Shown here in pieces: positions 1-64,000 of a stretch of 64,000 bases of DNA (positions are counted from its first letter, which is position 1; the number at the start of each line of letters is the position of its first letter). The notes beneath the pieces were generated by a model. It saw only the letters and a list, made by a program, of their open reading frames with translations, ran no database searches and was not told where the DNA came from. Made by a program: the position numbers and the translations under genes. This DNA comes from Cumulibacter manganitolerans. Lineage in GTDB: Bacteria > Actinomycetota > Actinomycetes > Mycobacteriales > Antricoccaceae. The stretch covers positions 84,060 through 148,059 of the forward strand of contig NZ_WBKP01000001.1 of assembly GCF_009602465.1 (NCBI RefSeq). The letters run 5' to 3'.

Positions 1-50
1 CTGCAACACCACGCGCCGGTCCTGGGCGCGGCCGAACGAGGGAGCTCAGC

Positions 51-803
51 ATGACCCACATCTTCGACCTGACCGGCAAGCGCGCGGTCGTCACCGGCGG
101 CGGGACCGGCATCGGCCTGGCGATGGCCCAGGCGCTCGCGGACGCCGGCGCCACCGTCACGCTGTGGGGACGCCGCCAGGAGAAGCTCGACGAGGCCGCC
201 GCCGCCAACGAGAAGGCCGGTTTCCTGACGCAGCAGGTCGACGTGGCGGATCCGCAGCAGGTCACCGACGGCTTCGCCGAGGCCGCCAAGCGGATGGGCG
301 GCCTGGACATCGTGGTCGCCAACGCGGGCATCAGCGCGGGCCCGAAGAAGCTCGCCGAGGTCACGCCCGAAGAGTTCCGCCGGGTCCTGGCGGTCAACCT
401 CGACGGCGCCTTCTTCACCATCCAGCAGGCCGCCAACGTGATGAGCGAGGGAGGCTCGATCATCACCGTCTCGAGCCTCGCCTCCATCGACGCGACGCCG
501 CGCAACTACGCCTACGGCGCCTCCAAGTCGGGCGTCATCGCGCTGACGAAGGCCGCCGCGGTCGAGCTGGCCCGCAAGCAGATCCGGGTGAACGCCGTCC
601 TGCCGGGCTGGATCCGCACCGACATGACCGAGGGCTCGCAGAACAACGAGAAGTTCAACAACGCCGTGATCCCGCGGGTGCCCGCGCGCCGGTGGGGCAA
701 CCCCGAGGACTTCGGTGGCATCGCGGTCTACCTGGCCAGCGACGCCGCGGCCTATCAGACCGGCACCAGCACGGTCATCGACGGCGGGTACAGCATCTTC
801 TAA
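51..803 (+). CDS. SDR family oxidoreductase
   Basis: A 250-residue classical short-chain dehydrogenase, cytosolic, predicted to interconvert an alcohol and a ketone with NAD(P)(H). The sequence shows the Rossmann glycine motif TGGGTGIG at residues 15-22, an NAG motif near residue 90 and the catalytic YGASK at residues 155-159, with the usual serine about 14 residues earlier. It ends in the family-typical DGGYSIF. The ATG follows a GGGAG ribosome-binding site. The length is normal for the family. The substrate cannot be told. The gene opens the window, so any upstream operon partner is not visible, and the DedA gene follows 24 bases later. Confidence 0.93.
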   Translation: MTHIFDLTGKRAVVTGGGTGIGLAMAQALADAGATVTLWGRRQEKLDEAAAANEKAGFLTQQVDVADPQQVTDGFAEAAKRMGGLDIVVANAGISAGPKKLAEVTPEEFRRVLAVNLDGAFFTIQQAANVMSEGGSIITVSSLASIDATPRNYAYGASKSGVIALTKAAAVELARKQIRVNAVLPGWIRTDMTEGSQNNEKFNNAVIPRVPARRWGNPEDFGGIAVYLASDAAAYQTGTSTVIDGGYSIF

Positions 804-827
804 TGCAATGAGGCGCAGAATGCCCTG

Positions 828-1478
828 GTGACCAAGCTGATCGAGGGCATCCTGAACATCGCACCCGTCTGGGTGTACGTCGTGACGTTCCTGCTGGTGT
901 TCGCCGAGGACGCGATCTTCCTCGGGTTCGTCATCCCGGGGGAGACCGCGGCGGTGCTCGGCGGCGTCGACGCGTCCCGCGGCCACGCCGTCCTCTGGCT
1001 GATGATCGTGCTGGTCGTCGCCGCGGCCATCTCCGGCGACAGCGTCGGTTACGAGGTCGGCAGGCACATCGTCGGCCCGAAGCTGCTCGATCACCACAAG
1101 ATGACCCGCCTGCGTCCCCGGGTCGACGCGGCTCAGGACTACCTGCGGCGCCGGGGCGGCATGGCCGTCTTCCTCGGGCGGTTCACCGCGTTCTTCCGCG
1201 CGGTGATGCCGGCGCTGGCCGGCGCCTCCCGGATGCCGTACCGCACCTTCCTGCACTACAACGCCCTGGGCGGGATCGTGTGGGGCGCCGGATTCGTCGT
1301 CCTCGGTTTCGTCGCCGGCAACTCCTACCGCACCGTGGAGAAGTACGTCGGCCGTGGCCTCGCCGTCACCATCGCGGCAATCGTTGTCGGCGCGCTCGTC
1401 GTCTGGCACTTCACCCGGCGGCGCCGGGAGCGGACGGCCGGTTCCGACCGCTCGCGATCGGCCGGCGGCAAGCCGTAG
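828..1478 (+). CDS. DedA family membrane protein
   Basis: A 216-residue integral membrane protein of the DedA/SNARE-associated (VTT) family. Members are linked to undecaprenyl-phosphate or phospholipid translocation and envelope homeostasis. The N-terminal segment has the DedA pattern of an acidic pair (FAEDAIFLGFVIPGE, about residues 25-39) followed by a glycine-rich helix. The middle has the diagnostic FLGRFTAFFRAVMPALAG stretch, in which the arginine and proline are conserved. A final helix is followed by a basic tail (TRRRRERT). The two ATGs just upstream (808 and 820) run into a stop at once, so the GTG at 828 is the first usable start. The specific lipid substrate is unknown. Confidence 0.9.
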   Translation: MTKLIEGILNIAPVWVYVVTFLLVFAEDAIFLGFVIPGETAAVLGGVDASRGHAVLWLMIVLVVAAAISGDSVGYEVGRHIVGPKLLDHHKMTRLRPRVDAAQDYLRRRGGMAVFLGRFTAFFRAVMPALAGASRMPYRTFLHYNALGGIVWGAGFVVLGFVAGNSYRTVEKYVGRGLAVTIAAIVVGALVVWHFTRRRRERTAGSDRSRSAGGKP

Positions 1479-1510
1479 GCCCAGGGGCTTTGACGGTGGG
1501 CGCTCCCGCG

Positions 1511-1584
1511 CCGGAAAACGTCGCGCCGGAGGCCCGCTGTCCACCCGGAGTGGACAGCGAGCCGCCAGGACGACGGTTTCCGGG
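1511..1584. repeat. Palindromic repeat family A, copy 1
   Basis: An imperfect inverted repeat of about 74 bases that begins CCGGAAAACGTCGCGCC and ends GACGGTTTCCGGG, with an inner GTCCAC...GTGGAC inverted repeat. Four related copies are found at 21692, 22828, 32515 and 39795. Confidence 0.75.
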
Positions 1585-1699
1585 GGAGCTGCCGACACCG
1601 TGGGACGTCGGGCGTAGGCCGGTCGGCGGCGGCGCGGCGTACGACGGCCGGTCGGGCGGCGCGGCGTAGGCCGGCCGGCGGCGACGGCGGGCTCGCGCG

Positions 1700-1807
1700 G
1701 TGGGTTGTGCCCCGCTATCGCGCGTTTAGCGTGGTGTTACCCACCGCGAGAGCTGGAAGCGGGCCAGAACCCACCGCCAGCGTGAGCAGCGTGGCGAAAC
1801 CCACCGC
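1700..1807. repeat. Palindromic repeat family B, copy 1
   Basis: One left arm (TGGGTTGTGCCCCGCTA) is followed by three degenerate right arms, each ending in ACCCACCGC. The same arrangement recurs at 44287-44373 and 58527-58606. This copy is the most diverged of the three. Confidence 0.65.
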
Positions 1808-1907
1808 GGGCAGTCGGGTCTCGTCCGCGGCGGCCGCGGCTGCGAGGCGAGCTCCCCGGGGCGTCGAGGCGCTTCTGGCCGGTCGGCGGTTCTGGAACAA
1901 TGGCCGG

Positions 1908-2570
1908 ATGACTGATCTCAGCCGCGCAGACCTGGCCCGTTACGTCGACCACACTCTGCTGAAGGCCGACGCCACCCCGGCGGACGTCGCAGCGCTCGCA
2001 AACGAGGCACGCGAGCTGGGTGTCTACGCGATTTGTGTGTCGCCGTCCGCGCTGCCGGTCGAGACTCCTCTGGGTGGCGCGCTGGTCGCGACGGTCTGCG
2101 GCTTCCCGTCCGGCAAGCACAAGAGCGCTATCAAGGCCGCGGAGGCCCAGCAGTCGGTGCGCGACGGCGCGGACGAGGTCGACATGGTCATCGACATCGG
2201 TGCGCTGAAGGCCGGTAACGCGCGTCGGGTCGAGGCGGACATCCGTGCCGTCCGCGAGGCCGTCCGCGACTCGGTGCTGAAGGTGATCATCGAGTCGGCG
2301 GCGCTCACCGATGACGAGATCGTCACCGCCTGCAAGGCCGCCGAGGCCGCGGGCGCGGACTTCGTCAAGACGTCCACCGGATTCCACCCCGAGGGTGGCG
2401 CCAGCGTGCACGCCGTCGAGATCATGAAGCAGACGGTCGGTGACCGCCTGGGCATCAAGGCCTCCGGCGGGATCCGCGACTACGCGACCGCCATCGCGAT
2501 GATCGACGCAGGTGCCACCCGGCTCGGTCTGTCGGGCACGAAGGCCGTCCTGGACGGCTGCCCGAGCTGA
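1908..2570 (+). CDS. deoC: Deoxyribose-phosphate aldolase
   Basis: A 220-residue class I aldolase that splits 2-deoxy-D-ribose 5-phosphate into acetaldehyde and glyceraldehyde 3-phosphate in deoxynucleoside catabolism, in the cytosol. The DeoC signatures are intact: [10 protein letters not shown] near the N-terminus, ATVCGFPSG, the EVDMVIDIG strand with its catalytic aspartate, the Schiff-base lysine K154 in FVKTSTGF, and K184 in [11 protein letters not shown] chose the ATG at 1908, which gives the family length. An in-frame extension upstream to 1707 reads through repeat DNA and lacks similarity. No other nucleoside-salvage gene is adjacent. Confidence 0.97.
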
Positions 2571-2905
2571 CCTCCCGGCGTCTCGACGTCGCTCGTTCCT
2601 CGCTCGCTCGACGACCGTGAGGGGGCGCCTGGCCGCCTTCGTCGATGCGCCGATTCCCGGTCGTGATCCGTCGTCGGTGTCGAGCGGGTGGTCCCCGGTC
2701 GGGCGGTCAGCCCGGTCACGAGCGTCGTTTCCCACGGTCGTCGAGCGAGCCGGAGCGCCAGCGGAGGCGACGTCGAGACGTGGTGCGGTTGATCGCCGTC
2801 CTGCGTCGTCTCGACGTCGCTCGTGCCTCGCTCGCTCGACGACCGTGGGAGGGCGCGCGTCGCTGTGGCCGTACGGGCGGTGATCCGCCGTCGTCGAACG
2901 AGGTG
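2571..2905. repeat. Intergenic region with family D inverted repeats
   Basis: This 335-base gap between deoC and a convergent gene has three copies of the GTCGTCGAGCGAGC-type element. Copy 1 is at 2579-2618 and copy 3 at 2809-2849, in the same orientation (TCTCGACGTCGCTCGT...GACGACCGT). Copy 2 at 2731-2780 is inverted, so copies 2 and 3 form a large imperfect palindrome. The same element is multiplied at 52961-53510. I see no gene here. Confidence 0.7.
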
Positions 2906-3925
2906 TCAGCCGACTGCTGCGTCGTACGCCGCGCTCGTGGCGCGCCACTCGACGGCGTCGGACTCGATGCTCCGCAGCGCGCGCAGCAGGTCGGCGCTGA
3001 ACGTCACGCTCGCCTCGCGCGGCAGCAGCGACGGCAGGTTGTCGATCGCGATCACCTCGGCGCGCGGCTCGTCGCGCAGCACCCGCACCGGCCGGTCCCA
3101 CGTCGTGATCGAGGTGTTGACCGGCAGCATGTTGTTCGCCGACGTGACGTCGCAGGTGACGTCCGCGATCATCCGCAGCCGCCGCGGACCGTCCAGATCG
3201 GCGTCCGTCACGAAAGGTGGTTGCGGCGTCGACGTCACCACGCAGTTCACCAACAGCGCGTGGTCGAGCAACGCCGCCTTGTCCAGGTCGCGGGTCTCCG
3301 CGAGGTCCCACTGCGTGGCGTCGATCGCGGCCGAGGCCAGCGCGTCGACCGCGCCCCGTCCGCTGCGGCCCTTCGCCCCGACGACGAGCGCGGCCGGCGT
3401 CGGATCACCGTCGGCCGGGCGAAGCAACGCGTCGAGCGCCGCCTTGTCGGTCGGCGCCAGCGGAACGGGAAGCCGGCCGCGCAGCTGCAGGACGCCGAGC
3501 GCCGCGCCGACGTAGCCCGCCCAGTATCCGAACGCGACCACCCGGCGGCCGCCCTCGTCGGTGAGGTACTCGATGTCCAGCAGCCGGCCGCCGCCGGCCT
3601 CGAACCGCTCGAGCAGATCGCGGGCGCCGTCCTGCCCCTTGTAGGCGTGCCCGAAGAAGATGTGCCGGTGGCGCAGCGGGTCCGACGAGTCGGGCAGCTC
3701 CTTCAGGCCGAGGACGTACGCGTCGTCCGGCGCAGTGGGCCACGCACCGGTCGGGGCGAGGGTGCAGCCGGCGGCGGCGTACTCGTCGTCACCGAAGATC
3801 CGTTGCGGGGACTTCTCGACCGTGACGCTCGCCCCGCCGGCGATCAGCTCCGCCGCGTCCTGCGGGGTGAGCGGAGCGCGCCGCTCGGTGCTGCGCGACT
3901 CGTGACGCATCCAGAAATGAGGCAT
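2906..3925 (-). CDS. Saccharopine dehydrogenase (LYS1-like)
   Basis: A 339-residue protein resembling fungal Lys1, the NAD-dependent L-lysine-forming saccharopine dehydrogenase. Visible family features are the N-terminal FWMRHESRSTERRAPLTP (compare the Lys1 ETKPLEARAALTP region), FGHAYKGQDGARDLL, a glycine-rich VVAFGYWAGYVGAALG segment, and LVVGAKGRSGRGAVDAL as the probable nucleotide-binding turn. The reaction could run in lysine catabolism or synthesis; actinomycetes normally make lysine through diaminopimelate, so breakdown or a specialised role seems more likely (inference). I chose the ATG at 3925, with AGGA upstream. A GTG at 3931 adds two residues. The gene is convergent with deoC and divergent from the next crotonase. 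Confidence 0.82.
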   Translation of the reverse strand: MPHFWMRHESRSTERRAPLTPQDAAELIAGGASVTVEKSPQRIFGDDEYAAAGCTLAPTGAWPTAPDDAYVLGLKELPDSSDPLRHRHIFFGHAYKGQDGARDLLERFEAGGGRLLDIEYLTDEGGRRVVAFGYWAGYVGAALGVLQLRGRLPVPLAPTDKAALDALLRPADGDPTPAALVVGAKGRSGRGAVDALASAAIDATQWDLAETRDLDKAALLDHALLVNCVVTSTPQPPFVTDADLDGPRRLRMIADVTCDVTSANNMLPVNTSITTWDRPVRVLRDEPRAEVIAIDNLPSLLPREASVTFSADLLRALRSIESDAVEWRATSAAYDAAVG

Positions 3926-3980
3926 GCCCACATCCTGGCACTGGCGAGGTGGGCGTGCCGGGTTCGGTCATACTGACCCT

Positions 3981-4823
3981 ATGACCGAAGAGCAGATCCG
4001 CACCGAAGACCGAGTCCAGTACACGATCACCGACGGCGTCGCCGACGTCCGCATGGTGCGTGTCGACAAGATGAACGCGCTCGACGACGCGATGTTCGAA
4101 GCGCTCGTCACCGTCGGCAAGGAGATCGCCGCCGACACGAGCGTGCGCGCCGTGGTGCTCTCGGGTGAAGGCCGCGCGTTCTGCTCGGGGCTCGACTTCG
4201 GCCGCTTCGAGGCGATGAAGAAGGGCGTCCAGCGGATCATCGACGAGCGCGAGCCGCTCGGTCCCGCCAAGGTGATGGGGCAGCAGTCGCCGTACGTCTG
4301 GACCTGGATGCCGGTCCCGGTGATCGCGGCCGTGCACGGCTTCGCGTTCGGCGGCGGCTGCCAGGTCGCGATGGGCGCGGACATTCGCATCGTGCACCCC
4401 GACACGAAGATGTCGCTCATGGAAGCGAAGTGGGGGCTGGTTCCCGACATGACCGGCACCCAGATGATCGCCGGCCTGGTGCGCCGCGACATCGCCAAGG
4501 AGCTCGTCTACACCGGCCGCATCGTGAGCGGCACCGAGGCGGCGGAGATCGGCCTGGCCACCCGGACGTCGGAGAATCCTTACGAGGACGCGATGGCGCT
4601 CGCCAAGGAGATCGCCTCGAAGTCCCCGCACTCGGTCCGCCGCGCCAAGGAGCTCATGGAGCTCTCGGGGCGCGTCTCGCTCGAGGAGGGCTTCGCCGCC
4701 GAGCAGAAGGCGATCCGCTCGCTCATCGGCACGCCGAACCAGAAGGAAGCCGTGTCCGCGGGCATGGAGAAGCGCGACCCGGTGTACGCCGACTACACGC
4801 CGGTCGAGGGCTACGACGCCTGA
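3981..4823 (+). CDS. Enoyl-CoA hydratase/isomerase (crotonase)
   Basis: A 280-residue crotonase-fold protein acting on acyl-CoA thioesters. The two oxyanion-hole regions are present: FCSGLDFG near residue 65 and GFAFGGGCQVAMGADIRI near residues 119-136. The middle SLMEAKWGLVPDM follows the usual pattern, but I cannot confirm both hydratase glutamates, so hydratase, isomerase or another activity remains possible. The ATG at 3981 gives the family length; longer in-frame extension has no ribosome-binding site. It is divergent from the saccharopine dehydrogenase across 55 bases and convergent with an acyl-CoA synthetase, separated by a perfect hairpin. Confidence 0.92.
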   Translation: MTEEQIRTEDRVQYTITDGVADVRMVRVDKMNALDDAMFEALVTVGKEIAADTSVRAVVLSGEGRAFCSGLDFGRFEAMKKGVQRIIDEREPLGPAKVMGQQSPYVWTWMPVPVIAAVHGFAFGGGCQVAMGADIRIVHPDTKMSLMEAKWGLVPDMTGTQMIAGLVRRDIAKELVYTGRIVSGTEAAEIGLATRTSENPYEDAMALAKEIASKSPHSVRRAKELMELSGRVSLEEGFAAEQKAIRSLIGTPNQKEAVSAGMEKRDPVYADYTPVEGYDA

Positions 4824-4854
4824 CCCGCCGGCACCTGGGCTGACGCCGTCTCGA

Positions 4855-4911
4855 TCTGCGGGGCAGCCAGCGACGCTAATCGTCCCTTAGCGTCGCTGGC
4901 TGCCCCGCAGA
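4855..4911. terminator. Perfect 25-bp inverted repeat, likely bidirectional terminator (family C, copy 1)
   Basis: The arms at 4855-4879 and 4887-4911 are exact reverse complements, starting TCTGCGGGGCAGCC, with a 7-base loop. It fills the gap between two convergent genes, ending 32 bases after one stop and 5 bases before the other. A diverged second copy is at 28969-29027. Confidence 0.8.
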
Positions 4912-4915
4912 ATCG

Positions 4916-6598
4916 TCAAGAGGTGGCCTCGAGGCGCTCGAGCGCCCACTCCTTGAGGACGTTCGCGCGGATCTTGGTGCCGTTCGTCCCCGTCGTCACC
5001 GGCATCTCGTCGATCACGAAGACGGCCACCGGGACCTTGTAGCGCGCCAGCGACGTCCGGCAGTACTCGACGAGCTCGTCGCCGTCGACCCGCTCGCCCT
5101 CACGCAGCGTCACGAATCCGACCGCCTCGTCACCGGCGTCCCGGCGTACGCCGACGACCTTGGCGATCTCGACAGCCGGATGGGTGGCGATGTGGTTGCC
5201 GATCTCGTCCGGCTCGACGAGGAATCCCTTGAGCCGGAGGGCTTCTGCCGCCCGGCACACGAACCGGAACCCGCGCTCGTCGATCGCCCGCGCGAGGTCG
5301 CCGCTGCGGAACCAGCCGTCGGCGGTGTGGTTCTCGGCCATCTTCTGCGGCTGGCCCAGGTAAGCATCGACGGTCTGCGGGCCGCGGAACTGCAGCTCCC
5401 CCTCCGAGCCGTCGGTGATCACCCGCTCGCCGTCGGCGATGCGGTACTCCAGGGCGTCGACGACCAGCCGCCCGCCGGGCAGCCAGCTGACGTCCGCCGG
5501 TACGCCGGTCGGCGTCGTGGTCAGCAGCGCGAACGTCTCGGACGAGCCGTACAGACCGCTGACGTGCGCCGTCGTGCGCGACCGCAGCCAGTCCGCCACG
5601 CCGCGCGCGGCGCCCTGGAAGTCGCCGACCCCGAGCCACTCCAGCGACGAGAGATCGGCGTCCCCCACCTCGTCGATGATCCGGACCCACATGTCGTCGC
5701 CGAACGCGCCGTGCGTGACGCGGTACCGCTCGATCTGCTGCGCGACCTCGGCCGGGTTGAACGACGGGTGCATGACGATCACGCCACCGGACAGCAGCAT
5801 CGCGAACGCCTGCACGAAGCCGAAGGTCCCCGAGAACGGCAACGCGGCGATCAGCGCCTTGCCCGGGCCCATCCCGGTGCGCGCCCCGGCGCCGAGGCAC
5901 TGCTCGAGGGTGCCCGCCTCCTTGTGCGCGGCGAGCTTCGGCAGACCGGTCGAGCCGGACGTCGTGAACGCGACGTACAGGTCGTCGGCCGAGGGCTCGG
6001 CCAGCTCGTCGAGGGTGAGGGGCTCACCGGCGCCCGGCAGCCAGGCGCCGCCGCCGATGTCGTACGACGTGGGATCGACGGCGGTCCTCGTCCCCACGGC
6101 GCCCGTCGTCGCGGCATCGGCCCCGGTGTCGGCCCCGGCGCCGGGGCCGGTGTGGGTGCCGGTGGGCGCGGCGATCGGCACGACCTGCGGCGGCGTCCAG
6201 CCGTCGGTGTGCGCGGCGTCCTCGGCGGCGGTCCGCAGCCGGCCGATCAGATCGAGCCCGACAAACTCGTGTGCGATGACGATGACCTTGGGTCGGGCGA
6301 GGGTCAGCACGTGCGTGACCTCGTGGACGCCGTACCGGGTGTTGATGCCGATGACGTGGCCGCCGAGGGACCCGGCCGCGAGCTGCCAGACGAGGGCGGC
6401 CGACCAGTTCGGCAGCCAGACGCCGAGGCAGTCGCCCTCGCCGAAGCCGTGCTCGGCCAGCTCGCGGCGTACGACCAGCACGCGATCGACGAGCGTGTTG
6501 CGCGAGATCCGCTCCGTGGCGCCCGCGCCCGGCTCGACGATGGCGAGCGCGTCGGGGTCCGTGCGGGCGAGGTCGATGAGCGTGCCGAGAAAGGTCAT
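4916..6598 (-). CDS. AMP-binding acyl-CoA synthetase/ligase
   Basis: A 560-residue member of the adenylate-forming family, predicted to activate a carboxylic acid with ATP and load it on CoA. The phosphate-binding loop reads TTSGSTGLPKLAAHKE. Later motifs are GLYGSSETFALL, the RSGDLA hinge-region motif and a C-terminal TGTNGTKIRA that holds the catalytic lysine. A low-complexity stretch rich in Thr, Gly, Ala and Asp lies about residues 145-175 (bases about 6070-6170) between the N-terminal lobe and the P-loop, and looks like an expansion. The substrate is unknown; no neighbour in the same direction helps. It is divergent from the GntR gene across about 90 bases. Confidence 0.9.
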   Translation of the reverse strand: MTFLGTLIDLARTDPDALAIVEPGAGATERISRNTLVDRVLVVRRELAEHGFGEGDCLGVWLPNWSAALVWQLAAGSLGGHVIGINTRYGVHEVTHVLTLARPKVIVIAHEFVGLDLIGRLRTAAEDAAHTDGWTPPQVVPIAAPTGTHTGPGAGADTGADAATTGAVGTRTAVDPTSYDIGGGAWLPGAGEPLTLDELAEPSADDLYVAFTTSGSTGLPKLAAHKEAGTLEQCLGAGARTGMGPGKALIAALPFSGTFGFVQAFAMLLSGGVIVMHPSFNPAEVAQQIERYRVTHGAFGDDMWVRIIDEVGDADLSSLEWLGVGDFQGAARGVADWLRSRTTAHVSGLYGSSETFALLTTTPTGVPADVSWLPGGRLVVDALEYRIADGERVITDGSEGELQFRGPQTVDAYLGQPQKMAENHTADGWFRSGDLARAIDERGFRFVCRAAEALRLKGFLVEPDEIGNHIATHPAVEIAKVVGVRRDAGDEAVGFVTLREGERVDGDELVEYCRTSLARYKVPVAVFVIDEMPVTTGTNGTKIRANVLKEWALERLEATS

Positions 6599-6691
6599 GG
6601 TTCAACGGTTAGTCGATGGATTTCGATGCGGCAAGCCGGGCCCACCCCTTGATCGGCGAGCGGGCCGCACGACCGGTCTACGCTCTTGGCG

Positions 6692-7510
6692 ATGGACCTG
6701 CTTCGCGATGTTGACGGTGACCAGCTGCCCCTGCCGGCGCTGGGGCGGGATGCCGCTGTGCCGATTCACACGCAGATCAGCCAGTGGCTCGGCGATCTCG
6801 TCACGCACGGCGTCCTCGCGGCAGGCGACCGCCTGCCGCGCGAGCGCGACTTGTCGCAGCAGTTGGGCGTTAGTCGAATGACGTTGCGTCAGGCATTGGA
6901 CGATCTGGAGCGAAGAGGGCTGATCGAGCGCCGACTCGGCAGGACCGGCGGCACGTTCGTGACCGAACCCAGGGTCGACTGCGATCTGACTGGGCTTCCG
7001 GGATTCGCGGCGCAGGTACGGCGTAAGGACATGACTCCGCACTCGCGGGTGATCAAGGCGCGTCGGCGAAAGGCGCCACGCGCAGTCATCAACGCGTTGC
7101 GGCTGACGCCGGGCAGTGAAGTGTACGAGCTAGTGCGCGTGCGGCTGGCCAACCATCGGCCCGTGGTGGTGGAACGATCCTTCTTTCCGCTCGGGCCGCT
7201 GCCACGGCTCCTTGAGCAGGATCTCTCCGGGAGCATCTACGAGGTTCTCGGCGGCCTGGGTCAACCCCCGCATTCCGCCTTGGAGGAGCTCGAGCCGGTG
7301 CTCGCGACAAGCTCGGACTCCCGGCTGCTCACGATCGCCGAAGGAACCCCGTTGATGCGGATCACGCGGACTGCCTTCACTGCCGCGGATGTGCCGATCG
7401 AGTACTCGGCGGACGTCTTCCGGACCGACATCGCGCGGATCTTCGTGCGCAGTCAAGTGGGTCTCGATGCGCAGACAGCGAACGGGTTTGACGTTAGGGT
7501 ACAGACCTAA
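6692..7510 (+). CDS. GntR family regulator, HutC/UTRA type
   Basis: A 272-residue one-component transcription regulator. An N-terminal winged helix-turn-helix (about residues 20-85, with PIHTQISQWLGDLV and LGVSRMTLRQALDDLERRGLI) is followed by a UTRA effector domain (about residues 105-255). UTRA domains usually bind sugar phosphates, amino acids or other small catabolic effectors. It sits at the head of a co-directional catabolic cluster, 75 bases before the first enzyme. Two matching inverted repeats overlap its stop codon and lie just after it, so it probably represses the cluster and may also affect its own 3' end. The start is ATG at 6692; a TTG at 6686 is possible. Confidence 0.93.
   Translation: MDLLRDVDGDQLPLPALGRDAAVPIHTQISQWLGDLVTHGVLAAGDRLPRERDLSQQLGVSRMTLRQALDDLERRGLIERRLGRTGGTFVTEPRVDCDLTGLPGFAAQVRRKDMTPHSRVIKARRRKAPRAVINALRLTPGSEVYELVRVRLANHRPVVVERSFFPLGPLPRLLEQDLSGSIYEVLGGLGQPPHSALEELEPVLATSSDSRLLTIAEGTPLMRITRTAFTAADVPIEYSADVFRTDIARIFVRSQVGLDAQTANGFDVRVQT
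7494..7510. promoter_or_regulatory. Operator-like inverted repeat 1
   Basis: TTAGG-N7-CCTAA, overlapping the last codons and the stop of the GntR gene. It matches the second site at 7517-7533 in both arms and spacing; the shared pattern is TTWGGGNNNAGACCWAA. HutC-type regulators are known to bind sites with a related GTCTAGAC core. Confidence 0.55.
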
Positions 7511-7516
7511 TTCCAT

Positions 7517-7533
7517 TTTGGGACTAGACCAAA
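7517..7533. promoter_or_regulatory. Operator-like inverted repeat 2
   Basis: TTTGG-N7-CCAAA, with its centre 23 bases after the centre of site 1, so both lie on about the same face of the helix. It stands 52 bases before the phosphatase start, where a repressor would block transcription of the cluster. Confidence 0.6.
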
Positions 7534-7584
7534 TCAGGCACAGCCCTTAGTGTGGCTCCAACCACACGTCCAGGAGCCGCGTAC

Positions 7585-8406
7585 ATGGTCTCGAAGTCGC
7601 CAGAAGTCGAACTCGATAGGTCACTGGTGCGTGCGATCGAGCAGCTGATGCGTGACGCCGGAGAGATCGCGCTCACCAGCTTCCGCGAGCCGATCGCCGT
7701 GGAGAACAAGTCGACACGAGGCTTCGATCCGGTCACTCCAGTCGACCGTGGCGTCGAGCGGCACCTGCGCGCGGGGATCAGCCGAATCAGGCCGAACGAT
7801 CGCGTGAACGGCGAGGAAGACGGTGCGAGCGGCGAGAGCAGCACCACCGGGTGGGTCTGGACTATCGATCCGATTGACGGGACCCGCTCGTACGTGACGG
7901 GATCGCCACTGTGGGGCGTTCTTGTCGGACTTCAGGTAGACGGTGTCGCCGCGGCGGGGTGGTGCTACCAGCCGCACACCGGAGAACTCTTCAGCGCGGC
8001 CGGCGGGGTCGGCCGGCTCGTCCACAACGGCTCGTCCCGCACGCTGACGTCGTCGTCGACGCACGACCTTGCACGGGCCTCTCTCTACTGCACCGATCCC
8101 GCGTTCTTCTTCGAACCTCGAGATCGCGACGCGTTCGAACGACTGGCGCGAAAGGTGCGGATCCGACGGTTCGGCGGCGACTGCTACTCGTACGCCCAAC
8201 TCGCGCTGGGCACCGTCGACCTCGTCCTGGACGGCTCCTTGCAGCCGTACGACATCTTGCCGCTAATCCCGATCATCGAATCGGCCGGCGGTGTCGTCAC
8301 CACGTTCGAGGGTCTGCCCGCCGATGCGGGCGGTTCGGTGGTCGCCGCTGCCAACGAGAAGATCCACGACGCAGCGCTGAACGCATTGGGAAGGCAGACC
8401 GCATGA
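7585..8406 (+). CDS. Inositol monophosphatase-family phosphatase
   Basis: A 273-residue Mg-dependent phosphatase of the inositol monophosphatase fold, closest in feel to the HisN-type histidinol-phosphatase branch. The metal-site motifs are present: GEED at residues 76-79, DPIDGT at 95-100 followed by RSYVTGSPLWG, and the C-terminal YDILPLIPIIESAGG with D223. The start is ATG at 7585 with GGAG nine bases upstream; a GTG at 7552 is in frame but lacks a ribosome-binding site. It overlaps the next gene by four bases (ATGA). In this cluster a small phosphorylated catabolite is a likelier substrate than histidinol phosphate (inference). Confidence 0.88.
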   Translation: MVSKSPEVELDRSLVRAIEQLMRDAGEIALTSFREPIAVENKSTRGFDPVTPVDRGVERHLRAGISRIRPNDRVNGEEDGASGESSTTGWVWTIDPIDGTRSYVTGSPLWGVLVGLQVDGVAAAGWCYQPHTGELFSAAGGVGRLVHNGSSRTLTSSSTHDLARASLYCTDPAFFFEPRDRDAFERLARKVRIRRFGGDCYSYAQLALGTVDLVLDGSLQPYDILPLIPIIESAGGVVTTFEGLPADAGGSVVAAANEKIHDAALNALGRQTA

Positions 8407-9782
8407 CGACGCACCCTTACGCCGATCGGTTCGAGATCCACCGTTTTCTGCCGGAGCACGGCCGTGATGAAAGCCAGGTCCTGGCCGAGCTCGACACCAT
8501 GGCCGAGGAGGAGAACCGCCGCTGGCAGTCCGGCAAAATGTCAGGCTCCCTCTACGGCGGAGATCTCGATCACTACAGCTTCATGACCAAAGCGTTTGGC
8601 AACTTCGGTCACGTCAATGTGCTGCAGCGCGACACCTGCCCGAGCGCGACGAAGTTCGAGAGCGAGATCATCGCGATGACGTTGTCCCTGCTCGGCGGCG
8701 ATGCAACCGGTGGAACCGCGTGCGGCCTGAACACCAGCGGCGGCACCGGCAGCATCCTGCACGGCGTGCTGGCTCATCGTGAGGTGTGGCGCGAGCGTGG
8801 TGTCATCCGCCCCAACCTCGTCAAACCGGAAACGGCACACCCAGCCTTCGACAAGGCGGGCTGGCTGTTTGACATCGAGGTTCGTACCGCGCCCATCGAT
8901 CAGCGCTCGACCCAGGCCGATCCCCGTGCCATGGAAGCACTCATAGATGACCAGACCATCATGCTCGTGGGCTCGGCAGGCAACTATGGCTACGGCACGA
9001 TCGACCCGATCGCGGAGCTCTCCGAGCTGGCGCTCGAGCACAGCATCGGTCTACACGTCGACGGTTGCCTCGGCGGATTCATCCTGCCGTTCGCAGAAGC
9101 GCTCGGCTACGACGTGCCACCGTTCGATTTCCGCAACCGCGGAGTCACCTCCATGTCGGCGGATACGCACAAGTACGGCTATGGGTTCAAGGGAACATCG
9201 CTGGTGCTGTTCCGCGACCCCGCTCTGCGTCGGGCACTGTACTTCTTCAAGACCGACTGGAGCGGGGGCAGGTACGCCTCACCGGGCATCGACGGCTCTC
9301 GATCCGGTGGTCTGCTCGCCGCGACCTGGGCGACGATGGTCAGTCTGGGGCGCGACGGGTACCTGCGCTACGCGAAGGAGATCCTCGACGTCAGCGCCGC
9401 GATGCAAGATGCGGTGCTCTCGCACCCCGAGCTCCGGCTGATGGGTTCGCCGACCTTTCTCTTCTCGTTCACCTCCGACGCGTTCGACGTCTACCTCGTC
9501 AATGACTTCATGACGTCGCGAGGGTGGCGGCTGAACGGCCAGCAGAAGCCGGCGGCGCTGCACATGGCCATCACGTGGCCTCAGCTGCAACCGGGTGTCG
9601 TCGATGAGTTCGCGCGTGATCTCGTCGACGCCGTCGAGCATGCGAAGGCCGAGCATGCCGCGGGCCGCCCCGCCAAGTCCTCGTCGACCTACGCCACGAG
9701 TGAATCGGCGTCCCAGGGTGCCGCGAAGCTGGATCTGCTCGCGGCGCGACTCGACGGCTTCCTAACCGTTCCGCCGGGGTGA
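8403..9782 (+). CDS. PLP-dependent lyase, sphingosine-1-phosphate lyase-like
   Basis: A 459-residue fold-type I PLP enzyme of the group II decarboxylase superfamily, resembling sphingosine-1-phosphate lyase over its full length. Shared landmarks are SGKMSGSLYGGD near residue 40, TSGGTGSI, HPAFDKAGW, HVDGCLGGFILPF at residues 218-230 with the PLP-contacting aspartate D220, and SADTHKYGYGFKGTS with the Schiff-base lysine K257, then TDWSGGRYASPGIDGSR. The known lyase splits a 2-amino-3-hydroxy 1-phosphate to an aldehyde and phosphoethanolamine. No membrane anchor is visible, so it is soluble. It is translationally coupled to the phosphatase (ATGA). Decarboxylation of an amino acid is the main alternative. 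Confidence 0.87.
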   Translation: MTTHPYADRFEIHRFLPEHGRDESQVLAELDTMAEEENRRWQSGKMSGSLYGGDLDHYSFMTKAFGNFGHVNVLQRDTCPSATKFESEIIAMTLSLLGGDATGGTACGLNTSGGTGSILHGVLAHREVWRERGVIRPNLVKPETAHPAFDKAGWLFDIEVRTAPIDQRSTQADPRAMEALIDDQTIMLVGSAGNYGYGTIDPIAELSELALEHSIGLHVDGCLGGFILPFAEALGYDVPPFDFRNRGVTSMSADTHKYGYGFKGTSLVLFRDPALRRALYFFKTDWSGGRYASPGIDGSRSGGLLAATWATMVSLGRDGYLRYAKEILDVSAAMQDAVLSHPELRLMGSPTFLFSFTSDAFDVYLVNDFMTSRGWRLNGQQKPAALHMAITWPQLQPGVVDEFARDLVDAVEHAKAEHAAGRPAKSSSTYATSESASQGAAKLDLLAARLDGFLTVPPG

Positions 9783-9786
9783 CCTT

Positions 9787-11322
9787 GTGGCTCAAGGACT
9801 CGCCAAGGACAGCGTTGTGCTGTCGTTCGACCTCGGCACCAGCGCGCTCAAAGTAGGGCTCGTGAGCGTGGACGGCGACCTGCTGTTCAGCGACGAGTAT
9901 CCACTGGTGAACCATCTCGGTGCCGACGGCGCGTCCGAGCAGGACCCCAACGAATGGTGGAGCCTGGTGTCGCGAGGCTCCGGGGCCGTCGCAAGCGCCG
10001 GATTCGATATGTCGGCGGTTGTAGCAGTGGCTGTCACGGGACAGTTCTCGAGCACGGTCCCGGTCGATGCGAACGGCAAGCCGACCGGGCCCTGCATCAT
10101 GTGGAATGACGGGCGCGGTAGCGAACTCACCGCGGCACTTGGCGCCACCGACGAGCTGGAGCACCACTGGTACGCCGTCACCGGGTCGCCGGTACCGCGC
10201 GGTTCGGGCCGAGCAGTGAATCACCTGGCGTTCCTCGAGCGTGGGCTGCCAGAGATCGCCGTGCGCACACGGTGGTATCTCGAGCCGGTCGATTACCTGA
10301 CCATGCGGCTGACCGGCGTCGTCGCCGCCACGCGATCGTCGATGTGTGTCGTGCAGCTCTTCGACATCCACGACCCGGAACGACTCGATTACGACTCACA
10401 GCTCGTTGCCGACCTCGGCATCGATCCAAAAAAGCTGCCGCCGCTGATTCCGACCTGCGCGGTCACCGGCGGCGTCAGCGAACGGGCGGCCCGCGAGCTC
10501 GGCGTCCCGCCGGGCACCCCGGTCGTCAACGGGCTGCCCGACAACCAGGCCGCGACGCTCGGGTCGGGTGCGGTGAATCTGTGGGAGGCCCATTTCGTTA
10601 TCAGCTCCACGGCCTGGGTGTCGACGCCGCTGTCGGAACCGCTGTCCGACGCCGCGCGCGCGATCGGCTCCGTTCCGAGCATGTGGCGCGGGGAATACAT
10701 GCTGATGACCAACCAGGACACCGCTGGGACGTCGTTGAGCTGGCTGCGCGACCTCCTCGCTCCCCTGGCCGGCGGCTCGCTGACGATCGATGACCTGGTC
10801 GCGCTCGCCGCCGAGTCACCTCCCGGCGCACAGGGTGTTCTGTTCGCTCCGTGGCTGTGCGGCGAGCGAACTCCAGCGGTCGACAGCTCGCTACGCGCGA
10901 GCCTCACAGGAATCGGCGTCCGCACCACGCTGGCAGACCTGGCACGGGCGGTCCTCGAAGGTGTGGCAGTGAACGCCCGCTGGATGCTGGACGAGGTCGA
11001 GTGGGTGACGCGCCGTCGCTTCGAGCCGATTCGCTTCCTCGGCGGGGGTGCGCGATCCGACCTGTGGGCGCAGATCATCGCCGACGTCTTCGGCCGGAGG
11101 ATCGAACGGGTGGCTGCGCCGACCCACGCCGGCCTTCGAGGAGCCGCACTCTACGCGCTCGTAGCGATGGGACACATCGATCGAAGCAGCCTGGGCGAGC
11201 TGGTGCGCGTCGAACGCGTATTCACCCCTGATGCCGCACTCGAGCAGCTGTATACGGCGAGCGCAGCGCGCCTCGTGTCGCTCTACGAGGCGACCGCGCT
11301 ACGCACCCGGGAGGGCAGATAG
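9787..11322 (+). CDS. FGGY family carbohydrate kinase (xylulokinase-like)
   Basis: A 511-residue ATP-dependent kinase of the FGGY family, which phosphorylates sugars, polyols or related hydroxyl compounds. The N-terminal phosphate motif is SFDLGTSALKVGLVSVDG (residues 13-30). A middle region reads VAVTGQFSSTVPVDANGKP and CIMWNDGR as in xylulokinases, and the C-terminal ATP-binding part has FLGGGARSDLWAQIIADVFGR. Length and domain order are normal. It starts with GTG five bases after the lyase stop and its own stop abuts the permease gene, so it is inside the operon. The substrate is not deducible; the neighbours suggest an amino-polyol or similar compound. Confidence 0.9.
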   Translation: MAQGLAKDSVVLSFDLGTSALKVGLVSVDGDLLFSDEYPLVNHLGADGASEQDPNEWWSLVSRGSGAVASAGFDMSAVVAVAVTGQFSSTVPVDANGKPTGPCIMWNDGRGSELTAALGATDELEHHWYAVTGSPVPRGSGRAVNHLAFLERGLPEIAVRTRWYLEPVDYLTMRLTGVVAATRSSMCVVQLFDIHDPERLDYDSQLVADLGIDPKKLPPLIPTCAVTGGVSERAARELGVPPGTPVVNGLPDNQAATLGSGAVNLWEAHFVISSTAWVSTPLSEPLSDAARAIGSVPSMWRGEYMLMTNQDTAGTSLSWLRDLLAPLAGGSLTIDDLVALAAESPPGAQGVLFAPWLCGERTPAVDSSLRASLTGIGVRTTLADLARAVLEGVAVNARWMLDEVEWVTRRRFEPIRFLGGGARSDLWAQIIADVFGRRIERVAAPTHAGLRGAALYALVAMGHIDRSSLGELVRVERVFTPDAALEQLYTASAARLVSLYEATALRTREGR

Positions 11323-12345
11323 GTGCTGCGTCGATTCATCCTCCGCCGGGTCTTGATCGCGATTCCGACGCTGTTCGGATTGCTGCTGGTGACGTTCGTC
11401 CTCACCTCCGCGCTGCCTGGTGACCGTGCTGCGCGGATGCTCGGTCAACGAGGCGCCGCCGACCCTGCCATTCGCGCGAACTTCGAGCGCGAGTGGGGGT
11501 TGGACAAGCCCCCATGGCAACAGTTCATCATCTATGTAGGCAATCTGTTCCACGGCAACCTCGGCCGGTCCACGATGACCAAGCGCGCGGTGGCCACCGA
11601 CATCATCGACTTCCTTCCCGCGACGATCGAGCTGGCGCTGGTCGCCTTCCTGTTCGCCGGCCTCGGCGGTCTAATCCTGGGTACCGTCGCCGCGTTCTTC
11701 CACCGGCGCTGGCCGGACACCGTCGTCCGGCTGTTCGCGCTCGTCGCGTCGGGATTGCCGGTCTTCTGGCTGGGCCTGGTGCTGCTCCAGCTGCTCTACC
11801 TGCAGCTGGACATCGTCCCCGGACCGGAAGGCCGGCTGAGCCGCGAATTCATCGCGCCGCCGAAGATCACCGGCATGTACACCGTGGATGCACTGCTGAC
11901 AGGCAGGTTCGCCACCCTCGGCAATGCTCTTGGGCACATCCTGCTGCCCGCAGCGGTGCTCGGGCTCTTCTTTCTCGGCCTGCTGGCCAGGATCACCCGT
12001 GCCTCCACCCTCGAGGTGCTTCGGTCGCCACATCTGGTTGCCGCGCGGTCCAAGGGCCTGTCACCGTGGGTGCTTCTTCGACGCCACATCCTGCCCAACG
12101 CCTTCGTGCCGACGCTCACGATCATGGGCCTGGCGGTCGGTGGACTGTTGGCCGGTGCCGTGCTCACCGAGACGATCTTCTCGTGGCCGGGTATCGGACG
12201 GTACGCCGTCGATGCCGCTAAGACGCTCGACCTCCAAGCAATCCTCGGCGTCACCCTGGTCATCGGCCTGATCTATGTGGTCACCAACGCGTTGGTGGAC
12301 ATCCTCTACGGAGTGCTCGACCCGAGAATCCGGATAGGAGGCTGA
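11323..12345 (+). CDS. ABC transporter permease, DppB/OppB type
   Basis: A 340-residue inner-membrane permease of the peptide/nickel ABC importer family. It has an N-terminal membrane helix (RRVLIAIPTLFGLLLVTFVLTS), the typical GDRAARMLGQRG segment and extracytoplasmic loop, then five more helices. The cytoplasmic coupling loop reads AARSKGLSPWVLLRRHILPNAFVPTL. The GTG start directly follows the kinase stop. It pairs with the next gene as the two halves of the channel. Such transporters take up di- and oligopeptides but also other amine-bearing compounds, so the substrate cannot be assumed to be a peptide. Confidence 0.94.
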   Translation: MLRRFILRRVLIAIPTLFGLLLVTFVLTSALPGDRAARMLGQRGAADPAIRANFEREWGLDKPPWQQFIIYVGNLFHGNLGRSTMTKRAVATDIIDFLPATIELALVAFLFAGLGGLILGTVAAFFHRRWPDTVVRLFALVASGLPVFWLGLVLLQLLYLQLDIVPGPEGRLSREFIAPPKITGMYTVDALLTGRFATLGNALGHILLPAAVLGLFFLGLLARITRASTLEVLRSPHLVAARSKGLSPWVLLRRHILPNAFVPTLTIMGLAVGGLLAGAVLTETIFSWPGIGRYAVDAAKTLDLQAILGVTLVIGLIYVVTNALVDILYGVLDPRIRIGG

Positions 12346-12346
12346 A

Positions 12347-13303
12347 GTGACAGTCGACCTCTCCCGCGCCATCGAATCCGCACCCGAAGAACCAACCGAC
12401 GGCCACAGGTCGAGGTCGTTGCTCGCCGACGCCGGGCTCTGGCTCGGTGTCGCCGTCCTGGTGCTGTGGATCCTCGCCGCCGCGACGATTCCGCTGTGGC
12501 AACCCTTCGACCCCATCACCGATCAGTCGGTCGCCAACCGGTTAGCGGCACCGAACGCGACGCACTGGTTCGGGACGGACTCCCTTGGGCGCGACGGGTT
12601 CACCAGGGTCATCTACGGGGCCCGCCTATCGTTGCCGATCGCCGCGGTCGCCGTCGTCATCGCCGTTCTCCTGGGCTGCCTGGTCGGCGCGGTCGCCGGA
12701 TTCGCGGGAAAGTGGGCCGACGAGATCCTGATGCGCCTCTGCGACGTCTTCCTCGCCTTCCCCGCCATGGTGCTTGCCCTCGCCATCGCCGCTGCGCTCG
12801 GTCCCAGCATGTCCAACGTGATCGTGGCGATAGCCGCCGTCACCTGGCCCGAGTACGCCCGCCTGATGCGGGGCCAGGTGCTGTCGATAAAGGACAACCT
12901 GCACGTGAAGGCTGCGGAGTCGGTTGGCTGCTCCCCGGCACGGATCTTCCGGCTGCACGTGCTGCCCTTTGGTGTACCCCCGATCGTGGTTAAGGCGACG
13001 GTCGACCTGGGGATGGCCATACTGCTGGCCGCGGGCCTCAGCTTCGTCGGCGTGGGCGCCGCGCCGCCCACCGCCGAATGGGGCTCTATGATCGCCGACG
13101 CGAGCAATCACATGCCGCAGTGGTGGCTCGCTCTGTTCCCGGGTCTGGCCATCCTGACGATCGTGCTGGCGGTCAACTTTATCGGGGACTCCCTGCGAGA
13201 CCGTCTTGATCCACAGGTACGCGCGCAGAACAGGAGCGCGGGTCGTCGCCAGCTGGGACGTCTGCTGCTCGGAGCGCGAATGCGGGAGGGTAGTCGTGAC
13301 TAG
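12347..13303 (+). CDS. ABC transporter permease, DppC/OppC type
   Basis: A 318-residue second permease of the same importer. It has a cytoplasmic N-terminus, a first helix (LWLGVAVLVLWILAAATIPLW), the GTDSLGRDGFTRVIYGARLSL motif characteristic of DppC proteins, and a coupling loop around SIKDNLHVKAAESVGCSPARIF. It starts with GTG one base after the DppB stop, with AGGAGG about seven bases upstream. It overlaps the ATPase gene by eight bases. An in-frame TTA codon lies at 12542-12544 (NRLAAPN), which is unusual for G+C-rich actinomycete genes. Confidence 0.94.
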   Translation: MTVDLSRAIESAPEEPTDGHRSRSLLADAGLWLGVAVLVLWILAAATIPLWQPFDPITDQSVANRLAAPNATHWFGTDSLGRDGFTRVIYGARLSLPIAAVAVVIAVLLGCLVGAVAGFAGKWADEILMRLCDVFLAFPAMVLALAIAAALGPSMSNVIVAIAAVTWPEYARLMRGQVLSIKDNLHVKAAESVGCSPARIFRLHVLPFGVPPIVVKATVDLGMAILLAAGLSFVGVGAAPPTAEWGSMIADASNHMPQWWLALFPGLAILTIVLAVNFIGDSLRDRLDPQVRAQNRSAGRRQLGRLLLGARMREGSRD

Positions 13304-14321
13304 CGCTGAGAACCTATTCGAGATCCGCGACCTGAGTGTTCAATTCCGGACCGCCGACGGCATCGCCAAAGCAGTCAACGGGGTGAGCATTGAGGTCGCT
13401 CGCGGAGAGCGGGTCGCAATCGTAGGCGAGTCCGGTTGCGGGAAGACGGCGACCTTGCTCGCGGCGCTGCGGCTATTGCCGACACCGCCCGCCCATGTCA
13501 CCAACGGCGAGGTTCTTCTGGACGGTGAAGACCTGCTGCAGGTCTCCGACTCGCGGATGCGCGCCCTGCAGGGTGCGGAGGTCAGCATGGTGTTCCAGGA
13601 TGCGCTCAGCTCGTTCAACCCCATCGTCAAGGTCGGTCGTCAGATCAGCGAGGGCGCCGCTGCGCACCGAGCGTTGAAACGACGTGCGGCAGAGGAACGG
13701 TCGATCGAGCTGATGTGGCAGGTCGGGATACCCGATCCCGCGGTACGCGCGAAGCAGTACTCGCACCAGCTCTCCGGCGGGATGCGGCAACGCGCCATGA
13801 TTGCGATGGCGCTCGCAGGCAACCCGCGATTGCTGATCGCGGACGAGCCGACGACTGCCCTCGACGTCACCATCCAGGCCCAGATCCTGGACATGATCCG
13901 GGCCTTGACGGACCTCTCACTCGTGTGGGTGTCACACGATCTGGGCGTGGTAGCCGGCCTCGCGCAACGGGTCTACGTGATGTACGCAGGGTCGATCGTG
14001 GAAGAGGGCGACGTGCGCAGCGTCTTTCACCACCCGCTGCACCCTTACACCGAGGGATTGCTGAGTTCGGTGCCGCGGGTGCGCACGAGGGACCGGCGAC
14101 GCCTCGACTCGATTCCCGGGCTGCCACCGATCCTGACCGAGCTGCCACGGGGATGCCCGTTCTACGAGAGATGTCCGATCCGGGTGGACCACTGCGTCGA
14201 TAACCAGCCGCCGCTTGTTGAGCGGGGCGGGCAAAGAGTGGCGTGCTGGGTTCGCGCAGGCGGGGAGCCCGGCCTGGTGCCCGCGGCCGGGCCACGAGGG
14301 ATGGAGAGCCGCGATGTCTGA
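13296..14321 (+). CDS. ABC transporter ATP-binding protein, DppD/OppD type
   Basis: A 341-residue cytosolic ATPase subunit. It has Walker A GESGCGKT at residues 44-51, a Q-loop in VFQDALSSFNP, the signature QLSGGMRQRAMIA, Walker B LLIADEPTTALD and the switch histidine in WVSHDLG. The C-terminal oligopeptide extension includes the cysteine cluster CPFYERCP. The GTG at 13296 has GGGAGGG upstream and overlaps the permease gene. The gene is intact, unlike its partner ATPase next to it. These importers normally need both DppD and DppF, so function depends on that neighbour. Confidence 0.94.
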   Translation: MTSAENLFEIRDLSVQFRTADGIAKAVNGVSIEVARGERVAIVGESGCGKTATLLAALRLLPTPPAHVTNGEVLLDGEDLLQVSDSRMRALQGAEVSMVFQDALSSFNPIVKVGRQISEGAAAHRALKRRAAEERSIELMWQVGIPDPAVRAKQYSHQLSGGMRQRAMIAMALAGNPRLLIADEPTTALDVTIQAQILDMIRALTDLSLVWVSHDLGVVAGLAQRVYVMYAGSIVEEGDVRSVFHHPLHPYTEGLLSSVPRVRTRDRRRLDSIPGLPPILTELPRGCPFYERCPIRVDHCVDNQPPLVERGGQRVACWVRAGGEPGLVPAAGPRGMESRDV

Positions 14322-15340
14322 TCGGCTGCTGGAAGTCGAGGACCTCAGGGTGCACTTCCCGGCCGGTGGCCTCGGAAAGAGACACGGAACGGTGCAAGCC
14401 GTCGACGGGCTCACCTTTGGGATCGACGCCGGCGAGTCGATCGGCCTCGTCGGTGAGTCCGGGTGCGGAAAGTCGACCACCGGCAATGCGATTCAGGGGC
14501 TGGTCAAGGCCACCGCCGGGCAGATCCGGCTGAACGGGAAGGACCTGCTCGCCCTGACCGCCGCCGCGAGCGTCGGCACACCCAGATGATCTTCCAAGAC
14601 CCGACGTCCAGCCTGAACGCGCGAATGACAGTGGAGCAGACGCTCACCGAGCCGCTTGTGGTCCACCAGCTGATACCTCCGGCAAGGCAACCACAACGAG
14701 TGCGCGAGCTGCTGGATCTGGTCGGCCTGCCGCAGCGTTACGCCGGACGGCTCCCGCACGAGTTCTCAGGAGGCCAGCGTCAACGTATCGCCATCGCTCG
14801 GGCCCTCGCGGTGGATCCGTCCCGATCATTTGTGACGAGCCGATCGCGGCACTCGACGTGTCCATCCGCGCGCAGATCCTGAATCTCCTGATCGATCTGC
14901 GGGAGGAGACCAACCTCGCGTACATCTTCATCTCGCACGACATGTCTGCGGTTCATCACGTCGCAGACCGAATCCTCGTGATGTACCTCGGTCGCCCAAT
15001 GGAGCTCGCCGACCGTGACGCGCTGCACGAGCAGACCCGCCACCCGTACACTGCGGCGCTCCTGTCGGCGATCCCGGTGCCCGATCCGGACGTCGAGCAG
15101 CACCGAGAGCGCGTCTTGCTCAGGGGAGAGATCCCGAGCCCACTCCATCCGCCGTCGGGGTGCGTCTTCCGGACGCGCTGCCCGATCGCGCAGGAGCGCT
15201 GTGCCACAGAGCGTCCGGAATGGCGGGACGTCGGTTTCGCCGGTGAGCCACACCTGGTCGCCTGTCACTACCCGCTCGACCCGGGAGCCGCCTCGGCCGA
15301 GACACAACTGAAGAGTCATCAGCCCAAGGGGGAACAATGA
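14314..15340 (+). pseudogene. ABC transporter ATP-binding protein, DppF/OppF type, broken by two frameshifts
   Basis: The second ATPase of the importer, split over three frames. Frame 1 (from ATG 14314) encodes the N-terminal part with Walker [10 protein letters not shown]. Near 14565-14575 the match moves to the next frame ([19 protein letters not shown], then [17 protein letters not shown]). Near 14815-14825 it moves again ([27 protein letters not shown], then the C-terminal extension to 15340). Each shift is explained by one missing base, and restoring two bases gives a normal protein of about 342 residues. As written, translation stops at 14589. Either the gene is dead or these are sequencing errors; there is no slippery site for programmed frameshifting. 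It overlaps the genes on both sides. Confidence 0.88.
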
Positions 15341-16926
15341 GCATCAAACGTAGTACCAGCCTGATTACCGCGTTCTTCATCAGTCTTGCCCTGTTGATCA
15401 CCGGCTGCTCGGCCTCGCAGGACGAAAAATCAGGGGGATCCAGCAACGAGCTGAGGGTCGCCATCTCGCTGGGTGATGCGTCCGGTCTGGACATCGCCCA
15501 CGAGTTCGCGGACGCTCAACTACTTATCGTTCCGCTGTGGGGCGACACGCTCATTCATTCGGATTCGAAAGACCCGACGAAGCTCGAGCCCGGGCTGGCG
15601 AAATCATGGGAAGCGAACGCCGATGCCACCGAGTACACGGTGGTGCTGCGCGATGACGTGAAGTTCTCCACGGGCAAGACGATGACCGCCGATGACGTCA
15701 AGTTCACCGTTGACCGCTCGCGCTATATCGAGGGGTCACCGTCCAGCCTGCTGACGAACATCAAGGAAGTGACGGTCGTCGACGACCACACGGTTAAGTT
15801 CATCTTGAACCTCTCCGACAGCTCTTTCCCTGCCGTCTTGGGAATCGTCTACATAAGCCCGATGGACAGCGCGGAGGCCAAGAAGCACGGCGCCGTTGCC
15901 GAGCAAGGTGCGGCCACGAGCGACACCGCACAGGAATGGCTCAACGCGAACACGATCGGAACCGGTCCCTACATGCTCGAGTCATGGGACAAGAACCAGA
16001 AGATGACCTTCAAGCGAAACCCCAATTACTATGGCGATCCGCCAGCGTACGACAAGGTCACGCTCGTCGACGTGCGCTCCTCGGCGACTCAATCACAGCT
16101 CGTCTCAAAGGGTGACGTCGATATCGCACTCGACATCGATCCCGACGCTGCGAAGTCCATGGGGGACGGCGTGAAGGTGCTCAGCGACCCGTCGTACAAC
16201 CTCATCTATATGTTCTTGAACAACAAGAATCCCGCGGCGCCGCAGCTCGCGGATCCGCGGGTCCGTCAGGCCATCCAGCACGCGATCAACTACGACGAGA
16301 TCGGCCAGGGGCTGGCCGGCGGTGCGAAGCGGCCCGCGGCGGTAGTCCCGTTGGGCTTCCAGGGAAGCGATGCGGTCAAGCCGGCGACGTACGATCCGAA
16401 CAAGGCCAAGTCGCTGTTGGCCGAAGCGGGCGTGACGTCGATGAGCCTGGACGTCACGTTCGCCAACATGGTCTTGTACGGGATCTCGTTGAAGACGCTG
16501 TGGGAGAAGGTCTCCGAGGACTTATCGAAAGTCGGCATCACGCTCAACCTGCTGCCGGTCGAGTATGACGCTTGGCTCGCGAAGATGCAGAAGGGCGAGC
16601 TGACCATGTCGAGCTCGCTGTGGGCGCCCGACTATTTCGACAGCGCGACTTACTTCGATGTGTTCGGCCGCAACGACGGCCTCGTCGGGAAACGAGCCGG
16701 CATCAACCTGCCGCAAAACCAGGGCATCTTTGACCAGTACCTCGCCACGACCGACAAGTCCAAGCGCGAGGACCTTGCCACGAAGCTCATCACGAACATG
16801 CGAGACGATGCATCGCTCATCCCGTTCGTGCAGCCGAACAAGATCATCGTGCATGGAACCAACATCACTGGGGTCGCATACAGCCCGACGCAGGTCTTAA
16901 CCATCCGGGAGATCAAACCGGCATAA
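15337..16926 (+). CDS. ABC transporter substrate-binding lipoprotein (SBP family 5)
   Basis: A 529-residue extracytoplasmic solute-binding protein of the DppA/OppA family. A lipoprotein signal peptide is clear: basic SIKR start, hydrophobic core, lipobox LITGC with the lipidated C24, then a Ser/Gly-rich tether. The mature part has the family fold with PGLAKSWE, TADDVKFTVDR and NPNYYGDPPAYDKV. The ATG overlaps the preceding stop (ATGA) and has GGGGGAA upstream. It contains two in-frame TTA codons (16522 and 16897) and is less G+C-rich than the flanking genes. The ligand is unknown. A strong hairpin follows two bases after its stop. Confidence 0.95.
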   Translation: MSIKRSTSLITAFFISLALLITGCSASQDEKSGGSSNELRVAISLGDASGLDIAHEFADAQLLIVPLWGDTLIHSDSKDPTKLEPGLAKSWEANADATEYTVVLRDDVKFSTGKTMTADDVKFTVDRSRYIEGSPSSLLTNIKEVTVVDDHTVKFILNLSDSSFPAVLGIVYISPMDSAEAKKHGAVAEQGAATSDTAQEWLNANTIGTGPYMLESWDKNQKMTFKRNPNYYGDPPAYDKVTLVDVRSSATQSQLVSKGDVDIALDIDPDAAKSMGDGVKVLSDPSYNLIYMFLNNKNPAAPQLADPRVRQAIQHAINYDEIGQGLAGGAKRPAAVVPLGFQGSDAVKPATYDPNKAKSLLAEAGVTSMSLDVTFANMVLYGISLKTLWEKVSEDLSKVGITLNLLPVEYDAWLAKMQKGELTMSSSLWAPDYFDSATYFDVFGRNDGLVGKRAGINLPQNQGIFDQYLATTDKSKREDLATKLITNMRDDASLIPFVQPNKIIVHGTNITGVAYSPTQVLTIREIKPA

Positions 16927-16927
16927 C

Positions 16928-16975
16928 CCGAGCGGATGCGGCGACCGGCGTGACCGGGCGCCGCATCCGGCTCGG
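16928..16975 (+). terminator. Strong intercistronic hairpin after the binding-protein gene
   Basis: The left arm is at 16928-16943 and the right arm at 16959-16975: a 16-bp stem with one bulged base at 16970 and a 15-base loop. There is no T-run. It could end part of the transcripts or protect the upstream mRNA, as is common after abundant solute-binding-protein genes. Confidence 0.6.
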
Positions 16976-17090
16976 AGCCGAGACAATCGCGCACCGGAAC
17001 ACGGGGCCCGGGGACGCCGCATCAGGAGAGTGCACAGCAACACCACGTCGGCACGCCGACAGGCCCGGGACAGAAAGAGGGCAGCGACGG

Positions 17091-18443
17091 ATGACACTGA
17101 CCCGCGAAGACCTGACTGGCCGTATCCGCACCGGCGCGATCGACACCGTGCTTACCGTGTTCACCGACATGCAGGGCCGCCTGCAGGGCAAGCGGCTCCA
17201 CGGGCAGTACTTCCTCGATCACGTCCTGGATCACGGAACCGAGGGGTGCAACTACCTGCTCGCCGTCGACGTAGAGATGAACACTCTCGACGGTTACCAG
17301 ATCTCCTCATGGGAGACCGGCTACGGCGACATGCGGTTCTCTCTCGACCTCGACTCGATCCGGCTGGTGCCCTGGCTGCCGGCGACCGCGCTGGTGATGT
17401 GCGACCTCACCTGGATGGACGGCACCCCGGTAGCCCAGTCGCCTCGACAGCTGCTGCGGGGCCAGGCCGAGCGTGCCGCGCAGCTGGGCTGCACGGCGTA
17501 CGCCGGCACCGAGCTCGAGTACATCGTCTTCGACGACAGCTACGAGCAGGCGTGGGACGCCGGATACCGCGGGTTGACTCCGGCGAACCGGTACAACGTC
17601 GACTACTCGATCCTGGGCGGCACGCGCGTGGAACCGTTGCTGCGTGACATCCGCAACAAGATGTTCGAGGCCGGGATGGTGGTCGAGGGCACCAAGGGCG
17701 AGTGCAACCCTGGACAGCACGAGACCACGTTCTTGTTCGATGAGGTGGTGCGGACGGCAGACCAGCACTCGGTCTACAAGAACGGTGCGAAGGAGATCGC
17801 CGCCCAGCACGGCAAGTCCATCACATTCATGGCGAAGTACAACGAGCGCGAGGGCAACTCCTGCCACATTCACCTAAGCCTGCGCGGTACGGACGGGGCC
17901 GATGTGTTCGCCGACTCGTCGACCCGTACCGGGCACAGCGCGATGTTCGACCACTTCATCGCGGGGGTGCTCGCGACGATGCGCGAGTTCACTGTGCTGT
18001 ACGCGCCGAACATCAACTCCTACAAGCGCTTCCAGCCCGGCTCGTTCGCGCCGACGACCGTGGCCTGGGGCCGAGACAACCGCACGTGCGCCGTCCGCGT
18101 GGTGGGCGAGGGATCCTCGCTGCGTATGGAGAACCGGCTGCCCGGTGGCGACGTGAATCCCTACTTGGCGATCGCCGGAATGCTCGCCGCCGGCTTCTAC
18201 GGCATCGAGACGGAGCTCGAGCTCGAGCCACCGATCGAAGGCAACGCCTACGCCTCGCGCAAGCCGACCGTGCCCACGACTCTTGCCGAGGCCCGCGCGC
18301 TGTTCGCGTCGTCCACCATCGCCCGCGAAGCGTTCGGTGACGACGTCGTCGACCACTACGTGAACGCGGCGGACGTCGAGATCGCGGCGTACGACTCGGC
18401 GGTCACCGACTGGGAGCTCAAGCGCGGATTCGAGAGGCTGTAA
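17091..18443 (+). CDS. Glutamine synthetase-like gamma-glutamylamide ligase (GlnA3/GlnA4/PuuA type)
   Basis: A 450-residue protein of the glutamine synthetase fold without the features of ammonia-assimilating GlnA. It has the N-terminal FTDMQGRLQGKR strand, metal-site residues in AGTELEYIVFD and TKGECNPGQHETTF, the substrate-side NSCHIHLSLRG, and the C-terminal RMENRLPGGDVNPYLAIAGML. Relatives join glutamate to amines: PuuA uses putrescine, and GlnA4 of Streptomyces coelicolor uses ethanolamine. The ATG at 17091 gives the family length. It is followed by an aldehyde dehydrogenase remnant, an SDR and a PuuD-type hydrolase, which supports an amine-catabolic role. The amine itself is inferred. 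Confidence 0.88.
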   Translation: MTLTREDLTGRIRTGAIDTVLTVFTDMQGRLQGKRLHGQYFLDHVLDHGTEGCNYLLAVDVEMNTLDGYQISSWETGYGDMRFSLDLDSIRLVPWLPATALVMCDLTWMDGTPVAQSPRQLLRGQAERAAQLGCTAYAGTELEYIVFDDSYEQAWDAGYRGLTPANRYNVDYSILGGTRVEPLLRDIRNKMFEAGMVVEGTKGECNPGQHETTFLFDEVVRTADQHSVYKNGAKEIAAQHGKSITFMAKYNEREGNSCHIHLSLRGTDGADVFADSSTRTGHSAMFDHFIAGVLATMREFTVLYAPNINSYKRFQPGSFAPTTVAWGRDNRTCAVRVVGEGSSLRMENRLPGGDVNPYLAIAGMLAAGFYGIETELELEPPIEGNAYASRKPTVPTTLAEARALFASSTIAREAFGDDVVDHYVNAADVEIAAYDSAVTDWELKRGFERL

Positions 18444-18445
18444 CC

Positions 18446-18616
18446 ATGCCCACGTTCAACGGCGAGCAGCGCGACGTTGTCAGCCCAGCGACCGAGCAGA
18501 TCGAGTTGACCGTGGTCCACTCGTGATTCAAGCAGAGTGGCCTCGGTTGCGAACTCGGTCCGGACGCGCTCGACTCATCCACGGAGACGAAGAACGTCTT
18601 CAACTGCACTGACTAG
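18446..18616 (+). pseudogene. Aldehyde dehydrogenase remnant with a large internal deletion
   Basis: Three bases after the ligase stop, an ATG opens MPTFNGEQRDVVSPATEQ, the usual N-terminus of an aldehyde dehydrogenase (compare NGEW..V.SPATEE). After 26 codons comes a TGA at 18524. Immediately behind it, in the same frame, is FKQSGLGCELGPDAL... and STETKNVF, the typical C-terminus of the family (KQSGxGxELG, ETK), ending at TAG 18614-18616. The roughly 420 codons between, with the catalytic cysteine and cofactor site, are gone. The position between ligase and SDR matches where amine-utilisation operons keep a PuuC-type dehydrogenase. It cannot be functional. Confidence 0.85.
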
Positions 18617-18646
18617 AACCACGCAGCGGAAGGAAACCTGCACATC

Positions 18647-19420
18647 ATGAGCAAGCGGCTCGACGGCAAGGTGGCCGTCGTCACCGGCGGATGCAGCGGC
18701 ATCGGCTTGGCCACGGTCCAGCGGTTCGCCGAAGAAGGCGCTCGCGTCGTCATCGGGGATCTCGACACGGCGAAGGGGCCCGCGGTCTGCAAGAGCGCCG
18801 GCGGAACATTCGTCGAATGCGACGTCACCGACGCGGTGCAGGTCGACGCACTGTTCCGCGCGGCTAAGGAGAAGTACGGCAGCGTCGACATCGCATTCAA
18901 CAACGCGGGCATCTCGCCACCGGAGGACGACTCGATCCTGACGACGGGCCTCGACGCGTGGCGCAGGGTCCAGGAGGTCAACCTGACAAGCGTCTATCTG
19001 TGCTGCAAGGCCGCGCTGCCCTACATGCTGGAGCAGAAGCGCGGCTCGATCATCAACACCGCCTCGTTCGTCGCCGTCATGGGCGCCGCCACTTCCCAGA
19101 TCTCCTACACCGCAAGCAAGGGTGGCGTGCTGGCGATGTCTCGTGAACTCGGTGTGCAGTTCGCCCGCGAGGGGGTGCGGGTCAACGCGTTATGCCCCGG
19201 GCCGGTGAACACGCCGCTCCTGCAGGAGCTGTTCGCGAAGGACCCTGAGCGCGCCGCGCGACGCATGGTGCACATTCCGGTGGGCCGGTTCGCAGAGCCG
19301 GTCGAGATCGCCAACGCGGTTGTCTTTCTCGCCAGCGATGAATCGTCGTTCATTACGGCCTCGCAGTTCCTCGTCGATGGCGGCATCGCCGGCGCCTACG
19401 TGACGCCCCTGGACCAGTGA
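18647..19420 (+). CDS. SDR family oxidoreductase in the amine cluster
   Basis: A 257-residue classical short-chain dehydrogenase. It has TGGCSGIG at about residues 13-20, the acidic GDLD after the second strand (a hint of NAD preference), NNAG near residue 86, INTASFVAV with the catalytic serine, YTASK as the Tyr-Lys pair, and the C-terminal FLASDESSFITASQFLVDGG. The start is ATG at 18647. Its stop overlaps the next start (TGATG), so it is coupled to the hydrolase. A TTA codon occurs at 19190 (NALCPGP). In the proposed pathway it would oxidise the hydroxyl of a gamma-glutamyl amino-alcohol; this is inference. Confidence 0.92.
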   Translation: MSKRLDGKVAVVTGGCSGIGLATVQRFAEEGARVVIGDLDTAKGPAVCKSAGGTFVECDVTDAVQVDALFRAAKEKYGSVDIAFNNAGISPPEDDSILTTGLDAWRRVQEVNLTSVYLCCKAALPYMLEQKRGSIINTASFVAVMGAATSQISYTASKGGVLAMSRELGVQFAREGVRVNALCPGPVNTPLLQELFAKDPERAARRMVHIPVGRFAEPVEIANAVVFLASDESSFITASQFLVDGGIAGAYVTPLDQ

Positions 19421-20148
19421 TGCCAAGGCCGGTCATCGGCGTCACCTGTTATGTCGAGCCGGCCTCCTGGGGAGCGTGGCGCGGCGTTTCGGTGGCGCTG
19501 CTGCCGCAGCGGTACGTCGACCACGTCCACCGTGCAGGCGGCCGCGCCGTATTGGTGCCGCCCCTCTCGAGCACGGGCGCGCTGAACGACACCGCCGACG
19601 AGGCCGCGACCTTGCTCGACCGTCTCGACGGGCTCGTCGTCGCCGGCGGCGCGGACGTCGAACCCGCGCGGTACAGTGCCGAACCACACCCGACGGTCCA
19701 GCCGTCCCGCCCGGACCGCGAGGCCAGCGAGCTCGCGCTGGTCACGGCCGCACTGGCCGCGGACGTCCCGTTGCTGGGCATCTGCCGAGGAATGCAGGTG
19801 ATGGCGGTCCAGGACGGCGGGACCCTTGAGCAGCACCTGCCCGATCGGATCGGCCACGAGCGTCACTCGCCGGGGCCCGGCCGGTACGGCGTCCACGTGG
19901 TGAACGTCCTGCCCGGCACTCGGCTGGCCGACATCCTCGGCGACAGCGTCGACGTCTCGACGTACCACCACCAAGGCGTGACGCGGCATCCCTCGTACAC
20001 GGCCTCGGCCTACGCCGATGACGGCGTGCTGGAGGCGATGGAGCGCATCGACCGGCGGTTCTGCCTCGCTGTTCAGTGGCACCCCGAGGAGGGTGACGAC
20101 AACCGGTTGTTCGAGGCGCTCGTGCACGTCGCGCAGTCGATAGGGTGA
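19420..20148 (+). CDS. Gamma-glutamyl-GABA hydrolase-type class I amidotransferase (PuuD-like)
   Basis: A 242-residue peptidase C26 family protein that hydrolyses the gamma-glutamyl amide bond and returns free glutamate. The catalytic triad is visible: nucleophile C122 in LLGICRGMQVM, H221 and E223 in AVQWHPEE. VAGGADVEPARY is the typical substrate-side glycine loop, and TYHHQGV the usual motif before the C-terminus. The ATG overlaps the SDR stop. It is the last gene of the cluster. In the Puu route the substrate is gamma-glutamyl-GABA; here it could be another gamma-glutamyl amino acid, such as gamma-glutamylglycine. Confidence 0.9.
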   Translation: MPRPVIGVTCYVEPASWGAWRGVSVALLPQRYVDHVHRAGGRAVLVPPLSSTGALNDTADEAATLLDRLDGLVVAGGADVEPARYSAEPHPTVQPSRPDREASELALVTAALAADVPLLGICRGMQVMAVQDGGTLEQHLPDRIGHERHSPGPGRYGVHVVNVLPGTRLADILGDSVDVSTYHHQGVTRHPSYTASAYADDGVLEAMERIDRRFCLAVQWHPEEGDDNRLFEALVHVAQSIG

Positions 20149-20173
20149 GGTCAACCGGCCTCGGAGGTGCGCC

Positions 20174-21634
20174 ATGGCGGAGGGTTCATCGGGCGTCGTC
20201 GTCCCGCTCCACGGTACGAAGCGATCGAGCAGCGCCCTCGGGCGCGAGGTGGTGTCGGCCGCGCTCGGCGTCGCCGACCCGGTGGGCTCGCGGGCCGCGC
20301 TGCGTGAGACCGACTGGCGGCGGCAGTACGGCGGGCACTTCCGCCGGCTCGTCGAAGCCGGCCTCGACGACGCGGACGCCGCCGTCCGGATGGCCCAGGT
20401 CGGCCTGGACGCCGTGCACGACCGGATGACGTACATCGACGGGGAAGGCGAGCGGTCGTTGCGCGAGGCGATGCTCACCGAACCGGTGACGCCATTGACC
20501 ACCGCGGTCGTCGAGGGCCGCGGCACCGCCGAGACGCAGTTGTCCATCCCGTTCCGAGGACGACGCCTCGCCGGTGACGAGCTGCACGCCCAGCTCGATA
20601 CCTGGCTCGCCCGCGGCTCGATGGAGCCCTCGGCCGCGGACGCCGTCCGGCAGGTGATGGCACACCCGGAATGGCTGTCGCTGCCGGGACGCACCATGGT
20701 CGTGCTGGGCGCGGCGTCCGAGATGGGTCCCTTGCAGTCGCTGCTGCGGTGGGGCGCGACGGTCGCGGCTGTCGACCTGCCGCGCCGCGAGATCTGGCGG
20801 ACGACCGTGGACCTGGCGAAGAAGTCCGCCGGCACGCTCCTGGTCCCGGTCGGCTCCGAGGGACCGATCGAGGACCGGGCCGGCGCCGACCTGCTGCACG
20901 ACCTGCCCGCGGTCGGCCGCTGGATCGCGGACATCGACGGCCCGCTCGTGCTGGGCAACTACGTGTACGCCGACGGCGTCGTCAACCTGCGACTGGCTGC
21001 CGCGGTCGACGCGATGACCGCCTGGCTGATCGACCGGTGCAGCGCTCCCGGCGACCTCGCGCTCGCGTTCCTCGCCACGCCGACGGACGTGTTCGGCGTA
21101 CCGCGCGAGACCGTCGAGTTCAGCGAGCGGGCCTACAACCGTCCCGGCCTGGCCCGGGTGCTGCGGACTCCCGTCCGGTTCCTCAGCGGTGGACGCCTGC
21201 TGAAGCGCAACTACGCGCCCGGATCGGACCCGGGCCTCAACGACTCCCGCGTCTCCCAGCAAGGTCCCAACTACCTGCTGGCCAAGCGCATCCAGCGCTG
21301 GCGCGCCACCACGGCGCGCCGGGCGGGGCTCGACGTGTCCATGCTGGTCGCACCGCCGACCCGCACCCGGTCGGTGCTGAAGAACCGCGCTCTCGCCGCG
21401 GCGTACGCCGGTGCGCACCGGTTCGGCGTCGAGGTCTTCTCGCCGCCGACCAGCAACACATTGATGGCGGCGCTGATGGTGCACGACCTCTACGCCGGCC
21501 GGCCGCAACCGCGCGAGCCGTGGCGAGAGGAAGCCGCGAAGGCCGTGCACGGCGGGCTGTGGCGCGGACCGTACGATCCGCGTTCCGCCCTCGGCATCGC
21601 CCTGGTGCTCGGGATCGGCCGCAACCGCTCCTAG
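20174..21634 (+). CDS. Conserved hypothetical protein with Rossmann-like segment
   Basis: A 486-residue soluble protein I do not recognise as a named enzyme. A central SLPGRTMVVLGAASEMGPLQSLLRWGATVAAVDLPR segment (about residues 173-209) looks like a dinucleotide- or nucleotide-binding fold with a G-A-A-S-E-M-G turn and an acidic end of strand two. Other segments that look conserved are NYVYADGVVNLRLAAAVDAM and SQQGPNYLLAKRIQRWRATTARRAG. No membrane helix or signal peptide is seen. The ATG has CGGAGG upstream and lies 25 bases after the hydrolase gene, so it could be the last gene of that operon, although its G+C-rich codon use is like the chromosome. A family-A palindrome follows it. Confidence 0.75.
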   Translation: MAEGSSGVVVPLHGTKRSSSALGREVVSAALGVADPVGSRAALRETDWRRQYGGHFRRLVEAGLDDADAAVRMAQVGLDAVHDRMTYIDGEGERSLREAMLTEPVTPLTTAVVEGRGTAETQLSIPFRGRRLAGDELHAQLDTWLARGSMEPSAADAVRQVMAHPEWLSLPGRTMVVLGAASEMGPLQSLLRWGATVAAVDLPRREIWRTTVDLAKKSAGTLLVPVGSEGPIEDRAGADLLHDLPAVGRWIADIDGPLVLGNYVYADGVVNLRLAAAVDAMTAWLIDRCSAPGDLALAFLATPTDVFGVPRETVEFSERAYNRPGLARVLRTPVRFLSGGRLLKRNYAPGSDPGLNDSRVSQQGPNYLLAKRIQRWRATTARRAGLDVSMLVAPPTRTRSVLKNRALAAAYAGAHRFGVEVFSPPTSNTLMAALMVHDLYAGRPQPREPWREEAAKAVHGGLWRGPYDPRSALGIALVLGIGRNRS

Positions 21635-21691
21635 CCACCCCGCCCGCGCGCCCGGCTCCACGCCCCGCTCCCGGCTCCCGCCCGCGGTGCG

Positions 21692-21768
21692 CTCCGGAAA
21701 ACGTCGCGCTGGAGGCTTCCTGGACGTCCGGAGTGATCAGTGGTCTTCCTGGCTGACGTTTTCCGGAG
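21692..21768. repeat. Palindromic repeat family A, copy 2 (best-preserved)
   Basis: Perfect 14-bp terminal arms, CTCCGGAAAACGTC at 21692-21705 and GACGTTTTCCGGAG at 21755-21768, enclose a 49-base centre. It lies between the convergent hypothetical gene and the DUF559 gene and may end transcription from both. Confidence 0.8.
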
Positions 21769-21831
21769 ACCGCGCGCGTCCGAGTCGGCGCGGCCGCTTG
21801 CTGGCGCCGGTTCCTCAGCCGCGCCGACGGC

Positions 21832-22715
21832 TCACGCAGTCGCGTGAGCGCTCAGGTTGCGGGTGTGGCTGCGGCGCAGGTGGTCGCGGCGGCGTACGAC
21901 GGCCAGCACGCTTCGCTGGACGTCGTCCCACTCGTGCAACACCTGGTTGTAGCTGACCCGCATCACGACGTAGTCCCGCTCGACCAGCAGCCGGTCGCGC
22001 CGCCGGTCGCTCTCGTAGGCGAGCTCACCGGTGTGGTGTGCTCTGCTGTCCATCTCCATGACGAACCGGTCTCCGATCATCAAGTCGACGCGGCCCACAC
22101 CGGCGATTCGTATCTGTGGCCGCACCTTGAGCCTGAGCCGCGCCACCAGGCACGCGCGATCGACTCGCTGCCCGATTCCGCCCGGCCATCGACGCGGTCG
22201 AGGAGCCGTCGCACCTTCGCCGGATGGCCGGCCAGCGCGGCCCGGACGTCTTCCTCAGACACGCGTTTCGCATGCAGGATCGAGTCGATGATGGCGACCA
22301 GCTCCTCGTCGCTCACGCACCCCGCCGCGGCGCTCAGTGCGATGAGGGTCGGATCGACCGACGACGCCGGGCGTTTGCTGCCCGCCCGACTCCCGCACCG
22401 GCGCAATCCGGTGGCCAAGCCGCCGGCGGCAGACCGGCGACCGAAGTCGGTCAGCCGGACGTGCGTGTCGGTCACCCGCGGAGTCCAGTACCCGCGCAAG
22501 GCCAGCGCCGAGACGCACGACAGCACGCCGCCGCCCTTCACCGCGGCGAGCGCCGCCGGTGCCGGGGAGTCGCTCGCGAGCCATCCGTGCCGTACCCGGC
22601 GGAGCCGGTTCATCGCCACCAGACGGCCGATCTCGTCTCGGTCCACCCCGCATCGGTTGAGCTGCGCCGTACGGACGACACCGAAGCTGTTGGCGATGAC
22701 GAAGTCGAGGTTCAT
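21832..22715 (-). pseudogene. DUF559 protein with AbiEi-type N-terminus, frameshifted
   Basis: A common actinobacterial gene type of about 295 residues. The N-terminal part (MNLDFVIANSFGVVRTAQL..., start ATG 22715) is an AbiEi-antitoxin-like helix-turn-helix with the typical GWLASDSPAP...ALRGYWTPRVTDTHVRL. The C-terminal DUF559 part (ARLRLKVRPQIRIAGVGRVDLMIGDRFVMEMD...) resembles Vsr/restriction endonuclease folds with the VDLMIGDRFVMEMD core. The frame changes near 22130-22140, where GSESIARAW is followed by ARLRLKV only if one base is added. As written the product ends early or reads into the wrong frame to 22080. The function of the family is not established. Confidence 0.75.
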
Positions 22716-22827
22716 CCGGGCAGCATCGGCCCGTTGTGTTGCCCGGGCGAGCGGCCGGCGGGCCGCTGTGCATGACTCCCCGCGGCTGTGGACAGCGGTC
22801 TGGCTGTCAGGAGACCGACACCTTCCC

Positions 22828-22895
22828 GCCAAAACGTCACCTCTGCGAGTCACTGTCCATCCGGAATGCCCGAGGGGCCGCCAGGGCGTTCTTTT
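22828..22895. repeat. Palindromic repeat family A, copy 3 (degenerate)
   Basis: Begins CGCCAAAACGTCACC and ends GGGCGTTCTTTTG. It keeps the GTCCATCCGGA centre and the CCGCCAGGGCG right part of copy 1, but the arms no longer pair well. Confidence 0.55.
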
Positions 22896-23010
22896 GAGAA
22901 GTCCTCGAGGCTTCGCGCAAGCGGTGGGTTCGGTTGACACGGCCGGTTCGGCCGGCGGCTACGGCTTAGCCGAAGCGGGGCGGTACGCCGAAAGATAAGG
23001 AGATCGCCCG

Positions 23011-23031
23011 ATGCCGGGCCGCCCTCCTTAG
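23011..23031 (+). other. Possible six-codon leader peptide with an anti-SD-like 3' end
   Basis: After AAGGAGA at good spacing comes ATG and the frame M-P-G-R-P-P-stop. Its end, CCTCCTTA (23023-23030), is complementary both to its own AAGGAG and to the strong ribosome-binding site of the next small gene at 23111-23117. This could form a translational switch, but it may be chance. Confidence 0.3.
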
Positions 23032-23119
23032 ACCGAGCCTGGGAGGTGCAGGAGTCGCGGGGCCGTCTCCACCGGGCCGCGAGGCGGCCGCGCCTCCTGT
23101 GCCTACTTCAGGAGGAGCC

Positions 23120-23290
23120 ATGCCGTTCGAGGTCCCAGCCATCGAGCTGATGAACGACGACATCCGCCGCCGGCACCACGACGCGCTGAAGGGCGCGCGA
23201 CGGTGGCTGCCCGGCGTACGCCGGTCCAGCACCGAGTACCGCAGCGCGGCAGCCGCCGCCCGCCGGGCGACCGAGACGCTGATCCGCTGA
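23120..23290 (+). CDS. Small hypothetical protein
   Basis: A 56-residue protein (MPFEVPAIELMNDDIRRR...). It is basic, with 12 arginines and many alanines, predicted helical, and has no membrane segment or known motif. I support it because of a very strong ribosome-binding site, AGGAGGAG, four bases before the ATG, and because the short leader-like frame precedes it. It ends 47 bases before the LuxR regulator gene and could be its operon partner. I do not recognise a family. Confidence 0.5.
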   Translation: MPFEVPAIELMNDDIRRRHHDALKGARRWLPGVRRSSTEYRSAAAAARRATETLIR

Positions 23291-23337
23291 CCGCACAGCC
23301 CCCGGCTCTGTCACACCGACCTGCGACGATAGGGAGC

Positions 23338-26300
23338 GTGCCGAGATGGGGATCGCATACGCCGCTGGTCGGACGCGCCGACGAGCTCGCGCACGCGCTC
23401 GCCGCGCTCGATGCGGCCGATCGCGGCGAGCCGTCGGCCATCCTGCTCGCCGGTGAGGCCGGCGTCGGCAAGACCCGGCTGCTCACCGAGATCGCGACGA
23501 CGGCTGCCGACCGCGAGGCGCTCGTGCTGGTCGGCTACTGCGTCGATCTCGGGCTCGGGCTGCCGTACCTGCCGTTTCGCGACGTCCTGCAGACGCTCGC
23601 TTCCGACGAGCGGTACGCCGCGCAGGTCGCGGCCCTGCCGCCGCTGGCCCCGCTGGTCGGGCGGGATCCCGCCGCGGGGATCGACCCCCCGGCGCTGTTC
23701 GGGTCGTTGCTGGCGCTGCTCGACACCCTCGCCGCCGACCAGACCGTCGTCCTCGTCATCGAGGATCTGCACTGGGCCGACCAGGCCAGCCGCGACCTGT
23801 TGCGGTTCCTGCTCGGCCGGCTGCGTCGTCAACGGTTGCTCGTCATCGGCAGCTACCGGTCGGACGACGTGCACCGCACGCACCCGTTGCGGCGTGACCT
23901 CGCCGAGCTGGTTCGGCTGCCGGAGGTCGAGCGGCTCGAGATCGGCCGGTTGGACGACGCCGCGATCCGCACCCTCGTGACGGCGCTGTCCGACCGTCCT
24001 CCGGACGACGGGTTGATGCAGACGCTGCTGCAGCGTGCCGAAGGCAACGCGTTCTTCGCCGAGGAGCTGGTGGCCAGCTTCGCGGACGAGCAGCCAGCTG
24101 CCTCCCCGACCGGCACTTCGCGGACCGGCGCCGCCCCGGCCGATGGCCTGGGTCAGGCAGTGCCTCGCGCCGCGCCGGCCGACGCCCTCGGTCCGGGAGT
24201 GCCTCGCGCCGCGACGGTCCGAGCAGGCACGCCTCTTTCCGGCTCGTCGGGCTCCGGCACGCCACGCCGCGGCACGGCGCGAGCCGGTGCCCTCCCGGCG
24301 GCGTTGAGCGATCTGCTGCTGACCCGCCTCGAGCGGCTCAGCCCGGCGGCCCAGAAGATCGTGAAGTCGGCCGCGGTCGCGGGCCGTTCCGTCGACTACC
24401 GGTTGATTCGCGCGAGCCTGCCCGGCCTCGACGACACCGCCTTCGACGAAGGCCTGCAAGACGTGCTGAGCCATCACGTCATGTACTCCGACGACGGCGA
24501 GGTCTACAGCTTCCGGCATGCGCTGCTGCGGGAGGCGGCGTACCGCGACCTGTTGCCCGGCGAGCGGGTGAGGTTGCACGCGCAGTACGCCGCCCAGCTC
24601 GCCGGGCTCCGCCCCGGCCCCGCCAGCGCCGCCGACCGCAGCCATCACCTGTACGAGAGCAACAACCTGCTCGGCTCGATGCGGGCCTCGCTGGAGGCGG
24701 CCGAGTACGCCGCCCTGTCCGGCGCGCCGCCCGCGCAGCGCAACCACCTCGAGCACGTCCTCGAGCTGTGGCCGTCGGTCGAGGGCGCCGCCGAGGCGCT
24801 GGGCGTCGACGAGCTGGCCGTCACCTTCGACGCCGTCAGCGCCGCGCAACGCTCGGGAGACCTGCAGCGCGCGTACTCGTTCGCCACGTCGGCGCTCGAG
24901 CAGGCGACTGCGACCGCCGCCCGGGCCCGGATCGCCCGCGCCCACTACACGCTCGCGGAGGTCGGGCTCAGCCTCGACCGCGGCGGCGAGGCGCGGGCGC
25001 ACACCGAGGAGGCGCTGCGGCTCACCGACGGCGACCGCCGGTCGACGTCCCGGCTCTGGGCGCTCACCATGCACGCCCGCGCGGCGGCGTACGGCGACGA
25101 CGACGAGGCGGTCGAGGCGGCGTACGCCGAGGGCGTGCAGACGGCGCGCGAGCTCGGCCGTCCGGACATCGAGGCAGAGCTGACGGCGACGGCCCTCGTC
25201 GCCGGCCAGGTCACCCGCCAGACGCCAGAGGGACTGCGCGAGCTCGCCCGGGCCCTGGAGCTGGCCCGCGCGGCGCCGCGTCCGGCGACGGAGCAGCGCG
25301 TGCTGTTCAACCTCGCGATCGGCAGCTACGAAGGGGGCTTCATCGAACAGGCCTTGCGTTGGGCGCAGGAGCTGCGCGACCTGGCGGCGCGGAGCGGGAT
25401 CCAGGGCAGCCTCTACTCCACGGCGACCGCGGTCATCGAGGTGCTGTGCCTCTACGCCCTCGGACGGTGGGACGAGGCCCGCGCCGTCACCCTCGACGTG
25501 CTGCCCCGCTCCCGAGACAGCAGCCCCTACCTCACCGAGCAGGTCGCCGCCGCCGACGGATATGTCGGCGTCGGCCGGGGCGAGCCGCGCACCGTCGAAC
25601 GACTGACCGCCTTGATGTCGGCCCTCGACGGGCGGCACTTCACGACGATCCTGCACGCCGGCAGCTCCTTGATCGAGGACGCCGCGTGGCGGGGCGATCC
25701 CGACGACGCCCTGCGTTGGCTGCGCGCGACCCGCGGGCCGGTGGTCGGTGAGATCGCGTCCGAGGCGATGGCGCGGCTGGGCGGCGTCGCGCTCGGGGCG
25801 GTGGTCGACGCGGCGCTCGCCGACGCCGCCGGAACGCGGTGGCGGGTGGCCGCCGACGAGCTGATCGCGCAGGTGCGCGAGTGCCTCCCCGCCGACGCGC
25901 ACGGCAAGGCCGACGGTCCGGAGACGGTGGCGTGGATGGCGTTGGCCGAGGCACAGTACGCGCGGCTCGGCGGTGATGCGGCCGACCGGTGGCGGGCGGC
26001 GTACGACGCGTTCGGGTACGGCGAACGCTATCGGCAGGCGGTCTGCGGGTGGCGGCTCGCCGAGCAGCTCGCGGCCACCGACCGCCACGAGGCGGCCCGC
26101 TGGCTGCGCGCGTCGCTGGACGTCGCCGAGTCGGCCGGAGCGAGCCGGCTGCGCGAGCGGCTGCTCGACCTCGACCGCCGCGCCGCACTCGGCGTCCGCG
26201 CCTCGTCGAGCGGTCGCCGCTCCGGCCGTCGCTCGACGTCCAACAGTTCCGGCGGTCGCGCGGCGTCAAGCAGCTCCGGCGGTCGAGCGTCCGACGGTCG

Positions 26301-26568
26301 GGGCTCGTCCGGCGACGGCGCTCCCGGCAGCCGCGCTCTGGCCGGTGACAGCACCGAGAGCTCCACCGAGCGCCGCTCTCCGTTGACCGCGCGAGAGAGC
26401 GACGTGCTTCGGCTGGTGGCCAAGGGATCCACCAACCGGCAGATCGCCACCGACCTGTTCATCAGCCCGAAGACCGCCAGCGTGCACGTCAGCAACATCC
26501 TGGCGAAGCTCGGCGCCGCCAGCCGCACGGAGGCCGCCTCGATCGCCCGCGATCGAGGACTGCTGTAG
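23338..26568 (+). CDS. LuxR family regulator with AAA ATPase domain (LAL/MalT-like)
   Basis: A 1076-residue regulator of the large ATP-binding LuxR group. The AAA domain comes first, with Walker A GEAGVGKT at residues 39-46 and Walker B VVLVIEDLHWAD near 135-146. A long middle region rich in alpha-helical repeats (TPR-like) follows. A C-terminal LuxR helix-turn-helix covers about the last 65 residues (LTARESDVLRLVAKGSTNRQ...). Two low-complexity inserts stand out: an Ala/Pro/Gly/Thr stretch at about residues 255-320 and a Ser/Gly/Arg linker just before the DNA-binding domain. The start is GTG at 23338, preceded by AGGGA, and the protein begins directly with TPLVGRADEL. The effector and targets are unknown. 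Confidence 0.92.
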   Translation: MPRWGSHTPLVGRADELAHALAALDAADRGEPSAILLAGEAGVGKTRLLTEIATTAADREALVLVGYCVDLGLGLPYLPFRDVLQTLASDERYAAQVAALPPLAPLVGRDPAAGIDPPALFGSLLALLDTLAADQTVVLVIEDLHWADQASRDLLRFLLGRLRRQRLLVIGSYRSDDVHRTHPLRRDLAELVRLPEVERLEIGRLDDAAIRTLVTALSDRPPDDGLMQTLLQRAEGNAFFAEELVASFADEQPAASPTGTSRTGAAPADGLGQAVPRAAPADALGPGVPRAATVRAGTPLSGSSGSGTPRRGTARAGALPAALSDLLLTRLERLSPAAQKIVKSAAVAGRSVDYRLIRASLPGLDDTAFDEGLQDVLSHHVMYSDDGEVYSFRHALLREAAYRDLLPGERVRLHAQYAAQLAGLRPGPASAADRSHHLYESNNLLGSMRASLEAAEYAALSGAPPAQRNHLEHVLELWPSVEGAAEALGVDELAVTFDAVSAAQRSGDLQRAYSFATSALEQATATAARARIARAHYTLAEVGLSLDRGGEARAHTEEALRLTDGDRRSTSRLWALTMHARAAAYGDDDEAVEAAYAEGVQTARELGRPDIEAELTATALVAGQVTRQTPEGLRELARALELARAAPRPATEQRVLFNLAIGSYEGGFIEQALRWAQELRDLAARSGIQGSLYSTATAVIEVLCLYALGRWDEARAVTLDVLPRSRDSSPYLTEQVAAADGYVGVGRGEPRTVERLTALMSALDGRHFTTILHAGSSLIEDAAWRGDPDDALRWLRATRGPVVGEIASEAMARLGGVALGAVVDAALADAAGTRWRVAADELIAQVRECLPADAHGKADGPETVAWMALAEAQYARLGGDAADRWRAAYDAFGYGERYRQAVCGWRLAEQLAATDRHEAARWLRASLDVAESAGASRLRERLLDLDRRAALGVRASSSGRRSGRRSTSNSSGGRAASSSSGGRASDGRGSSGDGAPGSRALAGDSTESSTERRSPLTARESDVLRLVAKGSTNRQIATDLFISPKTASVHVSNILAKLGAASRTEAASIARDRGLL

Positions 26569-26658
26569 CCCTGCCCGGCGGGCGGGCGCCGACCGTGGCG
26601 CGTGAGGTGGACCGGCAACGCCGCGCAGGACGAAGCCGGCGAGCGACGGTGGAGGTCC

Positions 26659-27774
26659 TCAGTCGGTGGAGCGCTCCCGGCCGATCAGCCTCGACAGCAG
26701 CGGCGCCGTGATCAGCACGAGCAGCAGCCGGGCCATCTGTACGGCGAACACGTACGTCGCGTCGGCGTTGGAGTCGGTCGCGATGGCCAGTACCGCCGGC
26801 AGTCCACCCGGGGTCGTCGCGAGGTAGGCCGTCAGCGGGTCGATGCCGGTCGCCTGCTCGAGCACCCAGCCCAGCGCCCCGCTGCCGATGACCACCAGCA
26901 GGATCATCACCGCCGCGGCCGGCAGCAGCCGCGCGATGGCCCGCAGGCTCGCGCGGGTGAACCGCAGCCCGACCTGCAGGCCCAGGGCGACGAAGCAGAC
27001 CGCGACCACCGGCTCCGGTACCCGGACGGCGCCCAGCACGCCGCTGATGGCCAGTACCGCCGAGACGATCATCGGCCCGAGCAGGAAGAACGTCGAGATC
27101 GGGATCAGCCAGCCGATCAGCGCGCCGATCCCCACGCACAGCGCCGTGTACAGCAGGTCGCTCCACAGCCGGGTGTGCGGCGCGGACGTCGTGGGTCCGG
27201 CGTGGGCGTGGAAGAACCACAGCGCGATCGCCGGCAGGGTGACGAGGATGAGCAGCACGCGCAGGTACTGCACGACCGCGACCACGCGGTCGTCGCCGCC
27301 GAGCTCGCGGGTGATCGCCGTCAGCGTGGAGGCGCCGCCGGCGATCATCGACAGCACTCCGGTCAGCCGGCCGATGCGCCCGATGCGGGAGAGCAGGAAC
27401 CCGCAGCCGATGCTCAACGCCAAAGTCGCGGCCGTGACGGCCACGGCCGCCGCCCACCCGGTCGCCAGCCGCTGCAGCGCCGGGAGCGTGATGGTCGCCC
27501 CGATCGTCGTGCCGATCACCGCTTGCGACGCGCGGGTCGTCAGCCGCCCGATCTGGGGCGGGTTCTCGAGCCAGAGCGCGACGATGCAGCCGCCCACCAG
27601 ACCCGCGAAGAGGGTGGGCGACGGGACGCCGAGCACGGCGAGCAACCATCCGGCCACCGCGCCGGCGACGACCGCGACCGCCCACGGCAGCACCGTGCGC
27701 CGCGTGAGCCGCCGGTCCCCGGCGACGCGACGGGTCCGCCGGGTCGCGAGATAGCCACGGCGGTCGGAGGTCAC
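26659..27774 (-). CDS. AbrB family membrane transporter-like protein
   Basis: A 371-residue integral membrane protein of the AbrB/duplicated-AbrB membrane family (not the Bacillus DNA-binding AbrB). About ten helices are visible in two similar halves. Each half has a PPxxxxRL or VPEPVV turn and a TTIGATI or ATTPGGLPAVL re-entrant-like segment; GGLPA near the C-terminus is typical. Members have been linked to ammonia-monooxygenase-associated regulation or to glycolate and other small-molecule transport, but the role is not settled. It starts with GTG, 12 bases after the antiporter gene stop, so the two are probably co-transcribed. Confidence 0.85.
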   Translation of the reverse strand: MTSDRRGYLATRRTRRVAGDRRLTRRTVLPWAVAVVAGAVAGWLLAVLGVPSPTLFAGLVGGCIVALWLENPPQIGRLTTRASQAVIGTTIGATITLPALQRLATGWAAAVAVTAATLALSIGCGFLLSRIGRIGRLTGVLSMIAGGASTLTAITRELGGDDRVVAVVQYLRVLLILVTLPAIALWFFHAHAGPTTSAPHTRLWSDLLYTALCVGIGALIGWLIPISTFFLLGPMIVSAVLAISGVLGAVRVPEPVVAVCFVALGLQVGLRFTRASLRAIARLLPAAAVMILLVVIGSGALGWVLEQATGIDPLTAYLATTPGGLPAVLAIATDSNADATYVFAVQMARLLLVLITAPLLSRLIGRERSTD

Positions 27775-27786
27775 CCGGCCAGCATG

Positions 27787-28920
27787 TCAGGTCGGGGCCT
27801 GCCGGCGGGCGAGTGCACCGGCGGCGAGGATCGCGACGGTGACGGTGAGCAGCGCCGAGACGACGACGGCACCCGCCTCACCAGGCAGGAAGTAGTGCAG
27901 GGATTGCCCGATCTGCAGGGCGGCGATCGGCAGCCCGAGCTGCGCGGCGGCCAGCGCCGACACCGCCACCGGCTGACCGGCCGCGCGGGTGGCCGCGTGT
28001 GCCGCGAGCGCGCCCAGGGCGAGCGCGACCCCGAGCGCGATCATCTCGGGGTGCGCGCCGAGCAGCCGGAGGTCCAGTGACGCGCCCAGCCAGACGAAGA
28101 AGATCGGGCCGAGGAACCCCTCGGTCAACGCGAACAGCTGCTTGGCCAGCCGTCGCGGGTTGCCGATGGCCGCGATGCCGAGGCCGAGAACGAAGCCGGC
28201 GAGCATGATCGAGACGTGCACGGTGACCGCGAGCGCGCAGAGCGCGAACAAGACCATCGTGGAGATCCGCAGCTCGACGGCGAGCCGGGCGTCCTCGGAG
28301 AAGTCGTGCACGCGGCGGCGTACGCCGACTCGGTCCAGGCGCCACAGGACCGCCGCGACGACCGCACCGGAGGCGACGACGGCGAGCGCGCCGAGCGCGG
28401 CACGCGCCACGTGCTCGCGATCGATCGCCATCGGGAGCGCGATGATGCACAGCGCGTCCGCGAGCGCCAGCTGCGGGATCAGCTGCGTCATGTCCCGGCC
28501 GGTGAGCCCGAGCGCCGCCGTCACCGGCAGCGCCAGCGCGGCGGACGACGACGCCATCAGGACGGCGTACAACGGCCAGTGCGGGTTGTGGAATACCGCC
28601 GCGATGCCCACGGCCAGGCCGACGGCGATCACCGCGACCAGCGCGACGCGCAGCACCGCGCGCGGCAGCGCCCCCACCACGGCCCCCTTGCGCAGCGGTA
28701 CGTGGCTCCCGGCGACGAACATGACCAGCGCGAACCCCATCTCGGCCAGGAAGCTCAGCATCGGCTCGCTCGGGTCGACGACGCCGAAGCCGGTGCGGCC
28801 GAGCAGGACGCCCGCGGTGAGCTCGCCGAAGACGACCGGGATCCGCCACGAGCGTTTCGCCGCCAGCAACGGACCGAGCAGGCCCGCGGCGATCACGATC
28901 GCGAGGATGCGCAGCTCCAT
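27787..28920 (-). CDS. Cation:proton antiporter (CPA2/KefB-type)
   Basis: A 377-residue membrane protein of the sodium/proton exchanger family. It has about twelve helices, an N-terminal FGELTAGVLLGRTGFG typical of CPA2, VLMASSSAALALPVTAALGL in the position of the Asp-containing core helix, and FLGPIFFVWLGASLDL near the C-terminus. No TrkA-N domain is attached. The usual paired aspartates of the sodium/proton core helix are not obvious (LALADALCII has one), so I cannot confirm the ion. It is the first gene of a two-gene minus-strand unit with the AbrB-like gene. Confidence 0.87.
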   Translation of the reverse strand: MELRILAIVIAAGLLGPLLAAKRSWRIPVVFGELTAGVLLGRTGFGVVDPSEPMLSFLAEMGFALVMFVAGSHVPLRKGAVVGALPRAVLRVALVAVIAVGLAVGIAAVFHNPHWPLYAVLMASSSAALALPVTAALGLTGRDMTQLIPQLALADALCIIALPMAIDREHVARAALGALAVVASGAVVAAVLWRLDRVGVRRRVHDFSEDARLAVELRISTMVLFALCALAVTVHVSIMLAGFVLGLGIAAIGNPRRLAKQLFALTEGFLGPIFFVWLGASLDLRLLGAHPEMIALGVALALGALAAHAATRAAGQPVAVSALAAAQLGLPIAALQIGQSLHYFLPGEAGAVVVSALLTVTVAILAAGALARRQAPT

Positions 28921-28968
28921 GAACGCTGAGGCTACGACGCCCCACGCCGGGGGTCGACGCCGGTGAGG

Positions 28969-29027
28969 TTCTGCGGGGCTGCGGGTGACGGTAACGGCGG
29001 ATTATCGTCACTGGCTGCCCCGCAGAA
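28969..29027. repeat. Palindromic repeat family C, copy 2
   Basis: An imperfect inverted repeat: left arm 28969-28994, right arm 29002-29027, 7-base loop. The outer TTCTGCGGGGC pairs perfectly and the inner GTGACG nearly so. It shares arm sequence with the perfect hairpin at 4855-4911. Here it follows the crotonase gene on the minus strand and is a probable terminator. Confidence 0.65.
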
Positions 29028-29081
29028 GGATGACCGCTTACGCGCTGACCGGCCGCGGCCGGCGACGCTGGAGCGCTCCGG

Positions 29082-29840
29082 CTACTGCTGCCAGGCCGGC
29101 TTGCGCTTCTCACGGAACGCGAGCATGCCCTCGCGCGCCTCTTCGGAGCCGAACAGGCTCTCGGAGAGCTCCACCATCGCCGCACCGTGCTCGTCCAGGT
29201 GCGCGACGAGCTCGCGGCCCAGCAGCTCCTTGGTCTTGGCCAGCCCCTGCGGGGAGGCCTGCAGCAGTCCGTCGAGGGTCTCGCGCAGGACGGCGTCCAG
29301 CTGGTCGGCGGGTACCGCCCTGCTCACCAGCCCGGACCGCTCGGCGTCCGCGCCGCTGAACGTCTCGCCGGTGAGGTACCAGCGGCTGGCGAGGCGCTTG
29401 TCCATGACCGGCAGCGTGGTGAGGGAGATGATGGCCGGCGTCAGGCCGAGCCGGGCCTCGGTGAACGCGAACGTCTGGTCGTCGGCGACGATCGCGATGT
29501 CAGCCGCGCCGACGATGCCGAGGCCGCCGGCGCGCACCGGACCGCGGGCCAGCACGATCACCGGCTTCGGGGTCGAGGCGATGGTGCGCAGCATCTCGAT
29601 CATCTGGCTGCCGCTGTTCATGCCGCCGGTGGACGCCGCCTTCAGGTCGGCGCCGGCGCAGAACACCTTGCCCGCGTGCGTCAGCACGATGGCGCGGACG
29701 GCGGGGTCCTCCGCGCAGCTGCGCAGGTGCGCGATGAGCTCGGACATGAGCTGCACCGAGAGGGCGTTGCGGTTCTCCTGGGAGTCCAGGGTGATGGTCC
29801 CGATGCCATCGGCGACGTCCAGGTGCACCAGTTCGGTCAT
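29082..29840 (-). CDS. Enoyl-CoA hydratase/isomerase family protein
   Basis: A 252-residue crotonase. It has VFCAGADLKAAS as the first oxyanion region, VLARGPVRAGGLGIVGAADIAIVAD as the second, and FTEARLGLTPAIISL. The C-terminal KTKELLGREL resembles the usual helix. The ATG at 29840 follows AAGGAGA seven bases upstream; longer in-frame extension lacks a ribosome-binding site. The start region is divergent from a TIGR03084 gene across 106 bases. The exact acyl-CoA substrate cannot be told. Confidence 0.92.
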   Translation of the reverse strand: MTELVHLDVADGIGTITLDSQENRNALSVQLMSELIAHLRSCAEDPAVRAIVLTHAGKVFCAGADLKAASTGGMNSGSQMIEMLRTIASTPKPVIVLARGPVRAGGLGIVGAADIAIVADDQTFAFTEARLGLTPAIISLTTLPVMDKRLASRWYLTGETFSGADAERSGLVSRAVPADQLDAVLRETLDGLLQASPQGLAKTKELLGRELVAHLDEHGAAMVELSESLFGSEEAREGMLAFREKRKPAWQQ

Positions 29841-29946
29841 GTCGGCTCTCCTTCGGGGCGGTGCTCGGTACGGTATCGGCTCACTAGCCGCGAGCCGCTC
29901 GCCAGGATAAGTTGATGCCTGTGTCACGTCTAGGGAAGGACTCGGG

Positions 29947-30738
29947 ATGGCCGACATCGAGGCATTGATCGCGGACCTCCGCGCCGAGCAGGAGGGCGTG
30001 GACGCCGTCCTCGCCCAGATCACCGACGACCAGTGGGCGACCGACACGCCCGCCGAGGGCTGGGCGGTGCGCGACCAGGTGGCCCACCTGGCGTACTTCG
30101 ACGGCGCGGTCACGCAGGCGATCACCGACCCGGAGGCATTCCGCGCCACGCTGCCGGGACGCGCCGAGGACCCGGACTTCGTGAACACCGTCGCGAAGGC
30201 GCTCGTGGCGCTGCCGCCGGCCGAGCTCTGGGCGCGCTGGAAGTCCGGCCGCGAGCCGATGTACGCCGCGATGCGGGACGCCGACCCCAAGGCCCGCTAC
30301 CCCTGGTACGGGCCGCCGATGTCGGTCGCCTCCGCCTGCACGGCACGCATCATGGAGACCTGGGCGCACGGCCAGGACATCGCCGACGGCCTCGGCATCA
30401 CCCGCGAGCCCACCGACCGCGTCGCGCACGTCGTCTTCATCGGCTACAAGGCCCGGCCGTTCGCCTACGCCAACCGCGGGCTGGACCTGCCCGACGGCGA
30501 CGTCCGCCTCGAGGTCACGCTGCCCTCCGGCGACCCGTTCGTCATCGGCCGGTCCGACACCGACGTCATCCGGGGGACGGCGTACGACATGGCGCTGCTG
30601 GTCACGCAGCGGCGGCACCGCGCCGACACCTCGCTCGTGGCCGAAGGGCCACTGGCCGAGGAGTTCCTGGACGTGGCGCAGGCCTTCGCCGGACCACCCG
30701 GGGGCGGCCGCGAGCCCGGTCAGTTCCCGCGCGCCTGA
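29947..30738 (+). CDS. TIGR03084 family protein (DinB/mycothiol maleylpyruvate isomerase-like N-domain)
   Basis: A 263-residue soluble actinobacterial protein. The N-terminal four-helix DinB-like domain carries the WAVRDQVAHLAYFDG motif (histidine near residue 48) and TARIMETWAHGQDIADGLG (histidine near 142), the expected metal ligands. This fold is used by mycothiol-dependent enzymes such as maleylpyruvate isomerase. The C-terminal half has VVFIGYKARPFAYANRGLDLP and VRLEVTLPSGD, typical of the TIGR03084 group, whose reaction is not known. The ATG has AAGGA upstream. Confidence 0.88.
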   Translation: MADIEALIADLRAEQEGVDAVLAQITDDQWATDTPAEGWAVRDQVAHLAYFDGAVTQAITDPEAFRATLPGRAEDPDFVNTVAKALVALPPAELWARWKSGREPMYAAMRDADPKARYPWYGPPMSVASACTARIMETWAHGQDIADGLGITREPTDRVAHVVFIGYKARPFAYANRGLDLPDGDVRLEVTLPSGDPFVIGRSDTDVIRGTAYDMALLVTQRRHRADTSLVAEGPLAEEFLDVAQAFAGPPGGGREPGQFPRA

Positions 30739-30831
30739 GGGACGCCCGCGCGCAGACCCCAAGGTCACGATTCGGACGCGCCGCATCCATAGCGTGGACG
30801 CCGCCTCGCGGCGCGGTGCAAGGTTCGAGGA

Positions 30832-32391
30832 ATGACCGAACAGACCCCCGGCACCCGCGAGGCGTCGTCGAGTATCACCCGCACCAAGGACGTCGACACC
30901 GTCATCCACCAGAACGACGACACCGCCGAGGGTGAGCACGGCGGACTGCGCAAGCACCTGACCGCGCGCGACCTGATCGGATTCGGTGTCGGCATCGTCA
31001 TCGGCACCGGCATCTTCACCCTCACGGGAACCAGCGCGCGCAACTTCGCCGGCCCCGGGGTCGTCATCAGCTTCCTGCTCGCCGGCGTGGTGAGCCTGCT
31101 CGCGGCGCTCTGCTACGCCGAGCTCGCCGCCGCCGTGCCGACCGCCGGGTCGTCGTACACCTACGCGTACACGACGATCGGGGAGATCTTCGCGTGGGTC
31201 ATCGCCTGGGATCTCATCCTGGAGTTCGCGCTCGGCGCCGCGGTGGTCTCGCGCGGCTGGTCGGGGTACCTGCAGGAGGCGTTCGGCCTGCCCACGTCGC
31301 TCTTCGGCGAGGGCTCCGTGGTCAACCTCGGTGCGGTGGCGATCGCGCTGGTCCTCGGCATCGTGGCGGCCGTGGGCATTCGCGAGTCGAAGCTGGTGAC
31401 CAACCTGCTGGTGGTGATCAAGGTGGCGGTGTGCATCTTCGTGATCGCGGTCGGCGCGTTCTTCATCAAGGCGGCCAACTACTCGCCGTTCGTCCCGCCA
31501 TCGCGGCCGATGAGCTCCGAGCTCGCGGCCACCGGCCTCAAGCAGCCGCTGTGGCAGTTCCTCACCGGGGCCGATCCCACGGCGTTCGGGCTGACCGGCA
31601 TCTTCGTCGCCGCCGGCATCGTGTTCTTCGCGTACAGCGGCTTCGAGGCGGTCGCCAACCTCGGCGAGGAGACGAAGGAGCCGGCCAAGGACATGCCGAA
31701 GGGACTCATCGGGACCCTCGTCCTGTGCACCGTGCTGTACGTCGGCGTCTGCCTGGTGCTGACCGGCATGGTGAAGTACACCGGCCTGTCCGAGGGGGCG
31801 CCGATCTCCGACGCCTTCAAGCAGGTGGGGCTGGGCTGGGCCGGCATCCTCATCGGCATCGCCGCGGTCGCCGGGCTGTCGTCGGTGATCCTGGTCGACA
31901 TCGTCGCGATGGGCCGCATCGGCTTCGCGCTGTGCCGCGACGGGCTGCTCCCGGCGTCCGTCGGCAAGGTCTCGCCGCGCTTTCGGACCCCGATGCGGAT
32001 CACCTTGGGCACCACGGCCGTCGTCTGCCTGCTGGGCGCGTTCATTCCGCTGACGGCGCTGGCCGAGATGGTCAGCATCGGCACGCTCTTCGCGTTCCTC
32101 GTCGTCTCCATCGCGGTCGCGGTGCTGCGGCGGACCAAGCCGAAGATGCACCGCCCGTTCCGTACGCCGTTCGTCCCGGTGCTGCCGATCATCTCCGGCC
32201 TCGCCTGCCTGGTGCTGATGGCGAGTCTCGCCGTCGAGACCTGGCTGCGCTTCCTCGTGTGGCTGGCGCTCGGGCTGATCATCTACTTCGGATACGGCCG
32301 CAAGCACTCCCGGCTCGCCCCGGGCAACCTGGTCGCGACCGGGTACGGCCGGCGCGTGGACCGGCCGGATCCCGACCCGGAACCGGTCTAG
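30832..32391 (+). CDS. APC superfamily amino acid permease
   Basis: A 519-residue inner-membrane permease with twelve predicted helices. The APC signature in helix one is GFGVGIVIGTGIFTLTG, followed by GPGVVISFLLAGVVSLLAALCYAELAAAVPTAGSSYTYAY. FFAYSGFEAVANLGEETKEPAKDMP is the typical helix-six region. It resembles the cationic amino acid transporter (CAT/YfnA) group. The ATG has GAGG upstream. It ends next to a hexanucleotide tandem repeat and is convergent with the AtuA gene. The substrate is unknown. Confidence 0.93.
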   Translation: MTEQTPGTREASSSITRTKDVDTVIHQNDDTAEGEHGGLRKHLTARDLIGFGVGIVIGTGIFTLTGTSARNFAGPGVVISFLLAGVVSLLAALCYAELAAAVPTAGSSYTYAYTTIGEIFAWVIAWDLILEFALGAAVVSRGWSGYLQEAFGLPTSLFGEGSVVNLGAVAIALVLGIVAAVGIRESKLVTNLLVVIKVAVCIFVIAVGAFFIKAANYSPFVPPSRPMSSELAATGLKQPLWQFLTGADPTAFGLTGIFVAAGIVFFAYSGFEAVANLGEETKEPAKDMPKGLIGTLVLCTVLYVGVCLVLTGMVKYTGLSEGAPISDAFKQVGLGWAGILIGIAAVAGLSSVILVDIVAMGRIGFALCRDGLLPASVGKVSPRFRTPMRITLGTTAVVCLLGAFIPLTALAEMVSIGTLFAFLVVSIAVAVLRRTKPKMHRPFRTPFVPVLPIISGLACLVLMASLAVETWLRFLVWLALGLIIYFGYGRKHSRLAPGNLVATGYGRRVDRPDPDPEPV

Positions 32392-32398
32392 ACCGCCG

Positions 32399-32500
32399 CA
32401 CCGGCACCGGCACCGGCACCGGCACCGGAACCGAGAGCGATAGCGGCACGGGCACCGGAACCGAGAGCGGCAGCGGCAGAACCGGCACCGGCAGCGGCCG
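32399..32500. repeat. Hexanucleotide-type tandem repeat (ACCGGC)
   Basis: Right after the permease stop, the sequence is a run of ACCGGC units (five near-perfect copies), then degenerate units alternating with GAACCGAGAGCG. It is a simple-sequence expansion with no coding role visible. Confidence 0.7.
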
Positions 32501-32514
32501 GGCGCCGGCGGCCC

Positions 32515-32586
32515 ACGAAAACGTCGCCCAGGAGGCGCCTTGACCACCCCGGGTGGACAGCGGACCTGCAGGGCGACGTCCTCCGG
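32515..32586. repeat. Palindromic repeat family A, copy 4
   Basis: Begins CACGAAAACGTCGCCC and ends GGGCGACGTCCTCCGG, with GGTGGACAGCGG in the centre as in copy 1. It lies between the convergent permease and AtuA genes. Confidence 0.7.
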
Positions 32587-32604
32587 ACGACCGAGCGCCT
32601 CGTG

Positions 32605-34371
32605 CTACCCCAGGAGGTCCTGGGGGATGTCCAGGTGGCGCGCGCGGAGGAACTCGCCGAGGCCCTTGGCCTGGGCATCGAACCGCAACGACGACGACAC
32701 GCCGTCGCCCAGGAAGCCCTCGATGACGAAGTTGACCGCCTGCAGGTTCGGCAGCGGGTACCGGCGGACGGCGAGGTCGTCGATGCCCGGCAGCAGCTCG
32801 CGCAGCCGGGGCGTCGTGAGCGTGGCCTCGAGGAACGCGTAGGCCTCCGGCGTGCGTGCCCACACGCCGACGTTGGCGTGACCGCCCTTGTCGCCCGACC
32901 GGGCGCCGAACAGCCGCCCGAGCGGCACGCGGGTCGTCGCTCCGCCGGTCGGCGGCGCGGACGCCGCTCCCTCGTCGTACGACGGCGCATCCAGCGAGCC
33001 GGCGAGATCAAGCCCGGTCTCGCGGACCTCCACCGCGTCGTCACCGACGTACGCCGTCGCCGTCACCTCGCCGACGTCCACCATGGCGGGGATGTAGGTC
33101 TCGTACGCCGTGGCGCCGCCGGGCGGCGAGGTGGCGTACAGCCCGGGGTACGTCGACAGCCCGGTCTGGATGACCGCGCCGGAGAACGCGCGACCGACGA
33201 GCTTCTCGTTCGAGTCCGCGACCGCGATCCGCAGCAGGGTGGTCGCGGCGCCGAAGGTCTGCGGGTCCTCGGCGTTGCGGCCGAGCAGGTCGACCTCGAC
33301 CCGCTCGAAGGCGTCGCGGCCGCCGGGGATCATGTTCCAGATCGTCTTCTCGGCGATGGCGGCCTTGCCCTCGGGGTCCTCGCCGGTCAGGCACAGCAGC
33401 ATCTGGTTGCGGTAGCCGCCCTCGACGGCCATCGAGACCTTCAGCCCGGACGGCGGACGCTCGCCGCGCACCCCGGAGATCTCGACGCGGTCGGGCGCCT
33501 CCTGGGTGAGGGTGATGCTGTCCAGCCGCGCGGTCGCGTCCGGGTTGGCGTACTGCGGGCCGCCGACCTCGTACAGCAGCTGCGCCTTGACGGTGTCGAC
33601 CGACACCAGGCCGCCGGTGCCGGGATGCTTGGTGATCACCGACGAGCCGTCTCGGCGGATCTCGGCGATGGGGAAGCCGATGCGCTCGATCCCCGGGACC
33701 TCGTCGTAGAAGGAGAAGTTGCCGCCCGTGGCCTGCCCGCCGCACTCGATGACGTGACCGGCGACGATCGCGCCGGCGATCTCGTCGAAGCTGTCGCGTT
33801 GCCAGCCGAACGCCCACGCCGCGGGCCCGACGACCACGGCGGCGTCGGTCACCCGACCGGTCACGACGACGTCCGCGCCGCGCTCCAGGCACGAGGCGAT
33901 CGACCAGCCGCCGAGGTAGGCGTTGGCGGCCAGCGGACGCCGGCCGGCGAGGTCGACGACGTCGCCCCCGTCGAGGTTGGTCAGCGCTCCGCGCTCGATG
34001 AGGTCGGGCACCCGGTCGAGGATGTCGTCGCCGGTCACATAGCCGACGGACGCCGTCAGCCCGAGCCGTTCGGCGACGGCCGTGATCGCGTCGGCGGCGC
34101 CGCGGGGGTTGAGGCCGCCGGCGTTGGAGACGATCTTGATGCCCTTGTCGAGGCAGGTGCCGAGCACCTGCTCGACCTGCGTGACGAAGGTGCCGGCGAA
34201 GCCGGCGGCCGGGTTCTTCGCGAGCTGCCGGCGCAGGATGATCATCGTGAGCTCGGCGAGCCAGTCGCCGGTCAGCACGTCGATGTCGCCGCCCTCGACC
34301 ATCTCCTTGGCGGCCGACAGGCGGTCGCCGAAGAAGCCGCTGCAGTTGGCGACCCGCAACACCTCGGTCAT
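32605..34371 (-). CDS. Acyclic terpene utilisation AtuA family protein (DUF1446)
   Basis: A 588-residue protein of the AtuA/DUF1446 family. It has the N-terminal LRVANCSGFFGDRLSAAKE and IDVLTGDWLAELTM, IVSNAGGLNPRG, then GRVTDAAVVVGPAAW and the C-terminal ARSGDKGGHANVGVWA. In Pseudomonas, AtuA belongs to the citronellol/geraniol degradation cluster, but its reaction is not defined. Its ATG overlaps the biotin-carboxylase stop by four bases, so it is the last gene of a three-gene operon with both acyl-CoA carboxylase subunits. A terpene or branched acyl-CoA route is likely. Confidence 0.9.
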   Translation of the reverse strand: MTEVLRVANCSGFFGDRLSAAKEMVEGGDIDVLTGDWLAELTMIILRRQLAKNPAAGFAGTFVTQVEQVLGTCLDKGIKIVSNAGGLNPRGAADAITAVAERLGLTASVGYVTGDDILDRVPDLIERGALTNLDGGDVVDLAGRRPLAANAYLGGWSIASCLERGADVVVTGRVTDAAVVVGPAAWAFGWQRDSFDEIAGAIVAGHVIECGGQATGGNFSFYDEVPGIERIGFPIAEIRRDGSSVITKHPGTGGLVSVDTVKAQLLYEVGGPQYANPDATARLDSITLTQEAPDRVEISGVRGERPPSGLKVSMAVEGGYRNQMLLCLTGEDPEGKAAIAEKTIWNMIPGGRDAFERVEVDLLGRNAEDPQTFGAATTLLRIAVADSNEKLVGRAFSGAVIQTGLSTYPGLYATSPPGGATAYETYIPAMVDVGEVTATAYVGDDAVEVRETGLDLAGSLDAPSYDEGAASAPPTGGATTRVPLGRLFGARSGDKGGHANVGVWARTPEAYAFLEATLTTPRLRELLPGIDDLAVRRYPLPNLQAVNFVIEGFLGDGVSSSLRFDAQAKGLGEFLRARHLDIPQDLLG

Positions 34372-36338
34372 GATTCCTCCACGACGATCAGCGGCGCCTG
34401 GTAGTCGACCGTGTCGCCGACGCCGACGAGGACCTGCTTGACGACGCCGGCGCCGCCGGCGGCGAGCTTGTGCTCCATCTTCATCGCCTCGAGGACGATC
34501 AGCGTCTGGTCGGCCTTCACCGCGTCGCCCTCGGCGACCTCGATCGAGACGACCAGCCCGGGCAGCGGCGCCTCGATGCTGCCGGCGACGCCGTCCACCT
34601 CGTCCACGGCCGCCAGGTCCACCGGGTGCAGGGCGATGACGCCGTGCGGCGACCGGACGAGGGTCGGGTCGCCCGGGGTCACGGTGAACGCATGCCGCAT
34701 CCCGTCGACCTCGAGCGCGAGGTGGTCACCCTCGCGGCGCGCGACCCGCACCGCAACCGGCTCGCCGTCCGTGGCCAGCAGCCAGCCGCCGTCGCGCTGC
34801 GGGGTCAGCTCGACCGTCACCTCGCCGCCGGCGTACGAGTACGCCGTCGGGATGGGCGCGCTGCGCAGGTTGCGGAAGCCGACCGGTGCGAAGGCCTGCA
34901 CGGTGGGTGAGGTGGGCGCGGCGAGCAGGTCGGCGAGGCTGGCCGCGAGCGCCGCGCGGCGCACGTCCTCCTCGTCGGCGGCAACGCCGACCAGCTCGGG
35001 ACGGCGATCGAGGAAGTCGGTCCCCACCGACGACTCGGCGAACTCGGGGTCGTCGAGGATGGCCAGCAGCTGCGGGATGTTGGTGCTGATGCCGGTCACC
35101 TCGACCGCGCGCAACGCCTTTGCCAGCAGCGCGATCGCGGCGTCCCGGTCGACGCCGTGCGCCACCGCCTTGGCGATCATCGAGTCGAAGCGGACACTGA
35201 CCTCGCTGCCGGAGCGGACGCCGATCTCCCAGCGCACGCCGGGCACGTCCGGCGCGGACCAGTGCGGGATCCGGCCGGGGGAGGGCAGATAGCCGCGGGC
35301 CGGATCCTCGGCGTAGATGCGCGCCTCGATCGCGTGCCCGTCGAACGGGACGTCGCCGAACAGCCGCTCGGGCAGCGGCTCGCCCTCGGCGATCCGGATC
35401 TGCTGCTCGACCAGGTCGATGCCGACCACCTCCTCGGTGACGGCGTGCTCGACCTGCAGGCGGGTGTTCATCTCGAGGAACGCGAAGCCGTGGTCGAACG
35501 CGAGGAACTCGACGGTTCCCGCACCGACGTACCCGATCTGCTTGGCCAGCGCGACGGCCGCCTGGCAGATCTGCTCGGCGAGCTCGGGCGAGGTGGTGCG
35601 CGGTGCGGGTGCCTCCTCGATGATCTTCTGGTGGCGGCGCTGCACCGAGCAGTCGCGGGTGCCGAGGTGGACGACGTCGCCCTCCAGGTCACCGAGCACC
35701 TGCACCTCGATGTGCCGCGGGCCCTCCAGGTAGCGCTCGACGAACAGCGTGCCGTCGCCGAACGCCGACTCCGCGCCGCGGCGCGCCGTCTCGAGGGCGC
35801 GGGTGAGGCCGTCGGTCGAGTCGAGCCGGACCATGCCCTTGCCGCCGCCGCCGGCGGACGGCTTGACCAGCAGCGGGGTGGGCAGTGCCTCGATCTGCGC
35901 GATCGCCGCCGCGACGTCGTCGCCGACGGTGACGCTGTCGAGCACCGGGACCCCGGCCTCGGCCGCGATCTCCTTGGCGCCGATCTTGCCGCCCATCGCC
36001 TCGATGGCCGCGGGCGTCGGGCCGATCCAGGTGAGGCCGGCGTCGATCACCGCCTGGGCGAAGGCCGCGTTCTCGGCGAGGAACCCGTAGCCGGGGTGGA
36101 CGGCGTCCGCGCCGGTGCGGCGGCACGCGGCGATGATCGCCTCGATCGACAGGTAGGGCGACGACCTCGAGTCGTCGCCGAGCGCGACCGCGAGGTCGAC
36201 GTCGTCCAGGTACCGCGAGTCGGCGTCGCTGGAGGAGTACACCCCGACGGTGCGGATGCCCAGCCGGGCCGCGGTGCGCGCCACGCGGGAGACGATCTCG
36301 CCGCGGTTGGCGACGAGGATGCAGGAGATACGGGTCAT
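34368..36338 (-). CDS. Acyl-CoA carboxylase biotin carboxylase/BCCP (alpha) subunit
   Basis: A 656-residue alpha subunit. The biotin carboxylase part (residues 1-450) has VANRGEIVSRVARTAARLGI, the ATP-grasp loop KPSAGGGGKGM, EMNTRLQVEHAVTEEV and the basic active-site residues. The C-terminal BCCP domain carries the biotinyl lysine K620 in LEAMKMEHKL. It carboxylates biotin with ATP and bicarbonate for the partner carboxyltransferase encoded seven bases upstream. Relatives act on acetyl-, propionyl-, 3-methylcrotonyl- or geranyl-CoA (AtuF). The AtuA neighbour favours a branched substrate, which is inference. Confidence 0.95.
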   Translation of the reverse strand: MTRISCILVANRGEIVSRVARTAARLGIRTVGVYSSSDADSRYLDDVDLAVALGDDSRSSPYLSIEAIIAACRRTGADAVHPGYGFLAENAAFAQAVIDAGLTWIGPTPAAIEAMGGKIGAKEIAAEAGVPVLDSVTVGDDVAAAIAQIEALPTPLLVKPSAGGGGKGMVRLDSTDGLTRALETARRGAESAFGDGTLFVERYLEGPRHIEVQVLGDLEGDVVHLGTRDCSVQRRHQKIIEEAPAPRTTSPELAEQICQAAVALAKQIGYVGAGTVEFLAFDHGFAFLEMNTRLQVEHAVTEEVVGIDLVEQQIRIAEGEPLPERLFGDVPFDGHAIEARIYAEDPARGYLPSPGRIPHWSAPDVPGVRWEIGVRSGSEVSVRFDSMIAKAVAHGVDRDAAIALLAKALRAVEVTGISTNIPQLLAILDDPEFAESSVGTDFLDRRPELVGVAADEEDVRRAALAASLADLLAAPTSPTVQAFAPVGFRNLRSAPIPTAYSYAGGEVTVELTPQRDGGWLLATDGEPVAVRVARREGDHLALEVDGMRHAFTVTPGDPTLVRSPHGVIALHPVDLAAVDEVDGVAGSIEAPLPGLVVSIEVAEGDAVKADQTLIVLEAMKMEHKLAAGGAGVVKQVLVGVGDTVDYQAPLIVVEES

Positions 36339-36345
36339 CGTGGCC

Positions 36346-37938
36346 TCACATCCGGAACGCGGCGTAGCCGCGCTCAGCGTCGGTCGGGTTGCCGCGGGCC
36401 GCGGACATCGCGATCCCGAGCACGGTGCGGGTGTCGCGCGGGTCGATGATCCCGTCGTCCCACAGCTGGCCGGTGGCGTACAGCGCGGTGGACTCCTTGT
36501 CGATCTGCGCCTCGACGACGGCGCGGGCCTTGGCCTCGGCGTCCTCGTCGACCGGCCTGCCGGAGGCCTTGGCGGCGTTCTGCCGGACGATCGACAGCAC
36601 GCCGGCGAGCTGCTTGCCGCCCATCACGGCGATCTTGTGGGTCGGCCAGGAGAACACGAACCGCGGGTCGTACGCGCGCCCGCTCATCGCGTAGTTGCCG
36701 GCGCCGTAGGAGTTGCCGACCATCAGCGAGAAGTGCGGCACCGAGGAGTTCGAGACCGCGTTGATCAGCTTCGAGCCGTCCTTGATGATGCCGCCCTGCT
36801 CGTAGCGGGTGCCCACCATGAAGCCGGTGATGTTGTGGATGAACAGCAGCGGGATCGACTGCTGGTTGCACAGCTGGATGAAGTGCGCGCCCTTCTGCGA
36901 CTCCTCGCTGAACAGGATCCCGTTGTTGCCCAAGATGCCGATGTCGCGGCCGTGCAGGCGCGCCCACCCGCAGACGAGGTTGCCGCCGTACAGCGGCTTG
37001 AACTCCTCGAACTCCGAGCCGTCGACGGTCCGGGCGATCACCTCGCGGATGTCGTACGGCGTCCGCGGGTCGACCGACGGGACGCCGAGCAGCTCCTCGG
37101 CGTCGTACACCGGGTCCGGGCCGGTCAGGCCGTCGGGCGCCGGGCGCGACATGCGCAGGTGGCGCATGATCTGCCGGCCCAGCGCGATCGCCTCGTGCTC
37201 GTCGCGGGCGAGGTAGTCCGCGCTGCCGGACTGCCGGGCGTGCATCTCGGCGCCGCCGAGGGTCTCCTCGTCGGCGTCCTCGTTGGTCGCCATCTTGACC
37301 AGCGGGGGGCCGCCGAGGAACACCTGGGCGCCGCCCTTGACGAACACCGTGTAGTCGCTCATCCCGGGGACGTAGGCGCCGCCGGCGGTGGACGAGCCGA
37401 ACACGAGCGCGATCGTCGGGACGCCGTTCTTGGACAGCCGGCTGATCTCCTTGAAGGAGGCGCCGCCCGGCACGAAGATCTGCGACTGGAACGGCAGGTC
37501 GGCGCCGCCGGACTCGGTGAGGTTGATCAGCGGGAGCTTGTTGCGCCGCGCGACCTCGTAGCCCCGCAGCCCCTTGGCGACGCTCACCGGCGACTGGGAG
37601 CCGCCGCGGATGGTGGGGTCGTTGGCCATGATGAGGCACTCGGTGCCCTCCACGACGCCGACGGCCGTGACGACGCCGCCGCCGAGCGGGTGCTCGGTGC
37701 CGTAGCCGGCCAGCGGCGACAGCTCCAGCAGCGCCGAGCCGCGGTCGACGAGCAGCTCCACGCGCTCGCGGGCGAGCAGCTTGCCGCGCTGGCGGTGCCG
37801 AGCGACGTATTTCTCACCTCCGCCGGCCAGAACCTTCGTATTCTCGGCGTTGATCTCGCCTAGCATGTCCAGCATCGCTTCGCGGTTCGCTGTGTACTCG
37901 CGGGATCTGGTGTCGAGCCGTGAATGGATCGGCGGCAC
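36346..37938 (-). CDS. Acyl-CoA carboxylase carboxyltransferase (beta) subunit
   Basis: A 530-residue carboxyltransferase that moves CO2 from biotin to an acyl-CoA, with about the length of methylcrotonyl-CoA carboxylase beta or AtuC. The N-half has HRQRGKLLARERVELLVD and the C-half the oxyanion region NSYGAGNYAMSGRAYDPRF and PTHKIAVMGGKQLAGVL. I chose the GTG at 37938, with GGAGG four bases upstream and the expected N-terminus PPIHSRLD. An in-frame ATG at 37998 would place the start inside the operator. It is first in the operon and is divergent from the TetR gene. Confidence 0.93.
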   Translation of the reverse strand: MPPIHSRLDTRSREYTANREAMLDMLGEINAENTKVLAGGGEKYVARHRQRGKLLARERVELLVDRGSALLELSPLAGYGTEHPLGGGVVTAVGVVEGTECLIMANDPTIRGGSQSPVSVAKGLRGYEVARRNKLPLINLTESGGADLPFQSQIFVPGGASFKEISRLSKNGVPTIALVFGSSTAGGAYVPGMSDYTVFVKGGAQVFLGGPPLVKMATNEDADEETLGGAEMHARQSGSADYLARDEHEAIALGRQIMRHLRMSRPAPDGLTGPDPVYDAEELLGVPSVDPRTPYDIREVIARTVDGSEFEEFKPLYGGNLVCGWARLHGRDIGILGNNGILFSEESQKGAHFIQLCNQQSIPLLFIHNITGFMVGTRYEQGGIIKDGSKLINAVSNSSVPHFSLMVGNSYGAGNYAMSGRAYDPRFVFSWPTHKIAVMGGKQLAGVLSIVRQNAAKASGRPVDEDAEAKARAVVEAQIDKESTALYATGQLWDDGIIDPRDTRTVLGIAMSAARGNPTDAERGYAAFRM

Positions 37939-37997
37939 AGGCCCTCCAAGGGACGAGGTGGATTGGTGCGGCGCTCCCGGCCACTCTGGTGCAAACA

Positions 37998-38011
37998 TGA
38001 CAAGGGTGTCA
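37998..38011. promoter_or_regulatory. Palindromic operator candidate for the TetR gene
   Basis: TGACA-AGGG-TGTCA, a perfect 5-bp inverted repeat in the 113-base divergent gap between the carboxyltransferase and tetR genes. On the minus strand it overlaps a good -35 (TTGACA). Binding here would block both promoters. Confidence 0.6.
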
Positions 38012-38051
38012 AGTCGCGTTAGGCTGGGTCAGGAGAGAGGGAGTCGACGCC

Positions 38052-38702
38052 ATGACCAAGCCACCGCCGGCGGCACTGACGGACGCGCATTCCGTCCTCG
38101 CCGAGACGCAGCCGGCGACCGAGCGTGGACGTCGCAAGCGCGCCGCGATCGTCGCCGCGGCCCGGGAGGTCTTCGAGGAGTCCGGCTTCAAGGACGCCCG
38201 GATCGCCGACATCGCCAAGAAGGCCGGTGCGTCGTACGGCTCCTTCTACACGTACTTCGAGTCGAAGGAAGAGATCTTCCGCGAGGTCGTGCGCGAGGTG
38301 ACCAGCGAGATGTTCGAGTTCTCGCGGCCGCGCACCGCCAGCGACGACCCGGTCGAGCGCATCGAGGTGGCCAACCGCAAGTACGTGGAGGCCTATGCGC
38401 GCAACGCCCGCATGATGACCGTCATGGTCGAGGTGACGGCGTACGACGACTTCACCCGCCAGCTGTCGGTCGAGATCCGCGAGCGGTTCGTGACCCGCAA
38501 CGCCGAGGGCATCAAGCGCCTGCAGTCCCAGGGCCTGGTCGACAAGAAGATCGACCCGCGCGTCGCCGCCGACGTCCTCGGCGGCATGATCGAGCGCTTC
38601 GCGCAGATCTGGGTCGAGTCGCGGACGCAGGCCGAGATCGACGCAGCCGTCCCGATCCTCACCCGGATCTGGACCCGCGGCCTCGGCCTCGCCGAGAACT
38701 GA
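38052..38702 (+). CDS. TetR family transcriptional regulator
   Basis: A 216-residue repressor-type regulator. The N-terminal helix-turn-helix (about residues 27-75) has KRAAIVAAAREVFEESGFKDARIADIAKKAGASYGSFYTYFESKEE in family order. The C-terminal ligand domain has no recognisable signature. The ATG at 38052 is preceded by GGAGAGAGGGAG. It is divergent from the AtuA/carboxylase operon with a shared palindrome between them, so it probably controls that operon and itself in response to an acyl-CoA or terpene-derived ligand. Confidence 0.93.
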   Translation: MTKPPPAALTDAHSVLAETQPATERGRRKRAAIVAAAREVFEESGFKDARIADIAKKAGASYGSFYTYFESKEEIFREVVREVTSEMFEFSRPRTASDDPVERIEVANRKYVEAYARNARMMTVMVEVTAYDDFTRQLSVEIRERFVTRNAEGIKRLQSQGLVDKKIDPRVAADVLGGMIERFAQIWVESRTQAEIDAAVPILTRIWTRGLGLAEN

Positions 38703-38707
38703 TCCGA

Positions 38708-38728
38708 CCACGGGCGGTCTTCCCGTGG
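38708..38728 (+). terminator. Short hairpin after the tetR gene
   Basis: CCACGGG-N7-CCCGTGG, a 7-bp stem with a 7-base loop, six bases after the tetR stop. There is no T-run, so it is a weak terminator candidate. Confidence 0.4.
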
Positions 38729-38906
38729 CACGGATCCGGCCGTGGAGGCGCGGCTTCGCGAGGCCGATCCGGGCCGGTCGTCGCGTTCCTCCGCCGGACC
38801 AGACCTGGCGGCGCGGCCTCGTGCGGCTCACCTGCCCCGCCGGCTGGGCTTTCCCGGCTCGTCGGCAGCGCCTAGGGTCTGGGTCATCGACGACAGGAGC
38901 AGGCCG

Positions 38907-39734
38907 ATGACGCAGATCAACCTTCCGATGCCGAGCCGCCGGCCGCAGGACACGCCGCCCGCGCGGCTCGAGGCGGGGAGCACCGACTGGGCCGCCCTGA
39001 TGGACCGGCTCAACGCCCTCCTGCGGCTGCGCACCACGCCGGTCGCGATGAAGCTCTTCGAGACGGTCGAGGAGATGGAGGCCGTACCGAAGATCCGCCG
39101 TCCGAAGGCGATCCACACGACCGATCAGATCGTCGCGCAGGCGGCCCGGATCGGCTTCACCATGGGCATCACCAACGACGACCTTGTCGGGCCGCAGTGC
39201 GGCGCCGTGATCGGCCTGCACCCCCGCGACGAGCAGTGGCTCTCCGGTGACCGGATGGCCGGGGTGTGGTTCGCCGACCAGGAGCAGGCGTCGCTGCACC
39301 AGCACGCGATGGACACCGTCCCGGACGGCATCTACCAGGCGATGGCGGTGTCACCGGTGAGCAGCGGCCGGCTCGACCCGCCGGACGTCGTGCTGATCTA
39401 CGCGACGCCGGCGCAGTCGATCCTGATGATCAACGGGCTGCAGTGGGCGGGCTACAAGAAGTTCGAGTGGTCGTGCGTGGGGGAGTCCTCCTGTGCGGAC
39501 TCGTGGGGTCGCGCGCTCGCGCGCCGCGAGCCGTCCATGTCGATCCCTTGCTACGCCGAGCGCCGGTACGGCGGCGTCCTCGAGGACGAGCTGCTGCTCG
39601 CGCTGCCGCCGGAGTACCTCCCGGGCATGCTCGACGGGCTGGATGCGCTCAGCCGCAACGGCTTCCGGTACCCGATCCCGCAGTACGGCATCCAGAGCGA
39701 CGCGCGGGCCGGCCTCGGCGCCTCATACGGCTGA
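38907..39734 (+). CDS. DUF169 family protein
   Basis: A 275-residue cytosolic protein of the DUF169 family, whose function is not established. Visible features are LRLRTTPVAMKLFETVEEM, GPQCGAVIGLHPRDEQWLSGDRMAGVWF, DVVLIYATPAQSILMINGLQW and a C-terminal SIPCYAERRYGG. Cysteines at CGAV, SCVGESSCAD and PCYAERR are spaced widely; the family tends to conserve such residues, perhaps for metal or cofactor binding (inference). The ATG at 38907 has AGGAG upstream. It stands alone between tetR and a convergent ligase gene. Confidence 0.85.
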   Translation: MTQINLPMPSRRPQDTPPARLEAGSTDWAALMDRLNALLRLRTTPVAMKLFETVEEMEAVPKIRRPKAIHTTDQIVAQAARIGFTMGITNDDLVGPQCGAVIGLHPRDEQWLSGDRMAGVWFADQEQASLHQHAMDTVPDGIYQAMAVSPVSSGRLDPPDVVLIYATPAQSILMINGLQWAGYKKFEWSCVGESSCADSWGRALARREPSMSIPCYAERRYGGVLEDELLLALPPEYLPGMLDGLDALSRNGFRYPIPQYGIQSDARAGLGASYG

Positions 39735-39794
39735 CCCGCCTCGGCGCGCGGCTGTGGGGACTTCGCCCGCAGCCGCTCGGCGCGGCCGAGCCAC

Positions 39795-39869
39795 TCCGGA
39801 AAACGTCACCCTGGAGACGCCTTGGCCACTCCGGGTGCGCAAGGCCCCGCAATCGCGACGGTTTCCGGG
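39795..39869. repeat. Palindromic repeat family A, copy 5
   Basis: Begins TCCGGAAAACGTCACCCTGG and ends CGCGACGGTTTCCGGG, with GGCCACTCCGGGTG in the centre. It lies between the convergent DUF169 and AMP-ligase genes. Confidence 0.75.
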
Positions 39870-39947
39870 CGACCCCAGGGAGACGGGGTCGTGGGATGCG
39901 CGCGTCGGGTGCTTGTGGGGCCGCTTCGGAGCGCTTGGACGGCGCGG

Positions 39948-41531
39948 CTAGGTGAGCTTGCGCAGCTCGTGCTTCTGCACCTTGCCGGTCGCGGTCTTGG
40001 GCAGCGCCTTGACCAGCTCGACCCGCTTGGGCACCTTGAAGCCGCCGAGGCGCTCCTTGCAGTGCGCGATGACGCCCTCGGGCGTGACGTCGGTGCCGTC
40101 GGTGACGACGAACGCGGTGACCGCCTCGCCCCAGCGGTCGTCCGGGACGCCGATCACGCCGCAGTCGACGATGTGCGGATGCTCCAGGATGGTCCGCTCG
40201 ACCTCCATGGACGACACGTTCTCACCGCCGGACTTGATCATGTCCTTCGAGCGGTCGGTGAACCAGACGACTCCGTCGTCGTCCTTGTAGCCGAGGTCGC
40301 CGGTGCGCAGCCAGCCGCCGCGGAACACCTCGGTGTTCACCTCGCCGCGGTTCCAGTAGCCGCGCATCACCTGGGCGCCGCGGTACACGATCTCGCCGTG
40401 CTCGCCGCGCGGCACCAGGGTGCCCTCGGGCGAGATGATCCGGGTGTCGACGGTGCACACCGGCGGCCCCCAGGACGCCGTGGCGGTGAACTCGTGCTCC
40501 GGGAACTGGAACACCGTCGGCGGCACGCACTCGGTCATTCCGGAGCCCAGCAGCGCGTGCCCGTTGGGGAACAGCGCCTTGATCCGCTTGATGCGCTCAT
40601 CGGGCATCTGCGCCATCGCGTACATGCAGAACCGGACGCTGTCGTAGGTCTTGCCCTTGGTGCGCGGGTTCTGCAGCAGCAGCTCGTACATGTGCGGCAG
40701 CAGCATGATGTGCGTGAGCCCGTCGTTCTCCAGCGAGTCGACGAACTGGTCGGGATCGAACCCCGGCAGCGCGACGACTGTGCCGCCGGTGGCCAGCGTG
40801 GGCATCGTCAGCACGTTCAGCGCGGTGGTGTGGAACATCGGCACGATCACGCCGAACACGCTCGGCTCGTTGCTCCACCGGTGGCCGGCCGTGATGGCGG
40901 TCGTCAGGCAGGCCACCACGACGGACACGTGGCTGGTCAGCACGCCCTTCGGCCGGGACGTCGTTCCGCTGGAGTACAGGCACTGCAGGATGTCGCGGTC
41001 GTCGACCTGCACCTCCAGCAGCGATCCGTCGCCGTCGGCGAGGTCGTCCCACGACACCGTGTCGATGCCGCCGACCTGCGCGGGCGCGTCGCCGCGGACG
41101 ACGATGCGGGTGACCTGCGGCAGCTCGGCGATGATCTGCTCCACGATGCCGAGGTACGGGCTGTCGACCACGAGCGTGCCGACCTCGGCGTCGGCGAGGC
41201 AGAACCGGATCTCGTCGGGTGCCTGCGCGAGGTTGATCGGCAGGCTGATGATCCCCGCCTTCGCGCACCCGTAGTACGTGGCCATGAACTGCCACGAGTT
41301 GCCCATGATGAACCCGACCGGCTCCTGGCGGCGTACGCCGAGGCCGAGCAGGCCGCGGCCGACGGCGTTCGCCGTGCGCTCGAGCTCGGCGTAGGTGACC
41401 GTCCCGGCCGCGTCCTTGATGGCCACGCGGTCGGGGAACTGCTCGGCGGAGCGGGTCAGCATGTCACCGACCACGCACCTCCCCGCGAGGTTGTAGTCGA
41501 GCGCGGACACGCCGGAGACATCGGGCTGCAT
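39948..41531 (-). CDS. AMP-binding acyl-CoA synthetase (FadD-type)
   Basis: A 527-residue adenylate-forming acyl-CoA ligase. It has the phosphate loop CLYSSGTTSRPKGVLTSH (with S in place of the more usual G), HALLGSGMTECVPP, the WLRTGDLGYKDDDGVVWFTDRSKDMI hinge and the C-terminal PKTATGKVQKHELR with the catalytic lysine. I chose the ATG at 41531, which has GAGGAGG seven bases upstream; the frame remains open further upstream without similarity. It is divergent from fumC. The acid it activates is unknown. Confidence 0.93.
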   Translation of the reverse strand: MQPDVSGVSALDYNLAGRCVVGDMLTRSAEQFPDRVAIKDAAGTVTYAELERTANAVGRGLLGLGVRRQEPVGFIMGNSWQFMATYYGCAKAGIISLPINLAQAPDEIRFCLADAEVGTLVVDSPYLGIVEQIIAELPQVTRIVVRGDAPAQVGGIDTVSWDDLADGDGSLLEVQVDDRDILQCLYSSGTTSRPKGVLTSHVSVVVACLTTAITAGHRWSNEPSVFGVIVPMFHTTALNVLTMPTLATGGTVVALPGFDPDQFVDSLENDGLTHIMLLPHMYELLLQNPRTKGKTYDSVRFCMYAMAQMPDERIKRIKALFPNGHALLGSGMTECVPPTVFQFPEHEFTATASWGPPVCTVDTRIISPEGTLVPRGEHGEIVYRGAQVMRGYWNRGEVNTEVFRGGWLRTGDLGYKDDDGVVWFTDRSKDMIKSGGENVSSMEVERTILEHPHIVDCGVIGVPDDRWGEAVTAFVVTDGTDVTPEGVIAHCKERLGGFKVPKRVELVKALPKTATGKVQKHELRKLT

Positions 41532-41653
41532 GGGACCTCCTCGTTGGGCTTGCCGTGATTGTGCCTGATGACGCCCGGTTTGCCACCGTCCGTGGACGGA
41601 CGCCCGCGCGGGGCGGGTAACGCCGAAGGACCGATGAGGCATACGGTCGGGGC

Positions 41654-43048
<1,395 letters not shown>

Positions 43049-43089
43049 GCGGCGCGGCCGGTGGATTCCGTCTCGTCGGCTTGCATGCT

Positions 43090-43111
43090 AACTTGACACG
43101 CAAGTCAACTT
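43090..43111. promoter_or_regulatory. Operator-like inverted repeat before the acyl-CoA dehydrogenase
   Basis: AANTTGAC-N6-GTCAANTT (TTGAC at 43093-43097, GTCAA at 43104-43108), 12 bases before the start codon. It overlaps a region where a promoter or leader must lie. A regulator for the fatty-acid operon probably binds here, but none is adjacent. Confidence 0.5.
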
Positions 43112-43123
43112 GGGGAGTCTCGT

Positions 43124-44269
43124 ATGCAGTTCACCGCTGAGCACAACGCGTTCCGTGAGATGGTGCGGAGCTTCGTGGCCAAGGAGCTCACGCCGCACGC
43201 CGACGAGTGGGAGAAGGCGGGGATCTTCCCGGCGCACGAGGTCTTCAAGAAGGCCGGTGACCTCGGGCTGCTGGGCATCGAGTACGACGAGGAGTACGGC
43301 GGTCTCGGGGCCGATCACCTCTACACGATGATCGCCGTGGAGGAGATCGGCCGGATGCCGTGCGGTGGCGTGCCGATGGCCTTCGGCGTCCAGATGATGA
43401 TGGCGACGCCGTCGCTGCACAAGCACGGCTCGCCGGAGCTGAAGGAGAAGTACCTGCGTCCGGCGATCGCCGGAGACATGGTCACCTCGATCGCCGTCAC
43501 CGAGCCGGACGCCGGCTCGGACGTGGCGTCGCTGCGCACCCGCGCCGTGCAGGACGGCGACGACTGGGTCATCAACGGCTCGAAGATCTACATCACCTCC
43601 GGCACCCAGTCCGACTGGCTGTGCCTGCTCGCCCGCACCTCGAACGAGGGCGGCTACCGCGGCATGTCGCAGATCATCGTGCCGCGCGACTCGCCGGGCC
43701 TGGAGGTCGTGCGCAAGCTCGACAAGTACGGCATGCACTCCTCGGACACCGCCGAGCTGTCGTTCGTGGACGTGCGGGTGCCGGTCTCGAACACCATCGG
43801 CGAGATCGGGCGGGGCTTCCAGCAGCAGATGGAGCAGTTCGTCGTGGAGCGGATGTTCGCCTCCTACGGCAAGGCCGACTCCATGCAGCGCGCGCTCGAC
43901 AGGACCGCGGAGTACCTCAAGCAGCGCGTCGTCAAGGGCAAGCCGTTGATCGCCAGCGACTACGTCGCCTACAAGCTCGCCGACCTCTCCGCGCAGATCG
44001 ACGTCTTCCGCGCGCACGCGCACGCCATGGCCGAGAAGTTCGCCGCGGGTGGAGACACCACCCGCGAGGCGACGATCTCGAAGCTGATCGGTGCCCGGCT
44101 GGCCCGCGAGGTCGGCGACTGGTGCCTGCAGTTCCACGGCGGCATGGGCTACATGGAGGACTTTTGGGTCGCCCGATACGTCCGCGACACGCGCCTCGGC
44201 TCGATCGGCGGCGGCAGCGACGAGACGATGCTGCAGGTGCTCGCCCGCATCGACGGCTTCACCCCCTGA
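43124..44269 (+). CDS. Acyl-CoA dehydrogenase
   Basis: A 381-residue FAD flavoenzyme that oxidises an acyl-CoA to the 2-enoyl-CoA and passes electrons to ETF. Landmarks are VTSIAVTEPDAGSDVASLRT (substrate/FAD loop), INGSKIYITSGTQSDWL, the C-terminal QFHGGMGYMEDF and YVRDTRLGSIGGGSDETM. In the family the catalytic base is usually a glutamate in the last part. The ATG at 43124 has GGGGAG upstream. The chain-length preference cannot be told. Two acyl-CoA synthetase genes follow in the same direction, so an activation-plus-oxidation unit is likely. Confidence 0.94.
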   Translation: MQFTAEHNAFREMVRSFVAKELTPHADEWEKAGIFPAHEVFKKAGDLGLLGIEYDEEYGGLGADHLYTMIAVEEIGRMPCGGVPMAFGVQMMMATPSLHKHGSPELKEKYLRPAIAGDMVTSIAVTEPDAGSDVASLRTRAVQDGDDWVINGSKIYITSGTQSDWLCLLARTSNEGGYRGMSQIIVPRDSPGLEVVRKLDKYGMHSSDTAELSFVDVRVPVSNTIGEIGRGFQQQMEQFVVERMFASYGKADSMQRALDRTAEYLKQRVVKGKPLIASDYVAYKLADLSAQIDVFRAHAHAMAEKFAAGGDTTREATISKLIGARLAREVGDWCLQFHGGMGYMEDFWVARYVRDTRLGSIGGGSDETMLQVLARIDGFTP

Positions 44270-44286
44270 CCCTGCTGGTCGCCGAT

Positions 44287-44373
44287 GCGGTGGCTTGCGC
44301 CCCGCTATCAGTCGTTTAGCGGGGCACAACCCACCGCGAGAGCGGTGAGCGGGGCGTAACCCACCGCGAGAGC
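44287..44373. repeat. Palindromic repeat family B, copy 2
   Basis: Left arm GCGGTGGCTTGCGCCCCGCT, then two right arms (AGCGGGGCACAACCCACCGC and AGCGGGGCGTAACCCACCGC). The left arm and the first right arm can form a long stem. It lies in the 174-base gap inside the acyl-CoA unit. Confidence 0.75.
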
Positions 44374-44405
44374 GAGGGCTGGCGTGGTGATGAAGAGGAC
44401 CTTAA

Positions 44406-44418
44406 TGTCGACTCGACA
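44406..44418. promoter_or_regulatory. Perfect 13-bp palindrome before the acyl-CoA synthetase
   Basis: TGTCGA-C-TCGACA, 25 bases before the ATG at 44444. It is a candidate operator and suggests that the synthetase pair can be controlled apart from the dehydrogenase. Confidence 0.5.
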
Positions 44419-44443
44419 CTCGGCCCGGTAGGAAGTGAGCGCC

Positions 44444-45994
<1,551 letters not shown>

Positions 45995-46011
45995 CCACCA
46001 CCGGGGGGACT

Positions 46012-47565
46012 ATGACGACGTATCCGCAGCTGCTCGACGAGCGCGCGAAGAGCAGCCCGGACAAGGTGTTCCTGCGCGCCGACTCGGCGCGCGGCCCCAT
46101 GACCGCGGTCACCTTCGCCGAGCTGGCGCAGCGCTCGCGGCAGGTCGCCGCCGGGCTGCAGGGCGCCGGCCTGCGGGTCGGGGACCGGGTGGCGATCGCC
46201 GCCCCCAACCAGATCGAGTGGCTCGAGCTGTTCTTCGGCACGGTGCGGGCCGGAATGGTCGTGGTGACGCTGAACGTGCGCTACCGCGAGTCCGAGCTCG
46301 AGTACATGCTCGGCCAGTCCGGCGCCAAGGCGGTGGTGTCCTCGGCGCAGCTCGGCGACTTCGACTACGTCCGGCTGTACGCGGGCCTCGCCGAGCGGCT
46401 GCCCACCGTCGAGCACTACTACTTCATCGGCGAGCTGGACGCCGGCACGCGCATCGGGTCGACCGAGGCCAGGCCCTTCGAGGCGTTGTACGCCGACCCG
46501 GCCGGGTACGTCGAGGCCGACGTGCGACCCGAGGACCCGGCCGTCATCCTCTACACCTCCGGCACCACCGGCCGCCCCAAGGGCGCGACCCTGACGCACG
46601 CCTCGATGATCGCCTCGGCCACGGCCCAGCGCGACCACACCGGCTTCGGGCCGGACAACGTGCAGATCACCTGCATGCCGTTGAACCACGTCGGCGGGAT
46701 CACCTGTGCGGTGAGCACCGGGCTGGTCGGCGGCGGCGAGGTCGTGATGCTGCCGGCGTTCTCCCCGGAGGCCGCGATCGCCGCCATCGCGCAGTACGGC
46801 GGCACGAACTTCGGCGGCGTGCCGACGATGTGGAAGCTGATGATCGACCACCCGTCGTTCGCATCGTACGACGTGAGCTCGCTGCAGGAGGCGGTCATCG
46901 GCGGATCGAACGCCGACCCGACGCTGTGCCGGCAGATCGTCGAGCGCTTCCCGTCGGCGAAGCTGACCAACCTCTACGGCCTCTCCGAGAGCTCCGGCGC
47001 GGCGATCCTCTCGGCGCACGACGACGGCGTCGAGGAGGTCTCGACGTACATCGGCGTCCCGATCGGTGGCGTCGAGGCGCGCATCGTCGACGTGACCGGC
47101 GACGTGCTCGAGCCGGGCAGCGAGGGCGAGCTGCAGATCCGGTGCGCCGGCGTCGCCGCGGGCTACTGGGAGAAGCCGGAGGAGACGGCCGCGACGTTCC
47201 TGGCCGACGGATGGCTGGCCACGGGCGACATGGGCCTGATGACCCAGGACGGACACGTGCAGCTCAAGGGCCGGCTGAAGGAGATGTACGTCCAGGGCGG
47301 CTACAACGTCTATCCGGTCGAGGTCGAGAACCTGCTGTGCAGCCATCCCGCCGTCGCGATGGCCGCGGGCATCGGGGTCGCCGATCCGGTGCTCGGTGAG
47401 GTGGGCCGCTACTTCGTCATCAAGCAGGGCGAGGTCACCGAGGACGAGCTCATCGGGTTCTGCCGGGGCCGGCTGGCCGACTACAAGGTGCCGCGCCAGG
47501 TCGTGTTCGTCGACGAGCTGCCGATGACGCCCGCCGGGAAGATCGCCAAGGCGCAGCTGCGGTAG
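46012..47565 (+). CDS. Acyl-CoA synthetase (FadD-type), second copy
   Basis: A 517-residue acyl-CoA ligase paralogous to the gene before it. It has LYTSGTTGRPKGATLTHASM, NLYGLSESSGAAI, GWLATGDMGLMTQDGHVQLKGRLKEMYVQGGYNVYP and the C-terminal LPMTPAGKIAKAQLR with the catalytic lysine. I chose the ATG at 46012 because GGGGGG stands just upstream. An in-frame ATG at 45991 overlaps the preceding stop (ATGA) and adds seven residues, so either is possible. Nearly identical motifs but only partial similarity to the first synthetase suggest an old duplication. Confidence 0.93.
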   Translation: MTTYPQLLDERAKSSPDKVFLRADSARGPMTAVTFAELAQRSRQVAAGLQGAGLRVGDRVAIAAPNQIEWLELFFGTVRAGMVVVTLNVRYRESELEYMLGQSGAKAVVSSAQLGDFDYVRLYAGLAERLPTVEHYYFIGELDAGTRIGSTEARPFEALYADPAGYVEADVRPEDPAVILYTSGTTGRPKGATLTHASMIASATAQRDHTGFGPDNVQITCMPLNHVGGITCAVSTGLVGGGEVVMLPAFSPEAAIAAIAQYGGTNFGGVPTMWKLMIDHPSFASYDVSSLQEAVIGGSNADPTLCRQIVERFPSAKLTNLYGLSESSGAAILSAHDDGVEEVSTYIGVPIGGVEARIVDVTGDVLEPGSEGELQIRCAGVAAGYWEKPEETAATFLADGWLATGDMGLMTQDGHVQLKGRLKEMYVQGGYNVYPVEVENLLCSHPAVAMAAGIGVADPVLGEVGRYFVIKQGEVTEDELIGFCRGRLADYKVPRQVVFVDELPMTPAGKIAKAQLR

Positions 47566-47696
47566 GCCTCCGGCCGGGCCGCGGTGGATCGCCGAGGCGT
47601 GGCCGCGCCGGGCCTCGGCCGGGCAGATCGCCGCGGCGCGCCGCCGCGTCTCGCGGGACGGACCGGCAGCGACGCCGAATCAGGGAGGATGGGCGG

Positions 47697-50003
47697 GTGC
47701 GCTCTCCGACGAGTACCTACCGACTGCAAATCACCCCCGACTTCACGCTCTTCGACGCGGCGGGCCGGCTGCCCTACCTGCACGACCTCGGTGTCGACTG
47801 GGTCTACCTGTCCCCGATCCTGCAGGCGAGCCCCGGCTCGTCGCACGGCTACGACGTCGTCGACCACTCGCGGGTGGACGACGCCCGCGGGGGCCCGGAG
47901 GGCCTGGCCGCGCTGTCGGCCGAGGCGCGGCGGCTCGGCATGGGCGTGCTGGTCGACATCGTCCCCAACCACATGGGGGTCGCCGAGCCGCACGAGAACG
48001 CGGCCTGGTGGGACCTGCTGCGCGGCGGCCAGGACTCGGCGTACGCCGCATGGTTCGACGTCGACTGGGAAGCCGGCGGCGGCCGGATCCGGATCCCGGT
48101 CGTCGGCGACGACGACCTCGGACCCGGCGGGCAGGTGACCAACCTGCGCGTCGTCGGCGACGAGCTGCATTACCACGACAACCGGTATCCGATCGCCCCC
48201 GGCACCGGCGGCGGTACGCCGGACGAGGTGCACGCCCGCCAGCACTACGAGCTGGTCGGCTGGCGCCGCGCCGATCACGACCTGAACTACCGGCGGTTCT
48301 TCGGCATCACCACCCTGGCTGCGATCCGCGTCGAGGACGACGCCGTGTTCGACGCGTCGCACCGCGAGATCGGCCGCTGGTTCGACGAGGGGCTCGTCGA
48401 CGGGCTGCGCATCGACCACCCGGACGGCCTGCGCGACCCGGCCGGCTACCTCGCCCGGCTGCGCGCCCGCACCGGCGGCGCGTTCGTCGTCGTGGAGAAG
48501 ATCCTGGAGCCGGGCGAACGCCTGGAGGCGTGGGAGTGCGAGGGGTCGACCGGGTACGACACGCTCGCGTTCGTCGATCGGGTGCTGGTCGACCCGCGCG
48601 GCGAGCGGCCCCTGACCGCTCTCGGGGACGCCTACCGCGACGCACCGCTGCACTGGTATCCGTTGATCCACGACACCAAGCGCGCGGTCGCCGATCAGAT
48701 GCTGGCCTCGGAGACCCACCGCATCGGCCGCGAGCTGCGCTGGGAGGACGCCGGGCTGGACCCGGCCGATCTGGACGACGCGCTCGCCGAGCTGCTCGCC
48801 TGCTTCCCGGTCTACCGCTCGTACCTGCCCGACGGCCGCGCGCATCTCGAGCACGCGCTGCTCGCCGCGCGGCTGCGCCGTCCCGACCTCGCCGGCGTCC
48901 TCGAGCGGGTCGGCGCGCTGCTGAGCGACCCCGCGATCGCGGCCGCGCAACGGTTCCAGCAGACCAGCGGCATGGTGATGGCGAAGGGCGTGGAGGACAA
49001 CGGGTTCTACCGGTACCTGCGGCTGACCAGCCTGAACGAGGTCGGCGGCGACCCCGCGGTGTTCGCCGTGCCGACCGGCGAGCTGCACCGGCAGCTCGCC
49101 GAGCGGCAAGCGCGGTGGCCGAGGGCGATGAACGCGTTGTCGACCCACGACACCAAGCGCAGCGAGGACGTGCGGGCGCGCATCGACGTCCTCTCCGAGG
49201 TGCCGCAGGAGTGGGCCGCCGTGCTGGAGGAGCTCGCCGACGAGCTGCCCCCCGGTGATCCCTCGATCGTCCACCTCGTCGCGCAGGCGGTGTTCGGCAC
49301 CTGGCACCCGCGGCTGGCAGAGGGCGACGGGCTCGAGGAGTACCTGCAGCGGCTGTCGGCGTACGCGCAGAAGGCGGCGCGCGAGGCCGGCACCGTCACG
49401 ACCTGGATCGACCCGGACGCGGCCCACGAGACCGCGCTGACCGCCCTCGTCGAGAAGGCGGCACGCAGCCGCCGGCTCGCCGACCTCGTCGCCCGGACCG
49501 ACGACGCCTGGCGCACCAACGTGCTCACGGCGAAGCTGGTCAACCTGACGATGCCCGGCTTCCCCGACGTCTACCAGGGGACCGAGCGCCTCGACGACAG
49601 CCTGGTCGACCCCGACAACCGGCGCGCCGTGCTGTGGGACGCGCTGACCGGTGCGGACGCCGCGGACTCCGATCTCGGCGACCTGTCCCGGGCCAAGGCG
49701 CACGTCGTCCGCGCGGCGCTGCGGCTGCGCCGGGACCGCCCCGAGCTGTTCACGGGCTACGCGCCGATCGTCACCGAGGGCACGGCGCGCGAGCATCTGA
49801 TCGCGTTCGACCGCGGCGGCGCCGTGACCGTCGCGAGCCGATGGGCGATGTCGCGCGGCGACTGGGCCGACAGTCACGTGATGCTGCCCGACGGGCATTG
49901 GCGCGACGTGCTGACCGGCAAGGCGCTGCGCGGTGGCCGCGTCGAGGCCGCCGGACTGCTCGACCGGCTGCCGGTCGCCCTGCTCGTGCGGGACGCCTCG
50001 TGA
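47697..50003 (+). CDS. treY: Malto-oligosyltrehalose synthase
   Basis: A 768-residue GH13 enzyme that isomerises the reducing-end alpha-1,4 bond of a maltooligosaccharide to an alpha,alpha-1,1 (trehalose) bond. Motifs in order are STYRLQITPDFTLFDAA at the N-terminus, DIVPNHMGV, GLRIDHPDGLRDPAGY with the catalytic aspartate, VVEKILEPGE with the acid/base glutamate, and STHDTKRSEDVRARI. Length is in the family range. The start is GTG at 47697 with GGGAGG nine bases upstream. It overlaps treZ (GTGA) and works with it to release trehalose from glycogen-type glucans. No treX is in the window. Confidence 0.96.
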   Translation: MRSPTSTYRLQITPDFTLFDAAGRLPYLHDLGVDWVYLSPILQASPGSSHGYDVVDHSRVDDARGGPEGLAALSAEARRLGMGVLVDIVPNHMGVAEPHENAAWWDLLRGGQDSAYAAWFDVDWEAGGGRIRIPVVGDDDLGPGGQVTNLRVVGDELHYHDNRYPIAPGTGGGTPDEVHARQHYELVGWRRADHDLNYRRFFGITTLAAIRVEDDAVFDASHREIGRWFDEGLVDGLRIDHPDGLRDPAGYLARLRARTGGAFVVVEKILEPGERLEAWECEGSTGYDTLAFVDRVLVDPRGERPLTALGDAYRDAPLHWYPLIHDTKRAVADQMLASETHRIGRELRWEDAGLDPADLDDALAELLACFPVYRSYLPDGRAHLEHALLAARLRRPDLAGVLERVGALLSDPAIAAAQRFQQTSGMVMAKGVEDNGFYRYLRLTSLNEVGGDPAVFAVPTGELHRQLAERQARWPRAMNALSTHDTKRSEDVRARIDVLSEVPQEWAAVLEELADELPPGDPSIVHLVAQAVFGTWHPRLAEGDGLEEYLQRLSAYAQKAAREAGTVTTWIDPDAAHETALTALVEKAARSRRLADLVARTDDAWRTNVLTAKLVNLTMPGFPDVYQGTERLDDSLVDPDNRRAVLWDALTGADAADSDLGDLSRAKAHVVRAALRLRRDRPELFTGYAPIVTEGTAREHLIAFDRGGAVTVASRWAMSRGDWADSHVMLPDGHWRDVLTGKALRGGRVEAAGLLDRLPVALLVRDAS

Positions 50004-51742
50004 GCCGCCGGTACGACGTGTGGGCGCCGAACGCCCAGCGCATGCGCCTCGACGTCGCCGGCGCGATCGTCGAGATGACCGCCGGCGACGGCGGCTGGTG
50101 GAGCGCCGACGGGCCGGACGGTGATTACGGGTTCCTGATCGGCGAGTCGGACGACGTACGGCCCGACCCGCGCAGCAGGTGGCAGCCCGAAGGCGTGCAC
50201 GCGCGCTCGCGGACCTTCGACGCCGGCCGTCACCAGTGGCGCGACGCCGGGTGGACCGGGCGGTCGATCGCCGGCGGAGTGATCTACGAGCTGCACCTCG
50301 GGACGTTCACGCCGGAGGGCACCCTCGACGCGGCGCTGGACAAGCTCGAGCACCTTACGACGCTCGGCGTCACGCACGTGGAGCTGATGCCGGTCAACGC
50401 GTTCAACGGCGACTACAACTGGGGCTACGACGGCGTGCTGTGGTACGCCGTCCACGAGCAGTACGGCGGCCCCGCGGCGTACCAGCGGTTCGTGGATGCC
50501 TGCCACAACGCGGGGCTGGCTGTCGTGCAGGACGTGGTGTACAACCATCTCGGTCCCAGCGGGAACTACCTTCCCGAGTTCGGGCCCTACCTCTCCAGCG
50601 AGGGCCGTTCGTCGTGGGGTGAGCACGTCAACCTCGCCGAGCCCGAGGTGCGTCGCTACATCCTCGACAACGTGGCTTTCTGGCTCGAGACCATGCACGT
50701 CGACGCGTTGCGCCTCGACGCGGTGCACGCGCTGCACGACAGCGGTCCGACGCACATCCTGCGCGAGATGGCCGAGCTGCGTAACGCCATCGCGGAGCGC
50801 ACGGGACGGATCCACGAGCTGATCGCGGAGTCGGACCTCAACGACCCGACGATGATCACGCCGATCGCGGACGGCGGGTACGGCATCGACGCCCAGTGGA
50901 GCGATGACTTCCACCACGCGCTGCACGTCGCGCTCACCGGAGAGGTCGAGGGCTACTACGCCGACTTCGCACCGCTGACGGCGCTCGCGAAGGTGCTGGA
51001 GGAGGGGTTCTTCCACGCCGGCACCTACTCCTCGTTCCGCGGAGCCGACCACGGCCGCCCGATCGACACCGCGCGGACGAAGGCCTGGCGGCTCGTGGTC
51101 AGCGCCCAGAACCACGACCAGATCGGCAATCGCGCGCGCGGTGACCGGATCACCGAGAAGCTCGACGAGTCCGAGCTGCTCATCGCGGCGCTGATGCTGT
51201 ACGCCGGGCCGTTCACCCCGATGCTGTTCATGGGCGAGGAGTGGGCGGCGTCCACCCCGTTCCAGTTCTTCACCGCCCATCCCGAGCCGGAGCTGGCCGC
51301 CGCCGTCGCCCAGGGACGGATCGGCGAGTTCGCGCGGATGGGCTGGGACCCGGCCGTCGTGCCCGACCCGCAGGACCCGCAGACGTTCGCGGACTCCCGG
51401 CTGTCCTGGGCCGAGCCGGCGGACGGCCGGCACGCGCGCGTTCTCGCGGCCTACCGGGCGCTGGCGCGATTGCGCGAGGACCTGCCCGCGCTGCGCGATC
51501 CGTCGTTCGCCCGAGGACACGTCTGGATCGACCCCGAGCGTCGGTGGCTGCGGGTCACCCGCGGCGCCTCCCTGGACCGTCCCGCGGAGATCCTGCTCAA
51601 CCTGGGCACGGAGCCGTGGCGCGCCCCCGTGGACGGCGCGTCGTCCGTCGCGTTCGGCACGCGCGAGGGGATCTCGCGCGAGGACGACGATGCGACGCTG
51701 CTGCTGCCGGCGCGCTCCGCGGCGCTGCTCGTCCGCGGCTGA
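50000..51742 (+). CDS. treZ: Malto-oligosyltrehalose trehalohydrolase
   Basis: A 580-residue GH13 enzyme that cuts trehalose from maltooligosyltrehalose made by TreY. It has an N-terminal beta domain (YDVWAPNAQRMRLDV), then the barrel with YELHLGTFTPEGTLDAALDKLEHL, DVVYNHLGPSGNYLPEFGPY, nucleophile D240 in ALRLDAVHAL, acid/base E277 in LIAESDLND, and QNHDQIGNRARGDR. The start is GTG at 50000, overlapping the treY stop, so the pair is translationally coupled. The downstream CoA-transferase is not functionally related. Confidence 0.96.
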   Translation: MSRRYDVWAPNAQRMRLDVAGAIVEMTAGDGGWWSADGPDGDYGFLIGESDDVRPDPRSRWQPEGVHARSRTFDAGRHQWRDAGWTGRSIAGGVIYELHLGTFTPEGTLDAALDKLEHLTTLGVTHVELMPVNAFNGDYNWGYDGVLWYAVHEQYGGPAAYQRFVDACHNAGLAVVQDVVYNHLGPSGNYLPEFGPYLSSEGRSSWGEHVNLAEPEVRRYILDNVAFWLETMHVDALRLDAVHALHDSGPTHILREMAELRNAIAERTGRIHELIAESDLNDPTMITPIADGGYGIDAQWSDDFHHALHVALTGEVEGYYADFAPLTALAKVLEEGFFHAGTYSSFRGADHGRPIDTARTKAWRLVVSAQNHDQIGNRARGDRITEKLDESELLIAALMLYAGPFTPMLFMGEEWAASTPFQFFTAHPEPELAAAVAQGRIGEFARMGWDPAVVPDPQDPQTFADSRLSWAEPADGRHARVLAAYRALARLREDLPALRDPSFARGHVWIDPERRWLRVTRGASLDRPAEILLNLGTEPWRAPVDGASSVAFGTREGISREDDDATLLLPARSAALLVRG

Positions 51743-51829
51743 CGGTCCACCCGCGGCGGCGTGCTCGAGGTCGGCCGTGGCGGTCGCGTAATCTCGACGG
51801 AGATAGTTAGCGAAGCGAAAGGTGTGGGC

Positions 51830-52942
51830 ATGGGCGGACCGCTCGATGGAGTACGGATCCTCGACCTGACGCGCGTGGTGATGGGTCCGTACGCGACCCA
51901 GATCCTCGCCGACCAGGGCGCCGACGTGATCATGATCGAGAACGCCGATCCCGACACCAACCGGATGATGGGCGGCGGTCCGCACGAGGAGCTGTCCGGC
52001 GTCGCGCTGAACCTGCTGCGTAACAAGCGATCCGTCGTCCTGGACCTCAAGTCCGACCATGGCCGCGAGAGCGTCCGCAAGCTCGCCGCGACCTGCGACG
52101 TCGTCGTCGCCTCGATGCGCCCGGCCGCGCTGGAACGGCTCGGCGTCGCCTACGAGCAGCTGCGCGAGGTCAAGGAGGACCTCGTCTATTGCCAGGCGCA
52201 AGGCTTCCCGCTCGCCTCGCCCGAGCGCGACGCCGCGGCGTACGACGACGTGATCCAGGCCGCCAGCGGCGTCGCCGACATCTCCCGCAAGGTGTACGGC
52301 GAGGGCTACCTGCTGCCGACCATCTTCGCCGACAAGGTGTCCGGAATGGCGATGGCGCAGGCGATCTCGGCGGCGCTGTTCCAGCGAGAGCGCACCGGCA
52401 AGGGTTGCCACATCGAGGTCGCGATGCAGCGCACCGCGAGCTCGTTCCTGCTGGTCGAGCACGGCTCGAAGGGCATCACGGAACCGCCGATGGGCGAGCC
52501 GGGATACTCGCGCATCATGACGACCGAGCGGCGCGTGCATCCGACGTCCGACGGGATGATCCACGTGCTGCCCTACCAGCCCAAGCACTACGACGCGCTG
52601 TTCGCGTCGGTGGACTGGCCGGAGCTGGCGGACCGGTCGCGGTACGCCACCCCACGGGACGCGCTGGAGAACTCAGACTCGCTGTACCGCGACGTACGCC
52701 GGGTGATGGCCACCCGCAGCACCGAGGAGTGGATGGCTTTCTGTGCCGAACGCTCCATCCCCGCCGCGCGCGTCGCGACGCTGGAGGGCCTGGTCCAGGC
52801 GCTCCCGGTGGAGCAGCACCCGGTCGTCGGCGGCTACCACGTCACCGACACCGGCGCATACTTCGACGGCGCGGGTGCCGAGCTGCGCCGCCACGCGCCG
52901 CTGCTCGGCCAGGACACCGACGAGGTCCTCGGCGAGCTCTAG
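51830..52942 (+). CDS. Class III CoA-transferase (CaiB/BaiF family)
   Basis: A 370-residue CoA-transferase that moves CoA between carboxylic acids. It has the N-terminal LDGVRILDLTRVVMGPYATQILADQGADVIMIE, NKRSVVLDLKSDHGRESV, and the ADKVSGMAMAQAISAALFQRERTGKG region where the catalytic aspartate (ADK) sits. The C-terminal half has the usual small domain. I chose the ATG at 51830 with AAAGG upstream. The substrate is unknown. It is followed by a 608-base repeat region. Confidence 0.92.
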   Translation: MGGPLDGVRILDLTRVVMGPYATQILADQGADVIMIENADPDTNRMMGGGPHEELSGVALNLLRNKRSVVLDLKSDHGRESVRKLAATCDVVVASMRPAALERLGVAYEQLREVKEDLVYCQAQGFPLASPERDAAAYDDVIQAASGVADISRKVYGEGYLLPTIFADKVSGMAMAQAISAALFQRERTGKGCHIEVAMQRTASSFLLVEHGSKGITEPPMGEPGYSRIMTTERRVHPTSDGMIHVLPYQPKHYDALFASVDWPELADRSRYATPRDALENSDSLYRDVRRVMATRSTEEWMAFCAERSIPAARVATLEGLVQALPVEQHPVVGGYHVTDTGAYFDGAGAELRRHAPLLGQDTDEVLGEL

Positions 52943-53550
52943 CCCGCAGTCGCCCCCGCTCGTCGGACCTTCCCCACGGTCGCCGGACCTTCCCCCCGGT
53001 CGTCGAGCCTTCCCCACGGTCGCCGGACCTCCCCCACGGTTGTCGAGCCCCCACGGTCGTCGAGCCCCCACGGTCGTCGAGCCCTCCCCACGGTCGTCGA
53101 CTCCCCACGGTCGTCGAGCCCTCCCCACGGTCGTCGAGCGAGCGAGGAACGAGCGACGTCGAGACGCGGTGAGCCGGAAGTTCGCCGTACGACGTCTCGA
53201 CGTCGCCTTCGCTAGCGCTCCGGCTCGCTCGACGACCGTTGCTGGGCGACGGTTGGCTCGGCAACCGGTCCCTGCCGGTCGGCGACCGGTCCCTGCGGTC
53301 GTCGATTGCTCCCTACGCTCGTCGAGCCCTCCCCACGGTCGTCGAGCGAGCGAGGAACGAGCGACGTCGAGACGCGGTGAGCCGGAAGTTCGCCGTACGA
53401 CGTCTCGACGTCGCCTTCGCTAGCGCTCCGGCTCGCTCGACGACCGTGAAGGGTGCGCCTCGACGTCGCCTTCGCTAGTGCTCCGGCGCGCTCGACGAGC
53501 GTGAAGGGTGCGCCTCGACGCGTCTGGGATATCGACCTACCGTGGGGTTC
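52943..53550. repeat. Repeat-rich intergenic region (family D array)
   Basis: This 608-base gap between the CoA-transferase and a DinB-like gene is mostly repeat DNA. At 52961-53119 about nine contiguous units of 17-20 bases follow the pattern CGTCGAGCCCTCCCCACGGT. They run into the GTCGTCGAGCGAGCGAGGAACGAG element. A 129-base block is repeated exactly (next entry). A third, partial, diverged copy is at 53455-53515. I see no gene. Confidence 0.8.
53111..53447. repeat. Exact 129-bp direct duplication within the family D array
   Basis: Bases 53111-53239 and 53319-53447 are identical as read. Each copy is itself an imperfect palindrome, with GTCGTCGAGCGAGC at one end and GCTCGCTCGACGACCGT at the other, around GCGGTGAGCCGGAAGTTCG. 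The copies are 79 bases apart. Identity suggests a recent duplication. Confidence 0.8.
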
Positions 53551-54075
53551 ATGACTGAACCCGCCGAGATCACTCCCGATGACAAGGACTGGACCGTCGT
53601 CATTGGCGACGGCTGCAAGGAGTGCGGCTACGAGCCGCACGACGTGCGCACGACCGGCGACCGGCTGCGCGCCTCGATTCCCCGCTGGCAGGAGCGGCTC
53701 GCCCACCTCGATGCGCAGCGCCGCCCGGACCCGACGACGTGGTCGCCGGTGGAGTACGCCGCGCACGTGCGCGACGTGTGCCGGATCTTCCGCGAGCGGC
53801 TGGCCCTCATGCTGGACGAGGACAACCCGACGTTCGACAACTGGGATCAGGACGCCGCCGCCGTCGAGCAGGACTACTTCCACCAGCAGCCGGCGACCGT
53901 GGCCAGCGAGTACGCCGCGCAGGCGACCCAGACGGCGGACGCCTTCGACGCGGTGCGCGACGACCAGTGGCAGCGGACCAGCAAGCGCAGCAACGGCGCG
54001 TCCTTCACCACCGAGTCGTTCGCGGTGTACTTCCTGCACGACATCGAGCACCACCTGCACGACGTCGGCGCCTGA
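53551..54075 (+). CDS. DinB-like four-helix protein
   Basis: A 174-residue protein of the DinB/YfiT fold. The histidines that would form the metal site are in VEYAAHVRDV (near residue 72) and YFLHDIEHHLHDVGA at the C-terminus. The N-terminal CKECGYEPHD holds two close cysteines. The reaction is unknown; relatives are thiol- or metal-dependent transferases. The ATG at 53551 gives this length. A hairpin follows 29 bases after the stop, and the next gene is convergent. Confidence 0.83.
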   Translation: MTEPAEITPDDKDWTVVIGDGCKECGYEPHDVRTTGDRLRASIPRWQERLAHLDAQRRPDPTTWSPVEYAAHVRDVCRIFRERLALMLDEDNPTFDNWDQDAAAVEQDYFHQQPATVASEYAAQATQTADAFDAVRDDQWQRTSKRSNGASFTTESFAVYFLHDIEHHLHDVGA

Positions 54076-54104
54076 CCCCGCAACGCGCGGACCCCCGGCC
54101 CGAC

Positions 54105-54150
54105 AAGATGCCTACCTGTGCAGCGTCTGGCGTGCACAAGTAGGCAACTT
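54105..54150. terminator. Convergent-gene hairpin, likely bidirectional terminator
   Basis: Left arm AAGATGCCTACCTGTGCAG and right arm TGCACAAGTAGGCAACTT pair over about 18 bases with two mismatches and one bulge. It lies between the convergent DinB-like and monooxygenase genes. The arms resemble no other repeat in the window. Confidence 0.65.
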
Positions 54151-54167
54151 GAGGCAGTGACCCGGGG

Positions 54168-55769
54168 TCAGCTGGACGACGACCCCGCCACCTCGCGGCC
54201 GGCCAGCGCGGGGGCGTCGCCCAGGCCGGTGATCAGTGCGTCGGCCTCGGTCGCGGACACCGCGCCGTAGACGTAGAAATCGGGGCGGACGACGAGCAGG
54301 TCGATCCCGGCGCCGTCGAAGTACTCGGCGAACGGCCCGGCGAGACGGCCCTGCAGCGTCGCTTCCGCGGCGTCCGATCCGTCGAGGCTGACCGTCTTCG
54401 CGTCGAGGGCGCGCAGGACCGCGCGGGCCTGCTCCGACAGCGACCCGAGCGCGCCGTTGCGGGCGAGGACCGACCAACCGCTTCCGAGCAGCTCGTCCTG
54501 GAAGCGCTCCTCGCCGTCGACGTCCAGCAGGAACTGCGGCGAGGTCATCGCGACCAGCTGCTGCGCGCCGCGCGTCCGGTCCGTCACGCCGGGGCCCAGG
54601 ATCGGCGGCGCCGGCGGCGGCATGACCATCATCGGGTCGGCGCCCCCGGCGATCATCCGCTCGTCACGCTCGCGCGCCTTGTCCTCGTCGAGGATGCAGA
54701 TGACGTTGCCGAGCGCGATCGACCACTCGATCGCGTTCTGCAGATGGGTGATCCGCTCCGGGCCGTAGGTGTCGAGCAGCGCGTCGTCGGCGCGCCCGCG
54801 CAGCACCAGATCGAGCTTCCAGGTCAGGTTCATCGCATCGCGGATCCCCGAGCACATACCCTGGCCGGCGAACGGCGGCATCAGGTGCGCCGCGTCGCCG
54901 GCGAGCAGCAGCCGGCCCTTGCGCCACTCCTTGGCCCACCGCGCCTGGAAGCGGTACACCGCGTGCCGCTCCAGGACGGAGTTCTCCGGCGTCCGGCCCC
55001 ACACCTTCAGCAGGTCCCAGGCGACCTGCTCGTGGTTCATCGTCTCCGCGGTCTCGCCGGGCAGCAGCATGAACTCCCAGCGCCGGCGTCCGGGGCCGCC
55101 CGACACGAGGGTGGTGGGACGGCGGGGATCGCAGTACTGCCAGTTGATCGGCGACCACTGGGAGTCGTCCAGCGGGATCAGGTCGCAGATCAGCCAGTCG
55201 AAGAAGAAGCCCAGGTCGTTGTTCTCGACCTCCATCGCTTGACGCACGAAGCTGTTGGCGCCGTCGCAGCCGACCACGTACTTCGTCGAGCACACCTTCT
55301 CCTCGACGGTCTCGCCGGTACCGCAGCGCGACTTCACCTCGATGTGGTCGTCGTACTCGTAGGTGTCGACGACCTCGTGACCCGGGAGCAGCTGTACGCC
55401 GGCCACGTCCGGCATCGCCTCGCGCAGCACCTCCTCGAGCTCCGGCTGCGAGAACATGCTCGTGACCGGCCAGCCCGACGGCCCGGGCGCACCCCAGTCG
55501 ATCTTCACCAGCGGCTCGTAGTCCGCGTTCTTCCACTCGTAGAAGTCGGTGACCGGCTCGCTGATCGACCGCATCTTCTCGCCGAGGCCCGTCTTGGCGA
55601 AGTAGCGGCCGATCTCGAAGTCGAAGGCCACCGCGCGGGGCAGCGGGTAGGGGTTGGGGAACCGCTCCAGGACGGCGACCGAGTGGCCGAGACGGCCGAG
55701 CTCGCGCGCCGTGATCAGGCCGACCGGGCCGGCGCCGACGACGATGACATCGAAATCCGTGTTGCTCAT
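54168..55769 (-). CDS. FAD-dependent aromatic hydroxylase (MhpA-like)
   Basis: A 533-residue class A flavoprotein monooxygenase that hydroxylates an aromatic ring with NAD(P)H and O2. It has the FAD motif VIVVGAGPVGLITARELGRLGHSVAVLERF near residues 9-38, YVVGCDGANSFVRQAM as the DG motif, and RLLLAGDAAHLMPPFAGQGMCSGIRDAMNLTWKL as the second FAD motif. Domain order and the closing C-terminal thioredoxin-like region match 3-(3-hydroxyphenyl)propionate hydroxylase. It would supply the catechol cut by the dioxygenase next to it. A hairpin separates the two genes. Confidence 0.9.
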   Translation of the reverse strand: MSNTDFDVIVVGAGPVGLITARELGRLGHSVAVLERFPNPYPLPRAVAFDFEIGRYFAKTGLGEKMRSISEPVTDFYEWKNADYEPLVKIDWGAPGPSGWPVTSMFSQPELEEVLREAMPDVAGVQLLPGHEVVDTYEYDDHIEVKSRCGTGETVEEKVCSTKYVVGCDGANSFVRQAMEVENNDLGFFFDWLICDLIPLDDSQWSPINWQYCDPRRPTTLVSGGPGRRRWEFMLLPGETAETMNHEQVAWDLLKVWGRTPENSVLERHAVYRFQARWAKEWRKGRLLLAGDAAHLMPPFAGQGMCSGIRDAMNLTWKLDLVLRGRADDALLDTYGPERITHLQNAIEWSIALGNVICILDEDKARERDERMIAGGADPMMVMPPPAPPILGPGVTDRTRGAQQLVAMTSPQFLLDVDGEERFQDELLGSGWSVLARNGALGSLSEQARAVLRALDAKTVSLDGSDAAEATLQGRLAGPFAEYFDGAGIDLLVVRPDFYVYGAVSATEADALITGLGDAPALAGREVAGSSSS

Positions 55770-55836
55770 GGCTTGTCCGTTTCCGGGTATAACGAGATCG
55801 CCACGTGCCGGTGGCGGATCGGTGATCGGATGGAAA

Positions 55837-55870
55837 GGGCGGCGTACGCCGGACGAGGCGTACGCCGCCC
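55837..55870 (-). terminator. Perfect 14-bp hairpin between dioxygenase and monooxygenase genes
   Basis: GGGCGGCGTACGCC (55837-55850) and its exact complement at 55857-55870, with a 6-base loop. Read on the minus strand it starts 6 bases after the dioxygenase stop and ends in TTT, as a short intrinsic terminator. It could lower expression of the following hydroxylase gene. Confidence 0.7.
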
Positions 55871-55875
55871 AGGTG

Positions 55876-56799
55876 CTACTTGTCGCTGTGCTGGCCGGTC
55901 ATCATCGCGGCCAGGTCCTCGGGCCGCAGGAAGGACGGCGGCGGCGGCGAACCCCACTGGAACAGGCCGCGGGCACCCTCGACCTCCTCGGGCTTCCAGA
56001 GCGCGTCGTCGATGATGCAGTCCATGTCGGAGTAGTACTCCGAGAAGTTCCCGGCCGGATCCTTCAGGTACCAGAAGAAGTTGCTGCCGGCGTAGTGCCG
56101 CCCGAGGCCCCACACGTGGCGCTCCGGGTTGTCCTCCAGCATCGCCATGGCGCCGCGGCCGACCTGGTCGACGTCCTCGACCTGCCACGACGAGTGGTGC
56201 ATGAACACCACGGGGGCGGCCTGCACCAGCAGGTTGTGGTGGTCGGTCGAGCAGCGCAGGAAGGCGCCGACGCCCTTGGCGACGTCGGAGACCTTGAACC
56301 CGAACCCGTCGACGAAGAACGCGTACGTCTGGTCGAGGTTGGTGGTCCCGACGACGGTGTGCCCGAGCTTCAGCGGCTGGACGGCCCCCGAGCGCACGTT
56401 GCCGTCGGCGCGGGTGTTCGCCCGCGCCGGGTTGCCCGGCCAGTTGTAGACGGTCGGCTCGACCGGTTTCTGGATCAGCCGCGGCCGCACCTCGAGCACC
56501 GTGCGGATGGCGGTGGTCGGCTCGATCGCGGTCAGCCGGCCTCCGTCGAGCTGCGACTCGAACCCGAGCCTCGTCAGGTTCGAGCGGACGCGCGCGATGT
56601 CGTCCTGGTCGTCGCAGGCCAGCAGGATCTCCTCGAGGCGGCGGACCCGGGAGTGCGTGATGTTGAGCTGCTCGCCGCCCTCGCGGGTGGTGAAGCGACC
56701 CTCGCCGAGGTGCCCGAGCCCGAAGTCGGTGTAGTAGTCGACCGTGTCGGCGACGTTCGGGACGCCGATGGTGATCTTCGCGAGCTGATGCAGAGCCAT
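55876..56799 (-). CDS. Extradiol ring-cleavage dioxygenase (VOC family)
   Basis: A 307-residue type I extradiol dioxygenase that opens a catechol next to the hydroxyl pair with Fe(II) and O2. It has two VOC domains. In the C-terminal one the metal ligands are probably H147 (LGHTVVGT), H201 or H202 (VFMHHSSW) and E254 (NFSEYYSD). The N-terminal domain (HQLAKITIGVPNV) lacks them, as usual. The ATG has AGGAGAT upstream and lies 15 bases after the FAH-hydrolase gene, so the two are in one operon. The exact catechol is unknown. Confidence 0.9.
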   Translation of the reverse strand: MALHQLAKITIGVPNVADTVDYYTDFGLGHLGEGRFTTREGGEQLNITHSRVRRLEEILLACDDQDDIARVRSNLTRLGFESQLDGGRLTAIEPTTAIRTVLEVRPRLIQKPVEPTVYNWPGNPARANTRADGNVRSGAVQPLKLGHTVVGTTNLDQTYAFFVDGFGFKVSDVAKGVGAFLRCSTDHHNLLVQAAPVVFMHHSSWQVEDVDQVGRGAMAMLEDNPERHVWGLGRHYAGSNFFWYLKDPAGNFSEYYSDMDCIIDDALWKPEEVEGARGLFQWGSPPPPSFLRPEDLAAMMTGQHSDK

Positions 56800-56814
56800 G
56801 GGATCTCCTAGGAA

Positions 56815-57675
56815 CTACTTCTGGGCGACGAAGGTCTGCCGGAGCTCGCCGATGCCGTCGATCTTGCTGGTGAGGACCTCGCCGTCCGCGAGGAAGCGCT
56901 TGGGGGTGCGGCCCAGTCCGACGCCGGCCGGCGTTCCCGTGAAGATGATGTCGCCGGCGTCCAGCGGCAGCACGGCCGAGAGCTTCTCGATGAGCACCGG
57001 CACCGAGAACACCAGGTTGCTGGTGTTGCCGTCCTGCATGGTCTCACCGTCGATCGCGCACGACAGCGCGATCGCGTCGCGGTCGGCGAGCTCGTCCGGG
57101 GTCACGACGTACGGCCCGGTGGGGCCGAAGCCCTCGAAGGACTTGCCGAGGCTGAACTGCGGGGCCGGTCCGGCGCTCTGGGTGACCCGCTCGGAGAGAT
57201 CCTGCCCGGCGGTGAGCCCGGCGACGTGCTCCCATGCGTCCGCGGCCGCGACGTTGCGGGCCGCCTTGCCGATGACGACGACCAGCTCGACCTCCCAGTC
57301 GACCTGGCCGCCGGCCGGAAGGGTGACGGTGCTGACCGGACCGCTCAGGCAGTTCTTGAACTTGGTGAACGTGGGCGGTACGCCGTCCGGCACGGCGAGG
57401 CCGGCCTCGGCCGCGTGATCGCGGTAGTTCAGGCCGATCGCGAAGATCTGGCCCGGCTCGGGGACGGGGGCGCCGAGGTCCTCGGCGGCGAACGGCTGGC
57501 CCTCGCCGAGGTCCGCGCCGGCGGCCCACGAGGCGAACGCCGCCCAGTCGGCGTACGCCGACTGCGGCTCCGGGCCGAAGCGGCCGTCGCTGGCCTTCGC
57601 CACGTCATACGCCGTCTGGCCCTCGACGATGACGAGGCGGCCGCTGAGGTTTGCGATCTTCACTGTGTGATCCAT
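56815..57675 (-). CDS. Fumarylacetoacetate hydrolase family protein
   Basis: A 286-residue FAH-fold enzyme. The core reads IGLNYRDHAAEAGLAVPDGVPPTFTKF, then VDWEVELVVVIGKAARNVAAADAWEHVAGLTAGQDLSER and DIIFTGTPAGVGLGRTPKRFL, with the acidic metal ligands in EVEL. In meta-cleavage pathways such enzymes hydrolyse, hydrate or decarboxylate the ring-opened product. It is the first gene of the minus-strand aromatic operon and is divergent from a GntR regulator across a 154-base control region. Confidence 0.92.
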   Translation of the reverse strand: MDHTVKIANLSGRLVIVEGQTAYDVAKASDGRFGPEPQSAYADWAAFASWAAGADLGEGQPFAAEDLGAPVPEPGQIFAIGLNYRDHAAEAGLAVPDGVPPTFTKFKNCLSGPVSTVTLPAGGQVDWEVELVVVIGKAARNVAAADAWEHVAGLTAGQDLSERVTQSAGPAPQFSLGKSFEGFGPTGPYVVTPDELADRDAIALSCAIDGETMQDGNTSNLVFSVPVLIEKLSAVLPLDAGDIIFTGTPAGVGLGRTPKRFLADGEVLTSKIDGIGELRQTFVAQK

Positions 57676-57687
57676 CCGTCACAATTG

Positions 57688-57698
57688 ATCATAATGAT
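57688..57698. promoter_or_regulatory. Palindrome in the divergent control region of the aromatic operon
   Basis: ATCAT-A-ATGAT, a perfect 5-bp inverted repeat, 13 bases upstream of the FAH-hydrolase start in an A+T-rich patch that is unusual for this DNA. It is a candidate site for the GntR regulator. Confidence 0.5.
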
Positions 57699-57829
57699 TA
57701 GGTATGATGGTGTGGCGTCGGCAACCTAAAGTCAATAGTCCGTAGGGCGGATTTTCGACAACCCGGTAGTTGTCCCATACCGACCTGGCACTATCGATCC
57801 GAACCACCGCAGACCCGGAGGCCTTCGCC

Positions 57830-58507
57830 GTGCAGACCCGTTCCCGAGCCGAGCTCGCCGCCGACCTCATCGGCGTGATCTCGTCCGACGTGCCGTCCGG
57901 CGGACGGATGGGCACCAAGGAGGAGCTGCGGGCGCGGGCGGGGGTGAGCGTCGGGACGTTCAACGAGGCCCTGCGCCTGGCTCAGACCCGCGGCGTCGTC
58001 CGGGTCAAGCCCGGGCCCGGCGGAGGCGTCTTCGCCGCCGACCAGCAGGGCATGGTCCGGCTGGCCAACGTCGTCCTGGCGCTGGACATCGATGCGGGCG
58101 CCGTCGAGCAGGCCATCCGGCTGCGCGACGCCCTGGACCCGCTGCTGGTCGAGGACGCGATCGACCACGCCCGGCCGAGCGACATCGAGAGGCTGCGCGC
58201 GCTCGCCGAGGAGATGGAGCGCGTCGACGAGGAGGACGGCGGACTGGCCGTCACCAAGGTGATCTGGCGGCTGCACGCTGCCATCGCCGCGATCTCGCCG
58301 AACCAGATGATCTCGTCGATCTACGAGGGCCTGCTCGACCTCATCGAGAAGCACACCGTGGGAGTCGCCGACGCCCAGCCGCCGGCGCACACCGGGGATC
58401 GGGTTCGCCTGCACCGCGACATCGTGGAGGCCATCGCCGATCGCGACGCGACCCGGGCCGCCGAGCTCATGGTCGACCACCAGATCGCCGCGCGCAGACG
58501 CGGCTGA
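57830..58507 (+). CDS. GntR family regulator, FadR/FCD type
   Basis: A 225-residue regulator. The N-terminal winged helix-turn-helix (MGTKEELRARAGVSVGTFNEALRLAQTRGVVRVKPGPGGG) is followed by an FCD effector domain with metal-ligand-like residues (RDALDPLLVEDA, LHAAIAAISPNQ, HRDIVEAIADRD). FCD domains often bind organic acids. I chose the GTG at 57830, with GGAG nine bases upstream; a TTG at 57770 is in frame but unsupported. It is divergent from the aromatic meta-cleavage operon, which it probably represses. Confidence 0.9.
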   Translation: MQTRSRAELAADLIGVISSDVPSGGRMGTKEELRARAGVSVGTFNEALRLAQTRGVVRVKPGPGGGVFAADQQGMVRLANVVLALDIDAGAVEQAIRLRDALDPLLVEDAIDHARPSDIERLRALAEEMERVDEEDGGLAVTKVIWRLHAAIAAISPNQMISSIYEGLLDLIEKHTVGVADAQPPAHTGDRVRLHRDIVEAIADRDATRAAELMVDHQIAARRRG

Positions 58508-58526
58508 CGACCTCGGTGTCATGTGG

Positions 58527-58606
58527 CGGTGGGTTGTACCCCGCTAAATGCGCGAGAGCGGGGCATTACCCACCTCATCACGTGTGAGCGGGGCATTCCC
58601 CACCGC
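58527..58606. repeat. Palindromic repeat family B, copy 3
   Basis: Left arm CGGTGGGTTGTACCCCGCTA, then two right arms ending ATTACCCACCT and ATTCCCCACCGC. It lies in the 158-base gap between the GntR and MarR genes. Confidence 0.75.
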
Positions 58607-58641
58607 GTCACGCGAGCCTGGCAGTCGGTCCTTAGCGGGCG

Positions 58642-58656
58642 GTTGCAGTATGCAAC
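58642..58656. promoter_or_regulatory. Perfect MarR-type operator palindrome
   Basis: GTTGCA-GTA-TGCAAC ends 9 bases before the marR start codon. A further TGTTGCG half-site lies inside the first codons. Autoregulation of the marR-CLC unit is likely. Confidence 0.65.
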
Positions 58657-58665
58657 ACTTGCCTA

Positions 58666-59115
58666 ATGACAAATGTTGCGAATCGCGACGTCGCCGCCCT
58701 GCAGCGGCTCACCCGTGACCTGCTCGCCGTCGCGATGACGACCGTGCAGGAGATCAGCGACGTGTCGATGCCCCAGATGCGGTTGCTGTTCGCAGTCGCC
58801 GACGCCGGTTCCGCACCGTGCGGGAGCCTGGCGCACCAGCTCGGCGTGGCCGGCTCGTCCGTCACGCGACTGGCCGACCGCATGGTCGCCGCGGGATATC
58901 TCGACCGCCGGCACAGCCCCGACAACCGAAGCGTCGTCCTGCTCTCGCTCACCGACTCCGGTGCCGCCGTCATCGACGCGGTCGTCGAGCGTCGCGCCCG
59001 GATCTTCCGCGATGCGTTGGGGGAGCTCGATCCGAGCGCCCGGGCGGGGCTGCTTCGAGGGCTCGACGGCCTGCACGCCGCGCTCGACGCTGCCGCCCAG
59101 CCCGCCGAGCGGTGA
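58666..59115 (+). CDS. MarR family transcriptional regulator
   Basis: A 149-residue winged-helix regulator. The recognition helix and wing read AHQLGVAGSSVTRLADRMVAAGYLDRRHSPDNRSVVLLSLTDSG (about residues 55-100) in family order. The ATG at 58666 gives normal length. Its stop overlaps a possible GTG start of the CLC gene, so the two are one unit. The ligand is unknown; MarR proteins often sense phenolic compounds or antibiotics, and an aromatic operon lies just to the left. Confidence 0.92.
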   Translation: MTNVANRDVAALQRLTRDLLAVAMTTVQEISDVSMPQMRLLFAVADAGSAPCGSLAHQLGVAGSSVTRLADRMVAAGYLDRRHSPDNRSVVLLSLTDSGAAVIDAVVERRARIFRDALGELDPSARAGLLRGLDGLHAALDAAAQPAER

Positions 59116-59120
59116 GCGCG

Positions 59121-60734
59121 ATGACCCGCAACACCCACCTCGGAGACTTCAACGTGGACCGGCGGATGGTGCTGATCGCGCTGCTCGCGATCCCCGTGGG
59201 GGCGCTCGGCGCGGTCGCCGCGTGGGCGCTGCTGCGGCTCATCGGGCTGGTGACGAATCTGTGCTTCTACGGCCGGGTGTCGACCGACCTCATCGCGCCG
59301 GGCAGCGTCGCGCACCCGTGGTGGCTGGTGCTGCTGATGCCCGTCGCCGGCGGACTCGTCATCGGGCTGATGGCGCGGTTCGGCTCGGAGAAGATCCGCG
59401 GTCACGGCATGCCGGAGGCGATCGAGTCGATCCTCACCCGCGGCAGCGTGGTCGAGCCCAAGGTGGCCATCCTCAAGCCGGTGTCGTCCGCGGTCAGCAT
59501 CGGGACCGGCGGGCCGTTCGGCGCCGAGGGCCCGATCATCATGACCGGCGGCGCGATCGGGTCGATCCTCGCCCAGCACCTGCACCTGACGGCCGACGAG
59601 CGCAAGACGCTCCTGGTGTCCGGCGCCGCGGCCGGCATGGCGGCCACCTTCAACTCCCCGCTGGCCGCGGTGCTGCTCGCCGTCGAGCTGCTGCTGTTCG
59701 AGTGGCGCCCGCGCAGCCTCGTGCCGGTGTCCGCCGCCGTCGCCGTCGCGGCGATCGTGCGCGCACCGTTGCTCGGTGGCGGCCCCATCTTCCCGGTCGA
59801 CACGCACGGCGTCACGGCGTCCGCCGGCGCCGACCTGCTCGCCGTCGTCCTCGGCGTCTGCGGAGCGGTGGTCGCGCTGGTCGCCACCCAGCTGGTGTAC
59901 CGCGCGGAGGACCTGTTCGCCCGGCTGCCCTTCCACTGGATGTGGTGGCCGGCGATCGGTGGCCTGGTCATCGGGCTCGGCGGCCTGATGGAGCCGCGCG
60001 CGCTCGGCGTCGGGTACGACGTCATCGACGCGCTGCTCACCGGGCACGCGACGACGAGCCTGATCATCGGCATCCTCGTGGTCAAGACGCTGATCTGGTC
60101 GCTGTCGCTGGGCTCGGGCACCTCCGGCGGCGTCCTCGCGCCGATCTTCATGATCGGCGGCGCGCTGGGCGCCGCGGTCGGGCTGCTCCTGCCGCACGTG
60201 TTCCCGGGATTCTGGGCGCTGCTCGGGCTCGCCGCGGTCGTCGGCGGCGTGATGCGCTCTCCGCTGACCGGCGTGGTGTTCACCCTGGAGCTGACCCAGG
60301 CGTGGAGCGCGGCGCTCCCGGTGCTGATCGCCTCGGTGACCGCTTTCGCGGTCTCGGTGCTGGTGCTGCGCCGGTCGGTGCTCACGGAGAAGATCGCGCG
60401 ACGCGGCCTGCACCTGACCCGCGACTACTCGACCGACCCGCTGGAGACGTTCTTCTGCGCGGACGTCGCGCGGACCGATCCCGACAGCCTGGCGATCGCC
60501 CGCGGCGAGGACGCCGGACCTGTGCTGCGCGCGCACGACACACTGCGGCACGCGGCGTACGTGATGGCCGAGAGCCGCATCGACCACGCCCCCGTCCTCG
60601 ATGCGCAGGACGCCGTCGTCGGGCTGGTGCGGCTGCCGGACCTGCTCAGCGCGCGGCGGCACGACCTGAACGAGGCCACCGCGCGCGAGCGGCCGCTGCG
60701 GTTCTTCGCCGGCCGGGCGACCGGCGAGGACTAG
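59121..60734 (+). CDS. CLC-type chloride channel/proton antiporter with C-terminal CBS domain
   Basis: A 537-residue membrane protein of the CLC family with the usual helix pattern. The GTGGPFGAEGPIIMTGGAIGS segment (about residues 132-152) carries the gating glutamate E141 of the GxEGP motif, so a coupled Cl-/H+ exchanger is possible. LGSGTSGGVLAPIFMIGGALGAA is the GxFxP-equivalent region. One CBS domain follows at about residues 460-520. I chose the ATG at 59121; a GTG at 59112 overlapping the marR stop is also possible. The end overlaps the convergent aldo/keto reductase gene by four bases. Confidence 0.93.
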   Translation: MTRNTHLGDFNVDRRMVLIALLAIPVGALGAVAAWALLRLIGLVTNLCFYGRVSTDLIAPGSVAHPWWLVLLMPVAGGLVIGLMARFGSEKIRGHGMPEAIESILTRGSVVEPKVAILKPVSSAVSIGTGGPFGAEGPIIMTGGAIGSILAQHLHLTADERKTLLVSGAAAGMAATFNSPLAAVLLAVELLLFEWRPRSLVPVSAAVAVAAIVRAPLLGGGPIFPVDTHGVTASAGADLLAVVLGVCGAVVALVATQLVYRAEDLFARLPFHWMWWPAIGGLVIGLGGLMEPRALGVGYDVIDALLTGHATTSLIIGILVVKTLIWSLSLGSGTSGGVLAPIFMIGGALGAAVGLLLPHVFPGFWALLGLAAVVGGVMRSPLTGVVFTLELTQAWSAALPVLIASVTAFAVSVLVLRRSVLTEKIARRGLHLTRDYSTDPLETFFCADVARTDPDSLAIARGEDAGPVLRAHDTLRHAAYVMAESRIDHAPVLDAQDAVVGLVRLPDLLSARRHDLNEATARERPLRFFAGRATGED

Positions 60735-61702
60735 CGGAAGCCGGCGTTCTGCCGCGGCGTGTACGGGCCCTCGAGGCGCGCGATCTCGTCGTCGGTGAGG
60801 TCGATCGACAGCGCGGCCACCGCGTCGTCCAGCTGCGAGGCCTTGGAGGCGCCGACGATCGGCGCGTCCACGACCGGCTTGCTGCGCACCCACGCCAGCG
60901 CGATCTGGGCCATCGGCACGCCACGCTCGTCGGCGACCGCGCGCACCGCGTCGACGATGTTGACGTCGTCGTCCCGGTACAGCGTCTTGCCGAACTCGTC
61001 GGTCTCGGTGCGGCCCGTCGCGGTGTCCCACGGGCGGGTCAGCCGGCCGCGGGCCAGCGGGCTCCACGGGATGACGCCGACGCCCATGTCCAGGCACATC
61101 GGGTGCATCTCGCGCTCCTCCTCGCGCGCCAGCAGGTTGTAGTGGTCCTGCATGGCGATGAACGGCGTCCACCCGTTCATCTCGGCGAGATGCTGCGCCT
61201 TGGCGAACTGCCACGCATGCATCGAGGACGCGCCCAGGTAGCGGACCTTGCCGCTGCGGACCAGGTCGTGCAGCGCCTCCATCGTCTCGTCGATCGGCGT
61301 GCTGTAGTCCCAGCGGTGGATCTGGTACAGATCGATGAAGTCGGTGCCGAGCCTGCGCAGGGACGCCTCGCACTCGGCCATGATGGCCTTGCGCGACAGG
61401 CCCCCGCCGTACGGCCCGGGGCGCATCCGGTTGAAGACCTTGGTCGCGATGACGACGTCGTCGCGGCTGGTGAAGTCACGCAGCGCGCGACCGACGATCT
61501 CCTCCGAGGAGCCGTTCGAGTAGACGTTGGCGGTGTCGAAGAAAGTGATGCCGGCGTCGACGGCCTGCTTGATGAGCGGCCTGGACTGATCCTCCGGCAG
61601 CGACCACGGGTGCGTGCCCTGATCGGGCGCGCCGTAGGTCATGCAGCCGAGAGCGATCTCCGAGACGACGAGCCCGCTGTCGCCGATACGTACGTATTCC
61701 AT
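60731..61702 (-). CDS. Aldo/keto reductase
   Basis: A 323-residue NADPH-dependent reductase of the AKR superfamily. The catalytic tetrad is visible: D56 and Y61 in FFDTANVYSNG, K88 in VIATKVF, and H129 in YQIHRWD. The C-terminal cofactor-binding region has IPWSPLARGRLTRPWD and VGASKASQLDDAV. It resembles the YajO/Gfo-type 1-deoxyxylulose or general AKR branch. The ATG lies 13 bases after the quinone oxidoreductase gene, so they are co-transcribed. The substrate is unknown. Confidence 0.94.
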   Translation of the reverse strand: MEYVRIGDSGLVVSEIALGCMTYGAPDQGTHPWSLPEDQSRPLIKQAVDAGITFFDTANVYSNGSSEEIVGRALRDFTSRDDVVIATKVFNRMRPGPYGGGLSRKAIMAECEASLRRLGTDFIDLYQIHRWDYSTPIDETMEALHDLVRSGKVRYLGASSMHAWQFAKAQHLAEMNGWTPFIAMQDHYNLLAREEEREMHPMCLDMGVGVIPWSPLARGRLTRPWDTATGRTETDEFGKTLYRDDDVNIVDAVRAVADERGVPMAQIALAWVRSKPVVDAPIVGASKASQLDDAVAALSIDLTDDEIARLEGPYTPRQNAGFR

Positions 61703-61715
61703 GGGTCTCCTTGGG

Positions 61716-62687
61716 TCAGCGAACGGTGAGGACGATCTTTCCGGTTGCGCGCCGCTGGTCGATGGTCAGCAGCGCCTCGACGACGTCGTCCAGCGGGAAG
61801 GCGCCGCCGATCGGCGGGACCAGCTCGCCGCTGGCGACCTTCGGCTCGAGCTCCTCCCATTGGCCGGCGAAGTAGCCGGGACGCTTGCTGGCGTAGGCGC
61901 CCCAGCCGACGCCGACCGCGTCGATGTTGTTCAGCAGCAGCCGGTTGACCTTCACCTCGGGGATCGAGCCCTCGGTGAAACCGACCACCAGCAGACGCCC
62001 GTCGTTGCGCAGGCAGCGCAGCGAGTCGGTGAACCGGTCGCCGCCGACGGTGTCGACCACGATGTCCACGCCCTCGCCGCCGGTCGCCTCCATGACCGCG
62101 TCCTTGAACCCGTCGACCAGCACGTACTGGTCGGCGCCGGCCTCGACCGCGACCTTCCCCTTCTCGTCGGTCGAGGTCACCGCGATGACCTTGCCCGCGC
62201 CGAACGCCTTGGCGACCTGGATGGACGCCGTGCCGACACCGCCGGCGGCGCCGTGCACCAGCACCGTCTCGCCGGCGGCCATCCGGCCGCGCGGCAGCAG
62301 CGCGAAGTGCGCGGTCATGTAGTTGAACGGCAGCGCCGCGGCCTGCTCGAACGTCACGTTGTCCGGGATCTTGAAGACCAGGCCCGGGTCGCATACGGCG
62401 TACTCGGCATAGCCGCCGAGCATCGACAGCGCGGCGACGCGGTCGCCGGGCTGCACGTGGGCGCCGTCCGGCGCCTCGACGACGACGCCACCGACCTCGG
62501 CGCCGGGAATGAACGGCAGGTCGGGCTTGATCTGGTACTTGCCGCGCGACTGGAGCACCTCGGGGAAGGCGACGCCGGCGGCGTGCACCTCGATCAGCAC
62601 CTGGTCGGGCCCCCGGGTCGGCTTGTCGACGTCGACGACGGAGACGGCCTCGGGGCCGTCGAGGGATGCGATGTGAACGGCTCTCAT
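61716..62687 (-). CDS. NADPH:quinone oxidoreductase family protein (zinc-free MDR)
   Basis: A 323-residue medium-chain dehydrogenase/reductase without the catalytic zinc ligands, so a quinone or enone reductase rather than an alcohol dehydrogenase. It has the N-terminal GroES-like domain with FIPGAEVGGVVVEAPDG and the cofactor motif VLVHGAAGGVGTASIQVAKAFGAGKVIAVTS. FEQAAALPFNYMTAHFAL is typical of the QOR group. The ATG at 62687 has a weak ribosome-binding site. It heads a two-gene unit with the aldo/keto reductase. Confidence 0.93.
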   Translation of the reverse strand: MRAVHIASLDGPEAVSVVDVDKPTRGPDQVLIEVHAAGVAFPEVLQSRGKYQIKPDLPFIPGAEVGGVVVEAPDGAHVQPGDRVAALSMLGGYAEYAVCDPGLVFKIPDNVTFEQAAALPFNYMTAHFALLPRGRMAAGETVLVHGAAGGVGTASIQVAKAFGAGKVIAVTSTDEKGKVAVEAGADQYVLVDGFKDAVMEATGGEGVDIVVDTVGGDRFTDSLRCLRNDGRLLVVGFTEGSIPEVKVNRLLLNNIDAVGVGWGAYASKRPGYFAGQWEELEPKVASGELVPPIGGAFPLDDVVEALLTIDQRRATGKIVLTVR

Positions 62688-63132
62688 GCACCGACCCTAT
62701 ACACCCCCGGGTGCTGCCTCGGCCCGGGTGGGCGGGGTCCCGTTCTCGGGCGGATCGGTGTCCTTCGGCCGGAGTGGGGTTCCGCGGGCGGACCCGCGTC
62801 GTCCGGGCAGGCTGCGGTGCGTCGGCGTCGTCGGGGGCGTGGGCTACGCGGACGGGCTTGGGTACTGCGGACGGGGTTGGGTTACGCGGACGGACTTGGG
62901 TTACGCGGACGGGGTTGGGTACTTCGGGCGGACCGATCGGTCCGCTCGCGGTGCATAAGTCCGCCTGCCGTGCATAAGTCCGCCTGCGGTGCGTCGGTCC
63001 GCCTGCGGTGCGTCGGTCCGCCTGCGGTGCATAGGTCCGCTCGGGAGTCCGACGTCCACCTTGTCGGTGGACGGGCGCGGCGTCGGTGGGTCTTTCGTGA
63101 GGCGGGACGCCGGGAGGCACTACGCTCTGGCG
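62688..63132. repeat. Intergenic region with two tandem-repeat arrays
   Basis: This 445-base gap has one array at about 62856-62932, with units of about 23-26 bases containing GCGGACGGGGTTGGGTTAC, and a second at about 62937-63040, with 20-base units such as GTCCGCCTGCGGTGCATAA. Both lie just before a gene that carries a third array inside its coding part. Frames open through the arrays, but I see no real gene. The promoters of both flanking divergent genes must lie here. Confidence 0.75.
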
Positions 63133-63915
63133 ATGACCTCCCGCCTGCCGATCGCCATCTGGCACCTCTTGATCGCCGCGCTCGCGTGGTGGGGATGGGC
63201 GTTGAGCATGAAGCGGTGGCCGGCCGACCTGCTGTTCTTCTCCAACATCTTCATGCTGGGTACGGCGGTGGTGTTCACCGCCCTGGTCGTGGCCCGAGCC
63301 CGCGGGGACATCGGCCACGTCGGTGTCGGCGTCCGCGGGGATGCCGGGCACACCGTCGATGTCCGGGGCGCTGCCGGTCGCACCGTCGGTGTCCGGGGCG
63401 GTGCCGGTCGCACCGTCGGTGTCCGGGGGGACGCCGGTCACGCCGTCGGTGTCCGGGGCGACGCCGGTCACGCCGGTGTGGTCGCTCGCGGGGCGTGCGC
63501 GATGTACGGCGTCATCGTCGCGATCGTGTTCAACACGCTGCTCGACGCGGACCTCTCTCAGCTCTCCAGCCTCCTCGCACACGCGGTCATCCCGGCGCTG
63601 GTGCTGGGCGACTGGCTGTTCGTCCGGCGCCGCGGCGTACCGCTCGGCGGCGGCGCGGTCGCGCTCTGGATGGTCATCCCGGTGCTCTACATCCCGCTGT
63701 ACACGCTGAACGACCGACCGGGCGTCCCCGGCGCGCCGATCTACGGCTTCCTCGACCCCCGGCAACCGGACTACTGGCCGCTGGTGTGCGCATTCACCGG
63801 CTTCTTCCTGCTCGTCGGCCTCCTGATCTGGGCACTCCGTACCGGCCGGCCGTGGCGTGGTGACTCCGCGGCGGCCGCGACCGAACCCGTCACGGCCGGA
63901 GCTGTCGAGACCTGA
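63133..63915 (+). CDS. Pr6Pr-like integral membrane protein with in-frame tandem repeat
   Basis: A 260-residue membrane protein with about six helices. It resembles the Pr6Pr/FAR-17a-AIG1 family: an N-terminal WHLLIAALAWWGWALSM helix, LLFFSNIFMLGTAVVFTALVV, MYGVIVAIVFNTLLD, then LAHAVIPALVLGDWLFVRRRGVP, an aromatic-rich loop ending YGFLDPRQPDYW and a last helix. A hydrophilic stretch at about residues 66-116 is made of five decapeptide repeats (pattern VGVRGDAGHT) encoded by 30-base units. It inserts between two helices, on the cytoplasmic side if the N-terminus is inside. The start is ATG at 63133. The function is unknown. Confidence 0.75.
   Translation: MTSRLPIAIWHLLIAALAWWGWALSMKRWPADLLFFSNIFMLGTAVVFTALVVARARGDIGHVGVGVRGDAGHTVDVRGAAGRTVGVRGGAGRTVGVRGDAGHAVGVRGDAGHAGVVARGACAMYGVIVAIVFNTLLDADLSQLSSLLAHAVIPALVLGDWLFVRRRGVPLGGGAVALWMVIPVLYIPLYTLNDRPGVPGAPIYGFLDPRQPDYWPLVCAFTGFFLLVGLLIWALRTGRPWRGDSAAAATEPVTAGAVET
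63330..63480 (+). repeat. Five 30-bp coding tandem repeats
   Basis: Five consecutive 30-base units, core GTCGGTGTCCGGGGC, encode VGVRGDAGH-type decapeptides in frame inside the Pr6Pr-like gene. Because the unit is a multiple of three, copy-number change keeps the frame. Confidence 0.75.
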
Positions 63916-63976
63916 CCCGCGCCCAGAGCCGCTGAGCGCCGATCCGCGGCGCAGGCGGAAGCGGGCTTCGCGGGCG

Positions 63977-64000
63977 AAAGCGGGGAAGCTTCCCCGCTTT
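63977..64000 (+). terminator. 24-bp perfect palindrome at the window end
   Basis: A fully self-complementary 24-base sequence centred on AGCT, with a CCCCGC stem and TTT at its right end, 61 bases after the Pr6Pr-like gene. It is a likely terminator, cut by the window edge, so a longer T-run cannot be seen. Confidence 0.5.

Follow-up and report, generated by a model that had tools for sequence, protein, structure and literature searches.

In the SCO1610-1615 cluster of S. coelicolor, GlnA4 makes gamma-glutamylethanolamide, and oxidation of this product by an SDR and an aldehyde dehydrogenase (ALDH), followed by hydrolysis to glutamate and glycine, was proposed for the remainder of the cluster; an ethanolamine permease is missing in S. 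coelicolor (PMC6529630). The window analysed here, a 64,000-nucleotide stretch of the Cumulibacter manganitolerans genome, carries an operon of the GlnA4 type in which orthologues of the glutamine-synthetase-family ligase (GS), the SDR and the hydrolase PuuD are present and the ALDH persists as a remnant only. An initial annotation of this DNA had spoken of an amine cluster, a reading that our comparisons support and specify as the GlnA4 ethanolamine type. The remnant is probably an internal-deletion ALDH pseudogene within a horizontally acquired, decaying gamma-glutamylethanolamide-type operon. The features at its centre are the following, in window positions:

17091-18443, plus strand: GlnA4-like glutamine-synthetase-family ligase (putative gamma-glutamylation step); up to 73-74% identity to orthologues beside ALDH-SDR(-PuuD)
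18446-18523, plus strand: ALDH remnant, N-terminal 26 codons; profile score, position right after GS as in relatives
18524-18526, plus strand: TGA at the deletion junction, read from the sequence; junction placed to about 3 bases
18527-18616, plus strand: ALDH remnant, C-terminal 29 codons and stop; profile score 73.9, 92% to L072/L120
18647-19420, plus strand: SDR (putative alcohol-oxidation step), intact; 87% to the Pedococcus orthologue, NCBIfam PRK06057 491.8 bits, over cut-off
19417-20148, plus strand: PuuD-like gamma-glutamyl amide hydrolase (Peptidase C26), intact; Pfam PF07722 195.7 bits

An ALDH gene reduced to its two ends

Positions 18446-18616 translate in a single frame as MPTFNGEQRDVVSPATEQIELTVVHS (26 codons), a TGA, and FKQSGLGCELGPDALDSSTETKNVFNCTD (29 codons) followed by a stop. 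The initial annotation had read these two pieces as the N- and C-termini of an ALDH, and both profile scores and the BLAST result for the C-terminal piece confirm this. When aligned to ALDHs adjoining GlnA4-type genes, the C-terminal piece matched their C-terminus at up to 92% (L072 and L120; 25 residues), with a best E of 2e-17 in a small custom set; the N-terminal piece was weak in BLAST by itself (E 0.2-0.7) and clear by profile. Because Pfam is weak on such short pieces taken singly (no match for the N-terminal piece; 11 bits, E 0.15, under the ALDH cut-off for the C-terminal piece), a position-specific profile was built from 60 local orthologues. With this profile the N-terminal piece scored 17.7 bits versus 2.2 for the runner-up among 102,133 18-mers from the six frames of the window, a score that none of 100,000 shuffles reached, and the C-terminal piece scored 73.9 versus -32 for the runner-up in the window. 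A search of the organism's own genome with a relative's intact ALDH also matched the remnant (82%, residues 424-451, E 7e-7). Both termini match intact orthologues (PF00171) that hold the corresponding place by synteny, and the pieces follow the GS stop codon directly, with order and frame as expected.

The 26-codon frame begins two bases past that stop codon, an arrangement that would also suit a functional leader or small protein coupling GS translation to the SDR. We consider this extremely improbable, as the frame is accounted for as an ALDH N-terminus, the SDR has a ribosome-binding-like sequence of its own (identified by eye), and no conserved counterpart of such a leader was seen.

The size of the loss follows from the spacing of two anchor motifs, which lie 420-430 codons apart in intact relatives versus 21 in the window; about 402 ALDH codons (~1.2 kb) are gone from the middle. 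A large internal loss had been claimed and stands, with the earlier figure of about 420 missing codons proving slightly high. At the DNA level, the distance from the end of GS to the ALDH C-terminus is ~1.29 kb in relatives (G489 and G458, for example) versus ~0.09 kb here. The remnant lacks the catalytic core, that is, the cofactor fold and the catalytic Cys and Glu. A single internal deletion probably removed the ~402 codons and left both ends in place.

The ALDH in relatives and elsewhere in the genome

Loci that carry a related GS, 111 in all and mostly from actinobacteria, were gathered by similarity and examined for an intact ALDH at the same place. An ALDH lies near the GlnA4-like gene in 109 of them, full-length and open in 106 and truncated by the limit of the retrieved sequence in the other three. 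Its usual place is directly past GlnA4, or past PuuD, with the SDR right behind it. No ALDH was found nearby at two loci, in Amycolatopsis deserti (L096), where the gene order is GS-PuuD-SDR, and in Thermomicrobium roseum (L123), where it is GS-SDR-permease. At the A. deserti locus, no ALDH was found in the 13 kb examined, and gcvP-like (glycine dehydrogenase) and gcvT-like genes come next, which fits glycine as an end product.

Within the C. manganitolerans genome, a search with a relative's intact ALDH found no orthologue of the lost gene, its paralogues being at most 41% identical. Eleven further PF00171 matches occur in the genome, all but one of full length, and those nearest to the lost type (40-41% identity) lie on contigs C56 and C5. 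These genes, together with the two ALDH-less loci that retain a GlnA4-like gene and an SDR, lend some support to the reading that the pathway is still running, a redundant ALDH having been lost while another genomic ALDH oxidises the gamma-glutamyl aldehyde and GS, SDR and PuuD stay under selection. On the other side, ALDH-less loci are rare (2 of 111), synteny singles out no particular ALDH for the task, and, as described below, the transporter of the same operon is also broken. We regard such a takeover as possible, if rather unlikely.

Decay of the remnant and state of its neighbours

Conserved positions were defined as those that are the same in at least 95% of relatives. By this measure, 3 of 22 conserved positions are altered in the remnant, versus 4 of 168 in GS, 1 of 149 in the SDR and 1 of 42 in PuuD. 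The excess in the remnant over the three neighbours pooled (6 of 359) has a Fisher p of 0.011, resting on only 22 remnant positions, and points to an ALDH gene that is decaying under relaxed constraint. With an intact counterpart in relatives and no orthologue elsewhere in the genome, this makes the loss of the cluster's own ALDH, as the initial annotation had it, well supported.

GS, SDR and PuuD show no visible decay: their frames are open, and they keep nearly all conserved residues, a state that is also what continued function with another ALDH would predict. Root-to-tip distances are somewhat greater than the median for the SDR (rank 60 of 79) and GS (84 of 111) and below it for PuuD; these are unremarkable values and so give no clear sign of relaxed selection in the three genes. 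The retention of an intact SDR right after the remnant might further suggest that this enzyme by itself performs both oxidations, from alcohol to acid, making the ALDH dispensable. Such a four-electron oxidation is unusual for classical SDRs. Moreover, the protein shares 87% identity with an orthologue whose neighbour is an ALDH, and its one change among 149 conserved positions is conservative and gives no sign of a new activity, all of which renders this proposal highly improbable.

A second lesion in the operon

Upstream of GS lies a set of ABC transporter genes, one of which is also broken:

11323-14321, plus strand: ABC oligopeptide/dipeptide-type transporter, two permeases and first ATPase, intact; open frames, OppD-type ATPase, permeases by sequence inspection
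14305-15340, plus strand: second ABC ATPase, broken, in three frames; breaks near 14560 and 14820
15337-16926, plus strand: ABC substrate-binding protein; DppA/NikA-type matches

In the second ATPase, the Walker A segment, the segment with the Q-loop and signature, and the Walker B/C-terminal segment each fall in a different frame, with positions 2-51 and 52-127 of the ABC_tran model in two frames and oligo_HPY in the third. Among some 80 ABC ATPase domains in the genome, it is the only strong match that is split between frames.

These breaks bear on whether the ALDH gap is an artefact of assembly or sequencing, the living cell having a full ALDH. The genome is a draft of 136 contigs, and the breaks in the neighbouring ATPase could themselves be errors. 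However, the ~80 ATPase domains and ten full-length ALDHs that stand unbroken in the same assembly make generally poor sequence unlikely, with local errors still possible. Both ends of the remnant are changed at positions invariant in intact relatives, and a stop codon lies at the joint, which argues against a clean assembly collapse, since that would leave the ends intact. The missing middle was found on no other contig. An artefact is, on this evidence, very unlikely.

Origin of the island

The operon lies within a larger segment that appears foreign to its surroundings:

6602-20150, plus strand: island, most likely imported, about 13.5 kb, ends approximate; empty site in both congeners, GC3

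The genes flanking this segment (left, 4916-6598; right, 20174-21634) are joined in both congeners, where the matches lie 311 bp apart (G002) and 229 bp apart (G001) versus 13.7 kb here. Genes of the island's first part have a GC3 of 0.79-0.84, and GS, SDR and PuuD one of 0.88-0.90, compared with 0.90-0.98 in the rest of the measured genes of the window, and GS is absent from all other sampled members of the family. Close relatives without the island, joined flanks and a differing composition together indicate horizontal acquisition, and the island most likely represents an import of about 13.5 kb. The two levels of composition may reflect an origin in two joined parts.

A near-identity DNA search of a plasmid collection with the operon returned short ABC-transporter matches only and pointed to no recent donor. 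Direct repeats were sought across the island, and none formed a convincing pair at its ends. The island was found in one genome only, and the deletion was not seen a second time. Elsewhere in the window, a dispersed repeat at 2570-2870 has dozens of copies in the genome on both strands, often 85-100% identical, and many in congener G002, and a repeat of ~60 bases at 28968-29028 and 4855-4911 has many genome matches on both strands and resembles a palindromic element.

The putative pathway and its present state

If the operon were intact, its GlnA4-like ligase would couple glutamate to ethanolamine (or a comparable aminoalcohol), the SDR would turn the alcohol of the gamma-glutamylated product into an aldehyde, the ALDH would convert this aldehyde to gamma-glutamylglycine, and PuuD would split the latter into glutamate and glycine. 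Here we infer the substrate, the order of the reactions (after the S. coelicolor proposal) and a loss of the function rather than its supply from outside. In its present form, the operon would be left without a gene of its own for the aldehyde step and with one transporter ATPase broken, in the manner of piecemeal decay. The combination of ALDH loss and a broken ATPase means that the imported operon, judged from its sequence, is most likely no longer fully functional. The initial annotation had offered three outcomes, a dying pathway or a takeover by another ALDH or by the SDR; the second broken gene favours the first, the second is possible, and the third is the least likely.

Upstream island enzymes and a possible aminoalcohol route

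Four further genes occupy the first part of the island; the initial annotation had recognised neither the import of the whole operon nor the S1P-lyase/FGGY-kinase/ABC section with which it begins:

6686-7510, plus strand: GntR/UTRA-family regulator, probable first island gene; Pfam UTRA 124.7 bits, GntR 63.4 bits
7552-8406, plus strand: inositol-monophosphatase-family phosphatase (HisN-like); Pfam PF00459 164.7 bits, TIGR02067 250.7 bits, below its cut-off of 275
8400-9782, plus strand: PLP enzyme of the bacterial sphingosine-1-phosphate (S1P)-lyase family; best PDB matches S1P lyases 5k1r (509 bits) and 3mad (416 bits)
9787-11322, plus strand: FGGY carbohydrate kinase; Pfam FGGY_N 139 bits, FGGY_C 105 bits

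Close relatives of the PLP enzyme adjoin an FGGY kinase at six loci (L169-L173 and L175) and not at two others (L168 and L174), and at L170 the S1P-lyase-like enzyme, FGGY kinase, GS, SDR and an intact ALDH occur in a row. It is tempting to speculate that the FGGY kinase phosphorylates an imported aminoalcohol, that the S1P-lyase-like enzyme cleaves the product to phosphoethanolamine and an aldehyde, and that the phosphatase then frees ethanolamine for use by the GlnA4-SDR branch. That such a route operates in C. manganitolerans, run through another dehydrogenase in place of a dedicated ALDH, seems doubtful. Within the literature collection searched, no paper tied an S1P lyase to an FGGY kinase in bacteria. 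The recurrence of the S1P-lyase-like/FGGY-kinase pair, once together with GS, SDR and ALDH, suggests a testable and possibly undescribed aminoalcohol pathway.

Significance and comparison with known systems

The locus offers a well-bounded example of an imported metabolic operon breaking down: its arrival can be placed through the site that stands empty in two congeners, and a pair of independently broken genes marks later decay in the presence of three intact enzymes. We are fairly confident in viewing it as well-documented gene decay, of a fairly ordinary kind. It also carries a caution for annotation, namely that the presence of GlnA4 and an SDR is by itself insufficient to assign ethanolamine use.

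Like SCO1610-SCO1615 of S. coelicolor (PMC6529630), the C. manganitolerans operon clusters a GlnA4-type ligase, an SDR, an ALDH (here a remnant) and a glutamine-amidotransferase-type hydrolase. It differs from that system in the deletion of the ALDH, in having an ABC transporter, one ATPase of which is broken, instead of an ethanolamine permease (no gene for such a permease was noted), and in the S1P-lyase-family enzyme, FGGY kinase and phosphatase that lie ahead of the cluster. The closest sequences (GS 69-72%, SDR 80-87%) are found in Nostocoides, Pedococcus, Knoellia, Nocardioides and a Pseudonocardiales MAG (L042-L051), whose clusters have the same order, GS-ALDH-SDR-PuuD; in contrast to the island, these encode a full-length ALDH, and the S1P-lyase/FGGY section was not found in their examined flanks. 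The more distant L170 cluster (genome G435, of the same phylum) instead resembles the island in bringing together an S1P-lyase-like enzyme, an FGGY kinase, GS, SDR and ALDH, whereas its ALDH is intact and placed after the SDR, and its GS and SDR match those described here at 46% and 50%, respectively.
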